From contig JAHIRD010000082.1 in assembly GCA_018818835.1 (NCBI GenBank), positions 1-64,000 of the forward strand: DNA of 64,000 nt, read 5' to 3'. The first letter of the stretch is position 1. Each line of letters opens with the position of its first letter. A program made the position numbers and the translations under genes. The DNA is from Pseudomonadota bacterium (GTDB taxonomy: Bacteria; Desulfobacterota; Desulfobacteria; Desulfobacterales; Desulfolunaceae). The notes beneath the pieces are model-generated. The model ran no database searches. It was not told the origin of the DNA and saw only the letters and a program-made list of their open reading frames with translations. Shown piece after piece: positions 1 through 64,000 of this stretch.

Positions 1-133
1 CTATCTGCTCGCTGTCCTACGCTTAAAGCGCTGTGTTACCACATCGCCTCCAAAGACTCGCTACCCGGTGGATGGCCTTCCTTCCGGGACGGGATTCTCA
101 CCCGCTCGATTACACGACCTTGCCCGGCCGCAC
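1..133 (-). mobile_element. 5' end of a probable group II intron, cut by the window edge
   Basis: Read on the minus strand from 133 downwards, the sequence opens with GTGCGGCCGGGCAAGGTCG, matching the GTGYG 5' end of bacterial group II introns. It continues with a GGGTGAGAATCCCGTC-like stretch, typical of domain I. The rest of the ribozyme and any intron-encoded reverse transcriptase would lie left of position 1 and cannot be seen. The exon side (134 onwards) is non-coding. The call is from motif memory only; a covariance-model search would settle it. Confidence 0.55.
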
Positions 134-474
134 TATTTGCCTGCCCCATATTTTCTTTCAGGATTGTCAATAATTAAGTAAGTTGCCCCCCGAATTTCCG
201 AATTGCGCAGATGTCCCCAGAATTCGTCCAGTCAGGCGGTTGATCCAATTTGAAGGGCGAATATATTACGACCCTGCCGGGTGCCAACACAGATAAGCGG
301 GATTCGGTCTGCGATTTTTCCAAAACCCATTTGTCCAGATTATTAAAATCTATCCCCAATTAGGTCCGCGGGTAAAAGGTCTGTTCTTGGCTCTTTCACA
401 GCAGGTAGTGACAAAATCTACCGTTAGAATGAGTCAAGGACAGACCTTCCCCGTTATTCGGATACTGTTGGTCG
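134..474. other. Intergenic region, no convincing gene
   Basis: This stretch separates the intron-like 5' end from the first gene. It contains a 61-codon open frame (174-359, minus) with no ribosome binding site and no recognisable family, which I do not call. The sequence around 170-220 (ATTAAGTAAGTTGCCCCCCG and following) looks like a decayed mobile-element end, but I cannot assign it. I see no promoter or terminator I can defend. Confidence 0.5.
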
Positions 475-1113
475 CTATGGTTTTTGGACCTTAAAATTCG
501 ATGGAGGAGCCAATGTAACGTTCTCCTCACCCTGTACTCTTATATTATCAAGCTGAACAGATGCAGGGCCCATAGATGAGTACCAGCTAAATGCCAGCTG
601 GATAAAATGACTTGCATTCGAAAATTTAGATAAATTCCATGATAAGGTTCCCTGGAGTTCAGGGTCGTTCACACTCATATTTTTACCTAATACATCAACT
701 GTATGATGGCCTACTGACTCAGCCGAAGTGGATTTATCGTTGATTGTTAAAATTGAAATGGTTAAGGTATCTTCACCAACACCTGCGCCTTGGGCTTTGA
801 AATAAATATCGACGAGCAGAGTTATATCTTTATATTTTCCGACATCAATCAGAGGGCTTATCATCCAGACTTGAGTATCTATAAACTCAGAGGAATTAGA
901 GTGAACTGAAGCATATCTGCCACTTCCGCCAGTACGGTTGGGTGCGTCATTATATTCAGGGTATGAAAGCTCCCACCGACCTGCTAATATTGGAGCTCCG
1001 CCGATGCTCCATGAACTAAAAACTGCATTTGTTCGATCTTCGTTTGGAAGACTTGCCCCCTGAAACCCAGGTCCGTTACCATCAAAATCTGCATAAAAAA
1101 TATCTGTTGCCAT
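475..1113 (-). CDS. Hypothetical beta-sandwich protein, choice-of-anchor J / MAM-like domain
   Basis: A 212-residue protein without a clear signal peptide. The pattern of short beta strands, an early FYADFDG segment, a central 'WMISPLIDVGKYKDITL' stretch and a late 'VQLDNIRVQ' strand is what one sees in the choice-of-anchor J / MAM-like jelly-roll domains that normally sit in secreted multidomain proteins. Here the domain stands alone and ends in a short Pro-rich tail (APPSNFKVQKP), as if a following fibronectin-type domain had been lost. The protein could therefore be a truncated piece of a larger surface protein. No catalytic motif is visible. It is isolated between the intron-like element and a repeat-rich region. 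Confidence 0.55.
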   Translation of the reverse strand: MATDIFYADFDGNGPGFQGASLPNEDRTNAVFSSWSIGGAPILAGRWELSYPEYNDAPNRTGGSGRYASVHSNSSEFIDTQVWMISPLIDVGKYKDITLLVDIYFKAQGAGVGEDTLTISILTINDKSTSAESVGHHTVDVLGKNMSVNDPELQGTLSWNLSKFSNASHFIQLAFSWYSSMGPASVQLDNIRVQGEENVTLAPPSNFKVQKP

Positions 1114-1286
1114 TTATTATCTCCTATTGTTTGTTTTTCAATTAATTAAAAATCATCTGACAAACATACGGTTTAATTTAAGCTTTGATTTTTTTATAGC
1201 CTTCTTTTTGCTAATAATTCAGATCGTCAACCAGACAGGAGAGACATCATCTGGCGTATACCGTTGCTACCCTTAAACTAATTTAC

Positions 1287-1541
1287 TCAAATTACTAAAG
1301 TTCTGTTTATATGGTCTGCGACCTTGATGTGTCTCCCATATTCCCGAGCCACCCCTTTGAGAACATGCTCTGGCCTATGGCTCCGGAGTCGCGGATCGTA
1401 GCCATGGCGAAGGCTGCTGGTGTCATGTAAACTGGCCAAATCGAATTCAGGATTACTGCCATCCGTATCTTCCAAGACGACGGTTTTCTCCAATTTTAGG
1501 ATTATTCTTTCTGACGACAACGATACAATTTTCGGGCTCAA
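1287..1541 (-). CDS. Small ORF of unknown function (doubtful)
   Basis: An 84-residue open frame. Its composition is protein-like (mixed charged and hydrophobic, ending in 'VADHINRTLVI') rather than the low-complexity of the surrounding repeat ORFs. However, it has no strong Shine-Dalgarno sequence and no family I recognise. It lies directly beside a MITE-like element, so it may be the remnant of a larger gene broken by repeat insertion. I give it as a possible gene only. Confidence 0.2.
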   Translation of the reverse strand: MSPKIVSLSSERIILKLEKTVVLEDTDGSNPEFDLASLHDTSSLRHGYDPRLRSHRPEHVLKGVAREYGRHIKVADHINRTLVI

Positions 1542-1679
1542 TGTGACATCATCGCATCAATTGATTAGATGAAAACCTCCTGCCACCTGGGATTTTAGAA
1601 GCAAGGACAAAGACCGAACGAGCAAGACACCCTCACAGGCATTTCGTTTCAAGGTTGAGACGGTCTCCGAACTCGATAA

Positions 1680-1826
1680 ACTCGTAAAAAGTTGACAGAT
1701 GGCTATGGAAAAAGGTCCATAGGCAAGGCATAGTGTTTGGCCGGGCGTGAAGGCGTACACGAGCGTATGTCGAACGTCTGGCTAAACACTATAACGACGC
1801 ATATGGAACTTTTTACGACGCCATCA
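1680..1826. repeat. MITE-like palindromic repeat, copy 1
   Basis: About 147 bp, matching 12411-12557 over its whole length at high identity. The ends are inverted: CTCGTAAAAAGT on the left and ACTTTTTACGACG on the right. The interior is also roughly palindromic around 1758-1770, so the transcript would fold into one long hairpin. It encodes no transposase, so it would be a non-autonomous element. The 67-codon frame running through it is a by-product of the repeat. Confidence 0.7.
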
Positions 1827-2064
1827 AACGTGAGAGCCACCCTGAAAGATCATCTCATGTCTTCTTATCTTTATTCTTCCGAAAGAGCAAAATAAAAAAA
1901 CACCCTATGGGGTGAGGTTGTTCATGTTTTTATTTCTGTTGGATACCCATGAAATAATTTCTTCTTTGCCGTGTGAGCAGAGTGAGAACGAAAGATTCAG
2001 TCGCGTGAGGTACGAGCGTCGGCTGCAAGAGAATTGTTCGGTTTTTATATATTTCAGGTAGATA

Positions 2065-2196
2065 CTACAGGTTCTTTATGTATTTACTGACCTTTTCACC
2101 ATTTGAAGAATCTTCAATCCAAACGTTTCCAAGCCATTTATTTTTCCCTTCGACACGGTCGGTAACGTTGAATTTCACCAGGTAAGTGGTTTTCAT
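2065..2196 (-). CDS. Small protein, 43 residues, unknown function
   Basis: A short frame beginning at ATG 2196 (a second ATG lies directly upstream at 2199) and ending with TAG at 2065. It encodes MKTTYLVKFNVTDRV... rich in Lys, Asn and Val with alternating hydrophobic residues, which looks like a small beta-sheet protein rather than noise. No strong ribosome binding site precedes it. It sits alone in a decayed region, so it may be a fragment of a longer gene. No family is recognised. Confidence 0.35.
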   Translation of the reverse strand: MKTTYLVKFNVTDRVEGKNKWLGNVWIEDSSNGEKVSKYIKNL

Positions 2197-2377
2197 CATA
2201 CTACGTTTTTATATCCCATCATAATTATAAAACCGCTATGGGTCACGGGGCCTTGAGCTCAGCGGAAGGCTCCCGTACACCTGTTTGTTAAAAATAATTT
2301 AAAAAACTGAAATTAAATTTTCTATATCATCAACTGAAATAAATATAGACTCATTTTCTCTACCACAATCTCTATTG

Positions 2378-2779
2378 TTATGCCTTTGCTTCAGGCTCTG
2401 AAAAAACACCATTATCATGAGCTTTCGCTAATAAGTTTTGATAGAATTCTTCAAGCACCCCACCAGAAAAATACTTATTCATGTAATCCAAGACTTCACG
2501 AAATTCAACATTCAATTTCCTGTATGAAGAATGATGCTCATTGGTACATAAATTCTGAATAAGAGGCATTAATTTATCAGCTGACTTGACAATTTTGGAC
2601 TCAATTGATTCTTGGCATATGTACTCATTAAATAAAGATGAAAGGCCTTTTGCTGCTGATTCAGGTAACATTGAGAATAATTCTTCAGCCGCGTTTTTTT
2701 CTTTCTCTTCCACTGTCCCGTGAACGAAACAGAGCCAACAACAGCATAATTCCAACGGCTTTAACGGTTCACCGGTCAA
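2378..2779 (-). pseudogene. C-terminal remnant of a YfbR/HDDC2-like HD-domain hydrolase
   Basis: Residues from about 23 on (EEKEKNAAEELFSMLPESA...) match the helical second half of YfbR/HDDC2-type HD phosphohydrolases: the EEKE helix, the LP turn, the 'LFNEYICQESIESKIVKSADKL' helix with its conserved Glu-Ala/Ser-Lys and K-x-x-DKL pattern, and the terminal helices. Intact members act on 5'-deoxyribonucleotides. The N-terminal half that carries the metal-binding His and the HD doublet is missing. The first ~22 residues (with a CCCW run) do not fit the family and probably come from a frameshifted segment. The expected product is inactive. Family call by eye; moderately sure. Confidence 0.5.
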
Positions 2780-2871
2780 AAAATGATAAGGGATGGTGGA
2801 TAAAATCCTGTTGGACTTGACCGTCTATGAAGACTTACCAATATATATGGGGATTGTAAAGTGAGTATTTC

Positions 2872-3144
2872 TTACGTCAGTAAAAGTGAGTGCCTCGGCA
2901 TGCCATTTACTATTTGAAATTGTTTGTTTAAGAATGTTTCGCAGATATACAAGATTCCCCATCGCTGGAAATCGTTTTTGACTCCGTTTGATGAGGGGCC
3001 GGACGGTTCTGCGAGGTCACCAAGATCCCCGAGATAGCTTCCTATGGTTGCCAATATTCTGTGGATGTCTTTGATGGAATCGCATAGGTCAAGGACTTCG
3101 GTATCTGAGAATATGGTTTTGGGGGGCTGGTTGTTTGGGTCCAT
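2872..3144 (-). CDS. Hypothetical small protein, 90 residues
   Basis: A 90-residue frame starting MDPNNQPPKTIF. The first half has a helical, acidic pattern (SDTEVLDLCDSIKDIHRILATIG) that looks like genuine coding sequence; the second half is less protein-like. I recognise no family and see no catalytic motif or signal peptide. It lies between the HD-hydrolase remnant and a repeat-rich gap. It could be a real orphan or a decayed fragment. Confidence 0.35.
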   Translation of the reverse strand: MDPNNQPPKTIFSDTEVLDLCDSIKDIHRILATIGSYLGDLGDLAEPSGPSSNGVKNDFQRWGILYICETFLNKQFQIVNGMPRHSLLLT

Positions 3145-4001
3145 TTTTTCTCAATTTTGTTTTTTGTTTCGGATGTTTTTATATTTTAATCATCCGTAAC
3201 AAGGAAAGGCCTTTACCCTTGTTACGGATGGGATTTAGGGGGCACGGCGCCGTGCCCTTTAAGGTTGAATGGATTTAATAACAGACCCGATGACTGCTCA
3301 ACCCGTTTTGAGACGCATCACAAAGGAACCGGAGGGGCTTTTCAAGAAAAGAAAAACGCTTTAACGGCTCGTTCATCCCTTTAGAGGGCTCGATGATGCT
3401 GATTCAGGTCCATTAAATCATCCGGAAAGTTACACAGGTGTGCACATCATTGTTGCCGGCGAGCCGCCATTTTTAAAACCATGGGGGCTTTTGGGAACAA
3501 TGAAAATGTGTAACGGGGAAAATACGACTTGAAAAGGGGGATGGAGTGTTGTAAAAATAATTCCAGCCATTTTGGCCTCCTATGAAGGTTGAACTGGTTA
3601 GACCTGGTTGGATGTTGACGCATCCTACCGGGTCGCTTCGAAAAACAAATCAACAAATATTTGTTACTTCATTAGTTAGTTCCTTCTTTTGAATAAGTCA
3701 ATAGTTTTTCTTTTCACATTCGATTTTATCAACAGCTCACAGAGAACGCCTGTATTTTCATCATGATGTTGGATATATCGAGAATTCGACGTTTATGAAA
3801 AAAAACGTCCGTCATAGCCTTGGCGACGACGGAACAAAACTAATCAAAAGACCTGCCAAACATGAATTTTGGGATGAGTCAAATGTACGCTGTCGAGATG
3901 CAAGCACGGGCACGACGCATCGTGCCCATACCCTCCCAATGATCTCACTCCGTGATCTCTGTGCCTCTCTGTGTTCTCTGTGGTGATTAAGTTTTTATAA
4001 C
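3145..4001. other. Repeat-rich intergenic region
   Basis: No gene is supported here. Visible items are a 14-bp stem palindrome at 3191-3230 (CATCCGTAACAAGG and its complement) and a GGGCACGGCGCCGTGCCC palindrome at about 3239-3257. There is also a fragment at 3806-3836 resembling the interior of the MITE at 44019-44190, a GGGCACGACGCATCGTGCCC palindrome at about 3908-3928, and a copy of the 'GATCTCTGTGCCTCTCTGTG' dispersed repeat at about 3943-3985. The 69-codon frame at 3447-3656 shows no coding character. Confidence 0.6.
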
Positions 4002-4763
4002 TTATTCGATATGCAGAGATTCCTTGATCTTCATATTCAGATACCGTTTGTGAACAACGGGAAACAAACGGTACAGGATCTCAATGCATTTAAAGGCAAG
4101 GTCATTGGCGTCATTGATGGCAAGCTCACCTTTCAATATTCTGGCAAGAAAAAACTTAAACTGCGTGTCCACGATTTCCTTGATAAAATCGTTATGCATG
4201 GTGACAAAATCAATTGAAAACCCTTTTTCATCGCTGAGGTTTTCTCGAATTTCCGAAATCATCATGGCGATTTTCACATCCTGGACATTGAAACATTTGT
4301 TTTCGTCCTGGATAATCATCCCCATTTTCAATGTGGCATCCAGGTCCTTTTTGGATATTTTTGTAATTTCCATCAACTCTTTTCGGCTCACGGGTTTGAC
4401 CAGTTTGTTTACCGCTGCCGGTTCCATCCAATCCAGCTGTTTGGCCTGAAGAAGTTTTTCCGTGAGTTCATTGATCATATAGGGCACTTTGTCGTGGCCC
4501 AGTTCTTCAATGGCATTTTTAATCACATCAAGTGGTAGAAAGTATTCTTTCTGGAATTTCTTGATCACCGCGATCAGTTCCACATAGCTTTCTTCATAAT
4601 AGGCCATGTTCTTGTGGGTCTTGTAGGGTTTGGGAAGAATGCCCTGGGTGATGTAGTAGCGTATGGTCGGGCCATTGACGCCTGTTATGTCCGACAACTC
4701 TTTCATTTTCATCTGACGACTGCCGTTACTTCCCTGTTTGTCATTGTCTTTTTCATTGGCCAT
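4002..4763 (-). CDS. MerR-family transcriptional regulator
   Basis: A 253-residue protein. After a polar 16-residue lead, residues 18-85 form a MerR winged helix: MKMKELSDITGVNGPTIRYY, then 'TQGILPKPYKT' and 'AYYEESYVELIAVIKKFQ', matching the helix-turn-helix and wing that bind DNA. The middle (about 125-180) looks like a second degenerate MerR-like helical unit (VSRKELMEITKISKKDL) and the C-terminal part is all-helical. There are no conserved metal-binding cysteines, so it is unlikely to be a metal sensor. It is divergently oriented to the moeA-like gene at 5168, separated by 404 bp, so that gene or its own promoter are the nearest candidate targets. Its effector is unknown. Confidence 0.85.
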   Translation of the reverse strand: MANEKDNDKQGSNGSRQMKMKELSDITGVNGPTIRYYITQGILPKPYKTHKNMAYYEESYVELIAVIKKFQKEYFLPLDVIKNAIEELGHDKVPYMINELTEKLLQAKQLDWMEPAAVNKLVKPVSRKELMEITKISKKDLDATLKMGMIIQDENKCFNVQDVKIAMMISEIRENLSDEKGFSIDFVTMHNDFIKEIVDTQFKFFLARILKGELAINDANDLAFKCIEILYRLFPVVHKRYLNMKIKESLHIE

Positions 4764-5167
4764 CTTGAATCGTTACCCCCAGTGTAGTCCTTTGTTCCAA
4801 TTAATTCTTAAAAAAACAGAAGCGTCACTCTGTTTTCACCGATACCCCCGATCGGTTAAGAATAAAAACGCCTGTACTTATAACAATAAAAAGCACAAAT
4901 GTCATCTTTTTACTTAGTGTTCACCCCGAGATTATTAAACACATCAGGTCTATCGTTCATAATAATGAACAAGTCTGGCTGTTTACCGCGGCTTGTTTCA
5001 TTCCGGTTGAAGACTCGGATCATTTTTTCTTTTCTTTCTCAACAATCACAGAAGGAGTTATTAAAAGTTTTACTTTTCAGTTTCATTGTGATAAGCCATT
5101 TGGCATTGTTTTTAGTTTGTATTTTCAGAGTATTATCCATAACCGTCTTTAAACTGGGATTTAGTTC
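4764..5167. promoter_or_regulatory. Divergent intergenic region between merR-like and moeA-like genes
   Basis: AT-rich spacer between two divergent genes, so it must hold at least two promoters. It contains the partly symmetric ACCCCCGATCGG stretch near 4841-4855, which could be an operator, but no -35/-10 pair with the 19-bp MerR spacing is convincing. The hydrophobic open frames across it (4899-5171 plus; 5039-5257 minus) lack ribosome binding sites and are not called. Confidence 0.4.
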
Positions 5168-6415
5168 ATGAAAACCTTCATCAGTTTTGCCGAGGCCCTG
5201 GAAACAACCTGCAGTATGATTCCGGTAACAGACACAGAGAGCCTTAATCTGGAGCACCTGTCCGGCCGTGTCCTTGCTTCGGACCTTGTGGCCCGGGTGA
5301 ACAGTCCCTCGGTTGACGCGTCGTTAAAAGACGGATATGCGGTTCGTTCATCGGATCTTGCGGCTGCCTGTAAAGAAAACCCTGTGCCACTCCATCTGTC
5401 AGGGCACATCACTGCGGGAGTCATGGGCAGCAAACATCTCGATTCTGGCAAGGCCATACGGATCACCACGGGCTCGCCCATTCCTACTGGGGCTGATGCG
5501 GTTCTTTCCGAAGAGTTTACAACCGGTTCAGGCGAAACAATTCTCTGCACCAACACAGCACACACGGGTAGAAACATCCTGTTCAAAGGAACCGATATTC
5601 ACAAGGGAGACCGGGTGGCCTTAAAAGGAGACACCATCACACCGGCCATCACCGGTCTGATCGCAACGGCTGGGCTTGATTCGGCCCTTGTGTATAAAAA
5701 ACCCTTTATCTGCGTCATCGCAACCGGCGATGAAATTGTGGCTCCGGGTCTTCCCTTGCCCGAAGGTAAACTTTATGCGAGTAATATCACGGCAATCTGC
5801 GCCTGGTTGAGCCATTTCGGTATTCTCTGGGAGGTGGCTTATGTGGGTGATACCCGGAAAGAAAGCATGGACGCCATCCGAGATCGTCTTTCCCGGGTGG
5901 ATGGGTTCATCACCAGCGGAGGCATCTGGGGCAGTGAAAAAGATATGATGATCCGGGTTCTCGAAGAACTGAACTGGCAGGGACTTTACCACAGAGTCCG
6001 TCTGGGGCCAGGAAAGGCCATCGCCTTTGGCCTTCTTGAAAAAAAGCCGTTCTTTTGTCTGCCCGGGGGGCCACCGTCCAACGAAATGGCCTTTTTACAG
6101 ATCGCCCTGCCCGGTCTTCTGCGCATGAAAGGAGAGACCCACTCCCCCTTCCCCCTGATCCAGGCCACCCTAACATCCGATGTGAGGGGTGACTCGGACT
6201 GGACCCAGTTTTTTCACGCTCTGCTTGAGAAAGATCAGGGTCATTTACTCGTCACTCCCCAGATGCAGAAAAGCCGCCTGCAATCCATGGCAAATAAAAA
6301 TGCACTGATTGTGTTGCCCGAAGGCTTCAAAATGCTGACTGCCGGCTCAATGATCACGGTCCAGGTTCTGGATACCCGGATTTTATGCAATGACATGCGA
6401 AAATCAATCGGTTAA
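5168..6415 (+). CDS. MoeA-like molybdopterin molybdotransferase, divergent paralogue
   Basis: A 415-residue protein with the full MoeA layout: an N-terminal DGYAV motif (about 55-59), 'ITTGSPIPTGADAV' in domain III, VIATGDEIV (about 184-192), PGKAIAFG (about 280) and a C-terminal beta domain. MoeA inserts molybdate into adenylylated molybdopterin in the cytoplasm. Two hallmark motifs differ from canonical MoeA and from the second copy at 7941: SGGVSVGDYD is replaced by SGGIWGSEKD (about 248-257), and GLPGNPVS by CLPGGPPSN. The fold is intact but metal or substrate handling may be changed. It stands alone on the plus strand beside a MerR regulator, near a large molybdoenzyme operon that it may serve. 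The ribosome binding site is weak. Confidence 0.85.
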   Translation: MKTFISFAEALETTCSMIPVTDTESLNLEHLSGRVLASDLVARVNSPSVDASLKDGYAVRSSDLAAACKENPVPLHLSGHITAGVMGSKHLDSGKAIRITTGSPIPTGADAVLSEEFTTGSGETILCTNTAHTGRNILFKGTDIHKGDRVALKGDTITPAITGLIATAGLDSALVYKKPFICVIATGDEIVAPGLPLPEGKLYASNITAICAWLSHFGILWEVAYVGDTRKESMDAIRDRLSRVDGFITSGGIWGSEKDMMIRVLEELNWQGLYHRVRLGPGKAIAFGLLEKKPFFCLPGGPPSNEMAFLQIALPGLLRMKGETHSPFPLIQATLTSDVRGDSDWTQFFHALLEKDQGHLLVTPQMQKSRLQSMANKNALIVLPEGFKMLTAGSMITVQVLDTRILCNDMRKSIG

Positions 6416-6787
6416 CCACAAAGCATATGAAGGGCACAGCGTGGCATAGCTACAACCACATGATTTTTAACCATAGCGGATAGTTTGTTTTTTACCACTG
6501 AGAGCACAGGGGGCCACAGAGTTCATCTGCTGTCATTCTTGACTCATCCCAAAATGCATGTTTGGCAACCTTTTGAAAAAAAGCCGTTTAACCTTGCAAC
6601 ACCGTCTGCGGAACATGTCCGTGTTTGTCTGTGACAGTCCGTGTTTGTCCAGCCTATTTCTTTCGTGGTCGAACACAGACGAACACGGACTGACACGGAC
6701 TGACACGGACATTGGAACACTTTCTGCCGCGCTAAGCTCTTCGTGTTCTTCAGAGAGCTTCGCGAACGGGTGGTGAACAAGCAAAAA
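6416..6787. other. Intergenic region with direct repeat copy 1
   Basis: Convergent spacer between the moeA-like gene and the SDR gene. It is mostly occupied by the 160-bp repeat at 6589-6748 and, just after it, a fragment of the GCGAACGGGTGGT-type dispersed repeat (about 6760-6774). Short frames crossing it on both strands are repeat artefacts. Confidence 0.6.
6589..6748. repeat. 160-bp direct repeat, copy 1 (3' of the SDR gene)
   Basis: Nearly identical, in the same orientation, to 7663-7822, so the SDR gene lies between two direct repeats. Inside each copy CCGTGTTTGTCTGTGACAG is followed about 40 bp later by its approximate complement, containing the tandem GGACTGACACGGACTGACAC, so each copy can form a long hairpin. 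Confidence 0.85.
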
Positions 6788-7606
6788 TCAGGCTTCTTTG
6801 ACCATGAACTCGGAAATCATGTTGATCATCCGTTTGGGTGTAAAGCGATTCATCAATGCAAAAAGAAACCAGAGATGGGGCTCGGGGATATAGACTCGTC
6901 TGCCTTTCTTAAAGGCAGCCACTCCTTTTCGGGCGATGGTGGCCGGGCTACTTTTGCCCCCGACAAAATAAAACCGGAGTTTTTTGGGAAAACCATTATC
7001 GCGCAACAAGGGCGTATCCGTATAACCCGGATTCAAGGTAAAGGTTGTCACCCCTGTGCCTTTCACTTCCTCATGGACAGCCTCGGTCAAGCTCTGGACA
7101 AAGGCCTTGGTGGCTCCGTAAATCGTGTGCCTGGGTGTGGGCACAAAGGCGGACACCGAACTGACGTTGAAAATATGGCCCTGTCCCCGTTTGAGCATGT
7201 CCGGCACAAACAATCGCATCAGAACCATATAGGCCCTCAGGTTGACGGCAATAATTTTTTCCTGGAGTTCCAGGGGAAGTTCGTGAAACATGCCAAAGGC
7301 CATAATTCCGGCGTTATTGACCAGAACATCAATGGGGGGACATGTGTCCCGGACCTGCTGATACAAATCTCCTGGCCCTTCGGGTGTTGATAAATCCCCG
7401 GTCAGGGTCGTGACCTGAACGTGGTACACCCGCCTCAATTCCTCGGCCCATTGTTCCAGCACGTGTTTTTCAGCCGGAAGTGATGCCAGGACCAGGTGAG
7501 CCTTTTCCATGGCAAAATACCGGGATAATTCCCGGCCGATTCCCGATGACGCTCCGGTGATAAGAACATGTTTTCCTGTTAGAATTATTTGATTCATAGT
7601 CATCAT
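6788..7606 (-). CDS. Short-chain dehydrogenase/reductase (SDR), classical type
   Basis: A 272-residue protein with the classical SDR signature: the cofactor loop TGASSGIG (17-24), NNAG (97-100), catalytic Ser near 150, Tyr163 and Lys167 (YGATK), followed by 'LNPGYTDTPL'. Such enzymes interconvert alcohols and ketones with NAD(P)H in the cytoplasm. The absence of an acidic residue right after the second strand and the Ser-Leu-Pro there do not decide NAD versus NADP. The last 50 residues are hydrophobic and basic, as in membrane-associated DltE/YqjQ-like SDRs. The gene lies downstream of a molybdenum-hydroxylase module, which makes a secondary-alcohol oxidation role tempting, but the flanking 160-bp direct repeats suggest it may be an independent insertion. 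Confidence 0.85.
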   Translation of the reverse strand: MMTMNQIILTGKHVLITGASSGIGRELSRYFAMEKAHLVLASLPAEKHVLEQWAEELRRVYHVQVTTLTGDLSTPEGPGDLYQQVRDTCPPIDVLVNNAGIMAFGMFHELPLELQEKIIAVNLRAYMVLMRLFVPDMLKRGQGHIFNVSSVSAFVPTPRHTIYGATKAFVQSLTEAVHEEVKGTGVTTFTLNPGYTDTPLLRDNGFPKKLRFYFVGGKSSPATIARKGVAAFKKGRRVYIPEPHLWFLFALMNRFTPKRMINMISEFMVKEA

Positions 7607-7940
7607 CCACTTAAAAGATTTCCCCGCCCAGCTTAGGCGGGCGGCTTTTATTCGTCACCACTTAACCTTGCAACACCGTCTGCGGAATATGTCCGTGTTT
7701 GTCTGTGACAGTCCGTGTTTGTCCAGGCTATTTCTTTCGTGGACGAACACAGACGACCACGGACTGACACGGACTGACACGGACAGTGGAACACTGTCTG
7801 CCGCGCTGTGCTCTTCGTGTTCGCAAGCGACCACCGGGAGCAGGTGGTCGATAAAATCTATGTTACCAGGTCCCTGCCTGGGAAACGTGTACGATTTACA
7901 TCGTGAACTCGTAAACGTCAACAGATAAGGCATGGTGTTT
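7607..7940. other. Intergenic region with direct repeat copy 2
   Basis: Upstream of the SDR gene and downstream of the second moeA. It holds a GC hairpin (CCCGCCCAGCTTAGGCGGGC near 7624-7643), the 160-bp repeat at 7663-7822, a CGACCACCGGGAGCAGGTGGT repeat piece (about 7828-7849) and a decayed CCAGGTCCCTGCCTGGGAAA palindrome (about 7865-7886). Open frames here are repeat artefacts. Confidence 0.6.
7663..7822. repeat. 160-bp direct repeat, copy 2 (5' of the SDR gene)
   Basis: Same element and orientation as 6589-6748, with a handful of substitutions. Together the two copies bracket the SDR gene, giving a cassette of about 1.2 kb that could be lost or gained by homologous recombination between the repeats. 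Confidence 0.85.
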
Positions 7941-9251
7941 TCACCTGGAGCAATCCAAATGATGAACACGAACCATATCCCCGGTTTTAAGCACCTTAAT
8001 GTGGCCGGGAATTTCAATCAGGACATTGGCTGTGGCCATGGGGCTGAAGACACCGGATCTCTGCTCGGGAATAATTTCAACCTCAAGACGTGAATTTCTC
8101 GATGAAAGTCTGCCCCGGTAAAATTTTCTGCGGCCTGGCTGGATGATTCTGTTGTTTATTATGCGGGCTTTGGAGGTGTCAAGTCCATAGGTCTGCTTGC
8201 CTGACAGCTTATCAATGACCGGCCGGACAAACACATAAAAATTCACCATGGAAGACACAGGGTTTCCTGGAAGGCCGAAAATCAGTGTCTTGCCCTTTCG
8301 TCCAAAGAACAGGGGTTTTCCGGGTTTAACCTTCACACGCCAGAAGATTTCCTCAACACCGGCACGGACAAGGGTTTCATGGACAATGTCGTAATCTCCC
8401 ACAGACACCCCGCCGGACAAGAGAATGATATCTTTATCCATATGGCTGCACAAAACGTGAAGCAGATCATCGGACTTATCCCTGACAATCCCCCCATAGA
8501 CCGGCTTTGCACCGGCTGCCATGGAAAGACCGTAAAGGGAATAGCCATTGATGTTGTAAATCTGGCCTGCACCGGGTATCTGGCCTGGGTCAACCAACTC
8601 ATTGCCCGTTGCGATGACGGCCATGGTGGGTCTGCGTGACACTTTGACACGTGACACACCGCAGGATGCAAGGACACCCATGACCGCAGGTGTGATAAGG
8701 GTGCCCGATTTGGCTGTCACGATCCCGGGGACAAGGTCCTGGCCTTTGAGAAGGACGTAGGGATTTTCGCCCACGGGTTCCATAATAATGACCTGCCGAC
8801 CATCCAAACACCGGCTGCATTCAAGACGGATAACAGCATTTGCCCCTTGGGGCATCACTGCACCTGTCATAATCCGGATGGTTTCACCGGGCCCCAGACG
8901 TTTCATGGACACATGCCCGGCCGGGACATTGTCTATCTGTGTCAAGGTCACCGGATGATCATCGGTCGCGCACTTTACATCGTCCCTTATTACCGCATAA
9001 CCATCCATCATGGAACGGCTTTCAGGTGGGACAAAGACCTGGCTGATCATGTCCTCACGCAAAACCCGGCCCAAGCTGTTCTCAAGCGTCAATTCCTCTG
9101 TACCCACAGGGTCCTGAACCGCATTCAAACACAGAGCCAGGGCATCTTCATACTCAAGAAGTTTCCTGTCGAACTCCGGAAGGTTTTTCCGTTTTTCAAG
9201 GACAACATCATTGTTTTCTGCAAGGGACTCATGGATAATGGGCTGGGTCAT
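7941..9251 (-). CDS. moeA: Molybdopterin molybdenumtransferase MoeA
   Basis: A 436-residue protein from ATG 9251, chosen because GAAGGAGAG lies just upstream. The open frame runs further (to 9365), but that extension is repeat sequence. All MoeA motifs are canonical: MDGYAV, MTGAVMPQGANAV, IATGNELV, LSGGVSVGDYD, KPGKPLFFG and GLPGNPVSS, then the C-terminal beta-barrel. It catalyses insertion of molybdate into molybdopterin-AMP in Moco synthesis. It is the last clearly related gene of the minus-strand molybdoenzyme operon, 355 bp downstream of the beta-helix lipoprotein. It is the catalytically orthodox member of the two MoeA proteins here. Confidence 0.93.
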   Translation of the reverse strand: MTQPIIHESLAENNDVVLEKRKNLPEFDRKLLEYEDALALCLNAVQDPVGTEELTLENSLGRVLREDMISQVFVPPESRSMMDGYAVIRDDVKCATDDHPVTLTQIDNVPAGHVSMKRLGPGETIRIMTGAVMPQGANAVIRLECSRCLDGRQVIIMEPVGENPYVLLKGQDLVPGIVTAKSGTLITPAVMGVLASCGVSRVKVSRRPTMAVIATGNELVDPGQIPGAGQIYNINGYSLYGLSMAAGAKPVYGGIVRDKSDDLLHVLCSHMDKDIILLSGGVSVGDYDIVHETLVRAGVEEIFWRVKVKPGKPLFFGRKGKTLIFGLPGNPVSSMVNFYVFVRPVIDKLSGKQTYGLDTSKARIINNRIIQPGRRKFYRGRLSSRNSRLEVEIIPEQRSGVFSPMATANVLIEIPGHIKVLKTGDMVRVHHLDCSR

Positions 9252-9605
9252 CGCATCTCTCCTTCGGGCATTTCTGATGGCGTCGTAAAAAATCCGTATG
9301 CGTTCACGGGGTAAATCAGTCACGTTCCCAGGCCCCAGCCTGGCAACTTGGTTTTTTTGAACCACCTGCTCCCGGCAGGGAAAACCTTTTGCCCTTCTTC
9401 GTGCTCTTCGTGTGCTTCAGCGACCACCGGGAGCGGGTGGTAGAGAAACAGATTTAATTGAAAGATATGAAGAAAAATCCACTCTGGTATTTTTCTTTTA
9501 TATCCACCACCCGGTCGCTTCGCTTCCTGAAGAACACGAAGAGCACGAAGAAATATGCCTCCGGCGGCAAGCTTCCGCGCCTTCACGGGGACAAGCTGGA
9601 ATTTC
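9252..9605. other. Repeat-filled intergenic region
   Basis: Apart from the moeA ribosome binding site at its left edge, this spacer is built of dispersed repeats. It has a TGGCGTCGTAAAAAATCCG fragment of the MITE family (about 9277-9298), a CGTTCCCAGGCCCCAGCCTGG palindrome (about 9323-9345), and two opposed copies of the CTTCGTG...GACCACCGGGAGCGGGTGGT repeat (about 9399-9441 and 9508-9556). No gene is supported. Confidence 0.65.
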
Positions 9606-12251
9606 TCAAGGTTCCTCATCCTGATTTTCCGTCCTCTTTTTCGTGATCTGGGCAGACTGTGCAATGGGATCGTATTCCACCAGGGACAAGGCAGGATCAT
9701 CCTTTCCGTCCCGGATAATTTCTCCAATTTTGCCAGGGTCCAGGGTCCCCCAATAGCATTCTTTGGCTTTTATGTTTTCGGATGTTGAGGGGTTCAGATT
9801 ATTCAGCTGGATCCCGGTGTTGTTGAAGATGGCATTTGCACTGAAATCAAGATCACCGTTCAGGCAGATTCCCCCTGTGCCGCTGGGGTCCGGGGCCGTG
9901 TTTCCTTGAACCAGATTATTGTCAAAATTCTTGTTATGCTTGGAAAGTCCCCAGTAGTTCAGATACACACCGCCCCCCAAACCGCTAAGGCTTGTATTTT
10001 GGAGAATAATATTTCCGATTAATGCACTGTTGGCCTCGCAGTATATGCCGCCGCCTTCCTGGGCTTTGTTTTTTGTGACCTGGTTATCATTGACCAGGGC
10101 GAAACTGGCGTAAAGGCCACCCCCTTTGTTTTCCGTGCTGTTTTCCATGATCCGGTTGTCCACCACGGCGGACCGGGAAGCCCAGATACCGCCGCCATCC
10201 CCCGAGCTCGTATTCGCCTGAACCAGGTTGTCTCTCATATCAACCGCCACATTGGATTGGTAGCCATAGGCAAAAATCCCCCCTCCACCTTGGGCATGAT
10301 TATGTGTGATCACGTTTCCATGAATAATAATGGGCTGACTCCCGTAGGCGTATATCCCACCGCCATCGGAATCGCTGATATTGCCGGTGATGGTACATCC
10401 TTTCACATCGACCGAGACTTCCTTGATTCGGACTCCGGTGCCTCGATTGTTCTGAATGCGGCAATTTAAAAGATCCGCGCCTTTCCCATCCATCATGATC
10501 CCTTTACCGCTTTCAACCACGCAGAAGGACAAGAGACTTTTTCTACGGTCCATCTGCTCCACCGCATCGAGACTCCGATTTTCAAACAAAATCCGGTCCC
10601 AGGGTGTCCCAGGATTCCCGGTAAATACGATCGGATACTTTTTTTCGCCCTGGGCCATAAGATTACCGCGGACGCGGATGGACAGATCCGGAGCAAATCG
10701 TAGAGTCACCCCTTTGGCAATCGTCAAGGTTTTGCCTTCCTTCACAAGAAGATTTCCTGAAACGATATATTCTTTAACCGAAGCGCCACCCCAAAGGGTA
10801 TCTTCCTCAATGACCCCTCGAACCACGCCGGGGGACTTTTTCTCAAACACAGCCGAATAGGAAGGTGACACCCCTTGGGGAATGGGCCAGGCCTGATCAG
10901 CAGGACCCGTGGCAAACTTACTCCAATCCACCAGCCCCATCTTGGAATCTTCCATCCAGTCGAACACAGACGCCTCGATCATCCGTTCATCGGCCGTGCC
11001 CCAATAATTTCCCTGGGCATTGAGATCCGGTGACAGATTGTGGGACTGAAAGGTCAGAGCATACCCGTTGACGGCGATGATATTGTTGGACCGAACCAGG
11101 GCGTTGCCAAGAAGGATCACCACCGAGCCCGGATCGATCGTTCCTTGGTTTTCCACGAAGGTATTTTTCACAATCTCACCCTCACCCATATGGAAGATCC
11201 CACAGCCTTTGGCAGCTCGATTCTTTTGGACCAGATTGTGGATAATCCGGGAGTTGTTGGAGAAAACCCCACCCCCTTCATCGGAGCTGTTTTCCCTGAT
11301 CACGTTGTCCTCAATCACAGCTTGAAGCGCGTAGACGCCTCCCCCGGTCATATCAGCCGTATTATTGGTTACTGTGTTGTTCCGGATCACAGCATCATAG
11401 GCGAAAATCCCACCGCCTTTCCGATCACTGCGGTTGTTCTTGACGATATTGTTTTCAACCAGAATGTCGCCCTTATCATAGGCAAAGGCATAAATCCCCC
11501 CGCCGCCATCCCGTCCCCCGCCGCTCACGTTATCGTAGACCTCGTTATTTTCAACCCGGACTGACAAGTTCGTGAACACCTTAATGCCACCGCCGTTTCC
11601 CCCTTCGGTTTCCTGTTCCGTGGTATTGTTGTACACCAGGTTATGTGCGATCACTCCTGAAGAATATTCTATCTTGAGACCCGACGAGATATTGTTACGG
11701 AACACACAGTCACGCACATCAAAATTCGAACAACTGAGTCTCAATCCTCTTCCGTTTTCAAAAATACAGTGCCGGAACTCGAGAGTACCTCGATTTGCGT
11801 GTTTCCCATCGATGGCGTTCAGACTTTCCAGGACATTCCAGTGCTTCCCCTCATCTTTCCAGGTGAAGGTGATCGGTTCATCAGGCCGCCCAACAGCTTT
11901 GATCATTCCGTGGCAGGTAATACGCACATCCTCTGCGACTAATACCTTTGTACCCGGTTCGATGGTCAGGGTCACACCGGGCAGGATATACGTGTTTTTA
12001 TCAACCACAACAGGACCGCCTTTTTTCTTCCAGACCGTATCTTTATAGATCACCTCGTCATGACCCATCATGGTGATCTTGTGGAACTTATAGTAGAGAT
12101 TCACCCAAAAACTGTTTGAAACTTCTGCAAACTCATCATAGGTCTGCATATTAATCACTTTGTAAAGCGAGCATGACGGAAATGAAACAAAAACCAAAAA
12201 AACAAGAAACACCATGCCCAGACGTCTGGTCTTTCCGTATATTGAACGCAT
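9606..12251 (-). CDS. Right-handed parallel beta-helix repeat lipoprotein
   Basis: An 881-residue secreted protein. The N-terminus has Arg/Lys residues, a hydrophobic stretch (MVFLVFLVFVSF) and then FPSCSLY, a plausible lipobox, so it is probably lipid-anchored. Two long right-handed beta-helix segments follow (about 75-400 and 490-850). Both start with a 'V..NTYILPGVTLTIEPGTKV'-like cap and then show dozens of rungs of the type 'GGGIYAYxxxPIIxNNxITxN'. Each segment ends near a 'NYWGT' or 'CYWGT' rung, as in periplasmic copper-binding/NosD-like and pectate-lyase-fold proteins. No catalytic residues can be assigned. It follows the multihaem cytochrome gene after a 310-bp repeat-bearing gap and has a strong ribosome binding site (AAAGGAGG). 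A role in surface contact or substrate binding is possible but unproven. Confidence 0.8.
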   Translation of the reverse strand: MRSIYGKTRRLGMVFLVFLVFVSFPSCSLYKVINMQTYDEFAEVSNSFWVNLYYKFHKITMMGHDEVIYKDTVWKKKGGPVVVDKNTYILPGVTLTIEPGTKVLVAEDVRITCHGMIKAVGRPDEPITFTWKDEGKHWNVLESLNAIDGKHANRGTLEFRHCIFENGRGLRLSCSNFDVRDCVFRNNISSGLKIEYSSGVIAHNLVYNNTTEQETEGGNGGGIKVFTNLSVRVENNEVYDNVSGGGRDGGGGIYAFAYDKGDILVENNIVKNNRSDRKGGGIFAYDAVIRNNTVTNNTADMTGGGVYALQAVIEDNVIRENSSDEGGGVFSNNSRIIHNLVQKNRAAKGCGIFHMGEGEIVKNTFVENQGTIDPGSVVILLGNALVRSNNIIAVNGYALTFQSHNLSPDLNAQGNYWGTADERMIEASVFDWMEDSKMGLVDWSKFATGPADQAWPIPQGVSPSYSAVFEKKSPGVVRGVIEEDTLWGGASVKEYIVSGNLLVKEGKTLTIAKGVTLRFAPDLSIRVRGNLMAQGEKKYPIVFTGNPGTPWDRILFENRSLDAVEQMDRRKSLLSFCVVESGKGIMMDGKGADLLNCRIQNNRGTGVRIKEVSVDVKGCTITGNISDSDGGGIYAYGSQPIIIHGNVITHNHAQGGGGIFAYGYQSNVAVDMRDNLVQANTSSGDGGGIWASRSAVVDNRIMENSTENKGGGLYASFALVNDNQVTKNKAQEGGGIYCEANSALIGNIILQNTSLSGLGGGVYLNYWGLSKHNKNFDNNLVQGNTAPDPSGTGGICLNGDLDFSANAIFNNTGIQLNNLNPSTSENIKAKECYWGTLDPGKIGEIIRDGKDDPALSLVEYDPIAQSAQITKKRTENQDEEP

Positions 12252-12561
12252 AGGCTCCTCCTTTATCCGGTCCGTTCACCGGTCATGTTTATGAACATAA
12301 AATGCCTCCGGCTACCCTGCCGGGCAATGCTGTTGACTTAAGCCCAGATCTCTCGTTCCCAGGCTCTGGCCTGGGAATGCCTGATGAAAGGCTCTGCCTC
12401 TTTATGAATGAACTCGTAAAAAGTCGACGGATGGCTATGGAAAAAGGTCCATAGGCAAGGCATAGTGTTTGACCGGGCGTGAAGGCATACATTTAGTATG
12501 TCGAACGTCCGGCCAAAGACTATAACGCCGCATATGGGACTTTTTACGACGCCATCAATTA
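12252..12561. other. Intergenic region with repeats
   Basis: Spacer between the cytochrome and beta-helix genes. It holds a GCCTCCGGCTACCCTGCCGG piece (about 12302-12321), a CTCGTTCCCAGGCTCTGGCC palindrome (about 12352-12378) and MITE copy 2 (12411-12557). The repeats may act as a transcriptional break between the respiratory operon and the lipoprotein gene. Confidence 0.6.
12411..12557. repeat. MITE-like palindromic repeat, copy 2
   Basis: Full-length partner of the repeat at 1680-1826. Its ends CGTAAAAAGTC and GACTTTTTACG are perfect 11-bp inverted repeats, and the interior is symmetric about ATTTA near 12491-12495. It begins only a few bases after the stop of the multihaem cytochrome gene, so the hairpin would form at the 3' end of that message and could act as a terminator or RNA-stability element. 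Confidence 0.75.
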
Positions 12562-14790
12562 TTAATAACTATCAAAATCAAAGACTTCTACTTTTCGTGT
12601 CGTATCTTCAGCCTTCAAGGGTTCAGGCACCTTGTCCATAAACATCATGAACAGGGAGGTACGCATGATCCAGTCTTCGGGATCGGGGATGCGCGCCGCC
12701 TTGTCCGGTGTGTAAAACACAAAGGGCATCTTGGTTCCGGCACCGGCGTATTGATCAGGATTTCTCAGGAAATTCCTGATCCAGTCGAATCTCAACCGGG
12801 ATTTGGCCAGCATCAGATCGATGGACAGATCCTCCAGTTTCTTGCCTTCGGGCAATTCACCTGAAAAAGACACGGGATGGCATTGCATGCACTTATCACT
12901 TCGAAACCTGTATTCGCCCATATCCAGGGTTTCCTTGTCATAGTCGGTTTTGACCAGGGCCGTTTCAAAGGGGATGGCCACCTTGGTCTTTTTATCTCCG
13001 GGCATCAGACTATGCATGTAGTCGATCATCAGGGTTTTATCGTCATAGCTTATATTGAAGGTCGGCATGCGAATGGACAGCCAGGGCCTCATGGGAAAGG
13101 GCCGGTTCAGATAGTTATACAACCAGACAGGCTGGACCTTTTCCGTCTCATCCACAATCCGGGGAGGCACCAGGGATTTTTTCGCAAGAAAGGTATCGAT
13201 CCTCGGGATTTCGCCGGAAACCACCGTATGGCAGCCCCTGCAATTAAAATGGGCGAGCATCCATTCGCCCTTCTCCTCCATAGCCTCCTCGTTGGCTTCC
13301 CGGACCAGATAGGTTTCAGGAAGATTTTTCAGCCGGTTAAACAGATAAAACACCGTGAGATGTTCCACATCCTGGGTGGTCAGATCAAAGTTCGGCATGG
13401 CCATGGGCATGTCTTTGGTTTTATAAATCTCCGGTTTGGTGATTTTGTTGCTGAGCCAGTCCCATTTGGTATGGGGGACGTCGGACTCCCCGAAGGGAAG
13501 TTCTTCCATCCGTTTATCCGCCACATCCGAAACGCTGACTCCCACCTTGGCCGGTTCGACACTACCCTTGATTGAATGGCATCCCATACACCCCAGACTC
13601 TGGGCCAGACTTTTTCCAGCACCATTGTCACCGTCAGGTACCGTAACGGCAAGACTCGTCTTCAAGGGGTCACTTCCCAGGGTTTTGAGGTAGGCTGCCA
13701 AATTCCGGGCATCATCATCGGTCAGATCCAGTTTCGGCATCCAGGTATCGGGATTAACCGAAAGGGGATCGGTAATCCAGGTGATCAGCCAGTCGTCCTT
13801 GAGTTTGAGCCCGGCATCAGACAACAAAGGTACCCTCCGGGATTGCCCCGGCGAATCGGCCTTTTCGCTGTGACAGGCCACACAGGCTTTTTGTATAAAA
13901 ACCTCTTTCCCTTTTTGAGCAGCTCCCATGGTGTTCTTGGACAGATGGTCCTTCAACTCACTGTCATTCATGGTAAAGAGATAAGACACCAGATCAATCC
14001 TCTGGGCATCGGTCAGCCGGAATGTGGGCATCAACGTGGCGGGACGGATCTTTTTCGGGTCGATGATCCACTCTCTAAGCCAGGCTTTTTCGGCTATTTT
14101 CTGGGGAATGCCGTTGAACGGCGTGGAAAATTTGGGCAGATCCGGCCTGACCCGGGCGTCATGACATCCGTAGCAGCCTTTTTCCACAAATAAGGCTTTC
14201 CCTGCCGCACCTTTTTCCGCCCCCTTAAGGCCATACACATTGTCATGGCATTCAAAACAGGTGGCCTGGGTGTAGGCCAAGGGAAGCCGGGGGCTTTCCC
14301 AGTTTTCCTCAAACCCGTGGGCCTTTTCTACGGTCAGCCCCACCCCTTGTCCATGATGACAGAGGGTACAGCCGTAATTGCTGATGGGATGATTGAGCAG
14401 AATCTCCTTGGGATGATTTTTAAGAGGATGGGCATCCGCCGAAAACAAGGGGTTTTCCATGGCCATATGACAGGTCATGCACAGATCCCTGGACTGGGAT
14501 CCGGGAAGAAATACCACCTGCATCTTTTCAGGCGATTCCGACATGTCGGTGAGCATCCGGGTATACTGGTCAACCGCATCAGCATTCCCGGCCTGTTCAG
14601 CATCGTGTCGTTTTTCGGTCAGACGCGACTGTGAAAGGGCTTTGTATGTTATCTGGTAATTCTGCCATTGATTCTGTTTTTCGTTTTCACCGGCCCCCAC
14701 AAGAAACAAGGTGATACCAAGCATCAGGGTGAACACGACGAACAACGCACGAATACCGGGTTTGGCTTTTATTTTATGTGATGGTTTCAT
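12562..14790 (-). CDS. Eight-haem membrane-anchored cytochrome c
   Basis: A 742-residue protein with an uncleaved-looking N-terminal membrane segment (GIRALFVVFTLMLGITLFL, about 13-31) and eight CXXCH haem sites: CMTCH, CTLCH, CFECH, CYGCH, CVACH, CMGCH, CRGCH, CMQCH. The first three lie in a compact N-terminal multihaem domain. The last five each head a class I cytochrome c-like unit with a likely distal Met (LMPTF, WMPKL, MAMPNF, RMPTF, KMPFV). The protein would face the periplasm. Its start overlaps the stop of the cytochrome b C-terminal subunit by four bases (ATGA), so the two are translationally coupled and very likely in one complex. It can be read as the cytochrome c partner that links the molybdoenzyme to the Rieske/b complex. 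Confidence 0.88.
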   Translation of the reverse strand: MKPSHKIKAKPGIRALFVVFTLMLGITLFLVGAGENEKQNQWQNYQITYKALSQSRLTEKRHDAEQAGNADAVDQYTRMLTDMSESPEKMQVVFLPGSQSRDLCMTCHMAMENPLFSADAHPLKNHPKEILLNHPISNYGCTLCHHGQGVGLTVEKAHGFEENWESPRLPLAYTQATCFECHDNVYGLKGAEKGAAGKALFVEKGCYGCHDARVRPDLPKFSTPFNGIPQKIAEKAWLREWIIDPKKIRPATLMPTFRLTDAQRIDLVSYLFTMNDSELKDHLSKNTMGAAQKGKEVFIQKACVACHSEKADSPGQSRRVPLLSDAGLKLKDDWLITWITDPLSVNPDTWMPKLDLTDDDARNLAAYLKTLGSDPLKTSLAVTVPDGDNGAGKSLAQSLGCMGCHSIKGSVEPAKVGVSVSDVADKRMEELPFGESDVPHTKWDWLSNKITKPEIYKTKDMPMAMPNFDLTTQDVEHLTVFYLFNRLKNLPETYLVREANEEAMEEKGEWMLAHFNCRGCHTVVSGEIPRIDTFLAKKSLVPPRIVDETEKVQPVWLYNYLNRPFPMRPWLSIRMPTFNISYDDKTLMIDYMHSLMPGDKKTKVAIPFETALVKTDYDKETLDMGEYRFRSDKCMQCHPVSFSGELPEGKKLEDLSIDLMLAKSRLRFDWIRNFLRNPDQYAGAGTKMPFVFYTPDKAARIPDPEDWIMRTSLFMMFMDKVPEPLKAEDTTRKVEVFDFDSY

Positions 14791-15530
14791 ATGGAAAAAT
14801 AGGGTGTCACTAAAATGTATTTAATATGAAAGAAAATCCTCAAAACAATTTTGATGATTATCAGGAACATCAGAAGAATCAGAATCCATGTGGTCACGTA
14901 GCGCCCGAACCCCAATTTCTTGTAAAAAGAACGGGAAACAAGGGCTGGCAAACTCAGACCCGCGATGAAATACCCGGCCAGACTCACGTAGCCCCAAAGT
15001 ACAGGCAGGTTCACCAGTTTTTGATCCGCTTCCTTATGCACGGCCCAGTCCTCCCAGGGCCAGTAAAATTGCCAGTTGGGCCCCCTCAAAAACTGACCGA
15101 ATATGATCAGCACAAACCAGAAAATGTACCCCACCATAAACAGGGATATGGAAAATTTCCTGTCCCTGACGTTGTACTCCCCCACCCCGGCCGGATTGGG
15201 GTCCAGATAAGGGATGGCCATCAATCCAAAAATAATCAAAACGGGAATCCCCACTCCGGCAACCCAGGGATCAAAGTAGACCAAAACCTCCTGAAGTCCC
15301 ACAAAATACCAGGGCGCCTTGGCCGGATTCTCTGTCCAGTTCGGATCGGCAATGGCCTTGAGCGGAGCATCCAATGCCAACGACCACAGAGAAAGAACCA
15401 CACAGGCCAGAATGATCACCAGAAATTCCCGTGCCACCAGATCGGGAAAAGTAAACACCACCTCATCATTTAGAGGCGCTTTTTTTTGTTTCTTCACGTC
15501 CATGTTTATGTCATCTGCCAAAGCATCCAT
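14787..15530 (-). CDS. Cytochrome b C-terminal subunit (subunit IV type) of a bc complex
   Basis: A 247-residue membrane protein. After a polar lead it has a TM helix (about 32-54), then NPAKAPWYFVGLQEVLVYF, a variant of the quinol-site PEWY motif in which the acidic residue is Ala, and several more TM helices (about 88-105, 130-150, 180-200, 215-235). This is the organisation of the second cytochrome b half in b6f-like and menaquinol:cytochrome c complexes, with two more helices than plant subunit IV. It forms the Qo-side half of the complex. Start supported by AGGTGA. It follows the N-terminal cytochrome b gene after a 345-bp gap and overlaps the eight-haem cytochrome gene. Confidence 0.88.
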   Translation of the reverse strand: MDALADDINMDVKKQKKAPLNDEVVFTFPDLVAREFLVIILACVVLSLWSLALDAPLKAIADPNWTENPAKAPWYFVGLQEVLVYFDPWVAGVGIPVLIIFGLMAIPYLDPNPAGVGEYNVRDRKFSISLFMVGYIFWFVLIIFGQFLRGPNWQFYWPWEDWAVHKEADQKLVNLPVLWGYVSLAGYFIAGLSLPALVSRSFYKKLGFGRYVTTWILILLMFLIIIKIVLRIFFHIKYILVTPYFSI

Positions 15531-15875
15531 CAGTTCACCTAAATTGTTTGCCTCCGGCGGCCCTGCCCGAGGTCAAACTTTTTGAAAAATTTGATAAAAC
15601 AGATTTATGATGGGCAGTTTATCTCTTTGCCCATCTTACATATCGAATCCGTTGAGCCAGACAGCGGGCAGAATGTGTCAGGTAACGGGTGTCCATAACC
15701 CTCCGTCTCCGGCTTCCGCCAGGCCAAACCGTCCGTGTCATCACACCCACTTTACCCACTACCCATTTGTCCAGCTTTTTAAGCTTGTCCCTGCGAAGGA
15801 GGGGAAACTGGCCGCCGGAGGCCACGGACCCATGGAAGTCTATATTCCATTCCCATTCTCCCTCCCCCTTTTCCT
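15531..15875. other. Gap between the two cytochrome b genes
   Basis: Unusually long for two halves of one complex. It contains GCCTCCGGCGGCCCTGCCCG (about 15549-15568), a short dispersed repeat also present near 17430, and otherwise no gene. The 108-codon minus frame at 15619-15945 overlaps the cytochrome b end and has no coding character. Confidence 0.5.
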
Positions 15876-16634
15876 TCACAAGGGCCTCGATATTCCACCG
15901 TCCTTTCTTATTCGCCAGAAATGAATGGCAATAAACACCGTACACATGACCGGGAGCAGCACGCAGTGCAGGACGTAAAACCGTAACAGCGCATTACCCC
16001 AGACCCGGTTGTCACCCAGCAACAGATATTGCATGTCGTTGTACTCGTTGATCTTTAACAGTTCGTGAAAGGGGCCTTCGCTGCCAAGAAAGGGCGTGGC
16101 TGCTGCCATCTTGGAACCCACGGTAATGGCCCAGAAGGCAATCTGGTCCCAGGGGAGCAAATAGCCGGTGAAACTCAAGAGCAAGGTCAGGGTCAACAGT
16201 AAAACCCCCACCACCCAGTTGAACTCTCGTGGGGGCTTGTATGATCCGGTCAAAAAGACCCGGAGCATATGAAGCATCACCAGAATCACCATGGCATGGG
16301 CAGCCCACCGATGCATGTTGCGTAAAAACATACCGTAATGAACCGTATGTTCAATCAGCTTCATGTCCGTATAGGCATACTCGGGCACAGGGCGGTAATA
16401 AAACATCAATAAAATCCCGGTGACCACCTCAACGATAAACATCAAAAAGGTCAGACCGCCCATACAGAAAGTGAATCGAACCTTCATGGCCGAGGCTCGG
16501 GTGGTCACGGGATGAATATGGAGAAACACATTGGACGTGACGGCGAGGCCTTTGTTTCTCGGCTTATCGTCAAGGTTATGCCTGAATATGGATGTCCACA
16601 CCCTGCTTTGGGTGATCCGGTTTACGATCATCAT
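15876..16634 (-). CDS. Cytochrome b N-terminal subunit (b6 type) of a bc complex
   Basis: A 252-residue membrane protein with four main TM helices. The two haem b sites are clear: [20 protein letters not shown] provides two His 14 apart, and [20 protein letters not shown] the second pair. GYLLPWDQ lies between them, and the N-terminal 'NVFLHIHPV' precedes helix A. This is the cytochrome b6-type half that binds both b haems and the quinone. It starts four bases after the stop of the TorD-like chaperone gene, so it is co-transcribed with the molybdoenzyme. It pairs with the subunit IV-type protein at 14787 and the Rieske protein at 23450. Confidence 0.93.
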
Positions 16635-16638
16635 GGTA

Positions 16639-17397
16639 TCAGTTCTCTGTCAGGCCTTCTAAATAGTTGAAATCATCTGTCACAAAGCGATCGGTCAGGA
16701 CCATTATATTTCGATAAAATCCAACCACATCACTGTTTACACCCTCTCTTAGATCAGCTTCGATGGTTTTAATCCGGTTCACAAGAATTCCGGTCCACTT
16801 GGCCGGATGCCGTTCCAGAAACTCTTTCTGGGCCCGGCGTAAAGGTTGGGGGTCTTTGCCTGTCTGAAGGGCCTTCAACTCAAGAAACGCCAGATAGTGA
16901 AGGAACTCCAGCTCATAGGCGATATGATCCGGCCGGTCTTCGGAATTGCCCTCGGCGTAGCTCAAACCAAAATTATTATAGAACAAAATCAGATCCTTGA
17001 AGATCGATATCCGCCCATCTTCCTTGCCCATGTGAATCCCCTCCACCAGGGGACAAGGGGGTGTGCCCGGTCCGGCTTCAAACACCCGGATGTATTCCAC
17101 CTCAACATCCTCGTCCTTGAGATTGTCAGGATAAGTAAGGCCTTGAATTTCATCATCATCCATTTTTAGGACATAGGGCAGGTTTCCCACAATTCGAAGA
17201 ACATGGGATTTGAATTCACCTTGCCGTACGTAAAGCCTGGTCATGGCATCCGGGTATCGATACACATCGGCCATGATGGCATACATGTCGATCCTGGCCG
17301 CAAGGGAAAGTTCTTCCTGGGACTCAAGCTCTTTCGAGTAAAACAGGTCAAGATCCTCTGGATTTGCTTCCTTAACTTGTGTTTCTAACGTGGTCAT
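16639..17397 (-). CDS. TorD/DmsD-family molybdoenzyme chaperone (delta subunit)
   Basis: A 252-residue, all-helical soluble protein with the TorD-family pattern: an N-terminal helical bundle ([19 protein letters not shown]), a central '[21 protein letters not shown]' loop (about 123-143), and '[17 protein letters not shown]' further on. Such chaperones bind the Tat signal of the molybdoenzyme alpha subunit, help cofactor loading and hold back export until folding is complete; they are not part of the mature enzyme. Its position between beta subunit and cytochrome b matches the EbdD/DdhD/SerD role in related clusters. Confidence 0.88.
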
Positions 17398-17533
17398 GGG
17401 CTACACTCCAATATGAATAGGGTTATGCCTCCGGCGGCCCTGCCGGAGGCAAAAAAACTGAAAGATCGTGAAAGAGGACCACGAATCCGTGGCCCTCCGA
17501 CCGTCCACACACAGGCACAACATGGATGACGGT
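17398..17533. repeat. Short palindromic repeat between beta and chaperone genes
   Basis: The 136-bp spacer holds TGCCTCCGGCGGCCCTGCCG followed by GAGGCA (about 17428-17453), a perfect-stem hairpin of the same dispersed family as near 15549 and 12302. No T-tract follows it on the transcribed strand, so it is more likely an RNA-processing or repeat element than a terminator. Confidence 0.55.
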
Positions 17534-18718
17534 CTATATCTTCTTGTTCTCCAGCAAAGACGTGAGATCTTCACGTGAATAGGCTCCCTTCTTATCCGGT
17601 TTTCTTTCCAGGGTGGCTGGATCGACGGTATAGGGGCCGAACATATGGGTCCATTCACGGGCGATGAGAATTTCCATCAATTCCGACTTCCCGCCGTTTT
17701 TCACTTTTTGGAGTTCTGTGTTCATGATATCAAGGGAGGCATCCACTTCCGGTCCGAAGAGAAACCGCAGATATTCCCTGGGGATTCTCGGCTTGCTTGA
17801 GTCGAGCTTTCCGTCAGTGCCGATTCGCGGAGGAGCCAGGGGAGGAATATAGAACACATTGGGTTGCGTTCCGTATTCGGAATGAAGTGGCAGTGCCACT
17901 TTCCAGACCTTGACCAGCTTGTAGATCAGACTCTTGGGATCATCCACAAAGCCCACCCAGCGGACCCGCCCCGTGCATTGACGGGCACAAGCATTGGGAA
18001 CCTTCTGCTCCAGCCTGGGATAGCAGAAGATGCATTTCATGCTCACATCTTTAATAAAGTTGAAGTAAATAACTTTGTACGGACAGGCTTCCAGACAAAA
18101 GCGATATCCTTTGCAACGGTCCTGGTCAATAACCACGGCCCCGTCCTCTTCGCGTTTATAAATCGCGTTTCTCGGACAGGCATCCAGGCAGGCTGGATAG
18201 GCACAATGGTTACAGATCCTGGGAAGGTAGAAGTAAAAGGAGTTAGGATATTTACCCGTAGCCTGATCCTCATCCCAATTCATGCCCCAGTCCGGTGTGG
18301 TTCCATCCGGGTTTTTGGCCTGGAGATGAACTTCACCTGCCTTGTTGGTGATCACGTCATTCCAGTTATAGGTCCACATATCCCCGAATTCCTTTCGGGT
18401 GGGGTGTTTTCCCCGGATCGGCTCCATGACCTTGCCCCCGAATTTAACCTTGTACCCGCCGCCCATTTTTTCCCAGTCTTTGGGCGAACCCTTGCCAGGC
18501 ATGGTGTTGACCTTGTTCCACCACATGTACTCGCGGCCTTCCATATTGGTCCACAGGGTTTTGCAGGCCATGGAGCAGAGCTGGCACCCGATGCACTTAT
18601 TCAGGTCCATTACCATGCCCACCTGTTTGTCACTTTTTCTTAAATTATCCTTGGCAGCCTCAAAACCCTTGGCCAATTCCTTTTCTCTTGCGGTGAGAGT
18701 ATTCTCTTCGCCAGCCAT
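17534..18718 (-). CDS. Iron-sulfur beta subunit of an ethylbenzene dehydrogenase-like molybdoenzyme
   Basis: A 394-residue protein from ATG 18718; the ATG six bases upstream abuts the AAAGGAG site too closely. It carries four cysteine groups as in NarH/EbdB/DdhB: CIGCQLCSMACKTLW (about 40), CNHCAYPACLDACP, CKGYRFCLEACPYK and CIFCYPRLEQKVPNACARQC. The Tyr in CKGY, where a fourth Cys would sit, fits the [3Fe-4S] cluster of this family; the other three should be [4Fe-4S]. It relays electrons from alpha to the haem b of gamma. It has no signal peptide, so it would be exported by hitch-hiking with the Tat-targeted alpha subunit. Long inserts between clusters resemble EbdB rather than simple DmsB proteins. 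Confidence 0.92.
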   Translation of the reverse strand: MAGEENTLTAREKELAKGFEAAKDNLRKSDKQVGMVMDLNKCIGCQLCSMACKTLWTNMEGREYMWWNKVNTMPGKGSPKDWEKMGGGYKVKFGGKVMEPIRGKHPTRKEFGDMWTYNWNDVITNKAGEVHLQAKNPDGTTPDWGMNWDEDQATGKYPNSFYFYLPRICNHCAYPACLDACPRNAIYKREEDGAVVIDQDRCKGYRFCLEACPYKVIYFNFIKDVSMKCIFCYPRLEQKVPNACARQCTGRVRWVGFVDDPKSLIYKLVKVWKVALPLHSEYGTQPNVFYIPPLAPPRIGTDGKLDSSKPRIPREYLRFLFGPEVDASLDIMNTELQKVKNGGKSELMEILIAREWTHMFGPYTVDPATLERKPDKKGAYSREDLTSLLENKKI

Positions 18719-18758
18719 AACCATCTCCTTTATCTGTTAAGTAAACGATCGATGTGGA

Positions 18759-19427
18759 TCACCCTTCCAGGACCAATTCGCGCCATTCCTTGCTAAAGGC
18801 CTTGACACCGCCTCGTTCCCCGTTGTTTCCTTCCCAGACGGCAAAACCAATTCCAATGGTCCCTCCGGGTTTGAACTCCACCGTTTCCTCATCTTTACCG
18901 GAAACCTTTAACGGACGTGACATAACCAACCGCCAGGCTTTATTGTTCCAGCTTGAGTGGGACTGAACCGACGACTTTTTCGTGTAGGTTGACGTGGAAA
19001 GGCCATGGGCAACCTGATTTTTTGGTTTTTCTTTAAAATCGGGACGCCAGTACCAGGAATTGGTAGGGTACTCCTTGGATCCCATTTCTTTGATCTGGGT
19101 CTGATCAATGGCACCAAAGGGAAAAAGAACCCCCAGGCCGTCAGGAAAGACGTTGATATCTCCAATTTCGCGGTTGGGATTTGAACTCGACCATTCAAAA
19201 TAGAAAAAGATGTTTTCCGTGTTATGAACGCTGAAAACACTCAATTCTTTGACCGCACCGATCTTCTTCTCATCGTATACGCCCTTAATATAGGGAGACG
19301 GTTGATTGGCCAAGGGTGTTCCCGTAGTTTCAACCTTGACCTTGGCGCAGCTTTTCCAGAAAGCGTTATCGCTGTCCAGCAACTCGCCGTTACTTTTGCT
19401 TGTTTTTTTACATATGATTTTTTCCAT
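18759..19427 (-). CDS. Haem b-binding gamma subunit, ethylbenzene dehydrogenase-related
   Basis: A 222-residue protein with the EbdC/DdhC/SerC pattern: an N-terminal 'DSDNAFWKSCAKVKVETTG' strand region, 'VFSVHNTENIFFYFEWSSS', 'NPNREIG', and a late 'WRLVMSRPLK' with 'GIGFAVWEGNNGERGGVKAFS' near the end. In this family the subunit binds one haem b through Met and Lys and passes electrons to a periplasmic acceptor. The Met in 'RLVMSRPL' and the Lys in 'GGVKAFS' are plausible ligands. I see no signal peptide; DdhC-type proteins have their own, so export here would be as part of the folded complex. It lies between alpha and beta, an order (alpha-gamma-beta-delta) different from ebdABCD. Confidence 0.87.
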   Translation of the reverse strand: MEKIICKKTSKSNGELLDSDNAFWKSCAKVKVETTGTPLANQPSPYIKGVYDEKKIGAVKELSVFSVHNTENIFFYFEWSSSNPNREIGDINVFPDGLGVLFPFGAIDQTQIKEMGSKEYPTNSWYWRPDFKEKPKNQVAHGLSTSTYTKKSSVQSHSSWNNKAWRLVMSRPLKVSGKDEETVEFKPGGTIGIGFAVWEGNNGERGGVKAFSKEWRELVLEG

Positions 19428-19468
19428 CTGTTACCTCGCTATAGATGCGTTCATGTTCGTTACCTGTC

Positions 19469-22444
19469 TCACGCCTTTTCCACTTCAACCGAAACAGCCC
19501 GGTCAATGGGTTGGGCGCACCAGTTCCAGCGCCAGTAATGGAGGTGCCCGTAGTTATTGACCAGATCCAGCCACTTGATCACGCCGGGAATGACCGTATC
19601 GTAACTTTTCCAGCCTTCAAACATGAACGGTTCCCAGGCATGATAAATAATCACCTGGCCCGGGGTGGCCTCATCCTTATGTGAACGTGCCGACGACGTG
19701 ATTTTCACATGAATCTTGAAGTCGTCAAAATCGTTGTGAACCCTGGCCAGATCGCCGTCTTTGATGCCTCTCTTGTCCGCGTCTTCCGGACTCATAAACA
19801 TAAAGGGCCGTCCCTGATGGGTTCTTAACAGCTGCTGGTTGGTAACCCAGATGGAATGGACACTCCACCTCTGGTGTCCGCTGGTCATTCTCAAAGGATA
19901 ATTACCACCCATCTTCGGGTTGTCCTTGTGGACAGGCAGTTGTTCTTTAGCTTCCAGGAACCAGTCGTGATCGATATAAAACTGCATACGCCGGTTGTAC
20001 GTGGGATAGGGAAGTTTTTTCTCACCCGTATGCCAGGTCAGCGGCACAATGGGCTCGTCCGGCTTAATATCCGTGGCCAGATTCATGCTCACGGCATCAA
20101 AGGGCGATACATTGGTGAATCGAACGATCCCTTCCTTTCTCATCTTGGCAAGGTCTGTTCCCGCAGGAAGATTGCCCAGAAAAACGCTTGTGGTCAGGGC
20201 ATCTTCAAAGATTTCCTCAAAAGTTTCCGCCCCCATCATGGTCTGCCATTCGCCGAAACGGCTCAAATCCACATCGTTGTTTTCGGTCCGGCAGATCATA
20301 TTTTCCTGAGCATAGCGGTACTCTTCCATGGGAGGAATCCGTGGGGTAAATCGTGTTTGACCTCGTCGTTTTGCGACCTCTTCGATTTTTTTACCCAACA
20401 TGACACAGATTTCCCATTCCATCTTGGATTCGCCCACCGGTTTGACTGCATCTTCGGTTATCGTCAACCACGGCACATGGGGCGTGGGGAACCGTGTGTC
20501 AAGTTTTTCATAAAAACCGGCACAGGGCAGTGCATAATCGCCGTACAGAAGGGTGGTGCTCCAGCGTGTCTCAAACCCGAAAATCAGTTTGTATTTTTTC
20601 CAGAGGGAATCCAGGATGTTTTTATTCCAGCCTCTGTTCTTACGTGCGGGATTGGTTCCACACCAGCAATAAACCGTCGGTTCCTGACCCAAGGCAGGCC
20701 GGATAAACCCTTCCCACCAGCCTTTGGTAACGGCCTCGTTGTAATAGTCTGAAAATTCCCGTTTCATGGTGGGGCAATGCCAATCCTTATTGTCCCAGCT
20801 TTTCTTGTAATCGGAATGCTCGTAATACAGAAAGGCCGGGACCGTCTGATTGACCAGCATGCGATCATAGACCTCTTCGATTTTGATGGCTGCCATCTCA
20901 TCGGTCATGGTCGGGTCTTTACGTTTTATGGCATTCAAGCCCCGCTTCAACGTGGGAAGTTCTTTGGCCAATCCCTTGAATCCTTTTTGCCCTTTGAAGA
21001 TCTGAGCCAGGGCACCCTCAAACAACGATTCGGCCCAGCCTCTTATACCGCTGCCCTTGTTACCGATACTTCCGGTCAAGGCCAGAATCAGGCACATGGT
21101 TCGCTCGATAAGATCGCCATGATAGTATTTGGAGGAGTTCCAGCCCACCAGGATCTGGATATGGCCCTGGGCTTTGTGACATTTTTCCGCAAGCCGCCGA
21201 ATGGTGTCCGGATGGGTTTTACAAACCTTGGAGGCTTGTTCCGGGGTATACTCCTTGTTAAGCATAATTTTCAGTTGGTTGAAAACCGGTTCTACCTTAA
21301 CTGTTTTTCCGTTTTTCAGAGTGACCGTGTACTGGCCTTCCAGGGCGGGATCACAGGGAAGTTTCAATGTTTCAAGGGGGGCTTTGACCGGCTTTTGATT
21401 TTTAGAATCCCACATGTAAAACTGGTCCTTCCTGCCGCCCTCCATCTCTTCCGCATTGACAAACTGGGCATTATCCAGCCGGACCAGAAGCGGTAGATCT
21501 GTCTGTTCTTTCACAAAACCCCAATTGACCCAATTCTTTTCGATCAAGACCTGACAGACCGAATTACCAAGGGCCGCATCTGTTCCCATTTCCACGGGGA
21601 TGTGCTCATCCACGTGCATGGACGACGGATTGTAGTCCGGCGCGATGGACACGATTTCAGCTCCGTTATACCGGGCTTCTGAAATAAAATGGTAGGAAGG
21701 AATACGCGTGTAAACCGGATTCATATGCCAAATCAGATGCAGTTTACCAAAATACCATCCATCCACCGAATCCATGAACTGAAACTTGCCGAAGGTTTCA
21801 TAAATCCCCCGGTTAAAGTCCCCGATGGTGGAATCGATGTCCAGGGCCGTCCCACCCAGACCTGCGAAAAGTCTGTGTGCAGCCATCATGTGAATATACC
21901 CGCCATTTCCCGGTCCACTTTCGAAAATCAGGGATTCCGGCCCCTGATCCACCAAACCGTCGATAATTTTTTCTGCGATTTCTGTCGTGCACTGGTCCCA
22001 ACTGATGCGTTGCCATTTACCGCTGCCTCGGCCACCCGTCTGTTTCATGGGGTATTTCAATCGGTCCGGGTTGTACATCTGAATGCTGTAGGATGCGCCT
22101 TTCTGGCATCCCCTGGGGTTAAAATCAGGCCCGGACGGATCAATGACCGGGTATTTGGCGGCCTGCTCTTCCCTGAACACGATGCCGTCCTTGGAGTAGA
22201 CCCGCCACAAGCAGTTACCGGGGTAACAATCCACAAGATGGGTTCCCCAGCTCACTTTATCCCAGGTCCATTCCTTTCGGTGCAAATCTTCCCATCCGGA
22301 ATATTCCCAGTCGTTGATCAACTTTTCTGTTGCATTGGCCATGGTGTTCCCTCCCAGAAAACCAAGGGAGTTCAACGAGAGAATGGTCACCGCCGCACCG
22401 GTACTCTTCAGAAATGTTCTCCGGGAGATTTTGAAATCTGTCAT
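19469..22444 (-). CDS. Molybdopterin alpha subunit, ethylbenzene dehydrogenase / C-H hydroxylase type
   Basis: About 991 residues from ATG 22444 (AGAGG upstream; the longer frame would need a TTG start). It has a Tat signal (SRRTFLKSTGAAVTILSLNS) and the type II DMSO-reductase FS0 ligands: HLVDCYPGNC followed by NPRGCQKG about 35 residues on. The His in place of the first Cys is typical of NarG/EbdA/DdhA. DIDSTIGDFNRG lies where the Mo-coordinating Asp is expected, and 'HIPVEMGTDAALGNSV' and 'MTSGHQRWSVHS' belong to pterin binding. Relatives hydroxylate unactivated C-H bonds with water (ethylbenzene, p-cymene, alkane C2, sterol C25) or oxidise dimethyl sulfide. The substrate cannot be read from sequence. 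It would act in the periplasm with the beta and gamma subunits. Confidence 0.93.
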   Translation of the reverse strand: MTDFKISRRTFLKSTGAAVTILSLNSLGFLGGNTMANATEKLINDWEYSGWEDLHRKEWTWDKVSWGTHLVDCYPGNCLWRVYSKDGIVFREEQAAKYPVIDPSGPDFNPRGCQKGASYSIQMYNPDRLKYPMKQTGGRGSGKWQRISWDQCTTEIAEKIIDGLVDQGPESLIFESGPGNGGYIHMMAAHRLFAGLGGTALDIDSTIGDFNRGIYETFGKFQFMDSVDGWYFGKLHLIWHMNPVYTRIPSYHFISEARYNGAEIVSIAPDYNPSSMHVDEHIPVEMGTDAALGNSVCQVLIEKNWVNWGFVKEQTDLPLLVRLDNAQFVNAEEMEGGRKDQFYMWDSKNQKPVKAPLETLKLPCDPALEGQYTVTLKNGKTVKVEPVFNQLKIMLNKEYTPEQASKVCKTHPDTIRRLAEKCHKAQGHIQILVGWNSSKYYHGDLIERTMCLILALTGSIGNKGSGIRGWAESLFEGALAQIFKGQKGFKGLAKELPTLKRGLNAIKRKDPTMTDEMAAIKIEEVYDRMLVNQTVPAFLYYEHSDYKKSWDNKDWHCPTMKREFSDYYNEAVTKGWWEGFIRPALGQEPTVYCWCGTNPARKNRGWNKNILDSLWKKYKLIFGFETRWSTTLLYGDYALPCAGFYEKLDTRFPTPHVPWLTITEDAVKPVGESKMEWEICVMLGKKIEEVAKRRGQTRFTPRIPPMEEYRYAQENMICRTENNDVDLSRFGEWQTMMGAETFEEIFEDALTTSVFLGNLPAGTDLAKMRKEGIVRFTNVSPFDAVSMNLATDIKPDEPIVPLTWHTGEKKLPYPTYNRRMQFYIDHDWFLEAKEQLPVHKDNPKMGGNYPLRMTSGHQRWSVHSIWVTNQQLLRTHQGRPFMFMSPEDADKRGIKDGDLARVHNDFDDFKIHVKITSSARSHKDEATPGQVIIYHAWEPFMFEGWKSYDTVIPGVIKWLDLVNNYGHLHYWRWNWCAQPIDRAVSVEVEKA

Positions 22445-22509
22445 GTTTTCCTCTCTTTTCAATGCTTAACGTTATTAACAAATTGCCCGCTTAAGTCTTT
22501 ACTGCTATT

Positions 22510-23142
22510 TTATCTATATGCCTGTTTACGGCTTATCTCATGGGCTTCGGATATCATTTCAGGCGTATTCACATTAAAAAATGAAACCAGGTTTTGATCA
22601 GCTTCGCGAAGGTATTCTTCGCTGACTGTGGCCACATTCAGACATGTGAATATATCCGTCACCTTGTACCTTTTGCAGAGGAGATGTCGTTCGATGACAC
22701 GAAGACATTCCTTGGAATATATGGCGAACAAGGGTTCATAACCTGCGGATGTCATTGGAACGATCACGTCGAAAGCAGGATGGATCATACCCAGGATCTT
22801 CTCGATCAATTCTTTTTTGATAAACGGGGCATCGCAGGCCACAAAAAAAGCATTTTGATTCCGGATAGCTGTCAAACCAGCATGGATCCCTGTCAATGAG
22901 CATCTATCCGTGAAATAATCGCTCACCATGTTGATTCCAAGATCGCGGTAAGCATTCATATCATTGGTCACCAGGACCAGATCCTCGAACAGGGGGCGCA
23001 TCACTGAGAGAATACGGTCAATGATTCTCACACCCCTTAGGTCGATCATGGCCTTGTTTTGCCCGCCATGCCTGGAATTTCTGCCACCGGACAGAATAAC
23101 TCCGCTACAACCTGTTTTTTTTATGACTGTTCTGTCTGACAT
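22510..23142 (-). CDS. mobA: Molybdenum cofactor guanylyltransferase MobA
   Basis: A 210-residue nucleotidyltransferase with the MobA signature GVILSGGRNSRHGGQNKAM (about 14-32), the 'SLTGIHAGL' loop, and 'AFFVACDAPFI' with the metal-binding Asp. It transfers GMP to Mo-molybdopterin, giving the bis-MGD cofactor that DMSO-reductase-family enzymes need. It sits directly between the ferredoxin-like gene (21 bp) and the alpha subunit (65 bp from the chosen start), with AGAGGA before the ATG, so cofactor maturation is co-expressed with its client enzyme. The Arg-His in SRHGG where most MobA have SRMGG is a mild variation. Confidence 0.9.
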   Translation of the reverse strand: MSDRTVIKKTGCSGVILSGGRNSRHGGQNKAMIDLRGVRIIDRILSVMRPLFEDLVLVTNDMNAYRDLGINMVSDYFTDRCSLTGIHAGLTAIRNQNAFFVACDAPFIKKELIEKILGMIHPAFDVIVPMTSAGYEPLFAIYSKECLRVIERHLLCKRYKVTDIFTCLNVATVSEEYLREADQNLVSFFNVNTPEMISEAHEISRKQAYR

Positions 23143-23163
23143 GGGTCCTCTTTCACCTGAATG

Positions 23164-23448
23164 TCACGTGGCAGCCAAGGCTTCCATGTGAATTGCATTC
23201 CATGGACACCCCTTGAGCATAATTCCCTGATCACCAGCAGACACACAGGCTTCACATCCAATACAGATTTTTTCATTCACCGTCATGAGGGTGAATGGAT
23301 ACGCGTCCGGATCCTTGACCAGGCTTAAGGCCCCGCGTTTGCAATAGACAAGGCAGACCGGAGCACCACCACAGCCCGTACACCAGGGGGCGACCACTGC
23401 GACCTTTCTGGCCTTCTTTGATTTCACCAAAACGGACGTTTGATTCAT
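23164..23448 (-). CDS. Ferredoxin-like protein with two Fe-S clusters
   Basis: A 94-residue protein. The open frame reaches 23619, but that part lies inside the Rieske gene; the ATG at 23448 follows the Rieske stop by one base. It has one atypical cluster site, CTGCGGAPVCLVYC (C-x2-C-x5-C-x3-C), and one C-x2-C-x2-C-x11-CP site (CIGCEACVSAGDQG, then CPW). The layout resembles the HybA/DmsB-type electron-transfer modules but is much shorter. No signal peptide or TM segment is visible, so it is either cytoplasmic or exported with a partner. Tight coupling to the Rieske gene suggests it belongs to the electron-transfer chain of this operon, possibly as a link at the cytochrome b complex. Confidence 0.85.
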   Translation of the reverse strand: MNQTSVLVKSKKARKVAVVAPWCTGCGGAPVCLVYCKRGALSLVKDPDAYPFTLMTVNEKICIGCEACVSAGDQGIMLKGCPWNAIHMEALAAT

Positions 23449-23449
23449 C

Positions 23450-24028
23450 TCATGCAACCCGGATATAGATTTTCTGTTTTTCAAACTCTTTCTGGGAATA
23501 AACCAGGGCTGTATCCACAATGATGCGTTTTTCGCTGTCCATGCTAATATGGTGCCTGTCAAGGGGCCGGGGGGCAGGCCCGGCAAATTCATGCCCATTG
23601 GAGCGGAACTCACTGCCATGACACGGACATTTGAAAATATTCAGGTCTTCGAACCAGTTGACAGTACAGCCCAGGTGGGTGCATCGTGCATACAAGGCAA
23701 AGATCCGTTCCTTGTCTCTTACGACAAAAAAACGATGATCTTTTTTAAATCGTGTATCCACTGAAATGACGCCATACTGATCCGGCTTTTCATCGCTGAC
23801 AAAATCATGGATTCCCCCGATGATATATTTACTGGGCGGATGAAACACCACAGAGGGATACAAGAACCGGAGGTTTTCAAAAAGACCGACTCCAAGGGTG
23901 GTGGCCACCACCCCCCATCCGAACACCGATATGCTTTTGTCCAGAAAAGCCCTTCGTGATAAGCCTTCATCCGTATGACCAGTGGAATGTTCCGGTATCG
24001 CGTGTGAATGATTGAATGGAGAACTCAT
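23450..24028 (-). CDS. Rieske iron-sulfur protein of a bc complex
   Basis: A 192-residue protein with a twin-arginine motif (LSRRAFLDKS, 23-32), an N-terminal membrane anchor (about 35-52) and a Rieske domain. CTHLGC (116-121) and CPCHGS (134-139) give the [2Fe-2S] ligands Cys116, His118, Cys134 and His137, with Cys121-Cys136 as the likely disulfide. 'GPAPRPLDRH' is the usual following loop. It would sit on the periplasmic face and pass electrons between quinone and cytochrome c. It is separated from its cytochrome b partners (15876 and 14787) by the molybdoenzyme genes, an arrangement that ties the complex genetically to the enzyme. Confidence 0.93.
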   Translation of the reverse strand: MSSPFNHSHAIPEHSTGHTDEGLSRRAFLDKSISVFGWGVVATTLGVGLFENLRFLYPSVVFHPPSKYIIGGIHDFVSDEKPDQYGVISVDTRFKKDHRFFVVRDKERIFALYARCTHLGCTVNWFEDLNIFKCPCHGSEFRSNGHEFAGPAPRPLDRHHISMDSEKRIIVDTALVYSQKEFEKQKIYIRVA

Positions 24029-24071
24029 GGTTTATTCCCTTAGATGAATTAAGTAAAACAAAAGTGATTGT

Positions 24072-24290
24072 TTAGCTTTTTTGAAAATAAAAATACCGAA
24101 TACATTCCATAATCGAGACACAAACAAACAGAACGCCAGCCACCACAAGATATTCAACCCACTCATAAAAGTAGGGGTCTGCAAACATGGTCTGCCGATT
24201 GAAAAAATAATACATGCCGTTTGACGCGATAAAATAAATGGCCGTAATCAGACCTGAATACAGAAGAGATTTGATAATTTTTTTCAGCAT
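24072..24290 (-). CDS. Small two-helix membrane protein, unknown function
   Basis: A 72-residue protein with two hydrophobic segments (about 8-24 and 47-65) separated by an aromatic loop (YYFFNRQTMFADPYFYEWVEY). It is the first gene of the minus-strand operon, 43 bp ahead of the Rieske gene, with a G-rich ribosome binding site. Its position suggests a small accessory or assembly subunit of the Rieske/b complex; I recognise no family. Confidence 0.65.
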   Translation of the reverse strand: MLKKIIKSLLYSGLITAIYFIASNGMYYFFNRQTMFADPYFYEWVEYLVVAGVLFVCVSIMECIRYFYFQKS

Positions 24291-24928
24291 GGTACCCCCG
24301 GTTTATGATTATGGAACATTTAGTTAATGATAAAGAGTCTTACATCGTGTCCTGATTTTGTGCCTTCTCGGGTTTTCAAAATAACACCGCCATGCATAGG
24401 ATTACGAATACGCTACGACCTTAAATACAGCGCCAAGGTGACGATGGTACAGCTAACCTTAACCAAAATTTACAATCTCTGGATAAACACTAAATAGACA
24501 ATGATAAACAATTTATGAAAAGTTCTGCTTTGCACTTTTAATATTAAGCCTCCGCCTCTTTGTCAAGTTCTTTTTTAGCGGATGTTAATTTTTTCACCCA
24601 GCCCATTTTAAGCATGGTTTTTAGTAATAGCAAAATTGCAAATAACTGATAATATTCTGTAATAATGCAGATATAAGCGTTTCAAACACAAATTATCTCC
24701 ATGATATGCCAGCCATGTCCCAGCCAAATTACCCTCAAATCAGCCCGATCCATACACAGCAAATTATCTTATAATTTAAGGAAACTATCAATTAACAGGA
24801 GAAATTTTCGAGATTTTTTTGTACCGACGTAGAATTTATAGTTGACCTTTTCACTTCGTATAAATAAAGTAAATCAAATCACGTCTGATACATTATCATT
24901 TGCACATAATTATTAAGGAGGTCGCCCA
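24291..24928. promoter_or_regulatory. Divergent promoter region of the molybdoenzyme operon and the fmdE-moaA-tatA side
   Basis: A 638-bp AT-rich spacer between divergent operons, so it should contain the main promoters for both. No gene is visible. I could not fix a sigma-54 or sigma-70 promoter with confidence. A strong ribosome binding site AAGGAGGT ends the region, six bases before the ATG at 24929. The length leaves room for regulator binding sites or an RNA leader. Confidence 0.55.
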
Positions 24929-25501
24929 ATGATTTGCGGTAGAACACCTGAAGAATTGCTTTGTGAAATCCAAGGGTTTCATGGATTTGTAGCACCCGGC
25001 CTATTGATCGGCGCGTTTATGATCGACAAGGCATACAAAGTCATAGACAAAACCATTGAAGCCGATGCCATTGTGGAAACCAAACACTGTCTGCCGGACG
25101 CCCTTCAAATCTTCACCCCATGCACCGTGGGCAACGGCTGGCTGAAAATTCTGGATCTGGATAAATTCGCCCTGACCCTGTATGACAGACACACTCTGGA
25201 CGGATTCCGCATCTGGCTGGATCTTGATAAAGCCAAAAACCATCCCAACATCTACAACTGGTTCATGGGCCTTGTATCAAAAAAAGATCTACCCAAAGAC
25301 ATCCTGATAGACGCCATTTTCAAAGCCGGTTCCGATATACTTTCCTGGGAAAAGATCCATGTGGTCCAATACGGATCCCGAGAAAAAAAGGGCGCCATCA
25401 ATGTCTGCGACCTCTGTCATGAGGCCCACGCAGCGTCCCAGGGGAAAACATGCTTTGCCTGCCAGGGGCACAGTTACTATGATCGCCTTGTCATGGCATG
25501 A
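24929..25501 (+). CDS. FmdE-like protein (formylmethanofuran dehydrogenase subunit E family)
   Basis: A 190-residue protein with the FmdE core: 'GFHGFVAPGLLIGAFMIDKA' near the start (the conserved HG-x(3)-PG), a CLPDALQ segment and 'TVGNGWLKILDLDKFALTLYD' in the middle, then a C-terminal zinc-ribbon-like CDLCHEAH...CFACQGHSYYD. In bacteria FmdE proteins are commonly found beside molybdo- or tungstoenzyme genes, but their biochemical role is not settled. Here it opens the plus-strand set with moaA and tatA, divergent from the molybdoenzyme operon, consistent with an accessory role in Mo cofactor or metal handling. It has a strong ribosome binding site. Confidence 0.8.
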   Translation: MICGRTPEELLCEIQGFHGFVAPGLLIGAFMIDKAYKVIDKTIEADAIVETKHCLPDALQIFTPCTVGNGWLKILDLDKFALTLYDRHTLDGFRIWLDLDKAKNHPNIYNWFMGLVSKKDLPKDILIDAIFKAGSDILSWEKIHVVQYGSREKKGAINVCDLCHEAHAASQGKTCFACQGHSYYDRLVMA

Positions 25502-25642
25502 CACGGTTTTTAAAATTATAGCATACGTAAAAAAATCTTGACAAACACCCAAAAAGACGATCTAACAAGTTCGTAGTCTTACTTTGTACTTTTTCCATCA
25601 TTTTTTTCATTTCTCGTTATAAGATACACATGAGGTCATGAC

Positions 25643-26638
25643 GTGCAAAAACAGGCTCTGGTCGATCATTATGGGCGTTCATTATCTTATCTTCGTATTT
25701 CAGTCACAGACCGTTGCAATTTGAATTGCCTGTACTGTAAGGGACAAGATATCAGCCCCATGAATTTTCATCCGGCCGAAATACTGAGCTATGAAGAGAT
25801 TCTTCGCCTGGTCCGGATTGGTGCAGGTATGGGTATCACGAAAGTTCGAATCACCGGCGGGGAACCTTTGATGAGAAAAGGGCTTTGTCCCTTTCTTGAA
25901 AAACTTGTGGCCATTCCCGGTATTCTCGATGTATCTATCACCACAAACGGCGTGAAACTGTCAGACTATTTAAAACCCCTCAAAGATTTGGGAATCAAGC
26001 GCCTGAACATCAGCCTGGATTCACTGAACCGTGAAACCTTTGAGCAGATCGCGGGATTAGACAGACTGCACCGGGTCTATGATACAATCATGACAGCCCT
26101 TGATATGGGTTTTTCTCCGATCAAGATCAATATGGTGGCACTCAGGGGCATCAATGACCATGAATTCGGAGATTTCGCACAATTGACCATGCCCCTGCCT
26201 TTGCATATCAGGTTCATCGAATACATGCCCTCGTCGCCTCATATGCTGGACAAAAAAAAGCAGATACTCAGCCCTGAAATAAAACAAAGGCTCCAAAGAC
26301 GTGAGTCTCTGATTCCTGTTTTACCAACCAATAAAAGCGCTGTGTCAGAAACGTTCAGATATAAAAACGCTAAGGGTGATATCGGCTTCATCAGCCCGGT
26401 CAGCAAGCATTTCTGCAAAACATGCAACCGCTTGCGTTTAACCGCTGACGGGAAACTGAGGCCCTGTCTTCTGTCTGACAAATTTGTAGATATAAAGGAC
26501 GCCATGCGCAACGGAAAAGATGATTCATTCATCGGGGAAAAACTAAAACAGGCCGCCGGACTCAAACCGGAATACAGCCTGACCGTCGGCAATCACAACG
26601 TCATGGTCCCCCGACTGATGTCCGCCATCGGAGGATAA
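25643..26638 (+). CDS. moaA: GTP 3',8-cyclase MoaA (radical SAM)
   Basis: A 331-residue protein starting at GTG 25643 (GAGGT six bases upstream). It has both MoaA clusters: the radical-SAM site Cys25-x3-Cys29-x2-Cys32 (DRCNLNCLYC) and the C-terminal substrate-binding site Cys258-x2-Cys261-x13-Cys275. ITGGEPLMRKG and the C-terminal double Gly (SAIGG) required for activity are present. It converts GTP to 3',8-cyclo-GTP, the first step of molybdopterin synthesis. It is followed 23 bp later by tatA. A moaA next to a molybdoenzyme operon suggests local supply of cofactor; moaC and moaD/E are not in the window. Confidence 0.95.
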   Translation: MQKQALVDHYGRSLSYLRISVTDRCNLNCLYCKGQDISPMNFHPAEILSYEEILRLVRIGAGMGITKVRITGGEPLMRKGLCPFLEKLVAIPGILDVSITTNGVKLSDYLKPLKDLGIKRLNISLDSLNRETFEQIAGLDRLHRVYDTIMTALDMGFSPIKINMVALRGINDHEFGDFAQLTMPLPLHIRFIEYMPSSPHMLDKKKQILSPEIKQRLQRRESLIPVLPTNKSAVSETFRYKNAKGDIGFISPVSKHFCKTCNRLRLTADGKLRPCLLSDKFVDIKDAMRNGKDDSFIGEKLKQAAGLKPEYSLTVGNHNVMVPRLMSAIGG

Positions 26639-26661
26639 GTTAACGGATAAAGGAGGCATAT

Positions 26662-26841
26662 ATGTTCGGATTAGGTGTAACAGAACTCGCCATCATTCTG
26701 GTCCTCGTGCTGATTATCTTTGGAGCCGGAAAACTCCCTGAATTAGGATCAGGCATCGGGACAGGTATAAAAAACTTCAAAAAAGGAATCTCTGAAGAAA
26801 AACGTGACCATGACGCCTGTCTGACAGATGAAAAACAGTGA
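26662..26841 (+). CDS. tatA: Sec-independent translocase subunit TatA
   Basis: A 59-residue protein beginning [20 protein letters not shown]. It has a short periplasmic N-terminus with the conserved Glu8, one TM helix, the [10 protein letters not shown] hinge, and an amphipathic helix ([16 protein letters not shown]) with a short charged tail. This is a complete minimal TatA/E, the pore-forming subunit for export of folded proteins. A perfect AAGGAGG lies ahead of the ATG. Its position beside moaA and opposite a Tat-dependent molybdoenzyme and Rieske protein suggests a dedicated extra TatA; no tatC is visible here. Confidence 0.93.
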
Positions 26842-26934
26842 ATCCCACGGACAGATTCTGTACCTATCATAAATAACCCTATTAGAACGGATCCGGGGAA
26901 CCTTTTCATTCACCATCAAGCAAGGGGAAATACT

Positions 26935-28446
26935 ATGATTTCACGATCGGAACTGAATGTACTGATGGATAGAGAACCAAAGTTTGATGATATCATGATC
27001 AGCTTTCGGGCCATCGCAAAACAACCTAAGGGGATTAACAAAGAACTCAAACAGGTGATTGCCATCGCCAGAAAATTCAATGAAGAAGTGATCCGTCCCG
27101 GAAGTCTGGCCCTGGACCGAAAAATGCACGAGACACCGGACCACCTTGCTTGGGACTATGTTAGGGAGGCGAACAAACGGGGGTTTTACACCATGTTTAT
27201 TCCCAAAATGTTCGGAGGCGAAGGTTACAGCCTTACCGCTGTTGCCTATTTTCTTGAAGAGCTGTCATCCTCCTGCGGAGCTGTGGCCAATATTGTGGGG
27301 GTGCATTATCTGGGCATCGTCATGATGTTTTCATCATGGAACTTAAAGATATGCAATCGAATCTGTGCGGACGTGATCAAAGGCCAAAAAAACGGGGAAC
27401 CCTGTCTTCTCAGCCTGGCCATGACCGAACCCGACGCCGGCACCGACTCCCAGAATGTTGAATTCATGGATACCGGAAGTCTGGCCTGCCATGCCCAAAA
27501 GGTCAAGGGAGGCTACAAGGTCACGGGCAACAAAATTTTCATTTCCATGGGCCATATGTCAACCTGGCATATTGTCCACGCCTACACCGATTTAAAAAGA
27601 GGCTCGGACAACACAGTGATGCTGGCCGTCAAAAAAGGAACCCAGGGGTTTTCATTTGGAAAGAAAGAAAAAAAAATGGGTCAAAAGGCCTGCCCTGCCA
27701 GTGAGCTGATCTTCAAAGACTGCGTCATACCCGACGAAAACGTATGCTTTAGTAAAGAAGATATGGCCAAATTGAAGCGCCGGGTCAAAGACACCAATGC
27801 CCAGGTTTTCGCATACATCTGGGCTGCATCCCGAACCAGCGTGGGTGCCTTTGGTGTGGGTACTGCCCGGGCCGCCTTTGAAGAAGCTTTAGATTACGCC
27901 ACGAAAACCATGATCGACGGTCAACGGCTTGTCGATCACGAATGGTGCCAAAGCCTTCTGGGGGATATGTATAAAAATGTTCTCCTGTCTCGCCTGGCCT
28001 ATACCGAAGCAGGCTATGCCAACGGATTGCACGGCATCTGGATGGTCATGAACGTAAAACCCATGTATTTAATGAACAGGTATTTGCCCAAGGCACTGAT
28101 AAGCTGGTTTATGAAACCCTTTCTCAATCTTGGCCTGACCACGACTGTTTTCCGCAAAATTTGTTTTGATATGCAGAGTGATGATGCTGTCAATCGCGTG
28201 GATGGCTGGGGATCGTTCGCCAAGGTCGTGGGTACTGACGCAGGTATTCAGAATGCCCGGCTTGCCATGGAAATCATGGGCCATGCCGGTGTGCGACAGG
28301 ACCGGCGTGTGGAAAAAATTCTCCGTGATTCCAAGTTATTCCAGATTTATGAAGGCACCAATGAGATAAACCGGCTGAATCTGTTCAAACGGCTGGTGGC
28401 AAAAGCGCTGCCACAGACCGAGGTTTTTTCGGAAACCAACCCATGA
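26935..28446 (+). CDS. Acyl-CoA dehydrogenase (catalytic partner of a tandem pair)
   Basis: A 503-residue flavoprotein with all acyl-CoA dehydrogenase landmarks: 'MTEPDAGTDSQNVEF' (first signature), 'GNKIFISMGHMSTWHIV' for FAD binding, 'GFSFGKKEKKMGQKACPASELIF', and IYEGTNEINR with the catalytic base Glu473. It is about 100 residues longer than a standard dehydrogenase because of an insert around 330-400 (WMVMNVKPMYLMNRYLP) and an N-terminal extension. It introduces a 2,3-double bond into an acyl-CoA in the cytoplasm, passing electrons to ETF. It is followed 36 bp later by a second, non-canonical dehydrogenase. Confidence 0.92.
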   Translation: MISRSELNVLMDREPKFDDIMISFRAIAKQPKGINKELKQVIAIARKFNEEVIRPGSLALDRKMHETPDHLAWDYVREANKRGFYTMFIPKMFGGEGYSLTAVAYFLEELSSSCGAVANIVGVHYLGIVMMFSSWNLKICNRICADVIKGQKNGEPCLLSLAMTEPDAGTDSQNVEFMDTGSLACHAQKVKGGYKVTGNKIFISMGHMSTWHIVHAYTDLKRGSDNTVMLAVKKGTQGFSFGKKEKKMGQKACPASELIFKDCVIPDENVCFSKEDMAKLKRRVKDTNAQVFAYIWAASRTSVGAFGVGTARAAFEEALDYATKTMIDGQRLVDHEWCQSLLGDMYKNVLLSRLAYTEAGYANGLHGIWMVMNVKPMYLMNRYLPKALISWFMKPFLNLGLTTTVFRKICFDMQSDDAVNRVDGWGSFAKVVGTDAGIQNARLAMEIMGHAGVRQDRRVEKILRDSKLFQIYEGTNEINRLNLFKRLVAKALPQTEVFSETNP

Positions 28447-28482
28447 TAAACACTTTATGATCTTTCAGGGGAGATGAATACC

Positions 28483-29604
28483 ATGACCGAATCTGCACAT
28501 AAAGAAATAAAAATGATAGAAAAAGCCGCACGGGAGTTCTCAAAGAAGGTGCTCGCACCGGAACGGGAGGAAAATGACGCCTTTCCCTTCGGGCCCTTTT
28601 TCAACACGGCACTTGAAAAAGCCTATGGGCTTGACTTTTTCCACCTGAACCTCCCCGAAAACTTAGGGGGCATGGGCCAAAGCATCCGGGCCTTGTGCAG
28701 GGTGATGGACCAGATCTGCCGGGAAGACAGCAGCCTGGGGGGAATCATTTTCACCAACACCCTGTCCCAATCCATCCTACTTGAGACGGGAAGTGAATCC
28801 CGACTCCAATCCCTGGCCGAAAAAGCCACCGGAGTCTTTGATTTTATCGTGGCCTTTCCATCCCTTACCAATCCCCATGACTTGACCGATCTGCCCAAAG
28901 CCCAAGTCAAAAACGATGTCTTTACACTGTCCGGGCACCTGGATTATCTGGTTCTCGGCGGCATGGCCAAACAGGCGATCATTCCGGCCTGCATCGATGG
29001 AAACAAAGAGTACTCTTTGTTTCTCGTTAATCTGGACAGCCCGGACGTGGTACGAAGCGAGCCCATCATGAGCCATGGGCTTCATGCCTGTCCTGCAGTG
29101 GATGTGACCTTTTCCTTTGCGGAAGGATTTCTTCTGGGCGAAGCGGGAAAGGGCGACGGCTATTTCACCAAGGCTTCGGAAACCATGCAACTCGCGGCCT
29201 CGGCCATGTTGCTGGGTGTGATGAAAGGATCCTGGGACGAGGCCATGTCCTATTGCGGGTCCCGTGTCCAGGGCGGCCGAAAACTCAAGGACTGGTCCAC
29301 CATGCAGATGAAGCTTGCGGACATGGTCATCCAGGTTCATGTGGCGGATATGCTGGTGGAAAGGGCCTGTCAAGCCGTGGAAAACCAGGAAAAAGACTGG
29401 CAGAATCTGGTCAAGGCCGCAGCCTTCCACATCCAGAGTGCAGCCACCCAGCTGGTTACCGAGGGTATCCAGGCTTTAGGCGGTGTGGGCTACATGAAAG
29501 ACTTCGGCCAGGAAAAACGATTCCGGGACGCCGGACAAATCCAAACCATGCTCGGTCACACCCATATCAAAAAACTGAGGTTCATTAAGCAGTTTCTCAA
29601 TTAA
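28483..29604 (+). CDS. Acyl-CoA dehydrogenase-like protein lacking the catalytic glutamate
   Basis: About 373 residues from ATG 28483; the ATG at 28474 abuts the GGGGAG site. The fold is that of an acyl-CoA dehydrogenase: an N-terminal helical domain (PENLGGMGQS), a reduced middle beta domain, and C-terminal 'EGIQALGGVGYMKDFGQEKRFRDAG'. The usual I-Y-E-G-T segment is replaced by QTMLGHTHIKK, so the C-terminal catalytic Glu is missing, and the first signature (MTEPDAGSD) is also absent. It is probably the non-catalytic half of a heteromeric enzyme with 26935, as in the alpha2-beta2 FadE pairs used for steroid side-chain degradation in actinobacteria (family knowledge). That comparison is by architecture only. 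Confidence 0.85.
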   Translation: MTESAHKEIKMIEKAAREFSKKVLAPEREENDAFPFGPFFNTALEKAYGLDFFHLNLPENLGGMGQSIRALCRVMDQICREDSSLGGIIFTNTLSQSILLETGSESRLQSLAEKATGVFDFIVAFPSLTNPHDLTDLPKAQVKNDVFTLSGHLDYLVLGGMAKQAIIPACIDGNKEYSLFLVNLDSPDVVRSEPIMSHGLHACPAVDVTFSFAEGFLLGEAGKGDGYFTKASETMQLAASAMLLGVMKGSWDEAMSYCGSRVQGGRKLKDWSTMQMKLADMVIQVHVADMLVERACQAVENQEKDWQNLVKAAAFHIQSAATQLVTEGIQALGGVGYMKDFGQEKRFRDAGQIQTMLGHTHIKKLRFIKQFLN

Positions 29605-29626
29605 TGACACGACGCATCGTGATGTG

Positions 29627-29805
29627 TTAAATCATCTGCGCTATCAGAGGCCAGGGATGAGCTTCTTCAAGCTCAAAGGCAAGTTCAATCAGCCGTTTTT
29701 CCCTAAACGATCTCGCAATAATAGGGTCTTTCAACTCTATTCGTATGCCCAGATTTTTACCAGCATTATGAGAAGTGGCTGACCGCCGGAGGGAATTTCT
29801 TCATT
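29627..29805 (-). pseudogene. Possible gene remnant (open frame without start)
   Basis: A minus-strand frame ending at TAA 29627-29629 reads ...NAGKNLGIRIELKDPIIA then RSFREKRLIELAFELEEAHP and so on. Its composition and charged helix look like genuine protein, reminiscent of an amidase C-terminus, but it has no start codon and is closed upstream by a stop. I regard it as a decayed fragment left between the dehydrogenase pair and the next gene. Confidence 0.3.
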
Positions 29806-29895
29806 AAATTAATATTGTAAAAAAAACATTTACAGGATAGAAGTTTAATCATCAAAATAAATAGCGTTTTTTTATTCACAACCCGGAGAACGACC

Positions 29896-32800
29896 ATGAA
29901 AAAATGCCTTTTGCCCCTCCTTGTGCTCTCTATTCTGTTTCTGTCAAACTGCAGGGGCAGTTCCACACCACCCTGTTCAAAACCAACGCCGACTCAATGT
30001 CTTGACGATTCATACTGCACGGATTGCGAACAACGGGGTGTCGATATCGAAACGATTTGTGCACCTGTGTTACAAGCTCATTTCAACGCAAGCAAAAGGG
30101 AGCTTGCTCTTGTTCCCGAACTGTCCGGTTCCGAGGAGACCCTGAGGGATAGGTATAATGTATCTTATGCTGATCAACCCTATCTGTTTATGCCTGTTTC
30201 CGTTACGCCTGCAACCTATTACATGCGAAACGCCAAATTCAATCTCATCACAATCAACGATAAGCTTCTTGCAACCACAACATTGCACCCCCTTTTGCCT
30301 GAGCTTGAATTCAATCCGGCCACCATACCGTCGGGTTTATCCATACCCACATCCAAGGGCGTTTCAAAATTAGCTCAGCTGCCCTTTCCCATCACCCAGG
30401 ACCAGACAGACTTCACGTTCCAAGGCATGAGTTACACCATGGATATGCTCCAAAGTTACTATGATAACCTGTACACCGGCAAGGTCGCTGCCTGGAATGA
30501 AAACGGAGATAAGGTCGAATCCTGTGAAGAATACGCCTATGAAAAATTCTATGATTTTTCATTGTTCAAGGATTTCATGGCCCTCCATGAAGATGAGCCC
30601 TTACGGGTTGTGGAATATGCCTACAGGGGATCTGCCCTGGATCAAAACGGCATTTATATCACGGATGACAACCAGGACGATCCCGGCGCCATCGGCACCC
30701 AATGCATGACGCATTTGGCATCAAGCCTGAATGGTGGAACCGGCTATGATTTCATGAAACGGCGAGGCGGTGACCCCCAGTCCATATTCACGGAAATGGC
30801 CATCTATTACAATAAGTTTGTTCAAGGAGTGGACCCCAATGCCCTCCACGGAATTTCACATTTCGAACAAAGGCCTTCACCGAACATAAGCACTGACATT
30901 TTTTCGGATCTTATATTTTCAAAAAATCTGCCCACGATGTCCTGTGTGGGAGGGCTTGACCATTGCGTCATCACGGAAAACAGAAATTTTATGCCTAAAA
31001 ACTTTTTTGTGGAAGTGCTTGGCCATATCAGCAAAACAAACACGGACCGGACCAAGGGCATCGTCTTGACCGATACCGGTTTATTGGACCTCATCGGCAC
31101 ACCCGAGATGAGCTATGCCATGGATTGCTACAACAACAATTTCGAATTTCATTTTCTCATGCTTAAATCAGCCCAACGATTATATTCCACGAGCACAGCT
31201 CTGAAAAACAAACTCCTGGAATTCAAACTCCTCAGAAAACACCTGATCCAGCTGATGGCCGAACGGACCCGCTACGAGAACTTTTCGATTATCTTACAGT
31301 CCAGGCCCACACAAAGAATTCTGAACAATTCCGAAACCCTTCCCCCTTCGGAAAAAGACTACGCAGCCATGAAAGTTGATGAGTACATCACCACTCCGGC
31401 TGCATCCAAATCACAGGCCGGGTCAAAAGCCATTGGGATTGATGATTTCGATATTATTGATATCATTGATGATATTATCCCCATCACAAGCATTTTAAAG
31501 AACATTGACGATCAGATCCAGGCGGTCCTGATCGATGCCCGGGAAAAAGGATGTCTTGACCTGGACATTTCAGCGGCCGATCTTGATTTCGGCTCTGCAC
31601 AAGATGGTCAAATTACGCACAATTATGCGACATTAAACACATTTTCCTACCCCAACTCTTACACCGATGAAACCATCGACTTTCTATACGACAAAGCCCT
31701 GTGTGACTGGATACCGGAGATGTTGACCGAAACTGTCATCACCCTGATCCCGGATGTCTATTACGAAAATGTGTATGCAGACTGTATGCGGATCACCGGC
31801 GGTGATTTTCAGACCATGGACGTGGATAATTTCAGGTTCCGGTTTCCCTCACAGTGCGGGCCCCTCTTCCTCTTCAATATTTTTAATCCCAACACATTCA
31901 ACGATTACACGGAAAACACTTTGACCTTCCACCAATTCGAAAGCCTCATCAAAAAATATCCCGAGGCCATTCTGGATTGTGATGATATTATCCAGGCCAA
32001 AGCCAAAAAGGCACTGGCCGACGCGGATATGAACTATTACGACCCTGTCACCGGACGGGTTATGATGAGCAAGTCACGATCCTATTACGACAGTATCGGG
32101 GGTCAGTATGCCAACCTTGAATTCGGTTACGCCATGGGCTGGCTTTACGAGGGGTACGACGACATTGCAGCCATTACGACCCTGGATATTGCCAACAGGG
32201 ATTTTGTCTGTGAAAAAACAGGGTTCTTTGCCTTTGGGAACTATTTTGCAGGGGGCTCATACCTGGGGCATGATTTCACCCTCTGCTCGGCAGGGTCCTA
32301 TTCAAGCAACAAGACATCCGGAGCATCACGGCCTGTTCCCCCGACCCTTGCCGACTCGAAGATCGAAGATAAAATCAACAGCGATATCAATGCTGTGGCC
32401 GCGGAAACAGAGGTTTCCACAACCTATTTCATGTTCATTAAAAACGAAAAGATGACCTTCACCTATGAAAACGACCAACTCGTCCAGACGCCCTATAAAA
32501 CAACCCACAGCCAGCCGTTTTCAGGAGACACAGGAGACTACCAGAGCCCTGACCCTGAAGTCCAGATGCTTTACCTGGATGCAGAGAAAACCATTCCCAT
32601 CTGCGGTTTCATTTCCATCAGGGTTCGGGGATCGGTCACCGGGGATATTGATGCGGACACGATTGTCAACACGGATAAACAGACGCTGTATGTGAATGAT
32701 GGATGTAAAACCATGAATTTTGCTTTCACGCCCTACATGGACTTTGACGCATTTGCCCAGGCCAGCATAACAGCGGGCATTTCAGGAGTTGCAAGCATCA

Positions 32801-33165
32801 GTGCCGGAGTGGACATAGGCCTTAAATTCATCGGCATTAGCTTCCCCTATTCCACACAGCTTTCCATCACCCAGGGGAACGGCACAGCCGATGACAGGCC
32901 CTTTAACTATGATATTTTCGTAAATGTTTACAACAACCTGGACCAGAACCTCACCCTATTGTCAGGATATTTTGGTGCCTTTGTCAAAGTCGAGTATCTC
33001 TTTGGTTCCGATACTTACCGGCAGACCTTGTTTTCCTGGGATGGAATCAAATTCGGGGGGAATGTGGACCGGGTGGGCCAGAACATCGATGACGTGATCA
33101 CGCCCTTGGCTGTTCCGGTGAAGGCCCTCTACGGATTGTCGGAGAGTCTTTATGACGAGTATTGA
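29896..33165 (+). CDS. Very large lipoprotein of unknown function
   Basis: A 1089-residue protein with a lipoprotein signal (MKKCLLPLLVLSILFLSNC, lipobox LSNC at about 16-19) followed by a Cys-rich segment (CSKP...CLDD..CTDC..C). The body is rich in Tyr, Asp and Asn with scattered Cys and no low-complexity linkers. A mid-region is strongly acidic (IDDFDIIDIIDDIIPI, about 515-530). The last ~230 residues look like beta-rich structure with a 'QASITAGISGVASISAGVDIG' strand pair. I recognise no family or catalytic motif. It is monocistronic, with short repeats on both sides. An outer-membrane or surface location is likely from the lipobox. Confidence 0.75.
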   Translation: MKKCLLPLLVLSILFLSNCRGSSTPPCSKPTPTQCLDDSYCTDCEQRGVDIETICAPVLQAHFNASKRELALVPELSGSEETLRDRYNVSYADQPYLFMPVSVTPATYYMRNAKFNLITINDKLLATTTLHPLLPELEFNPATIPSGLSIPTSKGVSKLAQLPFPITQDQTDFTFQGMSYTMDMLQSYYDNLYTGKVAAWNENGDKVESCEEYAYEKFYDFSLFKDFMALHEDEPLRVVEYAYRGSALDQNGIYITDDNQDDPGAIGTQCMTHLASSLNGGTGYDFMKRRGGDPQSIFTEMAIYYNKFVQGVDPNALHGISHFEQRPSPNISTDIFSDLIFSKNLPTMSCVGGLDHCVITENRNFMPKNFFVEVLGHISKTNTDRTKGIVLTDTGLLDLIGTPEMSYAMDCYNNNFEFHFLMLKSAQRLYSTSTALKNKLLEFKLLRKHLIQLMAERTRYENFSIILQSRPTQRILNNSETLPPSEKDYAAMKVDEYITTPAASKSQAGSKAIGIDDFDIIDIIDDIIPITSILKNIDDQIQAVLIDAREKGCLDLDISAADLDFGSAQDGQITHNYATLNTFSYPNSYTDETIDFLYDKALCDWIPEMLTETVITLIPDVYYENVYADCMRITGGDFQTMDVDNFRFRFPSQCGPLFLFNIFNPNTFNDYTENTLTFHQFESLIKKYPEAILDCDDIIQAKAKKALADADMNYYDPVTGRVMMSKSRSYYDSIGGQYANLEFGYAMGWLYEGYDDIAAITTLDIANRDFVCEKTGFFAFGNYFAGGSYLGHDFTLCSAGSYSSNKTSGASRPVPPTLADSKIEDKINSDINAVAAETEVSTTYFMFIKNEKMTFTYENDQLVQTPYKTTHSQPFSGDTGDYQSPDPEVQMLYLDAEKTIPICGFISIRVRGSVTGDIDADTIVNTDKQTLYVNDGCKTMNFAFTPYMDFDAFAQASITAGISGVASISAGVDIGLKFIGISFPYSTQLSITQGNGTADDRPFNYDIFVNVYNNLDQNLTLLSGYFGAFVKVEYLFGSDTYRQTLFSWDGIKFGGNVDRVGQNIDDVITPLAVPVKALYGLSESLYDEY

Positions 33166-33661
33166 AAAAGTCTGATCCGGCTTATATGCATTTGATGGGA
33201 TAATCGAAATTGAACTCGAAACTGTGAAAGAAGACTTCGCGGTCTATGGATTTAAGCGAGTCAATTTCGATTTCGATAGCGATCCCGAAGGAACGTAACC
33301 CAACAAACCGATGCACTGGACGCTCATTCTTCACGCCAGTGTTCCTATACCCTTGCCATACACCCATTCCGGTTTTCTGGTCAAATTCAAGCGTGTGGAA
33401 TCGCCCATTAATTTGTTTGATTTTTTTAACATTTGTATATAAACCCTTAGGCCTGTGTGCTGATACCTAATCTTCCCGGATGCACAAATTCAAAACAAGC
33501 TTAGAATGAAAAATAACGGCATGATATTTGCTATTCATGAAAAGCATTCATGTATCAGCACAACGATCTTCATTGCTTTAAAGAAGGTCTATAGAGTGAT
33601 TCAATATTTTAAAAAACAATCAACAGAATAATGTATAATATAGCCATAAAGAGGCCGCAAA
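33166..33661. other. Intergenic region before the sulfotransferase-like gene
   Basis: No supported gene. The stretch 33200-33370 carries repeated AATTTCGATTTCGATAGCGA-type sequence that also yields a 61-codon minus frame, which I take as a dispersed non-coding repeat. The last ~150 bp are very AT-rich and probably contain the promoter of the following gene set; AGAGG precedes the ATG at 33662. Confidence 0.5.
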
Positions 33662-34405
33662 ATGACGATAAAAATAATCGGTGCAGGATATGGACGAACA
33701 GGCACCATGTCAACACAGGTGGCCCTGAACAACCTGGGATTTCCCTGTTATCATATGGTCGAAGTTATCAAGAATAAAGCCAATAGAAAACATGTTGATT
33801 TCTGGTTGAATGTATCGCGATCAAATAAAGGAACACAGCATGACTGGCAGGATGTATTTGCCAACTATAGCGCCACCATAGATAATCCCGGCGCCTGTGT
33901 ATGGCAGGAATTGATGGAAGCCTACCCCGAGGCTAAGATCCTTTTGACACTCCATCCCAAAGGCGCTGATGCCTGGTACGAAAGCACCATGGATACCATT
34001 TATTTTTCCGAAAACAAATGGCAGTTCAAAGTACTTGCATTTTTTTCACCCTTTGCCCGGAGGCTTGGAGAAATTACCCACCGATTAGTCTGGCAGCGCA
34101 ACCATAAGGGGACGATGAAAAATCGCGATTTGGCCATTGAAGACTATCACAATCATATTGAGGAAATAAAGTCCAAGGTCACACCGGAAAAGCTGTTAAT
34201 CTTTTCTGCTGATCAGGGCTGGGGCCCTCTCTGCACGTTCCTGGGTGTTGACGTTCCGGCAACGGATTTCCCCAATGAAAATGATCGGAGTCAAATCAAA
34301 AGAATGAACACAGGCATGATAATTGCTGCATATCTTATACTTATCACAGGTGTTGCTGGCATTGTCTCTTTGGCCGGTTCAGTTGGTTTGTTTTTGGGAC
34401 AGTGA
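33662..34405 (+). CDS. Sulfotransferase-family protein with C-terminal membrane helix
   Basis: A 247-residue protein. IIGAGYGRTGTMSTQVALN (5-23) is the PAPS 5'-phosphosulfate loop form found in the Sulfotransfer_4 family, followed by 'LGFPCYHMVEV', 'PEAKILLTLHPKGADAWYES' (the 3'-phosphate loop region, with His-Pro where Arg-Asp is common) and 'LLIFSADQGWGPLCTFLG'. The last ~25 residues are a hydrophobic helix (MIIAAYLILITGVAGIVSLAG), so the enzyme would be membrane-anchored by its C-terminus. Family members transfer sulfuryl groups, but many remain uncharacterised. It is the first gene of a plus-strand set leading to a KAS III-like enzyme. Confidence 0.8.
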   Translation: MTIKIIGAGYGRTGTMSTQVALNNLGFPCYHMVEVIKNKANRKHVDFWLNVSRSNKGTQHDWQDVFANYSATIDNPGACVWQELMEAYPEAKILLTLHPKGADAWYESTMDTIYFSENKWQFKVLAFFSPFARRLGEITHRLVWQRNHKGTMKNRDLAIEDYHNHIEEIKSKVTPEKLLIFSADQGWGPLCTFLGVDVPATDFPNENDRSQIKRMNTGMIIAAYLILITGVAGIVSLAGSVGLFLGQ

Positions 34406-34594
34406 TATCAGTGAAATAGGCCTCTAAACAGGTTTACTGCAAGCCCATATGTCTCGATACACATGAGACACGCGAGACAGTTTGTATATCACTTTGTCAT
34501 TTAAAGACTATAAATATTCTAAGCAGGCTTGAAATTGATCCTGCATTATTCTTTTCCTCAAGGTAAAAATTTATTTTAAAACAATGGAGGACAT

Positions 34595-35239
34595 GTGACA
34601 AAAAATTACGATATATCGACCATTCCTGGTCTTATTCGAACAGAAAATGTTGAGTTGGACGAAATGCAGGAAATGTGCATGGAAATGACACATGCGGTTT
34701 ATCCCCATGATAAAATTTATGGCCAATTTTGTTCCATAGAGGAATATATCGACTGCCCACCTGAAGTCGTCTTCGACTATCTTGCTGATACAAAAAATCT
34801 TGGAGAATGGACTTACAGCACAAGGGATATGAAAAAAACTGATTGCCACAATACCATGGTCTTTAATGACGCCATTGGCGGTATCACGGACTGTTACTGT
34901 AAAACAATCGCAAACAAAGACGCCATGACCGTGGACTATCATTGCGCCTGGGACCAGGGCGATCACCTGTGGATGATCTATCTGATACGCGTCATCCCGG
35001 CCCAGCTGGTATTCAACAAACCCGGGTCTGTGGTGCTATGGACAAATTGCCACCATCCTTTTTATGACCATAACCCCTTTCCTGAAAAAGCCCCGAAAGA
35101 ACGTGAGGGCTGGGTGGGTGATGCCTGGAATATGTTCTATGCCGGACATACCATTGAAATGCAGAATTTGAAAAAAATACTTGAGTTCAGATATAAACGG
35201 GATATTTGCGAATTGCAGGGAAAGAAGGCAAAATCATGA
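34595..35239 (+). CDS. SRPBCC/START-like ligand-binding protein
   Basis: A 214-residue protein starting at GTG 34595 (GGAGG upstream; the overlapping ATG leads straight to a stop). The 'IEEYIDCPPEVVFDYLADTKNLGEWT' segment is the classic opening strand and helix of the SRPBCC fold, with following strands (TMVFNDAIGGITDC, MTVDYHCAWDQGDHLW) and the C-terminal helix 'EMQNLKKILEFRYKR'. Proteins of this fold bind or cyclise hydrophobic intermediates, for example polyketide cyclases. Its stop overlaps the start of the KAS III-like gene by four bases (ATGA), which implies coordinate function. An N-terminal His- and Cys-bearing stretch could bind metal, but this is not certain. Confidence 0.72.
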   Translation: MTKNYDISTIPGLIRTENVELDEMQEMCMEMTHAVYPHDKIYGQFCSIEEYIDCPPEVVFDYLADTKNLGEWTYSTRDMKKTDCHNTMVFNDAIGGITDCYCKTIANKDAMTVDYHCAWDQGDHLWMIYLIRVIPAQLVFNKPGSVVLWTNCHHPFYDHNPFPEKAPKEREGWVGDAWNMFYAGHTIEMQNLKKILEFRYKRDICELQGKKAKS

Positions 35240-36255
35240 AACCTGTCAGCCTTATTTCTGTTGCAAGCTATCTTCCTGAAAAAATAGTTGATAATGATTT
35301 TTTTAAAAATGAATCGGGCCTTAAAACCCATTCGATGTTTCGTGGTACGAAACTAAGGCATCATATCGGTGAGAATGAAACCTGTACCGATATGGCGACG
35401 ATTGCCTTAACCCGTCTTGCTGAAAAAATAAACATCAATCTGCAACATGACGTGGACATCCTTATGACCAATGTCACCATACCGGATATCCCCTTTGTGG
35501 GTCCTGGCGCCTCCATTGTGGGGGCATTAAAACTGAAGCCCAAATATGTTTATGACCTTCAAAACGGAGGGTGTGTTTCCTTTATATTTATGATGGAGCT
35601 TGCCCGGGCCATCATCAACAGCACGGATGCCAAAAACGCTGTGATTTGCAATTTTCAAACAGCAGCAGGACGAATTCTCGCTCTTCCGGATAACCGTAAA
35701 TTGCCCCAGTCTGCCATACCGGGTGACGGTTGCGGTGTGGCTTTTCTTGCGGCCGATGACAGCTCCCCCATTGAGGCGATTGTCACACGAACCCATGGTG
35801 AATATGCCAATGATATGCGCCCCATTGCTCCTGACGGCCGAAAATGGTGGGAGCCGGGAGTCACTGCATTTAACATTGATTTCAATAAGTCACGGCTTGC
35901 TGCCATTGTAGGCCGAGGCAATAAACTGGTTCCGGAAGTATTAAACCAGGCCATGACCATGGCCAATGTCACACATAAAGACATTGGCGCGTTGGTGACC
36001 AATCAACCCAACAAGTTTTTTTTACGAAACTGGCGGGAATCCGTACTTATCCCGGAAGAAAAACAGGTCCATACCTTTGATGAACATGGAAACCTCTTTG
36101 GCGCGGCAATCCCCATATGCTTTGAACGTGGTATTGATACGGGGGTCATAAAACCGGGAGAAAAAATTCTTCTCGGCGGTTTTTCCCATGCCGGTGATTA
36201 TACGGCATCAGCGGTGATACATTGGCAGAAAAAAGCAAGGCCATCACCCGCGTGA
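35236..36255 (+). CDS. KAS III-like thiolase-fold enzyme with atypical active site
   Basis: A 339-residue protein from ATG 35236, overlapping the upstream gene. It has the ketoacyl-ACP synthase III fold: 'SVASYLPEKIVDND', 'TNVTIPDIPFVGPGASIVG', the nucleophile Cys113 in LQNGGCVSF, 'GDGCGVAFLAADD', and 'DEHGNLFGAAIPI' with Asn286. At the position of the catalytic His (usually HQAN) it has NQPN, so His is replaced by Asn256. Cys and Asn of the triad remain, so acyl transfer is possible while decarboxylative condensation should be impaired. KAS III-like acyltransferases and pathway-specific synthases of secondary metabolism show such changes. It is followed 28 bp later by a ThDP enzyme. Confidence 0.85.
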   Translation: MKPVSLISVASYLPEKIVDNDFFKNESGLKTHSMFRGTKLRHHIGENETCTDMATIALTRLAEKININLQHDVDILMTNVTIPDIPFVGPGASIVGALKLKPKYVYDLQNGGCVSFIFMMELARAIINSTDAKNAVICNFQTAAGRILALPDNRKLPQSAIPGDGCGVAFLAADDSSPIEAIVTRTHGEYANDMRPIAPDGRKWWEPGVTAFNIDFNKSRLAAIVGRGNKLVPEVLNQAMTMANVTHKDIGALVTNQPNKFFLRNWRESVLIPEEKQVHTFDEHGNLFGAAIPICFERGIDTGVIKPGEKILLGGFSHAGDYTASAVIHWQKKARPSPA

Positions 36256-36283
36256 TCTAACCATAAAACATATTCGGAGAATC

Positions 36284-38047
36284 ATGGTGTACGATAAAAC
36301 ATATTCTGATACACAAGCAGATCCTGATTTATATTCCGATCAAATACTGACCCTACCCATGGCTGACGCCCTGGCCGAGGTTCTCCGGGATTTGGGCGTT
36401 GAGCATCTCTTTGGTGTGAGCGGTGCCAATATCGAGACCCTGCACGACGCGGTATTTCGATTGGGGACCGGAAAACTAACAAATCGTCTTTGCAAATCCG
36501 AGGTCGGCGCTGCGTTTATGGCTGATGGGTACAGCCGGTTTAAAGGCACAATGGGCGTATGCTGTTCCACGTCAGGTGGCGGTATGATGAACCTGGCCGT
36601 GGGGGTCGCAGAATCCCGTGCGTCCGGAACCCCACTTCTTTCTATTGTCGGATGTCCTCCAACGCATCTTGCCGGGCAGGGTGCGTTCCAGGATGCCTCG
36701 GGCAATGGTCTGACCGTGGATGCAAAGATGTTATGGCAGGCCATCAGTAAATGCGTTATCGAGATGGATGCCCGCCATTTCTGGGAACAGCTGTTTCAGG
36801 CCCTGACAGAAGCTGTAAGCCCTAAACCCGGACCTTCAACGCTTTTGATTCCAAGTGACATCATGGGACAACACGTTTTACAAAGACCGAAATGGTGGCC
36901 AACGACATTGTCGGAATTCAAAACCAACCCCGAACTACCTGAAAAAGAGTTATCCTTTCTTGTTTCAAGTATTAACAATGCCCGATCGGTTGTTATTATC
37001 GCAGGCCCCGATATCAGAAACACTCAGGAGCTGGTAGAATTTTCCAATGCCACGGGTATCCCTGTGGCAACAACATTGGGCGCAACGGGAGCCTTCCCCA
37101 ATAATCACCCCCATTTCATAGGCACGGTAGGGGCTGCCGGATTGCCATCGGCCCACGACTATTTATCCGATTGCGATCTCATGATCGTTTTGGGCAGTCA
37201 ACTCGAAGCAATGACACGAGCCCCTTTTGAAAAAACCCTCGAATCGAAGAATGTTTATATCATCAATACCTGCACCGGTTTAACCCCAAAACGACTGGGT
37301 ATAAAAAAAATCACCGCCTGCCCTGATAAGGCCGTAAGCTATCTTAACGAAACCAAAGCCCCGGTGATCAAAACATTTAATCCCAAAAAGTTCACCGAGC
37401 ACAGATACTACATACCGCTGACCTATGACGAGCCCAAGGCCGCTGAACCCAGTAAGGAAGACCGAGGCTTAAGACAAAGCGAGGCTCTTTTCATCCTTCA
37501 GACCTATCTTCCCCAAAATGGCATTCTCTTGTTTGACGCCGGGAACTGTGCAGCAGCGGCGGCCCACTATCTGACCATCCCTGAGGGGACCCGATCTTTG
37601 ACCGGATTGGGCATGGCCGGCATGGGATATGGCTTGTGTGCGGCCATGGGTGCACAACTGGCAAGGCCTGAAAAACAAGCCATGGTGATAAGCGGTGATG
37701 GTGCTTTTTTAATGACAGGCATGGAGATTCATTCAGCCATTGAATGGCAGCTCCCTATTCTCTGGGTATTTTTCAATAACAGCCAGCATGGGATGTGTAC
37801 ATCACGGCAACGGCACTTTTTTAACAATCGACTGACATGTGCAAAGTATGGTGACGTGGATATCGACCGTGTCGTATCGGGTCTTGATAGTTCAAATACC
37901 TTATGGCATGGCCAGGCAAACGATTCAAAAGAAATGAAACGTCTTCTTGACGACTACTTTTCCAAGGGTTCAAGGCCAGGGGTCCTTGAATTAAAGATCG
38001 GCATTGAAGAAATACCACCGTTTTTTCCTTTAGCAATAGAGACATAG
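36284..38047 (+). CDS. Thiamine diphosphate-dependent enzyme, acetolactate synthase-like
   Basis: A 587-residue protein with the three-domain layout of acetolactate synthase/benzoylformate decarboxylase. The N-terminal PYR domain has the activating Glu73 (CKSEVGAAFMADGYSR), the central domain has 'VVIIAGPDIRNTQELVEF', and the C-terminal PP domain has GDGAFLMTGMEIHSAIEWQL followed by FFNNSQHG (about 471-499), the Mg-ThDP motif. Enzymes of this group decarboxylate 2-oxo acids and either release an aldehyde or ligate it to another carbonyl. In this gene set it could supply or elongate an acyl unit together with the KAS III-like enzyme. No FAD-binding RhoA-like signature of true acetolactate synthase is obvious, so I do not call it IlvB. 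Confidence 0.88.
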   Translation: MVYDKTYSDTQADPDLYSDQILTLPMADALAEVLRDLGVEHLFGVSGANIETLHDAVFRLGTGKLTNRLCKSEVGAAFMADGYSRFKGTMGVCCSTSGGGMMNLAVGVAESRASGTPLLSIVGCPPTHLAGQGAFQDASGNGLTVDAKMLWQAISKCVIEMDARHFWEQLFQALTEAVSPKPGPSTLLIPSDIMGQHVLQRPKWWPTTLSEFKTNPELPEKELSFLVSSINNARSVVIIAGPDIRNTQELVEFSNATGIPVATTLGATGAFPNNHPHFIGTVGAAGLPSAHDYLSDCDLMIVLGSQLEAMTRAPFEKTLESKNVYIINTCTGLTPKRLGIKKITACPDKAVSYLNETKAPVIKTFNPKKFTEHRYYIPLTYDEPKAAEPSKEDRGLRQSEALFILQTYLPQNGILLFDAGNCAAAAAHYLTIPEGTRSLTGLGMAGMGYGLCAAMGAQLARPEKQAMVISGDGAFLMTGMEIHSAIEWQLPILWVFFNNSQHGMCTSRQRHFFNNRLTCAKYGDVDIDRVVSGLDSSNTLWHGQANDSKEMKRLLDDYFSKGSRPGVLELKIGIEEIPPFFPLAIET

Positions 38048-38268
38048 GTTTACATCTTTGATTCATTTGGGATTCGGGTGAAAACATTTTCATCCTTACT
38101 AAATAAAACAACACCATAAGTAGGAGGCACAAAAAAACATATTATCTCGATTCAACAATATAAGAGGCGATATAACTGAATCGAGAATGTGTACATAAAT
38201 CAGGGGGCGGGGAAATTTTTCTAATTTGGGGAATAATTTTCTAATTCTTTTTTAATGGAGATGCGTCT
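38048..38268. promoter_or_regulatory. Inter-operon spacer with an inverted repeat
   Basis: Between the ThDP enzyme and radical SAM genes. TCTCGATTCA (38145-38154) and TGAATCGAGA (38177-38186) form a perfect 10-bp inverted repeat with a 22-base spacer and no T-tract, so it looks more like a regulator binding site or RNA stem than a terminator. A Shine-Dalgarno-like TAGGAGG (38121-38127) has no start codon after it. GGAGATG precedes the ATG at 38269. Confidence 0.45.
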
Positions 38269-39765
38269 ATGAAACGAATACTTCTGGTTTATGCCGTGAG
38301 CCATGCCATTCAGAATCCTTTAGGCGGTGTCGCCCCTCCTTCGGGGCTTACATGGATTCAGAAAGCCCTTCATGTAAACGGATTTGATTATCACACCTGT
38401 GATCTTTCCCTGGCCAAAGACAGATGGGATATCGAAAAAATTATCAAACAATCTGTGACTTCTTATCAACCCCATGCGGTGGGGGTCTCAATTAGAAATA
38501 TTGATACCTCTGTCAATCCACCACGAACCTTTTTCCCATTTTTAAAAGATGTTGCCCAGACAATTCGGCGTGAGACACATGTCCCTATGATTTTAGGGGG
38601 GCCAGGATTTTCACTCTATTCCAAAAAATGCATGGAAACCATGGCGGCCGACTATGGCATCGTGGGAGAAGGAGAAGCATCGTTTCCTGCATTGTTAAAC
38701 TCTATTTTTTCTAAGGTCGAGTCAGCCCCATCTGTCCCCGGTCTCATTGTAAAAAAGAACGGGTCGTTTCATGAAATTCCCAGGGAAATTTTTTCAGGCT
38801 ACACAACCTTCGGGAAAGCACGGCATGCGGGGATTGACTATGATGCCTATGACAAGATCGGCGGCTATTATCCCATTCAGACCAAGAGAGGATGCGCGTT
38901 CAACTGCATCTATTGTGACTACCCCTATCTTGAAGGTAGGCAGTATCGCTTGAGGCAACCCTCGGTGATCGTGGATGAGATCGAAGATCTCTCAAAAACC
39001 TCTGCCTTGAATCACTTTTTCTTTACAGACAGTGTGTTTAACTTCCCAACGGAATTTTGCCAAAGCATTCTTGATCAGATCATAAAAAGAAAATTGAACA
39101 TCGACTGGACAGCCTATGTAAACCCCAAAGGTATGACACCTGATCTTATCGAACGATTTAAAAAATCAGGCTGTTCACGACTTGAGGTAACCATAGACAC
39201 GCTGACTCGCCCCACCCTTAAGTCTTATCAAAAAAATTTCAATCAGGGCGAAATTTTCAATGCCGACAGCTTTTTCAAACAGTTTGACATTCCAACCTAT
39301 TACTGGATCAACCTGGGCGGTCCTGGTGAAACAAAAGAGACCTTTGTAAGAAACCTGGAGCACCTCGACCGATTGACTCATGTGACCAAGGGATGGGTTG
39401 GCGTCGGCTTTGTGGTCCTGCCGGGAAGTCCCCTTTATGATTTGGCTGTTCAGGAAGGTCGTATTGAAAGGAATGGGATAATAGAACCGTATTTATATAT
39501 CAGCAACCATTTACCAAATAACTATTCTGAGCAAATCCAAATGTTTGCCATCGACCATCCGGAATGGTTTTCCGTTTTTGATATGCTTGACATTGATTAC
39601 CGCCAGATGGCCATGAAAATCATTAATGAAAAAATAAGAGACCACTGGCCCATGCAGATGGCCTATGGCATGAAACGAAAAGAAAAATACCTTCAGGGAG
39701 ATCTCCCAATTATGTCCCACCAGATGTATCAGGACCGATTGGAGGCCAAGCAAAGAAAAAATTAA
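38269..39765 (+). CDS. B12-binding-domain radical SAM protein
   Basis: A 498-residue class B-type radical SAM protein. Residues about 1-170 form a cobalamin-binding-like Rossmann domain (ILLVYAVSH..., 'HAVGVSIRNID', 'MILGGPGFSLYSKKCMETM', 'GIVGEGEASFPALL'). The radical SAM core carries Cys209-x3-Cys213-x2-Cys216 (GCAFNCIYCDYP), then 'HFFFTDSVFNFP' and 'INLGGPGETKETF'. The C-terminal part (400-498) is helical. Such enzymes methylate unactivated carbons or phosphinates, rearrange carbon skeletons, or modify lipids. The cobalamin His motif (DxHxxG) is not apparent, so B12 may not be bound through it. It is probably part of the same biosynthetic set as the upstream genes. Confidence 0.88.
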   Translation: MKRILLVYAVSHAIQNPLGGVAPPSGLTWIQKALHVNGFDYHTCDLSLAKDRWDIEKIIKQSVTSYQPHAVGVSIRNIDTSVNPPRTFFPFLKDVAQTIRRETHVPMILGGPGFSLYSKKCMETMAADYGIVGEGEASFPALLNSIFSKVESAPSVPGLIVKKNGSFHEIPREIFSGYTTFGKARHAGIDYDAYDKIGGYYPIQTKRGCAFNCIYCDYPYLEGRQYRLRQPSVIVDEIEDLSKTSALNHFFFTDSVFNFPTEFCQSILDQIIKRKLNIDWTAYVNPKGMTPDLIERFKKSGCSRLEVTIDTLTRPTLKSYQKNFNQGEIFNADSFFKQFDIPTYYWINLGGPGETKETFVRNLEHLDRLTHVTKGWVGVGFVVLPGSPLYDLAVQEGRIERNGIIEPYLYISNHLPNNYSEQIQMFAIDHPEWFSVFDMLDIDYRQMAMKIINEKIRDHWPMQMAYGMKRKEKYLQGDLPIMSHQMYQDRLEAKQRKN

Positions 39766-40083
39766 TAATTTCGCTTTAATTCACTATGAAGGTTTCAGTT
39801 TCACAGTCTCAATCGTACTTGCCCACAGAAAATCCTTCATAAGTCTCATAGGTCTCATAGGTCTCATAGGTCCCATAAGTCCCATAAGACCTATGGGACC
39901 TATAGAGTCCCCTCGGAGGCCGTGCCCATGTTTCATTGTTTTCACCCTGGGTGTGTCTTTGCGCGCTGTTGCTTTTCTTCGTGCCTATTCGTGTTCTTCA
40001 GCGACCACCGGGAGCGGGTGGTTAAAAAAACTACAACGAGGCCTTCCATGTGACTGAAATATTTCAAATAAATCACAAAATGG
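39766..40083. other. Convergent spacer with tandem and palindromic repeats
   Basis: Between convergent genes. At about 39837-39907 there is a run of 10-bp units (AGTCTCATAGGTCTCATAGG and variants), followed by its own complement (GACCTATGGGACCTATAGAG), giving a hairpin. At about 39976-40022 lies a copy of the TTCTTCAGCGACCACCGGGA dispersed repeat. No gene is visible. The hairpin may end transcription from both sides. Confidence 0.6.
39837..39910. repeat. 10-bp tandem repeat ending in a palindrome
   Basis: Units of AGGTCTCATA and its variants (AAGTCTCATA, AGGTCCCATA, AAGTCCCATA) are repeated about five to six times. They end in AAGACCTATGGGACCTATAG, complementary to the repeat units. It has no spacer-repeat structure and is not CRISPR. 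Confidence 0.7.
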
Positions 40084-41436
40084 CTAAGTTGTCGAATTAA
40101 GCAGCTCAGCAAGAGTACAGTCCAAAGACTGCACCAAATCCTTTATTTCATCCAAGGAATACTCAGCTTCCGGATAGGTGATATTTGTGCTGATGCGACC
40201 ATCCAAACTTGTAATGGCAACAAACATATGGTTGATAGTTGCTGAATCGACAAACTCGCTGACCTGGGCATGTGGTCCATGGGAATTGAACCTGTCCAAA
40301 CTTCCACCCGTGGACACAAAACATGTCCCATTGATCATTCTCAATTTATTTTTTTTGGCTTTTTTTATTAAATAACTTAAAATTCTTTTCCCCAAAAAAA
40401 CAGGGGGCACTATTTCAATGAGATAATAAAAAAGCATCTCTTTATTTTTATATCTATTCACGTTTCTTCGTAACTGTTTATTTATCTCATCAACCAAACG
40501 TCCAATATTATCCCAATATCTCATATGAATATTAATTTTACTAAACAACGCATAATTTCCGAACAATGGGGACTTTTGAAAAAAAGAACGCGTGTCAATG
40601 GTATGATATATGGCGATGGTATTTCCTTTTTGTTTTTCTTTCTGTCTTCGGCTAAATACATGAGTAAGAGCAACCAGTATAAGTACCGTAAGACTACAAC
40701 CCAAATCCTTTGATGTTCTTTTAACCGTATCGACATCAAAGGGCAGGACATGGTTATGAAGATTAACCTTACTGTATTTTTGTGATGGCCTTAAGGACGA
40801 ATGAACCACTGAATAATGTTTCTTTTCAGATGTGATGGACCGGTATACCTTGAACGACTTATAGAGTTGGATAGGAATCCTGTAAAAAGGCGTCTCCAGA
40901 ATAGCAGGCCAAAGGCTTGGGTTGTCAATTTTCAAAGATATTGGATTATGTCCATTCAAGTATGCCATGAATGTATCAATGACCTTATGAAACGACAGGC
41001 CATCGCAGGTCATATGATGAATGGTGATTAATAAAACAGGTTTGTCATTATCAGGAATAAACGCAATGCGAATGGGCAGTTTTTCTTGCAAAAGAAAGGG
41101 TCTGTTCAAAAATTCCCTGCGGAATTCAAAATAGTCCGAGGTATTGTATATTAAATCATGATGAACCGTGAATGCTTCATCAAAAAGGCGTTCTATGTCT
41201 TCACCCGTATTATTGAGAATTTTAATTTTGTAAGAGAAGACCTTTGAAACAACACGAGAACGAAGCCTGGGGAATAAGGCCAACATATGGCGCATACCCT
41301 CCCGGATTTTTTCAATACCATGGGTTTGGGAAAATTGCAAAGTAACCAACATTCCCATTGAAGGGAATACGTCTTCCGAGGCGAAAAACACAAAATCAGA
41401 CGGATTCAAGGATATAAGATTCGTTTGATTGCACAT
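40084..41436 (-). CDS. HHxxxDG acyltransferase / condensation-domain protein
   Basis: A 450-residue stand-alone protein with the active-site motif HHMTCDG (residues about 140-146), preceded by 'LPIRIAFIPDNDKPVLLIT'. This is the hallmark of the chloramphenicol acetyltransferase-like superfamily that includes NRPS condensation domains, PapA-type acyltransferases and wax ester/diacylglycerol synthases. The second half ('VNLHNHVLPFDVDTVKRTSKDLGCSLTVLILVAL', 'IDTRSFF', 'NYALFSKINI') fits the latch/floor-loop half. No carrier-protein domain is attached. It likely esterifies or amidates a hydroxyl or amino group with an acyl-thioester, in keeping with a role as the finishing step of the adjacent biosynthetic genes. 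It is convergent to them, so co-regulation is not shown. Confidence 0.82.
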   Translation of the reverse strand: MCNQTNLISLNPSDFVFFASEDVFPSMGMLVTLQFSQTHGIEKIREGMRHMLALFPRLRSRVVSKVFSYKIKILNNTGEDIERLFDEAFTVHHDLIYNTSDYFEFRREFLNRPFLLQEKLPIRIAFIPDNDKPVLLITIHHMTCDGLSFHKVIDTFMAYLNGHNPISLKIDNPSLWPAILETPFYRIPIQLYKSFKVYRSITSEKKHYSVVHSSLRPSQKYSKVNLHNHVLPFDVDTVKRTSKDLGCSLTVLILVALTHVFSRRQKEKQKGNTIAIYHTIDTRSFFQKSPLFGNYALFSKINIHMRYWDNIGRLVDEINKQLRRNVNRYKNKEMLFYYLIEIVPPVFLGKRILSYLIKKAKKNKLRMINGTCFVSTGGSLDRFNSHGPHAQVSEFVDSATINHMFVAITSLDGRISTNITYPEAEYSLDEIKDLVQSLDCTLAELLNSTT

Positions 41437-41591
41437 ATATTATCCCGTGAGTTCATAAAATTAATCCATTATTTCACCATGGCGGCTTCTTATTTCAATG
41501 ATTTTGAGATGATCAGTCACACATGTTGAATACAGTCATTTTGATGTGAGCTATAAAGTTGCACAGGATATCAAATGAGTCAAGATCCAAT

Positions 41592-41640
41592 AAAAAAAGG
41601 CCCTGCCTCCCGTTGAAGAAATCAACCAAAGGCAGGGCCC
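41592..41640 (-). terminator. Intrinsic terminator of the acetyl-CoA hydrolase/transferase gene
   Basis: On the minus strand a 10-bp GC-rich stem (GGCCCTGCCT pairing with AGGCAGGGCC, 41599-41608 with 41630-41639) is followed by a run of seven T. It lies 36 bp after the stop codon of the gene at 41676. This is the clearest rho-independent terminator in the window. Confidence 0.9.
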
Positions 41641-41675
41641 ATATCCAAAAAAACCGGAATCTTCTCAGGAGGGAA

Positions 41676-43835
41676 TCAGATGGCTCCGGATGACTGTAAG
41701 GCAAACACAACAACCTTACGCATCATTTTTTCCTTGATGGATGTGGGGACATCAAGATCCAGTCTTTCAAGATAAGGGGTGGCCGATTGGGGGGATTTTC
41801 TGCCCAATTCTTTTAACAGGCCTTTTATTGTTGACAGTTTGTTTTGGGAAAGTGATGCTTTGAATGTTTTCAACGCTTTGCCAATGACCAGTTCCTGATC
41901 CGTAAATTCGGTGCCAAAGGGAAAGGGTTTGAAAAATCCTTCCTTTCTGAACGGAGCGATTATCTCCCCAATCCGCTCTGGGGTATTATTCCTGAATAAA
42001 GCTGGAATTTCATAGGTCATGGGGATCTTGCCTGCTTTTTTCGCTTTTGCCAGAAGGTCACTCTGGAACCGTGAATCGGTGATATTGAGGATGGATGCAA
42101 TCACGTCCTTGTCTGATTTTCCCATAAGATCAGCTATCCCGTATTCCGTGACCACAATATCCCTCAAATGGCGAGGGATCGTGGTATGGCCGTAATTAAA
42201 CACGACATTCGACAGAGTTTGAGCACCTTTTTGCCGGGTGCTCCGAATCATCATGATCAGACGGGCATCCGGAAGCGCATGGGCCATGGACACAAAGTTA
42301 TACTGTCCCCCTACCCCTGAGATCACGGTGCCGTTCTCCAATCCATCCGAACAGACATTGCCGAGAATGGACAGAATCATTCCTGCGTTGACAAACCGGG
42401 CATCCTTCCGTTGAAGTGTTCTCAAAACTTCATCGCCATACAGTTGATTGACCTTGCCCACGCCGGTCATTTCGAACTGACTTCGTTCGTCATCATCCAT
42501 ATCCCTGAGTTCATTATAGAATTCATTGGACCCGATAAAAAATCCACCGTGGAGGAGAACCCCGTTTTTCAGACGATCCCCCCGGCATTGCTCAGCAACA
42601 ACCCTTCGGTTTTCCGGCTGCCTGAAATCAGTTGTCCATGATGCTGTGCCGTTTATAATGCGGTAATCCTTGTATGACAGATCACCACGAAATATTCCGT
42701 ATTTCTGAAGTATATCAAATCCGGATTCTGTCATCACAGGGCTGAAGGGGTCTTCTTTGAGCAAAGACTCCACGGAATCGGCGGTAAGAGTGCCAGATAG
42801 CATTCCTGAATTCACATGTTTCTGGATGGTTGCATTGTCGTACACTTTTCGTTTGATAATACCTTGCTTATAAAGTGTGATAAAAACCTCCACCAGCATT
42901 TCAGTGGCCCCGTAAAGCCCCTTGGCTAAAGGGTCTCTGCCACCTATGGTGCGGATAAGATCCCCAAAGTGATCATCCATTACCGAATCGTGAAGAAATC
43001 GTTTATACTCATCGTTTTGCATGTGCCGCATTGCCAGGCCGTTTGCAATGGCATCCCCAAGGTTGCCAATGCCGATCTGAAGGGTGCCTCCGTCTTTTAT
43101 AAGAGAACTGACATAAAGACCGATCATATGGTCCTGGTTGCTCAGGGCGGATTTGGGCACGCTGAAAAGGGGAGAATGATAGGTCTCAGCTTCAAGAATC
43201 ATGTGGTATCTGTCTTTTTTGTTCACAGCATCCCCGAACATAAACGGAAGGTATTTGTTCACATGGCCCACGTGAACCACGGGTATTCCCTTTGCTTCCA
43301 TTTCCGCCATACGGTCCACCAAATCACCGATATCCGCATTGCAGCTGTCACTGTATACATATTCTCCGTTTATTTTTTTCTTGGCAACGCTATGGCAGTA
43401 GACATTGATGCCGCCTCCGATCATATCACGAACCACATGGGTATAGTTTGAGCTGACATATTCCTGCTGGGCATGGGGCACATGAATGTACCCCCCAGCC
43501 TTGCAAAAAAACTCACGCACCGTGACATTGGTCGGCAGAGCATTGTTTCTCAGATCATCCATATAGTCCAGATCAGGAACCCCTTCCCAGATCCTATGCA
43601 CTATGGGCTCCATCATTCGCCGTTCAAGGTCACTGGACCAGCCCGGTTTTTCAAGGGCAAGGGCGCTGGCCAGGGTCAGGGTGATCGTAGGATCTTCTTT
43701 GGCACGGCGGTAGAGTTCGTTGACAATGGGATAGGATTTCCCCAGAGCCAGAGGCATTCCCAAAACAATGGTTTTACCCACACGGCGGATAATGTCATCC
43801 ACACATATGGCAACGTCGGTATACATAAGAGGCAT
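41676..43835 (-). CDS. Acetyl-CoA hydrolase/transferase family protein
   Basis: A 719-residue protein from ATG 43835 (AAAGGA upstream; the frame extends 18 codons further without a better site). The C-terminal half has the family's core: 'SGVGGQYNFVSMAHALPDARLIMMIRSTR', 'TTIPRHLRDIVVTEYGIADLMGKSDKD' and the 'GLYGATEMLVEVFITLYKQGI' region with the likely CoA-linked Glu. It is longer than the ~430-residue acetate CoA-transferases and matches the ~700-residue bacterial group. It moves CoA between acyl groups or hydrolyses acetyl-CoA, useful for acetate or fermentation products. It is monocistronic, with its own terminator. Confidence 0.87.
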   Translation of the reverse strand: MPLMYTDVAICVDDIIRRVGKTIVLGMPLALGKSYPIVNELYRRAKEDPTITLTLASALALEKPGWSSDLERRMMEPIVHRIWEGVPDLDYMDDLRNNALPTNVTVREFFCKAGGYIHVPHAQQEYVSSNYTHVVRDMIGGGINVYCHSVAKKKINGEYVYSDSCNADIGDLVDRMAEMEAKGIPVVHVGHVNKYLPFMFGDAVNKKDRYHMILEAETYHSPLFSVPKSALSNQDHMIGLYVSSLIKDGGTLQIGIGNLGDAIANGLAMRHMQNDEYKRFLHDSVMDDHFGDLIRTIGGRDPLAKGLYGATEMLVEVFITLYKQGIIKRKVYDNATIQKHVNSGMLSGTLTADSVESLLKEDPFSPVMTESGFDILQKYGIFRGDLSYKDYRIINGTASWTTDFRQPENRRVVAEQCRGDRLKNGVLLHGGFFIGSNEFYNELRDMDDDERSQFEMTGVGKVNQLYGDEVLRTLQRKDARFVNAGMILSILGNVCSDGLENGTVISGVGGQYNFVSMAHALPDARLIMMIRSTRQKGAQTLSNVVFNYGHTTIPRHLRDIVVTEYGIADLMGKSDKDVIASILNITDSRFQSDLLAKAKKAGKIPMTYEIPALFRNNTPERIGEIIAPFRKEGFFKPFPFGTEFTDQELVIGKALKTFKASLSQNKLSTIKGLLKELGRKSPQSATPYLERLDLDVPTSIKEKMMRKVVVFALQSSGAI

Positions 43836-44264
43836 TGGTCTTGTTCCTTTCGGGTTCCTATGAATATTGAAACATGACCTCATGGTCATGGAAAACGACC
43901 GTTCTATGATCGTAACAATGTTCAGATATTTAACCCGATTTTCTAACAGGTGAAATCCGCAGATGACCGTTTTGAGAACAGGTCAATGGATGAAAGATGT
44001 ATAGGCCAATGACCTAGTTAGTGCCCATCCATTAATGGCACCTCACGGTCCATACCGGCGTTCTCAGGTTTTCGATATCAGTGGGCGTAGACCCCCTGCG
44101 GTTTCGTAAACCTTGCGGCCTTCCGTCGTTGCCAAGGCCATGACGGACACGTGGTCTGAACCGCGATCTACCATTTCCGGATGGACACTAGTTAATGGCG
44201 CAAATGATGTTATGAAAAAAAGAAGGCAGGAGTTTCTCTTGTAATGACTGAAAACGTCATTTCT
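43836..44264. other. Intergenic region carrying a MITE
   Basis: Upstream of the CoA-transferase gene and downstream of the response-regulator gene. The MITE-like element at 44019-44190 fills its centre. The part next to 43836 must contain the CoA-transferase promoter. No gene is visible. Confidence 0.55.
44019..44190. mobile_element. MITE-like element with imperfect terminal inverted repeats
   Basis: A 172-bp element bounded by TAGTGCCCATCC (44019-44030) and GGATGGACACTA (44179-44190), inverted repeats matching at 11 of 12 positions. It contains no open frame for a transposase. Its interior CGTCGTTGCCAAGGCCATGA (about 44124-44143) is matched in inverse orientation by a fragment near 3806-3836, so the family has at least one more remnant in the window. 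No clear target-site duplication is seen. Confidence 0.6.
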
Positions 44265-44915
44265 TTATTCCGGGTTTCCAGTCCAGCGAATGGCGTGTTT
44301 GACAAGCTCAGGGGAATTTTTCACATTGAGTTTCCGTTTGATATACTCACGATAGCTGCCCACGGTTTTAACACTGACGCCCAGGATCTCTGCAATTTCC
44401 TTGCGGCCGTATCCCTTGCCGATCAGTTGGAATACTTCAAGCTCTCGATCAGACAAGGACTGCACCGGATCAGACGATGTTACAGCTTTCCGACCCAGCA
44501 TGCCCATAAGGGAACTGATCATATCATGACTGGCATAAATTTTTCCGCTAAGCACTTGCCGGATGGCCTGGATCACATTTTCGGTCATCTCCGCTTTCAT
44601 GATATAGCCCCGGGCCCCCGCTTTCATGGCCCGCACCCCGTACAGGGATTCCTCATGCATGGAAACAACCAGGACCGGAATATCCCCATGGTTATCGCGA
44701 AGAAACCTGATCAAATCCAAGCCGCTTTTATCTTTGAGTGTGATATCCACGATCACCATGTCAGGTTTATTTTTTTCAAGGGCACGCCTGGCTTCGGTAA
44801 CATCTTCCGCTTCACCACAGACCATCAAATCCGACTCTTCATTGATCAACTGGGCCAGTCCCTTCCTGAAAACAGGGTGATCGTCTACAATAAATATTCT
44901 CGATTGATCCGGCAT
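44265..44915 (-). CDS. NarL/FixJ-type response regulator
   Basis: A 216-residue protein with an N-terminal receiver domain (IFIVDDHPVFRKGL acidic pair, phosphorylatable Asp in 'DMVIVDITLKDKSG', Thr/Ser in 'VLVVSMHEES', Lys in 'YIMKAEM') and a C-terminal LuxR-type helix-turn-helix ('LSDRELEVFQLIGKGYGRKEIAEILGVSVKTVGSY', about 150-185). It binds DNA when phosphorylated. Its start lies inside the 3' end of the sensor kinase gene (31-bp overlap), so the two form a co-translated pair. Targets are unknown; the adjacent periplasmic binding protein or CoA-transferase genes are the nearest candidates. Confidence 0.95.
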   Translation of the reverse strand: MPDQSRIFIVDDHPVFRKGLAQLINEESDLMVCGEAEDVTEARRALEKNKPDMVIVDITLKDKSGLDLIRFLRDNHGDIPVLVVSMHEESLYGVRAMKAGARGYIMKAEMTENVIQAIRQVLSGKIYASHDMISSLMGMLGRKAVTSSDPVQSLSDRELEVFQLIGKGYGRKEIAEILGVSVKTVGSYREYIKRKLNVKNSPELVKHAIRWTGNPE

Positions 44916-46372
44916 ATCACCCGTGTCCCCTTTTCTTTCGTAATATTGATGGTTAAATCAGCCCGAATGCTTTTGGCTCTGTACCCCATGATGCTCAAGC
45001 CCAGACCCTGGGATCGTCCGGAATCTCTGATGCCACAGCCCTTATCAGACACCACCAGACAAACCGAATCGCCCACGGGCACAAGTGAAATTTTTATAGT
45101 CTTGGCTCGACCATGTCTCAGCGCATTATTCACGGCTTCCTGGGCAATGCGGTACAAATTCGTTGCCACAGCATTGTTTGTTATTTTCAATGATATGAGA
45201 CAATAAAAGCGGCAGACAACCCCGAACACCTTTTCCACATGGACCGCAAACTCGGTCAATGATGAAACAAGCCCGCCTTCATCCATATCCACCGGGCAAA
45301 GACCTTTGGCCAGATTCCTCGTTTTTTTTGTGGCATCCCGAATCAGCGATACGATTTCAGAAGCACAATGGGTTTCAGAGTGCATTTCGGCATCAAGTCT
45401 CTGCTTAAGAAGTATGGCTAAGGCTTCGATTCCCACCAGATGCTGACCCAGATCATCATGAAGGTCGTGTCCGATTTTACGGCGTTCCCCCTCGCTAATC
45501 CGCAGAATGTCTGCTTCAAGCCTTCGCTGTTCCGTGATATCGTTGATGGATGTCAACAGGCATGGTATTCCCTGGATATCAATGATTTCAGCGGACATAT
45601 AGCCATACCGGACCGTCCCTTGGGCAGTTTGCAACGTCACATCACGGTTTTTGATACGGCCTGAGGCGGTAATATCCTTGACAATATCAGCATAACCAAG
45701 GACTCCTGTGTAAGGATGAAAATCCGACGCGTTCATACCCACCACCTCGACTTTTTCATACCCCATCATGTCGAGGTAGGTATGGTTCACATCAACAACA
45801 TGACCTTTTACAAAGGTTGAAATCATCATGGCCTGGGGACTGGCCCGAAAGGCCTTTGAAAATTTCTCCTCAGAATATTTCAGCGCCTCTTCCGCACGCC
45901 GCCGTTCCGTGATATCCCTGACGGAGGCAACACTCTGCCGGGTTCCCGGAATCAATGCCACCGTCATCATGGCTGTTTTGTTATCCCGCCATTTGTTTCT
46001 CAAGCGGCACACGTAGTTCCTGGGCACGTGTTCCGGAGTATCACGTCGTTTTTCGTGATAGGTCTTCATCATTTCCAGGTCAATATCATCAATAAAATCT
46101 GTCCAGATCCTTTTGCCTTCAATCTCTTGTTTGGTAAAACCCGAAAGGTTCTCAAATTCGGTATTCATCATGGAAATGGTTTTATCGTCTTCGATGATAA
46201 TGGTGGCTGTTCCGGTTGTCTCAAATATCGTCCGGTATCGTTTTTCAGACTCAACCAAACCGGCGTTTATCGCCCTTAGGTCATGGATCTCTTTTTCAAG
46301 GGACCGGATTTTCCCATAAAGCCTCTCAAGCTCTTCAAATGAAACCGGTATGTTTTTTATATCCGAGACCAT
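44885..46372 (-). CDS. PAS-domain sensor histidine kinase, NarX-type (HisKA_3)
   Basis: A 495-residue soluble kinase: a coiled coil (about 8-40, ELERLYGKIRSLEKEIHDLR), two PAS domains (about 45-165 and 170-285, each ending in a DITE(R/Q)RR linker), a HisKA_3 dimerisation domain with the phospho-accepting His in GERRKIGHDLHDDLGQHL (about residue 300), and a HATPase domain (NLYRIAQEAVNNALRHG, SDKGCGI, GLGLSIMG). There is no TM segment, so the signal is cytoplasmic, perhaps redox or a bound ligand. The start codon is preceded, at one base distance, by eleven consecutive G that act as the ribosome binding site, a possible slippage-controlled switch. Confidence 0.94.
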   Translation of the reverse strand: MVSDIKNIPVSFEELERLYGKIRSLEKEIHDLRAINAGLVESEKRYRTIFETTGTATIIIEDDKTISMMNTEFENLSGFTKQEIEGKRIWTDFIDDIDLEMMKTYHEKRRDTPEHVPRNYVCRLRNKWRDNKTAMMTVALIPGTRQSVASVRDITERRRAEEALKYSEEKFSKAFRASPQAMMISTFVKGHVVDVNHTYLDMMGYEKVEVVGMNASDFHPYTGVLGYADIVKDITASGRIKNRDVTLQTAQGTVRYGYMSAEIIDIQGIPCLLTSINDITEQRRLEADILRISEGERRKIGHDLHDDLGQHLVGIEALAILLKQRLDAEMHSETHCASEIVSLIRDATKKTRNLAKGLCPVDMDEGGLVSSLTEFAVHVEKVFGVVCRFYCLISLKITNNAVATNLYRIAQEAVNNALRHGRAKTIKISLVPVGDSVCLVVSDKGCGIRDSGRSQGLGLSIMGYRAKSIRADLTINITKEKGTRVICRINREYLL

Positions 46373-46373
46373 G

Positions 46374-46384
46374 CCCCCCCCCCC
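46374..46384 (-). promoter_or_regulatory. G11 homopolymer at the ribosome binding site of the sensor kinase
   Basis: Eleven C on the plus strand, hence G11 on the coding strand, one base upstream of the ATG at 46372. No other Shine-Dalgarno sequence is present. Tracts of this length are prone to replication slippage, so the spacing and strength of the site could vary between cells. A sequencing or assembly error in the tract length is also possible. Confidence 0.6.
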
Positions 46385-46489
46385 TTATTTCACAAAAAAA
46401 TCAAAAGCAACCCGAATCCGGTCATGGCTTTTTTATAATACATGACCCAAAATCTGTCACGTTTCCTTTTTTATCACAGAAACGCCCGT

Positions 46490-46820
46490 TCAAGTATCCC
46501 TATAACCGGGTTGATTTTCCTTGTCCATGGCCACGGCTAAAACGTTGTAAAACTCGACGTCTTCTTGGGTTACCGGAAACGCATTATCAAGAAAATAGTG
46601 GACCACCGCCAGGGACTCTGTATATCGGGGATGGCTCGTATCTCGTCGAAGAGTAAGAAGAAAGGGAAAAAAACGTTACCGACGATTTTTATCGTGATAC
46701 CGGATTAACCGTGTCAGTTTAGTCAGGTATTTTTGTTTGATGTCTTTGGTATGCCTCTTTAAACAAATCCCAGTTCAATCTAAAATGTTCGGGATTACCA
46801 ACCCAGTATAAAAAAAGGCT
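46490..46820 (-). pseudogene. Degraded gene in several frames
   Basis: Two protein-like stretches lie on the minus strand in different frames: a first near 46730-46815 reading YWVGNPEHFRLNWDLFKEAY and a second at 46490-46675 reading LLTLRRDTSHPRYTESLAVV then HYFLDNAFPVTQEDVEFYNV up to TGA at 46490-46492. Neither has a start codon, and stops or frameshifts separate them. They look like the remains of one gene located between the periplasmic binding protein and sensor kinase genes. I do not recognise the family. Confidence 0.35.
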
Positions 46821-46828
46821 TCACACAC

Positions 46829-47551
46829 TTATTTCAGGATTTCAGCCTCCACATTGTCAGTTATGGTCTTCAGCTTACCTGACTTTACCATCTCAGCCAG
46901 AGCAGCGCCCAGTGCTGGTGCAAGATCAGCGTTTTGGGCTGACACAACATGGTACAGAGGCACCCTTTCAATGGCAGGTTCCAAAACCTTAATTCCCTCC
47001 AGTTTTAAGATTTTAATCATCTTCAAACCGACAATCCGAGGCATAACCACGATATCTGTATCACTCCGCCCTGCATCCAATTTCTTAAATGCCTGGATCG
47101 GATTTTGGACCCCCCTACTGTTAAGCTCTTTGACATGGTCCTCAACCACAACCATATGATACATATATCCGATTGAATAGGGTTTCAAGCTATCCCAGCC
47201 GTTAATTGTTATGTCATTTTTTTTAGTAAATGCCACGATATCATCAAACCCAATCGGAGGATAAATCAAAATTCCACCCGGATGCGTCTTGATAAATAAC
47301 GCGTCTGAAAAAATAAACCCGTCCACCTTCCCCAGGTTAAACATGGCACTGGCCCTCTTGGGTGGAAAAGTTTCAAATTTAACATCCACACCTGCTTTTT
47401 TATAAATCTCCAGCAGAACTCTTTGGGCAACAAGAGACAGAGGGTGGTCAAACCCAGGGGCGACAACAATCATTTTGCTCTGCGCAAAAACAGATGAAAC
47501 CCATAAACTGGCCACAAGTAATCCAGCAATTACAAACAGGTTCTTTTTCAT
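46829..47551 (-). CDS. Periplasmic substrate-binding protein (family 3-like)
   Basis: A 240-residue secreted protein with a Sec signal (MKKNLFVIAGLLVASLWVSSVFAQ, cleavage after AQ or FA). The mature part follows the SBP_bac_3 pattern: 'MIVVAPGFDHPLSLVAQRVLLEIYKKAGVDVKFETFPPKRASAMFNLGKVDGF', then a lobe with 'SLKPYSIGYMYHMVV', ending 'ALAEMVKSGKLKTI'. No permease or ATPase genes adjoin it, so it may be an orphan or a signal-sensing binding protein feeding the nearby kinase. The ligand is unknown. Confidence 0.85.
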   Translation of the reverse strand: MKKNLFVIAGLLVASLWVSSVFAQSKMIVVAPGFDHPLSLVAQRVLLEIYKKAGVDVKFETFPPKRASAMFNLGKVDGFIFSDALFIKTHPGGILIYPPIGFDDIVAFTKKNDITINGWDSLKPYSIGYMYHMVVVEDHVKELNSRGVQNPIQAFKKLDAGRSDTDIVVMPRIVGLKMIKILKLEGIKVLEPAIERVPLYHVVSAQNADLAPALGAALAEMVKSGKLKTITDNVEAEILK

Positions 47552-47994
47552 GTATGCGTCTCCATCTCAGATGAGTGACACGTCCAGGTTTTACGCTTAT
47601 TTTTTGATATTATATAGCAACTGTAGGTAAAATCACATGATAAAAACATATTTTAAGCCAAATGGCCATGACGTTTGTTAATGTCAGAATTGAATGTTGA
47701 TGTCGTCGTAAAAAGTCCTATCTATCAATATGTCTCTTTTTTAAATATTATTCTTTACTATTCTTATGGCATGTATATATAAATATAGTTGCCAAACAAG
47801 GTTCATGTCGTATTGACAACTTAATAAGCTTGAAGAGATATGATTATGGGATGGTTTGACCGTCCGGCCGTTTTATCTGCTTCAGGACGTCCTGGTAAAA
47901 AAAGATCGTATAGTCATACTCCTTGGTCCCCATGCAGATAAAATAGTCGCTTTGCTTATTTAAATGGAAAAACATAAGAAAAGGAGGCTATATC
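47552..47994. other. Intergenic region with a small frame and a repeat fragment
   Basis: Contains a GTCGTCGTAAAAAGTCCTAT fragment of the MITE family at about 47702-47721 and the small minus frame at 47844-47975 (listed separately). The rest is AT-rich and probably includes promoters for the flanking divergent genes. AAAGGAGG at about 47979-47986 is the ribosome binding site of the gene at 47995. Confidence 0.5.
47844..47975 (-). pseudogene. Possible remnant of a coding sequence (43 codons)
   Basis: A frame from ATG 47975 to TAA 47844 reading MFFHLNKQSDYFICMGTKEY then DYTIFFYQDVLKQIKRPDGQ. The residue mix is protein-like and looks like the C-terminal end of a larger protein. No ribosome binding site precedes the ATG, and the upstream sequence is the leader of the opposite gene. 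I take it as a gene remnant rather than a functional small gene. Confidence 0.3.
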
Positions 47995-49032
47995 ATGTTC
48001 AATCAAAACGGCAATACCCCCCCTATACCCGAAAGGTCCATTGGTGGTGACACTGGAGATTTCATTGGAAATCATTTAAAAAAAAGGAGTGTCTTTATTG
48101 AGAATTCCGAATCCCGAATCATGGCCCGTATCATTAAGCATCTTGGTGAATCCGACCCTGTGATAAAGGATATTGTTCAAAACGCCCGAACGATCAACGA
48201 AGAAAAATCCAAGCAGTTTTTAAAAGAACTTTCTTTACCTAAAATGCTGTGCAGGAATGACCTTCCCTGTCTGGAGACGGCCGAAGACAACATCATGGAA
48301 GGTGTACTGCCTCGATTGGCGAGTCTCAAGGTCAAGATTGATCCCCGTGAATTGGCCACGCGAACGCTAAATGATGTCTGGAATGCCTGCACGGTTGCAT
48401 GTCCAAGGCTGAATGGCTGGCCCAATTGGGGTTCCGAGGAATACAGCAATGAAGGCCAATACTATTGGTATGATTGGACAAGTAAGCCAACCACGGTGAG
48501 TTGCATTGCTGGAGTTTCCGGGCGTGGCCGTCTTCAGGATGAATGGGTCAGCAACACGGCTCGTTGGTATTGGCTTTTCACGCCCAGTGTTTCAGAAAAT
48601 CTTGATGTCTGGATTTCACACAGGCTCTCCGGGCCTTGCTCATGGAGAAGAAACGGCGGTGATGTGTCGGTCTGGATAATGACAGAGGTCAAAGTGGAAA
48701 AATACATGCCCAGAACATCCACATGGCAGGTCATCAAGACGCTTCCGAGAACAATACGATTGCTTTACAGCACAAACTCAGGGCTTGATATGAATGGCCC
48801 GCCTCCCCAGGGATATTTCGGAGGCACCTCAGATGCCTACGTTGGGTTCGCACCCTCTGACCAAGGCTTTGCCATCGGTGTGGAAGAAGATCATTTTCAT
48901 CTGGTTGGTGTTGATGTGACAATCGCTCTCACCGCCAATGAAAACGCTGGCATTACCGTGGGCAAGTTTGCTGGCTCGAACTTTGAACCCTGCGAAATAA
49001 AAAGCTACAGCACACTTTGCAGATGCACATAA
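47995..49032 (+). CDS. Hypothetical protein, 345 residues
   Basis: No signal peptide or TM helix. The N-terminal third is helical and charged (SRIMARIIKHLGESDPVIKDIVQ...). From about 130 the protein is rich in Trp, Ser and Asn with alternating strands (YYWYDWTSKPTTVSCIAG, ARWYWLFTPSVSENLDVWIS), suggesting a beta-sandwich, lectin-like domain. Several Cys near the start of this part and at the end (CEIKSYSTLCRCT) could pair or bind metal. I recognise no family. It has a strong ribosome binding site and is a lone gene flanked by divergent and convergent neighbours. It may be a phage- or toxin-related orphan, but nothing proves it. Confidence 0.7.
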   Translation: MFNQNGNTPPIPERSIGGDTGDFIGNHLKKRSVFIENSESRIMARIIKHLGESDPVIKDIVQNARTINEEKSKQFLKELSLPKMLCRNDLPCLETAEDNIMEGVLPRLASLKVKIDPRELATRTLNDVWNACTVACPRLNGWPNWGSEEYSNEGQYYWYDWTSKPTTVSCIAGVSGRGRLQDEWVSNTARWYWLFTPSVSENLDVWISHRLSGPCSWRRNGGDVSVWIMTEVKVEKYMPRTSTWQVIKTLPRTIRLLYSTNSGLDMNGPPPQGYFGGTSDAYVGFAPSDQGFAIGVEEDHFHLVGVDVTIALTANENAGITVGKFAGSNFEPCEIKSYSTLCRCT

Positions 49033-49162
49033 TAAAGCGCATATTGACCTCCAAGTGGAATCAAAGGGTCAATTTGGAGCCGCATATCCTATTATCGAAA
49101 GGCCTGTAAACCATTGCCAAGGTCTATGCGTCATTGTTTTGTATGCGTTCACAGGGTAAAGG

Positions 49163-49264
49163 CTTCATGGTAAAATTGTTTTTGTTTGGTCAGTTTTAAT
49201 CCCTTCAAACTGGACACGGCTCGCCGTGTCCCTACAGTTTATGAACGGTTTTTCTCAATCTGCT
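49163..49264. repeat. ~100-bp dispersed repeat, copy 1
   Basis: Matches 59753-59857 in the same orientation: GTTTTTGTTTGGTCAGTTTT, then a palindrome around GGACACGGCTCGCCGTGTCC, then CTACAGT and ACGAACGGT-like sequence. Copy 1 lies just 3' of the subtilase-fusion gene's end and could form a hairpin in its message. Confidence 0.75.
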
Positions 49265-49274
49265 TCCGGAGATT

Positions 49275-52200
49275 TCAAAAATAGTGTGCGGCATCGCCAA
49301 TAAAACAGCCCCCATCATCGTCATTCCCGGGCTGAGTGACCAAAACACCACTGGGATCAACAATCACTCCATTGACCACGCCATCAACATCTCCAGGGCC
49401 ACCATCTATGAGTGTCAGAATGACACGTCGTCCTTGGATCAGGGCATGATCGGAAAAATCCGTCATTGTGTTGGTACATTGATCATACTTATACCATTTT
49501 GTATTCGAAGGCAGGTCTTCGGGGAAATAGAAGGTCATTTCGACGGTGGCCGGGTTAGTAGCATCGACTGGCAATCCATCAATCCTGAAGCTGAACAAAC
49601 CATATGGCATGGGATCGGTGGGCGTCTGTTCCGGGGTTATTTCATCCCGGGCCAAGGCATCAAGCCCGGCAAGATCACCGGAACTTGCCTGAATCCCGAT
49701 GGTCCCGTTTGATTCTTCATCGGAAAGCACATGGATATTTTCCAGATGGTCATCGGTATCGTTGGCATTGGTATCCACAAATCCGATTACCTGACAGGCA
49801 TCATCAATGCCGTTGTCATCTGCATCGTCAGGGTCATCATAGATTGTTGTAAATGATACGCTGGTTGACCAGGTTGACCATAGATTTTTGCTGTCACGAT
49901 GCCGTGTTTGAATCCAGTAAACCGTATCCCGTTCCAAAAGAGACTGGGGGACCTGAAGCTGGCGGTGTTCTATGGCCTCGTTGGTCGCATGGGGCTGACG
50001 TTCCAGAAGACGCTGCAAAACAATACTGCTTTGGTCAAAGAGCGAACTGGTACTGATCTGCCATTCGGAAGCAGACAGATAATCACCGTCTGACTGGTCC
50101 GGGTCCTGGAACTCAAGTACGTCGAAAATGTGGCCGCGAAGCGGGATAAGCCCTGATATGCCTTCAATGACAGGTTTTACCGGCGTGTGACTGGCCAATG
50201 TATCGGTTATTTCATTGGGGTCTGAGCCATAAAGGACTTCGTCACCATCCCTGTCACCGTCACCGTCTGAATCATCGTCGTTTGGATTGGTTGCCTGGGT
50301 GTATTCGTCTTTGTCAAGCAAACCATCGTTGTCGGTGTCTGTGGTGTTATCGGCGATTGTAAGATTGATGAAATGGTCATTCTCCCAGCTATCAGGCAGG
50401 CCGTCATGGTCAAAATCCGTTTCTTCAATGATATGCGTTTCATTCCAAAACCGTTGATATAAACCCGCAACATATTGAATGGCTTTTGGCATTAAAATCG
50501 TGCCATGATTATAGCATTCGGCATAGGAGGTATCATAAAATCCAGCGCCATTATGGCCTTCATAATGATTGGGGTCTTCACCATCATAATCATCGCTTTC
50601 ATAATTATCTGCCGTGTCTGCGAGATTTTCGAACAGTTCAAGCAAGGAACTGCCTTGAATCAAAACCAGCCCATTTGAGGTCCATAGGTGATAATTAAAT
50701 CTGCTCGAATAATCATCGTCCCACTCGGCCATATAAACTTCATAGCGATCTCCGGTCATATGCTGATCATTTAAAACATGTGCAGGAACGCTCATGTCCA
50801 TTAATAAATGGGCTATTTTCCCCAATTGATAATAGGCCTCTGCTTTGTTATTTGCCATGTATGCAGATTTCGACGTGGCCCAGTAATCACCGGCTCTCTG
50901 GTAGGCGTTATCATAGGGCGGAAGACCAAACAGATCCAGGCCCCCTGCGGAAGGGCCGGCATCCTCATCCCAAAAATGTTCCAACCAGTTCGTACCGTCA
51001 TCTTCATCCCTTGCACCCATAATGATCTGTTTACTTTCCACATATCCCGGCACGGAATGTCCCTCAACCAAAATCGTTGTTTGGGCTCCAATATAATCAA
51101 AAATTTCAGATTTCATGGTTCCTGAGGGCAATAAATCGTAGGCCTGGCCCGCAATCCATTGATGAACCGGTGGAGAAACCTCGTGCAAAACATAAAGGCC
51201 CTGGTCCTCTCTAAGCGAATAAAATGGTGTTGATTTTGAATTGTTTTCCAAACGGGTATCCTTTTCTGAAAAACAGAGGGCTTCAAATTGGGTATGTCTA
51301 TCTAAACCGAATGGTTCCGATTCGAAAACCACTGTTGCTTTATCCGCAACATCGATTATTTTTTTTGTGCCAAGATCTATCTTTTTCTCTCCGTTCCATG
51401 CATAAAGAGTCACTTGGCAGACTTCAGATTTATAGGTCCCGATATTTTCAATTTTAACGGTGATGTAAATGGACGTTCCCTTTTCAAAAACCTGGGGTTC
51501 GATGCTTACATTCCTGACCGCCACATCATGAAAAGGCTCAAGATCATGCATCAGTGCCGCATCAGCGGCTACCATCCCATGACCGTAATCCTTATCCCAT
51601 CCGACAAGCCCCAGGTCTTTTGCAGACTGCATGATGGTCTGTTTGATTGATGAGCTTGAAAGGCCTGGTTTATCAGAAACCAACATGGCAGCAAGTGCCG
51701 AGACCATTGACGCGGAAGCGGATGTACCCGATGCACGAATATATTGTCCACCCAGTGCTGTTGAAATAATGTTTAACCCGGGTGCGCAAACATCAATGTG
51801 CTTTCCACGATTTGAACCGCTCCATATCAGGTCATCATATCCTGAAGCTGCAACTCCGATGACATCCGGATAAGCGGCCGGGTAATTGGCTTGCTCGATA
51901 CCGTCATTTCCTCCTGCCGCAATAATGATGCAGCCCTTTTCAAGGGCATAATCAACCGCATCCTTAAGCATAAAGGAATAGGCATATCCCCCCAGACTAA
52001 GGTTGATAACGTTTGCGCCATGGTCTGCTGCGAATAGTATCCCTTTTGCCACATCGTCGTAGGTTCCCAAACCATGTTCATCAATGACTTTTATTGGAAT
52101 AATGAGCGCCGGATCATATAAACCTTTAATACCCATCATGTTGGATGATGCCGCAACAATTCCGGCAACAAATGTTCCATGACCGTTATCGTCGGAGGGA

Positions 52201-53108
52201 TCATCATCATTATTAACAAAATCAAATCCTTTTAATAGTTTCCCATTGAGGTCAGGATGATCGATATCAATACCTGAATCAATCATTGCAACCTTGACCT
52301 GATTTTTATTTTTTGTCATTGTCCAGGCCTTGTCAAAACCCATCCCGGGGATATACCATTGCTCTGTGTACAGTGGGTCGGAAATTGTTAAGGTGTTTAA
52401 AATAAAACTCGGTTCCGGATTTTTTACATGATATTCATTTCTAATCTCTTTAATCACGCTTACAACATCTCTGCCATCGGTGATTTTAGTCTTTATATAT
52501 CCGATTTTTGAGAGTTTATTATCAATCTCCACCAGACAGTATTTTAACAAGATGTCGCTTATTTCTTGAGTTGAAACCCCCCGCTGAAATTTTAATAAGA
52601 TCTCATCTTCCACATACCGGATTGGTACATTATGTTTTCCCTTAGAAATGGAGACAATGTTCTGACCCTTAATCCGGTCAACCCCTTTTCCACCCAAAAA
52701 ATTTCCGTTTTTGATGATGGTTTTTCCCATTGCCGGGATGGATAAGTCCTGGCCTTTGGGAAGAACATAGATGGCCATCACATCACGCTTATTATCATAA
52801 ACAACCGCTGAATTTTGCAGGGCCATTTTTTGGAGAATCGTATGGATGGCAAGAACAGGAAGGGACTTTAGGACCAAAGAAACTTTTTTATCTTGAACAC
52901 CTTCATATATGTTTACCTTAATCCCTGTTTTTTCCTGCAGGTCTTTCAATATTTTCTTAAAGCTGACATCCTTAGCCTGAAGATTTATCACCTTATTTTT
53001 TACTTCAAAAACATAAGCACTGCGTTCTGATTGTATTGAAGCAAACGCATTGATCGATATGAAGAAGATGAAAATGACCCATACAAAAGACATGGTTTTT
53101 AACTTCAT
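49275..53108 (-). CDS. Secreted S8 serine protease fused to a phospholipase C/P1 nuclease-like domain
   Basis: A 1277-residue protein from ATG 53108 (AAAGG upstream). In order it has a signal peptide (MSFVWVIFIFFISINAFA) and an STN/secretin-like domain (about 30-110, VINLQAKDVSFKKILKDLQ). A thermitase-type propeptide follows ('VPIRYVEDEILLKF'), then a subtilase domain with the triad near Asp276 (MIDSGIDIDHPD), His311 (NGHGTFVAG) and Ser461 (GTSASASM). Next are a CARDB-like domain ('HDVAVRNVSIEPQVF') and a helical unit (about 648-806) with HQWIAGQAYDLLP and 'LGKIAHLLMDMSVPAHVLND', resembling zinc-dependent phospholipase C/S1-P1 nuclease. Calcium-binding DxDxDG repeats (about 893-970), an Fn3-like part and a GGCFIGDAAHYF end complete it. 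The combination of hydrolase domains is unusual. Confidence 0.87.
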   Translation of the reverse strand: MKLKTMSFVWVIFIFFISINAFASIQSERSAYVFEVKNKVINLQAKDVSFKKILKDLQEKTGIKVNIYEGVQDKKVSLVLKSLPVLAIHTILQKMALQNSAVVYDNKRDVMAIYVLPKGQDLSIPAMGKTIIKNGNFLGGKGVDRIKGQNIVSISKGKHNVPIRYVEDEILLKFQRGVSTQEISDILLKYCLVEIDNKLSKIGYIKTKITDGRDVVSVIKEIRNEYHVKNPEPSFILNTLTISDPLYTEQWYIPGMGFDKAWTMTKNKNQVKVAMIDSGIDIDHPDLNGKLLKGFDFVNNDDDPSDDNGHGTFVAGIVAASSNMMGIKGLYDPALIIPIKVIDEHGLGTYDDVAKGILFAADHGANVINLSLGGYAYSFMLKDAVDYALEKGCIIIAAGGNDGIEQANYPAAYPDVIGVAASGYDDLIWSGSNRGKHIDVCAPGLNIISTALGGQYIRASGTSASASMVSALAAMLVSDKPGLSSSSIKQTIMQSAKDLGLVGWDKDYGHGMVAADAALMHDLEPFHDVAVRNVSIEPQVFEKGTSIYITVKIENIGTYKSEVCQVTLYAWNGEKKIDLGTKKIIDVADKATVVFESEPFGLDRHTQFEALCFSEKDTRLENNSKSTPFYSLREDQGLYVLHEVSPPVHQWIAGQAYDLLPSGTMKSEIFDYIGAQTTILVEGHSVPGYVESKQIIMGARDEDDGTNWLEHFWDEDAGPSAGGLDLFGLPPYDNAYQRAGDYWATSKSAYMANNKAEAYYQLGKIAHLLMDMSVPAHVLNDQHMTGDRYEVYMAEWDDDYSSRFNYHLWTSNGLVLIQGSSLLELFENLADTADNYESDDYDGEDPNHYEGHNGAGFYDTSYAECYNHGTILMPKAIQYVAGLYQRFWNETHIIEETDFDHDGLPDSWENDHFINLTIADNTTDTDNDGLLDKDEYTQATNPNDDDSDGDGDRDGDEVLYGSDPNEITDTLASHTPVKPVIEGISGLIPLRGHIFDVLEFQDPDQSDGDYLSASEWQISTSSLFDQSSIVLQRLLERQPHATNEAIEHRQLQVPQSLLERDTVYWIQTRHRDSKNLWSTWSTSVSFTTIYDDPDDADDNGIDDACQVIGFVDTNANDTDDHLENIHVLSDEESNGTIGIQASSGDLAGLDALARDEITPEQTPTDPMPYGLFSFRIDGLPVDATNPATVEMTFYFPEDLPSNTKWYKYDQCTNTMTDFSDHALIQGRRVILTLIDGGPGDVDGVVNGVIVDPSGVLVTQPGNDDDGGCFIGDAAHYF

Positions 53109-54262
53109 GAGTACGCCTTTTAATAATTTAAACATTAGGGGGCAACCATGATGAATTCTGACCCCAAAATTCTTCACGATGGCCTCGCATTGATTTAATA
53201 AATATGTGTATCAGGGACCAAAGCAAAATATATACCAGGAATTTATTATTCAATTGATTGTTTTAGCATCAGTCATTTGAGTCTTGCAATATACTATAAT
53301 GTATATATTATTTGTTTTTATAATCAAGCTGATAATTAGATTTATATCACTATGTATTCATTAAACACTGTACCGTTATGGAGTCAAATACATGAATATA
53401 AGAAATAAATTTCTTAACTATTGTATAAAACAAATAGAGGTTGCGTTAAAGCTTAAAACCATTTGCGTTCATATATGATGTACGTTATATTATTTGAAAA
53501 ATAAGGCATTAGAATATATGTGATATCCACTCTTCAAAAAAACCATTGATGATAGAAAAATCATAACCTGAAACAGCGAGTGCCATCTTTGATATTTGAA
53601 GCTATTTGACCATTTAGCCTCGTTAATTACAGCATAATTTATCGTATGAAAAAAAATATGCACTTTCGGGGCAAATCATACCCGTTTCCCAGACTGGAGT
53701 CTGTGAACAGCGTTTTTTTTATTCACCGCCAGCTCCCGGTGGTCGATAGAGTACACGAAGATCACGAAGCAATTGCCTCCGTGAGAGATGTGTTTTTTGG
53801 TGAGGAGTTGCACCTCCACCTCGTTCCCAGGCTCTTGCCTGGGAATGCATACATGGAGGCTTTTGCCTCCAAAGGCATGGCTGGAGCCATGCGCGACATA
53901 CACTCCCAGGCAGGAGCCTGGGAGCGAGAAGAAAAAGCCTCGTCTCTCACAGAGGCACAGAGATCACGGAGATAAGGCTAAAAGCTTGGTAATGATAATT
54001 TTTTCTTTGTGGTCTTTGTGCCTCTGTGAGAAAAATTTCTGTGCATCCCCCAAGGGGGATGCACACAGTTTAAGGCCTACCCATAAATCAGGAGCCTGGG
54101 AGCGAGAAGAGTGCGGCAGGAGCCGAATAAATACTCCTGTGAATATATACAATATAACATATCTATTTTTACTATCCACTGTGTAAAAAAATAACTATTA
54201 GATAAAATTTTATCATAAGCAAAAATTACTTTTAACAAAGATAAATCAATGGAGATCGTGAT
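53109..54262. other. Long intergenic region, AT-rich then repeat-rich
   Basis: 53109-53640 is very AT-rich and presumably regulatory for the divergent protease and kinase-like genes. 53640-54110 is a mosaic of dispersed repeats: the GTTCCCAGGCTCTTGCCTGG palindrome twice (53822-53847 and an inverted copy at 53909-53933), opposed copies of TCTCACAGAGGCACAGAGAT (53946-53965 and 54009-54032), and a CAGGAGCCTGGGAGCGAGAA piece (about 54089-54108). Long frames across it are repeat artefacts. AT-rich leader sequence follows to the ATG at 54263. Confidence 0.65.
53820..54032. repeat. Composite of two dispersed palindromic repeat families
   Basis: Inverted copies of the CTCGTTCCCAGGCT family (53820-53847 and 53909-53933) enclose a self-complementary GGAGGCTTTTGCCTCC stretch. 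They are followed by inverted copies of the CTCACAGAGGCACAGAGATC family (53945-53974, 54000-54032). Related single copies occur at about 3943, 7866, 9323, 12352, 59518, 59602, 60687 and 63233. Confidence 0.75.
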
Positions 54263-57200
54263 ATGTTCACAGGCCAGCGTTTTTCAGGATATGACATCAT
54301 TGAAACCATTGAAGAAACGAAAGGTGCGATCTTTTACCGGGGGCAAAGGAGCATCACGAATGAAACTGTGCTTATCCAGGAACTGAAGACACGTGCACCT
54401 TCGCCATCTGAGATGGCCGTATTCATGCAAGAATACAAAACACTTAGCACTGATCATTTCCATGGCGTTGTCCCTTATGTGGATCTGATTGAAACACGGA
54501 ACAGCCTGGCGATCATCCAGGAAGATTTTAATGGCACCCCTCTTGGCAACGTGGTTTCGAATAAGCAATCACATTTGATATTTTTTCTGGACATTGCTGT
54601 GGACATTCTTGAAACCCTTGGTCAGCTTCATCCCAAAAACATCATTCATAAAAATATCACACCCCAAAGTATTCTTATTCACCCAAAGACAGGGACCGTC
54701 AAACTGACCCACTTCGGTTTTATTCCCACCCTGACCCATGAGAATGATACACTCCATGATCCGTTTGTCATCCGCAATACCCTGACCTACTTTTCACCGG
54801 AACAGACCGGACACATGAACAGACCCATTGACTACCGGACGGATATTTACTCCCTGGGAATTGTCCTCTATGAACTGCTTACGGGTTCACCTCCCTTTGT
54901 CATGGATAACCCCATGGAAATGATCCACGCACACATGGCCCGTTTGCCTGTACCCCCCGATCAGGTCCGGCCGAATGTGCCCCATATCATTTCCGAAATC
55001 ATCCTCAAACTGTTGTCCAAAAATCCCGAAGACCGATATCAAAGCTGCCATGGAGTCGCAGCCGACCTTATGGAATGCCGAGAACAGCTGAAGAACAGGC
55101 AGGCCATAGAATCTTTTCCCCTGTGTACCCATGACATCTCTTTGCAGTTCAACATCCCCCAGATCCTGGTTGGTCGTGATAAAGAAGTGGCTTTGCTCAT
55201 GGCCGCATTTGATCGAATCAACACAGGTGAAAAGGAGCTGGTTCTGGTGGGAGGCCTTCCCGGTATAGGTAAATCAGCTTTAATCAACGAAATCCGCAAA
55301 CCTGTGGTTGCGAACAAGGGGTATTTCAGTTCCGGGAAATTTGATCAATTCACCCGGGATATCCCTTACAGTGCTCTCATTCAGTCTTTCAAGGGGATTA
55401 TCCACCAAATTCTTGCCGAGGGTGATAAAAAAATAGCCCAGTGGCAAAAAAGAATACGTGCTGCCCTTGGCCCCAACGGGAAAGTCATGACCGACGTGAT
55501 TCCGGCTCTTGAACTTTTAATCGGCCCCCAACCGGAAATCCCGACCCTGGATCCCGAAGAATCTAAAAACCGTTTCAATTATGTTTTTCAGAATTTAATA
55601 AACAGTCTTGCCTGTCAGGAACATTCCCTTGTGATTTTTCTGGATGACATGCAATGGGCCGATGCCGCAAGTACAGAACTCATCCGGACAGTGATCACCC
55701 ATCACAGTACCCGACATTTCCTGCTGATCTGTGCTTACAGGAGTAACGAAATCGGACCGGCCCATCCGTTTATGATGACCATTGACGACATTAAAAAAAC
55801 CAAGATCCCGGTTCATGATCTAAGCCTGGGCCCAATCTCCCTGACCCATACCAACCGTTTGGTTTCCATTGCGCTGCGGTGCAACATAGACAACACACCA
55901 CCCTTATCAGAGATGATTCATCAGAAAACAGGTGGAAATCCTTTTTTTGTTATTCAGTTCTGCAAATCCCTCTACGATCTGGGTTATCTGGAATCAGACC
56001 CGGCCATAGGCGTGACATGGGATTTGGACCGCATCAACCGGATGCAGGTCACAGAGAATGTGGTCGACCTTATGGCCGATAAAATTTCAGCTCTTGAAGA
56101 AAACACCCGAAACATTCTTATGACATGTGCAGCCATGGGAAACCAGTTTAATCTTGAGACACTTGCCATGGTTTCCGGTCAATCACTGGAACAAACCCTT
56201 GACGACCTGACCGGTGCCCTGAGGGAAAATCTAATCGGCATGCATAAGGATATCTTTCGATTCCAGCATGATCGGATCCAGGAAGCGGCGTATTCATTGA
56301 TACCTGAAGATAAGCGAGCCGGTATCCATCTGGTCATCGGTAAAAACATGCTTGAAAAAACGGCGACAGAAGATTTTACCGACTCTGTTTTCCAGATCGC
56401 AGATCATCTGAACCAGGGACAATCACTGATCCAACATCCTGAAGAAAAGATTCAACTTGCCGAATTAAACCTCACGGCCGGTGAAAAAGCCAGAAATTCA
56501 ACTGCCTACAAATCCGCCATAGCCTACCTTTCCCATTCTGTTTCTCTCTTGCCTGCCAACCACTGGGAAACCCATTATGACATGAGCCGCACCATCCATA
56601 TGAAACAACTGGAATGTCAGTCACTCAGCCTGGACCTGGCCTCTGCCCTTGCGACCTTTCAAACAATTGTTCAGCACACCCGCGGAAATACAGATATTGC
56701 CAATGCATACAACCTGATGACCTATCTGTATACCATCCAGGGGGATTATGAAAAAGCACTTCGTCTTGGAATAGAAGGCATGTCCATCGTGGGGGTCCGT
56801 ATCCCCAAGTCACCCGGTAATCTCAAAGTTTTGTGGCAACTGATCAGAATGCGCTGGTTTTTTGGAAATACCCGGATAGAGGACATACCGGATATTCCCT
56901 TTGTTACTGACCCTGAAATCATTGCCTATACCAATCTTGCAGTAAGCACGACAACCGTGGCATATTACGTGGATGCAAATCTTTTCACCTATATCGTGGT
57001 TAACGGCGCCAGCATCATTCCCAGATACGGAAACTGCGAAATCACTCCCTTTGCCCTTAACGCCATCGGCTCCATTCTCGGTTCCATTGGTTTATATAAA
57101 CAGGGATTTCGCTTTGGTGAAACGTCTTTAAAAATGATGGACAAATTCACCCATTACCCTCAACGGGGACGTGTTTTGTATCTGTTTTCCCTGTTCATAC

Positions 57201-59482
57201 TCCATACCCGCAAACATGGGAAATACTGCATTGAAAATTTCAGGAAATCGTTTACTCTCTGCCTTGAAGCCGGTGATCTGATCTTCAGTCTTCACAGCAT
57301 CAGCATGAGAGCAACCTATCGCATCATGCTTGGAGACAACCTTGAAGATATCCTGTCCGAATATGTTCACTATGAAAATTTCCAAAAAGAGGGAAAAGAT
57401 CCTTTTACAATGCATATGTACAAGGATAACATTCAGTTATGCCGATGCCTTCAAGGATTGACACCCACACAGGGACGGATGGATGAACAGGCGTTTGATG
57501 AAGAAAATGCCCTTGAATACTATCGAACGGAAGACAACCTGATCGGAGTATTCTTTTTCCGTCTGCACCAGTTAAAACTACGCTATCTTTTTGGGGAATT
57601 TGATGAATGTCTGGAGTATTTCGAAGAACTTCAGCATCTTCTGAAATGTAAGATCGCAATTGGCGCCATGCATATACCTGAATTTGTACTTTATCACTCC
57701 TTGGTCATTGCGGCGGTATACCCTAAGGCATCGTGGCCGGATAAACTAAAATTTTACACCAGGCTTCGAGTCAATCTGGCCAGAATGAAAAAATGGGCCC
57801 ATCATTGCCCGGATAATTATCATCACAAATACCTCCTGATTCTGGCTGAAATGTATCGTTTGAAAGGTAAGCGAGCAAAAGCTGTCAAGCATTACCGCCT
57901 TGCCGTACAATCTGCATTTAAATACGGATACACGCAGAATAAGGCCATAGCCAACGAGAGGCTGTCAACCTATCACCTTGAATCAGGGGAAAACGATCTG
58001 GCCACCCACTATCTCAGAGAAGCATGCCAGGACTTTGAAAAGGCTGGCTATACAGCCAAAGTGAACCAGTTACGTGAATCCTATCCCCTTATCATGAAAA
58101 ACATTCATCCCAAAAACGATCTAAACGGGAAAACCACCCACGACCTCATCGATCTGGAAACCATCATGCAGATCTCCCAGGCCATTTCCGGTGAAATTGT
58201 TCTGGACAAGCTCCTGAGATTAATCATGGATATTACCATGAAGCGAGCCGGTGCCGGACGGGGTTTTCTCTTATTGGAAAATGAGGGGCACTTGTATGTG
58301 GAGGCTGAAAGTGACATTACGCAAAAAGAGGTCTTTGGGCTTAAATCAATTCCCATTGAAAATCATGAGGGATTTGCCAGGAGCGTTGTCCATTATGTTG
58401 CCCGTACACAGAAACCTCTTCTTTTGAGCAACGCGGCAGCCACAGGTGATTTCACCCTTGATCCCTACATCCTGGACCATCAACCCCGATCCATTCTTTG
58501 TTTGCCGATTCTAAACCAGGGCCGTCTTTCTGCAATCATCTATTTTGAGAACACACTTACGGCAAACGCATTTAAACCGGATCACGTAGAGCTTCTGGGC
58601 CTTTTATCTGCCCAGGCAGCTGTGGCCATTGACAATGCCCGTCTTTATGAGAACCTTGAGGAAAAGGTCAGCCAAAGGACGAATGAGCTCAACATGACCC
58701 TTCAAACCGTTGAAAACGCAAACCGCCAGATCATGGGAAGCATTAGGTATTCCGCCATGATCCAGCAGTCACTTCTTCCTGATCCTGAAATGATCCACAC
58801 CCATCTTCCGGGAAGTTTTTTTATCTGGATACCCAGAGACATTGTGGGAGGAGATATCTATCACTTCGAGGCCCAGGAAGACCGCTTCATTATAGCCGTT
58901 ATCGACGGCACCGGACACGGCGTACCCGGTGCATTCATGACCATGATTGCCAGCTCAGGGTTGCGGCGAATCATCAAAGAGGAAAATGAATTCAATCCGG
59001 CGCTCATTTTAAAAAAACTCAATGTGTTTGTAAAAACGACCCTGCAGCAGGACAAGGATAATGCCCATTCCGATGATGGCCTGGATGCGGCCATATGCTG
59101 TTACTCGGCCCGAACCGATACCCTGGATTTTGCAGGAGCCCGACTCCCTCTATACCTGGTAAAGGATAATTTGATCCAAAAAATCAAAGGGGATCGAAAA
59201 AGCCTTGGATACATTTCGTCAAACCTTGACCATGACTATACACGCCACACAATTCATCAGGTCAAAGGCTCCCATATTTATATGCCCACAGACGGATACT
59301 CAGACCAACTTTGTGCTCCCCCCACCGAACGTTTCGGCAACGGACGTTTCACAAAACTGATTCTCGATCATCATCAAAAACCCTTTGAAGAACAAAAAGA
59401 AATCCTAATGAACGCCCTTGACCTTCACAGAGGAGGTCAGTCCCAGACCGATGACATCACCATCGTGGGGTTCACCGTATAA
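54263..59482 (+). CDS. Multidomain regulator: pseudokinase-AAA ATPase-helical repeats-GAF-SpoIIE phosphatase
   Basis: A 1739-residue cytoplasmic protein. Residues about 8-265 have the protein-kinase fold, but the Lys of VAIK is Gln (VLIQEL), HRD is HKN (HKNITPQS, about 130) and DFG is HFG (about 151), so it should be a pseudokinase. A predicted STAND/AAA NTPase follows with Walker A GLPGIGKSAL (about 330-340) and Walker B VIFLDDMQWAD (about 455-465). A long helical TPR-like region spans 700-1290. A GAF domain (about 1310-1465) leads through a coiled coil to a SpoIIE/PP2C phosphatase domain (about 1490-1739) with 'IVGGDIYHFE', 'VIDGTGHGVPGAFM', 'DDGLDAAICCYS' and the metal-binding 'QTDDITIVGFTV'. 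It probably senses a ligand through GAF or kinase fold and dephosphorylates a partner such as an anti-sigma antagonist, which is not encoded here. Confidence 0.9.
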   Translation: MFTGQRFSGYDIIETIEETKGAIFYRGQRSITNETVLIQELKTRAPSPSEMAVFMQEYKTLSTDHFHGVVPYVDLIETRNSLAIIQEDFNGTPLGNVVSNKQSHLIFFLDIAVDILETLGQLHPKNIIHKNITPQSILIHPKTGTVKLTHFGFIPTLTHENDTLHDPFVIRNTLTYFSPEQTGHMNRPIDYRTDIYSLGIVLYELLTGSPPFVMDNPMEMIHAHMARLPVPPDQVRPNVPHIISEIILKLLSKNPEDRYQSCHGVAADLMECREQLKNRQAIESFPLCTHDISLQFNIPQILVGRDKEVALLMAAFDRINTGEKELVLVGGLPGIGKSALINEIRKPVVANKGYFSSGKFDQFTRDIPYSALIQSFKGIIHQILAEGDKKIAQWQKRIRAALGPNGKVMTDVIPALELLIGPQPEIPTLDPEESKNRFNYVFQNLINSLACQEHSLVIFLDDMQWADAASTELIRTVITHHSTRHFLLICAYRSNEIGPAHPFMMTIDDIKKTKIPVHDLSLGPISLTHTNRLVSIALRCNIDNTPPLSEMIHQKTGGNPFFVIQFCKSLYDLGYLESDPAIGVTWDLDRINRMQVTENVVDLMADKISALEENTRNILMTCAAMGNQFNLETLAMVSGQSLEQTLDDLTGALRENLIGMHKDIFRFQHDRIQEAAYSLIPEDKRAGIHLVIGKNMLEKTATEDFTDSVFQIADHLNQGQSLIQHPEEKIQLAELNLTAGEKARNSTAYKSAIAYLSHSVSLLPANHWETHYDMSRTIHMKQLECQSLSLDLASALATFQTIVQHTRGNTDIANAYNLMTYLYTIQGDYEKALRLGIEGMSIVGVRIPKSPGNLKVLWQLIRMRWFFGNTRIEDIPDIPFVTDPEIIAYTNLAVSTTTVAYYVDANLFTYIVVNGASIIPRYGNCEITPFALNAIGSILGSIGLYKQGFRFGETSLKMMDKFTHYPQRGRVLYLFSLFILHTRKHGKYCIENFRKSFTLCLEAGDLIFSLHSISMRATYRIMLGDNLEDILSEYVHYENFQKEGKDPFTMHMYKDNIQLCRCLQGLTPTQGRMDEQAFDEENALEYYRTEDNLIGVFFFRLHQLKLRYLFGEFDECLEYFEELQHLLKCKIAIGAMHIPEFVLYHSLVIAAVYPKASWPDKLKFYTRLRVNLARMKKWAHHCPDNYHHKYLLILAEMYRLKGKRAKAVKHYRLAVQSAFKYGYTQNKAIANERLSTYHLESGENDLATHYLREACQDFEKAGYTAKVNQLRESYPLIMKNIHPKNDLNGKTTHDLIDLETIMQISQAISGEIVLDKLLRLIMDITMKRAGAGRGFLLLENEGHLYVEAESDITQKEVFGLKSIPIENHEGFARSVVHYVARTQKPLLLSNAAATGDFTLDPYILDHQPRSILCLPILNQGRLSAIIYFENTLTANAFKPDHVELLGLLSAQAAVAIDNARLYENLEEKVSQRTNELNMTLQTVENANRQIMGSIRYSAMIQQSLLPDPEMIHTHLPGSFFIWIPRDIVGGDIYHFEAQEDRFIIAVIDGTGHGVPGAFMTMIASSGLRRIIKEENEFNPALILKKLNVFVKTTLQQDKDNAHSDDGLDAAICCYSARTDTLDFAGARLPLYLVKDNLIQKIKGDRKSLGYISSNLDHDYTRHTIHQVKGSHIYMPTDGYSDQLCAPPTERFGNGRFTKLILDHHQKPFEEQKEILMNALDLHRGGQSQTDDITIVGFTV

Positions 59483-59929
59483 GCGGGACAAGCAAACAGG
59501 TATTATTTTTGTTTTTCTCGCTCCCAGGCTCCTGCCTGGTGTATACCTCATGGCTTAAGCCATGCCTCTAAAGGCGGTAACTCCGAACCAAAAAACATAT
59601 CTCTCACAGAGGCACAAAGATCACAGAGGGATATCTAACAGCACCCAATCCCCCAACCCATTTGTGTGTCGGGGCGAAGCCTTGGCAAAGACCGGCACAG
59701 CTTTTAAACTCGTCCCCGCGAAGGCGGGGAGCTGGCCCTCAAATAGCCGCGCTTCATTGTAAAACTGTTTTTGTTTGGTCAGTTTTAATCCCTTCAAACA
59801 AGGGCACGGCGCGCCGTGTCCCTACAGTGTACGAACGGTATAGCTCAATCAATTGACTCCGGTCACCTTATAGTTTCTAATCCATCACCGGTATATAAAT
59901 AACGTCATTATAAATTTCCAAACGCAAAT
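59483..59929. other. Repeat-rich intergenic region
   Basis: Holds a CTCGCTCCCAGGCTCCTGCC repeat piece (about 59518-59537), a TCTCACAGAGGCACAAAGAT copy (59602-59627), a ~100-bp repeat copy (59753-59857), and the 3' end of the duplicated toxin segment (from about 59869). No gene is supported. Confidence 0.6.
59753..59857. repeat. ~100-bp dispersed repeat, copy 2
   Basis: Second copy of the element at 49163-49264, with the palindrome GGCACGGCGCGCCGTGTCC. As with copy 1 it lies near the 3' end of a large gene, here the 1739-residue regulator. Confidence 0.75.
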
Positions 59930-60679
59930 TTATAGTTCTCCATGCTCATATTTTTCCCCCAGGCTGTTCCACAAATCCAGAAACCCGAGACGGTAAAGGA
60001 AATAGGAGCTAAGGGATTTTAAATTTGTTTCTTTGCGTTCAAAGTTCAGCGTTTCCACGGCACCGTGTTTATTCGGACTGTTTCTGTTCAGATTCTTGGT
60101 CAGGCCGTTGCCCACATAATCCTGATTGTTGCCAATAGTATCGTGCATTTCCATTCTGGTTGCGAGCAGCTTTTGTTCAGTCTTGTTCAGGTCAGTCGTT
60201 GTCAAATATTTTTTAAAACTCTTGGTATCCTTAGACCATTGATCAGGTAAATATTTGCTTTCAACCGCAGCCGCGTGGTGTTCAGCGTATTTTGCCTGAA
60301 ACTCCGGTGTCATGGCAGTATCAGTAAATGTTTTTGGAAAATCAAGGGGCAACTCGGTATTTGCAAACTCGCTGACCTTTTCAAAGGTGGCAGGTACGCT
60401 TTTGACACCGCTCAGGGGCATGGATTTTTCCGTATCCACCACTACCAGGACATACTCTTTCTTGGAGTTATAGTCCAGTCCCAGTTTTTCGCTGATCAAT
60501 CGGGGATCGGTATCGCCGTCTTCGATCTGGTCAAAGCTGGTTGACCAGTATTTGGAGCCTTTACCGGTTGTTCCTTCCATCAATGGCCCCATGGTACCGC
60601 TTAAGGGGACTGCCTGGGAGTCTTTGTGCTGTAGATGTGTTTTTTCCATGAACCGGGCCTGAAACCGTTCATCACCCAC
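59930..60679 (-). pseudogene. Orphan toxin-domain copy fused to an immunity-protein tail
   Basis: A 249-residue frame whose first ~218 residues (MGDERFQARFMEKTHLQHKD... to ...FERKETNLKSL) are about 95% identical to the C-terminal toxin part of the Hcp fusion at 61589. The last ~28 residues (SYFLYRLGFLDLWNSLGEKY...) instead match the C-terminus of the putative immunity protein at 61068. The Hcp domain and most of the immunity gene are missing, so a deletion has joined toxin and immunity tails in frame. The 5' side is cut by a TCCCAGGCTATGCCTGGGA palindrome. It probably lacks secretion and may be inactive, but could act as a recombination donor. Confidence 0.75.
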
Positions 60680-61067
60680 ATTGCTGTCCCAGGCTATGCC
60701 TGGGATTTTTTATACTCACCATGAAGGTCATGAAGGACATGAAGTTTAGGGTGGAGATGTTTTCTTTTCCTCATGAACTTTATGCTCTTCATGGTAAACT
60801 TTTTTTTCTTTTTTTAAACCACCCGTTCGCGTAGCTCACTGAAGGACACGAAGAGCGCAAAGAAAACAAATAATTTTAGTTAGTTATTTGATTATTTCTT
60901 TAACTTCCAGCAAAAAAAACTAAATTTTAAGAGATAATAGCACGGAGAAGGGCAAAAGGATTTCCCTGCCGAGGGGCCGCACTTTTGAAAAGTTTGCTCC
61001 GTCGTTATAATTTCTAATCCATCACCGGCATATAAATAACGTCATTTAAAAATTTCCAAATGCCGAT
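60680..61067. other. Spacer between duplicated toxin units
   Basis: Contains GTCCCAGGCTATGCCTGGGA (about 60686-60705), opposed ATGAAGGTCATGAAGGACATGAAG and CATGAACTTTATGCTCTTCATG stretches (about 60720-60795), and a CACCCGTTCGCGTAGCTCAC repeat piece (about 60822-60841). The 3' end of the duplicated immunity segment (from about 61004) repeats at 59866. No gene is supported. Confidence 0.6.
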
Positions 61068-61592
61068 TTATAGTTCTCCGCGCTCATATTTTTCACCCAG
61101 GCTGTTCCACAGGTCCAGGAATCCCAGGCGGTAAAGGAAATGATAGCTAAGAGAAAGTCTTGTGGGCATGTATGACATGTCGAATGCTAATGGGCTTTGG
61201 CGAGATCGGTTTACAATGCAATACCCATCAGTTGTGCTTTGCACACATAACATTTCGCCATCCACATCATCATCGGCACTGGTCATGGCTCCGGCATGCA
61301 ATCCGCCTTCAGCTGGGGGCCTGCGAAAATCTTCCAGAGCCTTGGGGAACCAGCTCAAGGCTTTTAGTGGGAAATCGAATTGGTAGCACGAATATTTGAC
61401 GTCGGCTTTGCGGTGTCGCATGTACGTTGCTAATACAGACAAATGGTCGTCACGTTTCACAAGCACATACAATTCTTCAGCTTCGGTGGTATCCAGACAC
61501 CTGCCCAGCTCTTGGGCATCGGGCGGAAGCTGCTCATGATTAATGATCAAGGGCAAGGCATCCTGTACCGGGTATAATTGTATATAGGTCAT
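61068..61592 (-). CDS. Putative immunity protein of the Hcp-toxin pair
   Basis: A 174-residue soluble, acidic protein without signal peptide. Its start overlaps the stop of the Hcp-toxin gene by four bases (ATGA), the usual arrangement of a toxin with its cognate immunity gene. The early region (PDAQELGRCLDTTEAEELYVLVKRDDHLSVLATYMRHR) and 'FDFPLKALSWFPKALEDFR' resemble small immunity-type folds of the DUF1795 or SMI1 kind only loosely, so I name no family. The C-terminal ~28 residues recur in the rearranged copy at 59930. The function is inferred from position. Confidence 0.6.
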   Translation of the reverse strand: MTYIQLYPVQDALPLIINHEQLPPDAQELGRCLDTTEAEELYVLVKRDDHLSVLATYMRHRKADVKYSCYQFDFPLKALSWFPKALEDFRRPPAEGGLHAGAMTSADDDVDGEMLCVQSTTDGYCIVNRSRQSPLAFDMSYMPTRLSLSYHFLYRLGFLDLWNSLGEKYERGEL

Positions 61593-63004
61593 ATGGGTTT
61601 GAGTCCTTCAATGATTAAAATGGCTCCATTGTCGTTTAGGGATTTTAAATTTGTTTCCTTACGTTCAAAGTTCAGCGTTTCCACGGCACCGTGTTTATTC
61701 GGACTTTTTCTGTTCAGATCTTTGGTCAGGCCGTTTCCCAAATAATCCTGATTGTTGCCAATAGTATCGTGCATTTCCATTCTGGTCACAAGAAGCTTTT
61801 GTTCATCTTTAGTCAGATCTGTCGTTATTAAATAATCCCTGAAACCCTTAGTGTCCTTAGACCACTGATCGGGTAAATCACCACTTTCAACCGCAGCCGC
61901 GTGGTGTTCAGCGTATTTTGCCTGAAACTCAGGTGTCATGGCAGTATCGGTAAATGTTTTTGGAAAATCAAGGGGCAACTCGGTATTTGCAAACTCGCTG
62001 ACCTTTTCAAAGGTGGCGGGTACGCTTTTGACACCGGTCAGGGGCATGGATTTTTCCGTATCCACCACAACAAGCACATACTCTTTCTTGGGGTTATAGT
62101 CCAGTCCCAGTTTTTCGCTGAGCAATCGGGGATCGGTATCGCCGTCTTCGATCTGGTCAAAGCTGGTTGACCAGTACTTGGAGCCTTTACCGGTGGACCC
62201 TTCCATCAATGGCCCCATGGTGCCGCTTAAGGGGACTGCCGGGGTGTCTTTGTGTTGCAGATGTGTTTTTTCCATGAACCGGGCCTGGAACCGTTCATCA
62301 CCCACATTGCCGTGTTTTGCCATGTGAGAAAGCTCATCATCGGAATACTTGGGCTGATAACCCTGGGTTTTGATGTCTTTGCGTACGTTGTCGAGGCGCT
62401 TTTTCGCATCTGTCAGGGATAGTGGCGCCACGCCTTTGCAATTGGTAAATCGGTCTTTGGGCGCGGATGAAGCTTTTTGACCCGGCGCAAGTCGATCAGC
62501 CCTTTTTGGGGGTGATTGGGATTTTTTAAGGGGAGCAGGGCCGGTTTTCATCAGGTATGATCCCAGGGCTTCCGACGAATCCCAGGTATCCGAGGTTTCA
62601 AAGGGCGGGTCTTCCCATCGCCAGGTTATTTTCTGATATGAGAAAGACACGTCTTCCACACCCATGTCAAAGACAATGGATGTGATCCGTGCGTTTTCAA
62701 GTGTGATTGTATAAAAATGCTCCTCATGGCCCTGGGGATTATAACGGTATGATTTGACCAATACCTCGGATAAAACTTCAGATGATGCAAGGGCTTGATT
62801 GAGAAGGGGCGTTGACATATCTATTAATTTGGTGATTATCAAGGGGGTGTGTACACGCTTGCCGCCCTTTTCACCCGAGGGTATAATGATTTCATGAACA
62901 AAATAGTTTGCTAAAATTGTACCTTCCCGGCCTTTCATTTTACAGGACCCTTTGATGCGCCCCTGTTTCCCTCCTATGATTTCAACATGATGTGGTAAGT
63001 CCAT
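61589..63004 (-). CDS. Evolved Hcp: type VI secretion tube protein with C-terminal toxin domain
   Basis: A 471-residue protein. The first ~155 residues fit Hcp/TssD: 'VEIIGGKQGRIKGSCKMKGREGTILANYFVHEI', 'HTPLIITKLIDMSTPLLNQALASSEVL', 'YTITLENARITSIVFDMGVEDVSFSYQKITWRWEDP'. A Lys/Pro-rich linker (about 170-205) leads to a ~235-residue C-terminal domain with a 'YSDDELSHMAKHGN' helix, 'KGSKYWSTSFDQIEDGDTDPR', 'EYVLVVVDTEKSM' and 'HDTIGNNQDYLGNGLTKDL'. The STS after a strand and an upstream Arg recall ADP-ribosyltransferase-like folds, but this is a guess. Hcp rings stack in the T6SS tube, so the toxin would be injected into neighbouring cells. No other T6SS gene is in the window. Start supported by GCAGGAG. 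Confidence 0.83.
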   Translation of the reverse strand: MDLPHHVEIIGGKQGRIKGSCKMKGREGTILANYFVHEIIIPSGEKGGKRVHTPLIITKLIDMSTPLLNQALASSEVLSEVLVKSYRYNPQGHEEHFYTITLENARITSIVFDMGVEDVSFSYQKITWRWEDPPFETSDTWDSSEALGSYLMKTGPAPLKKSQSPPKRADRLAPGQKASSAPKDRFTNCKGVAPLSLTDAKKRLDNVRKDIKTQGYQPKYSDDELSHMAKHGNVGDERFQARFMEKTHLQHKDTPAVPLSGTMGPLMEGSTGKGSKYWSTSFDQIEDGDTDPRLLSEKLGLDYNPKKEYVLVVVDTEKSMPLTGVKSVPATFEKVSEFANTELPLDFPKTFTDTAMTPEFQAKYAEHHAAAVESGDLPDQWSKDTKGFRDYLITTDLTKDEQKLLVTRMEMHDTIGNNQDYLGNGLTKDLNRKSPNKHGAVETLNFERKETNLKSLNDNGAILIIEGLKPI

Positions 63005-63480
63005 GAACGCTCCTGCAATAATGTTTCCTGAAGAGTAATGAGTGTAAATTTAATGGTTAATAATTAAATCAACATTCCTTGTCAAGGAATTTATGGATTA
63101 ATTTGTGATTTTTTCAGATTATAGAGATGGAGGCATTATGTTTATTCTTCAGGCACCACAACCAATTTTCCTATCTTTCTGTTTCTTCGTGTTCAACGGC
63201 CAACGGGAGCGGGTGGCTGGAAAAATGTATTCGTCCCAAGCCGGAGCCTGGAAACGAGTGGGACTTACCCCGTGAACAAATACCTCAATTATTTTATGGA
63301 ACTTTTTTTAAAAATATGCAATTTTACCCATAATCAAGGGTTTATCGTGAAAAATCAGTCCGACAGGTTCCGGCTGATATATTTTTTCTCGCATCACTAT
63401 GTCTTATTATAAAACATCACTATGTCTTATTACAAAAATTGATCATCCATTTTAGTCCGGACAAAAAAAGGAAGATAACA
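63005..63480. other. Intergenic region with repeat fragments
   Basis: Includes the promoter side of the Hcp-toxin gene (AT-rich, about 63040-63120), a TTCTTCGTGTTCAACGGCCA...GGGAGCGGGTGG repeat (about 63183-63214), and a CGTCCCAAGCCGGAGCCTGG palindrome piece (about 63229-63255). The direct duplication CATCACTATGTCTTATTA occurs at about 63393 and 63415. AAGGAAG precedes the ATG at 63481. No gene is visible. Confidence 0.55.
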
Positions 63481-63969
63481 ATGAACAGTATACTAAAAAA
63501 AACCGTGCTCACACTCCTCAGTATTTTATGTATTTCTGGCTGCACAAACGTTGCCACAGACAACAGTGACGATATTGATGCATTAAAAGCACATATGATT
63601 AAAAGTGACTCATCGATTAAAATTAATCCCATGGCCGAAACAGTAGCCAGCCTTATTGCAGATCCGACCCAGCAGCAAGAGATGCTTGACGAGGCAAAAG
63701 CACGATACGCCCAAATGGATATCAAGGATATCTATCTTGTGACCGGTGCCACATTCGAAAGCAATGAGACTGTTATTGGATCATTGGTTCATTTTAATAA
63801 AAAACTGACCCTTGATGAAGCCAAAGCGCAACTGGCAAAAGATGAGACGTTTAAAGACCAGCTCGTGGGAGTTTTCATGAATGGAAATTTTGCATTTTCA
63901 GTCGCGACACTGGATGGAAAAACAGTGACTCCGAAATCTGTTATCACCGCCTTTACAAATTTCAATTAA
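63481..63969 (+). CDS. Small lipoprotein of unknown function
   Basis: A 162-residue protein from ATG 63481 (AAGGAAG upstream; the frame extends 14 codons further without a site). It has a lipoprotein signal (MNSILKKTVLTLLSILCISGC, lipobox ISGC). The mature part is charged and helical (DDIDALKAHMIKSDS, QQQEMLDEAKARYAQMD), followed by a beta-rich C-terminus ('VFMNGNFAFSVATLDGKTVTPKSVITAF'). I recognise no family. It is the last gene in the window and has no visible partner. Confidence 0.75.
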   Translation: MNSILKKTVLTLLSILCISGCTNVATDNSDDIDALKAHMIKSDSSIKINPMAETVASLIADPTQQQEMLDEAKARYAQMDIKDIYLVTGATFESNETVIGSLVHFNKKLTLDEAKAQLAKDETFKDQLVGVFMNGNFAFSVATLDGKTVTPKSVITAFTNFN

Positions 63970-64000
63970 CCGCTGGGGATTCATTGGTTAACGAATCTGT

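Follow-up and report, generated by a model that had tools for sequence, protein, structure and literature searches.

Three linked genes of Streptomyces, CqsB1-B2-B3 or NzsJ-I-H, form the carquinostatin/neocarazostatin core, where, in the available part of a 2020 review (PMC7466098), KAS III-type acyl joining is combined with ThDP carboligation and a product-shaping SRPBCC protein. The same part of the review treats such carbazoles as actinomycete products, mentions homologues of the trio in a myxobacterium and a cyanobacterium, and calls the machinery for mono-oxygenated carbazoles unidentified. The lipocarbazoles of Tsukamurella pseudospumae are 1-alkyl-2-methyl, 3-oxygenated carbazoles (excerpts of PMC11350554 and PMC7466098), and in scytonemin biosynthesis the ThDP enzyme ScyA joins two keto acids (excerpt of PMC9822442), much as we expect for the locus described here.

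We analysed a window of 64,000 nucleotides, the whole stretch of DNA considered here, from a genome that carries dsrA. The same three families lie linked in it, so that the trio is a known set, contrary to the initial annotation, which had presented the cluster as undescribed-looking and had itself listed a known cluster with this trio as grounds for rejection, grounds that cqs/nzs supplies; what is new is a variant subtype of the trio, here called Asn-type, and its presumed sulfate-reducing host with an adjoining sulfotransferase gene. The gene coordinates and strands first assigned, the 4-bp overlap of the SRPBCC and KAS III-like genes, the 28-bp gap before the ThDP gene and the convergent last gene were all confirmed. 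The start of the KAS III-like gene was taken as ATG, while the program-made list of open reading frames has a TTG at 35206.

Table 1. Genes of the cluster, with positions in the window and the basis of each assignment.
Feature	Position	Strand	Basis
Sulfotransferase, PAPS-type (PF17784), 247 aa	33662..34405	+	Pfam profile
SRPBCC cyclase of the carbazole synthase family (CqsB2/NzsI), starting at GTG	34595..35239	+	PDB and alignment
KAS III-like condensing enzyme, CqsB1/NzsJ position	35236..36255	+	PF08541/PF08545; FabH matches in PDB
ThDP-dependent carboligase, CqsB3/NzsH position	36284..38047	+	Pfam TPP_enzyme N, M and C
Radical SAM protein with B12 domain, accessory, probably a methylase	38269..39765	+	TIGR04072, PDB 6wte
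Condensation-like (HHxxxDG) acyltransferase candidate, accessory	40084..41436	-	Condensation profile

The other intergenic gaps are wide, with 189 bp between the sulfotransferase and SRPBCC genes, 221 bp between the ThDP and radical SAM genes and 318 bp between the radical SAM and condensation-like genes, and the tight unit therefore comprises the SRPBCC, KAS III-like and ThDP genes only. Unlike the Cqs/Nzs clusters, the window shows neither an aminotransferase nor an ACP among the 40 of its ORFs scanned with Pfam, so a supply of indole-3-pyruvate is something we infer from the relatives. The acyl-CoA dehydrogenases at 26935-29604 were considered as pathway genes and set aside, as the gene at 29896-33165 intervenes.

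The family names given initially agree with Pfam and NCBIfam, with the SRPBCC and condensation matches falling under the Pfam gathering scores (17.9 against 27.4 bits and 27.3 against 30.6 bits, respectively). For the SRPBCC protein, the sole PDB match up to E 5 is the carbazole synthase CqsB2 (6ipv, E 1.2e-49), to which it is 44% identical; Foldseek likewise places 6ipv on top (E 9.8e-12), here on a weak AlphaFold model (pLDDT 55). The NCBIfam profile for ScyC of the scytonemin pathway shows a faint likeness (30.5 bits, cut-off 400). To our knowledge, that pathway has no KAS III. Four of the five proposed catalytic residues of CqsB2 are kept in the window protein, namely Y144, Y172, H206 and E209, and these are invariant in all 13 aligned SRPBCC rows, while the fifth, Glu105, is replaced by Asp92, with Asp likewise found at eight other loci. 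Within the class, a match to the SRPBCC protein was obtained in 2 of 389 genomes, and in a phylum sample of 247 genomes only in the window's own. A phage or viral origin of the gene was rejected, viral contigs and phages being without a match.

In the KAS III-like enzyme, alignment gives the triad Cys113-Asn256-Asn286 in place of Cys-His-Asn; thus the Cys and the Asn of the Cqs/Nzs enzymes are kept and the His, read in an Embleya enzyme standing in for CqsB1, is Asn. This exchange may weaken decarboxylation, so the condensation step may differ. The ThDP enzyme keeps the Cqs/Nzs motifs and its catalytic Glu73, and the catalytic Glu and the GDG..NN motif are present in 11 of 11 aligned rows. Its closest solved relative is BbmA, and its identity to the ThDP enzymes of the other trios, L007 apart, is 30-42% (42% to that of the Embleya cluster), which is too distant to fix the substrate.

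Co-occurrence of the three families, a search for which had been suggested with the initial annotation, was compared at 12 loci (the window, L007, L008, L020-L025, L060, L061 and L062), the 11 others lying in Mycobacteriales, Legionellales, an Embleya and a second dsrA-bearing genome (L007, genome G087). The SRPBCC gene is accompanied by KAS III and ThDP genes at all 12, in at least two phyla, a count that includes three incomplete cases: the KAS III gene lies 5 kb off in L024 and is broken in L020, and the ThDP gene of L061 is cut by the contig end. The order SRPBCC-KAS III-ThDP is common to the window, L007, L060 and L061, and in a plasmid collection the six records with the SRPBCC gene are the same six that carry this KAS III. 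Keto-acid supply genes are seen near several Asn-type trios: an aminotransferase adjoins the KAS III gene in L023 and L024, and an amino-acid dehydrogenase lies upstream of the trio of L060. A TrpB-like gene is near the trio in L021, and in L024 the SRPBCC gene has a trpB at a distance of about 10 kb.

Judged by sequence, the window trio is a distinct Asn-type subtype, defined by Asn for His in the KAS III and Asp for Glu105 in the cyclase. All nine loci with an Asp cyclase have the KAS III Asn (eight genes whole, that of L020 broken), while all three with a Glu cyclase have His and none has Asn. Given the Cys-Asn-Asn triad, we file the window trio as a variant subtype and not as a plain CqsB/Nzs member. 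The association of Asp with Asn and of Glu with His is a 1-in-220 event over the 12 loci with relatedness ignored, and the trees show nearly one evolutionary split. The ThDP tree conflicts with this split, since in it the Asn-type enzymes of Mycobacteriales cluster with the His-type enzymes of Legionellales (support 100); the window-type enzymes are placed weakly with Embleya and L060 (support 58-63).

The sulfotransferase scores 203 bits against PF17784 (gathering score 22.8), has a P-loop, GRTGT, near its N terminus that aligns with solved members, and ends in a stretch that by eye is hydrophobic. Its best solved relatives are SgdX2 (8y9p, E 2.1e-37; 131.9 bits over residues 3-230), of the same family and with the same P-loop, and 9kf1 (E 2.2e-36). 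SgdX2 presumably acts in the sungeidine pathway. The gene is an addition relative to the Cqs/Nzs clusters. Its place in the pathway, as first proposed, holds in part: a 78.5% identical orthologue occupies the same position upstream of the trio in L007, so that both dsrA-bearing trio genomes have it, whereas no relative was found in the available flanks of the other 10 loci. Both genomes are presumed to be sulfate-reducing, and both have an APS kinase match. Recent transfer between them is unsupported, as the cluster genes are 73-82% identical, against 72.7% for DsrA and 81.7% for the gene adjoining it, presumably DsrB.

Taking into consideration the homology, the synteny and the kept and changed residues, which are direct observations, the cluster is probably a carbazole-type assembly line of the Asn-type subtype; its substrates, its product and the sulfation are what we infer from sequence. 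In such a line, the ThDP enzyme would join two alpha-keto acids, indole-3-pyruvate and pyruvate, to a beta-keto acid; Cys113 of the KAS III-like enzyme would accept the acyl unit of an acyl-ACP or acyl-CoA, and decarboxylative condensation with the beta-keto acid would follow on this enzyme; ring A would then be closed and aromatised by the SRPBCC protein to give a 1-alkyl-2-methyl-hydroxycarbazole. The sulfotransferase could sulfate a ring hydroxyl or make a sulfate leaving group. Methylation and acylation of the product may fall to the radical SAM and the condensation-like protein, which the core does not need. The initial scheme of an acyl unit, a ThDP step and an SRPBCC protein thus stands in outline, fitting the characterised relatives as far as the available part of PMC7466098 describes them, with the ThDP step now expected to be the joining of indole-3-pyruvate and pyruvate; the expected product class, a fused aromatic alkaloid, goes against the lipid- or polyketide-like product first envisaged.

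It is possible, if on balance doubtful, that lipocarbazoles and other mono-oxygenated (3-hydroxy) 1-alkyl-2-methylcarbazoles are built by the Asn-type trio. Asp for Glu105, together with R143I and Y/F145L flanking Tyr144, would alter the C4 step (proposed water addition in CqsB2). In sulfate reducers the free phenol would escape air oxidation to a quinone, and its capping by the linked sulfotransferase would yield a sulfated lipocarbazole. A Tsukamurella carries an Asn-type trio; it is a different species from the producer T. pseudospumae, and the gene-product link is only a candidate. With its rewritten KAS III triad and changed cyclase pocket, the trio is a concrete candidate for the mono-oxygenated carbazole branch, its presence in presumed sulfate reducers suggests an oxygen-independent synthesis of aromatic alkaloids, and a sulfated lipocarbazole, if true, would be an alkaloid of the carbazole class from an anaerobe. 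The same chemistry on phenylpyruvate or 4-hydroxyphenylpyruvate, leading to a naphthalene- or other arene-type product, is rather unlikely: ThDP enzymes of this kind do vary in their keto acid (ScyA, excerpt of PMC9822442), the faint ScyC match exists, and the supply enzymes encoded close to other trios of the Asn-type belong to generic families, but the indole ring is the nucleophile in the CqsB2 chemistry proposed in the available part of PMC7466098, and the four invariant CqsB2 residues, the TrpB-like gene of L021 and the trpB of L024 speak for indole.

The carbazole-type reading also has to be set against one pathway of all six genes, whose route to a lipid- or polyketide-like product would depend on methylation by the radical SAM enzyme and acylation by the HHxxxDG protein. 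The radical SAM protein has a B12 domain and a CxxxCxxC core like those of the TIGR04072 'ladderane' proteins and of the tryptophan C2-methyltransferase 6wte (E 2.4e-25); ladderane membership was rejected, as its TIGR04072 score of 277 bits is under the equivalog cut-off of 360. In the condensation-like protein the HHxxxDG motif reported earlier is HHMTCDG, residues 140-146; a search with its profile picks up NRPS C domains at E 4.5e-5 and, as a weak match, a dimycocerosyl transferase at E 0.027, and its model (pLDDT 47) is too poor for fold reading. In favour of a six-gene pathway, orthologues (at least 73% identical) of the radical SAM, sulfotransferase and condensation-like proteins occur, among 40 relatives, only in the host and G087, a 1-in-780 co-occurrence with relatedness ignored, and the one control gene, 29896-33165, is found in 2 of the 40, the host and its family-mate G035, and is absent from G087. 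However, in G087 the radical SAM orthologue (82%) is on a different contig from the trio and the condensation-like one (73%) is about 120 kb from it; because of this, both genes are probably not core to the trio pathway. A further genome, G312, has a radical SAM orthologue 8 bp from a condensation-like relative (34.5% identical) and no SRPBCC match, at a completeness of 65%. The condensation-like gene probably belongs with the radical SAM gene and not with the trio. Neither gene was found in the available flanks of the 11 other trio loci, which goes against their first placement in a conserved unit and makes an obligatory six-gene pathway unlikely. An accidental grouping of ordinary KAS III and acetolactate-synthase-like genes that share no pathway is extremely improbable: both families are common, and the ThDP protein has matches on four other host contigs, but chance neighbours are ruled out by synteny, with linkage at every locus compared and in at least two phyla, by the overlapping reading frames, and by the missing SRPBCC match in 387 of the 389 class genomes.

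Positions 33000-42000 are without an Rfam match to an RNA element. Promoter-like sites number 18, where shuffled sequence averages 18.4; for terminator-like sites the count is 14 and the average of the shuffles 9.2 (sd 3.1).

Up to an E value of 5, the window SRPBCC protein gave a single PDB match, the Streptomyces exfoliatus carbazole synthase CqsB2 (E 1.2e-49). In the accessible part of PMC7466098, the ThDP enzyme of this system (CqsB3/NzsH) couples indole-3-pyruvate with pyruvate, ring A closure by CqsB2/NzsI needs no cofactor and the Cqs/Nzs catechol is spontaneously oxidized to an ortho-quinone; the chlocarbazomycin cluster, also from Streptomyces, has the same trio of SRPBCC cyclase, KAS III-like and ThDP genes (PMC10100901, as far as available). 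The same three families occur in the Cqs/Nzs system and in the window, where they are linked, and 11/11 aligned ThDP rows conserve both the catalytic Glu and the GDG...NN motif; together with the CqsB2 match, these results indicate that the trio is of a known kind. The initial annotation had regarded the cluster as undescribed-looking, a view that cqs/nzs, a known cluster with the same trio, overturns for the trio: the pathway class is already known, and the subtype and the host are new.

The six reading frames of that annotation were correctly placed, and its family names were backed by family scans, those of the SRPBCC and condensation proteins under the Pfam gathering scores. The trio genes are closely packed, with a 4-bp overlap followed by a 28-bp gap, and the distances to the neighbours are 189 bp for the sulfotransferase gene, 221 bp for the radical SAM gene and 318 bp for the convergent gene.

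Features of the window and of related loci
Record	Position	Strand	Feature
Window	12562-24028	-	Molybdopterin oxidoreductase with ethylbenzene-dehydrogenase-type (EB_dh) subunit, 4Fe-4S subunit, NarJ-like chaperone; also cytochrome b, cytochrome c, MobA-like and Rieske proteins
Window	29896-33165	+	1089-aa protein; lipoprotein-like N terminus (by eye)
Window	33662-34405	+	Sulfotransferase
Window	34595-35239	+	SRPBCC cyclase
Window	35236-36255	+	KAS III-like
Window	36284-38047	+	ThDP enzyme
Window	38269-39765	+	B12-radical SAM
Window	39837-39886		9-base tandem repeat, 5.6 copies (TCATAGGTC)
Window	40084-41436	-	Condensation-like, HHxxxDG
Window	54263-59482	+	1739-aa protein; kinase, AAA, GAF and SpoIIE phosphatase domains
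Window	61592-63004	-	471-aa protein; N-terminal part matches type VI secretion Hcp family
L060	3201-10573		Asn-type trio
L064	8971-11855	-	Radical SAM orthologue and relative of the condensation-like protein
L036	2387-7555		Relative of the 1739-aa protein

The proposed co-occurrence of the three genes was borne out, the trio being present in 12/12 loci examined (the window, L007, L008, L020-L025, L060, L061 and L062); the ThDP gene of L061 is cut off by the contig end, the KAS III gene of L020 is broken across two frames and that of L024 lies 5 kb away. With the window SRPBCC protein as query, 2/389 genomes of the class matched, namely the host and G087 (record JAHIVH010000081.1, locus L007), in which the sulfotransferase, SRPBCC, KAS III and ThDP genes follow the window order. 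A profile of nine such SRPBCC proteins matched one genome, that of the host, among 247 sampled from the phylum, and 4/143 in the order of the Tatlockia record (Legionellales, NCBI taxonomy). The SRPBCC gene was found in 6/72,556 plasmid records, and the identical six carry this KAS III; one labelled plasmid, Tsukamurella L021 (NZ_LR134449.1), may be a chromosome piece, since it has fabG1, inhA and ferrochelatase genes. In the open-licence literature, no paper was found on carbazole or acyloin genes in Desulfobacter or anaerobes, and no title among the matches listed concerned the trio in Legionella, Tsukamurella or Desulfobacter, or in Nocardia or Rhodococcus.

Five CqsB2 residues are proposed as catalytic in the accessible text of PMC7466098 (E105, Y144, Y172, H206 and E209). 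In the cyclase alignment (12 loci and CqsB2), the last four are invariant in 13/13 rows, while the E105 position holds Asp in nine rows and Glu in four. The KAS III proteins conserve the second Asn as well as the Cys nucleophile; at the His position, 8/11 whole trio proteins have Asn and 3/11 have His, and the broken L020 gene also encodes Asn. Cyclase Asp goes with KAS III Asn in 9/9 loci (Asn-type) and Glu with His in 3/3 (His-type). His was taken as the Cqs-kind state because the Embleya SRPBCC protein is 85% identical to CqsB2 and the Embleya KAS III, our stand-in for CqsB1, has His. More group-separating cyclase columns adjoin Tyr144 (R143 to Ile, Y/F145 to Leu). The Asp/Glu split had support 100 in the cyclase tree; in the KAS III tree, the His group had support 100, and the Asn group was separated from the His group and FabH-like outgroup with support 96. 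The ThDP tree, however, contradicts this split with support 100 (window gene versus L020-L025 and L060), which suggests that ThDP genes have been exchanged between Asn- and His-type clusters.

As to the product, the accessible part of PMC7466098 states that the machinery for mono-oxygenated carbazoles is still to be identified, that a hydride may replace the water attacking C4 and that E105 of CqsB2 may promote C4 proton removal; lipocarbazoles, which it gives as 3-oxygenated, are reported from Tsukamurella pseudospumae in its reference list, and their frame is 1-alkyl-2-methylcarbazole (PMC11350554, in the part available). Tsukamurella L021 carries an Asn-type trio, differing exactly at E105. 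That the Asn-type trio is the machinery for mono-oxygenated carbazoles such as lipocarbazoles is nevertheless a rather unlikely reading, because the link is to the genus only, no hydride donor was identified and the window cluster has no obvious reductase. The L060 cluster, flanked by O-methyltransferase, ELFV amino-acid dehydrogenase and P450 genes, is fuller than that of the window; a Legionella_OMP gene adjoins it.

The sulfotransferase occurs in 2/40 relatives, both of them the trio genomes (host and G087) and at the same position, and no relative lies in the examined flanks of the other 10 trio loci. Its closest solved relative is SgdX2, an enzyme of a polycyclic aromatic pathway. From sequence, we take trio and sulfotransferase as a putative unit. 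The single six-gene pathway initially proposed is unlikely: in G087, the radical SAM orthologue is not linked to the trio and the condensation-like gene (2/40 relatives) is about 120 kb from it. Radical SAM proteins matched in 28/378 class genomes at E 1e-60 or better, those at least 72% identical being confined to the host, G087 and G312 and the others reaching 29-35%. The G312 orthologue lies 8 bp from a 34.5% relative of the condensation-like protein, on a contig (L064) where no trio gene matched. We take these two genes as a probable separate module, which may act on the trio's product. The tandem repeat between them in the window is followed by a partly inverse sequence.

The host, which may belong to the Desulfobacterota, and G087 are presumed sulfate reducers, since dsrA was above cut-off in both and in 0/14 control genomes. 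An APS kinase match was above cut-off in both and likewise in 11/14 controls, so PAPS is only plausible there.

The host shares one control gene, directly upstream of the cluster (29896-33165), with its family-mate G035, and G087 lacks it; judged by this one gene, the neighbourhood is not generally common to the host and G087. The encoded protein had no match in Pfam or NCBIfam; a 44% paralogue is encoded elsewhere by the host, and G035 has a 61% relative. MoeA and MoaA-like genes lie elsewhere in the window than the molybdopterin oxidoreductase region. G087 encodes a 33% relative of the 1739-aa protein near its trio (L036), some 9 kb upstream of its sulfotransferase gene.
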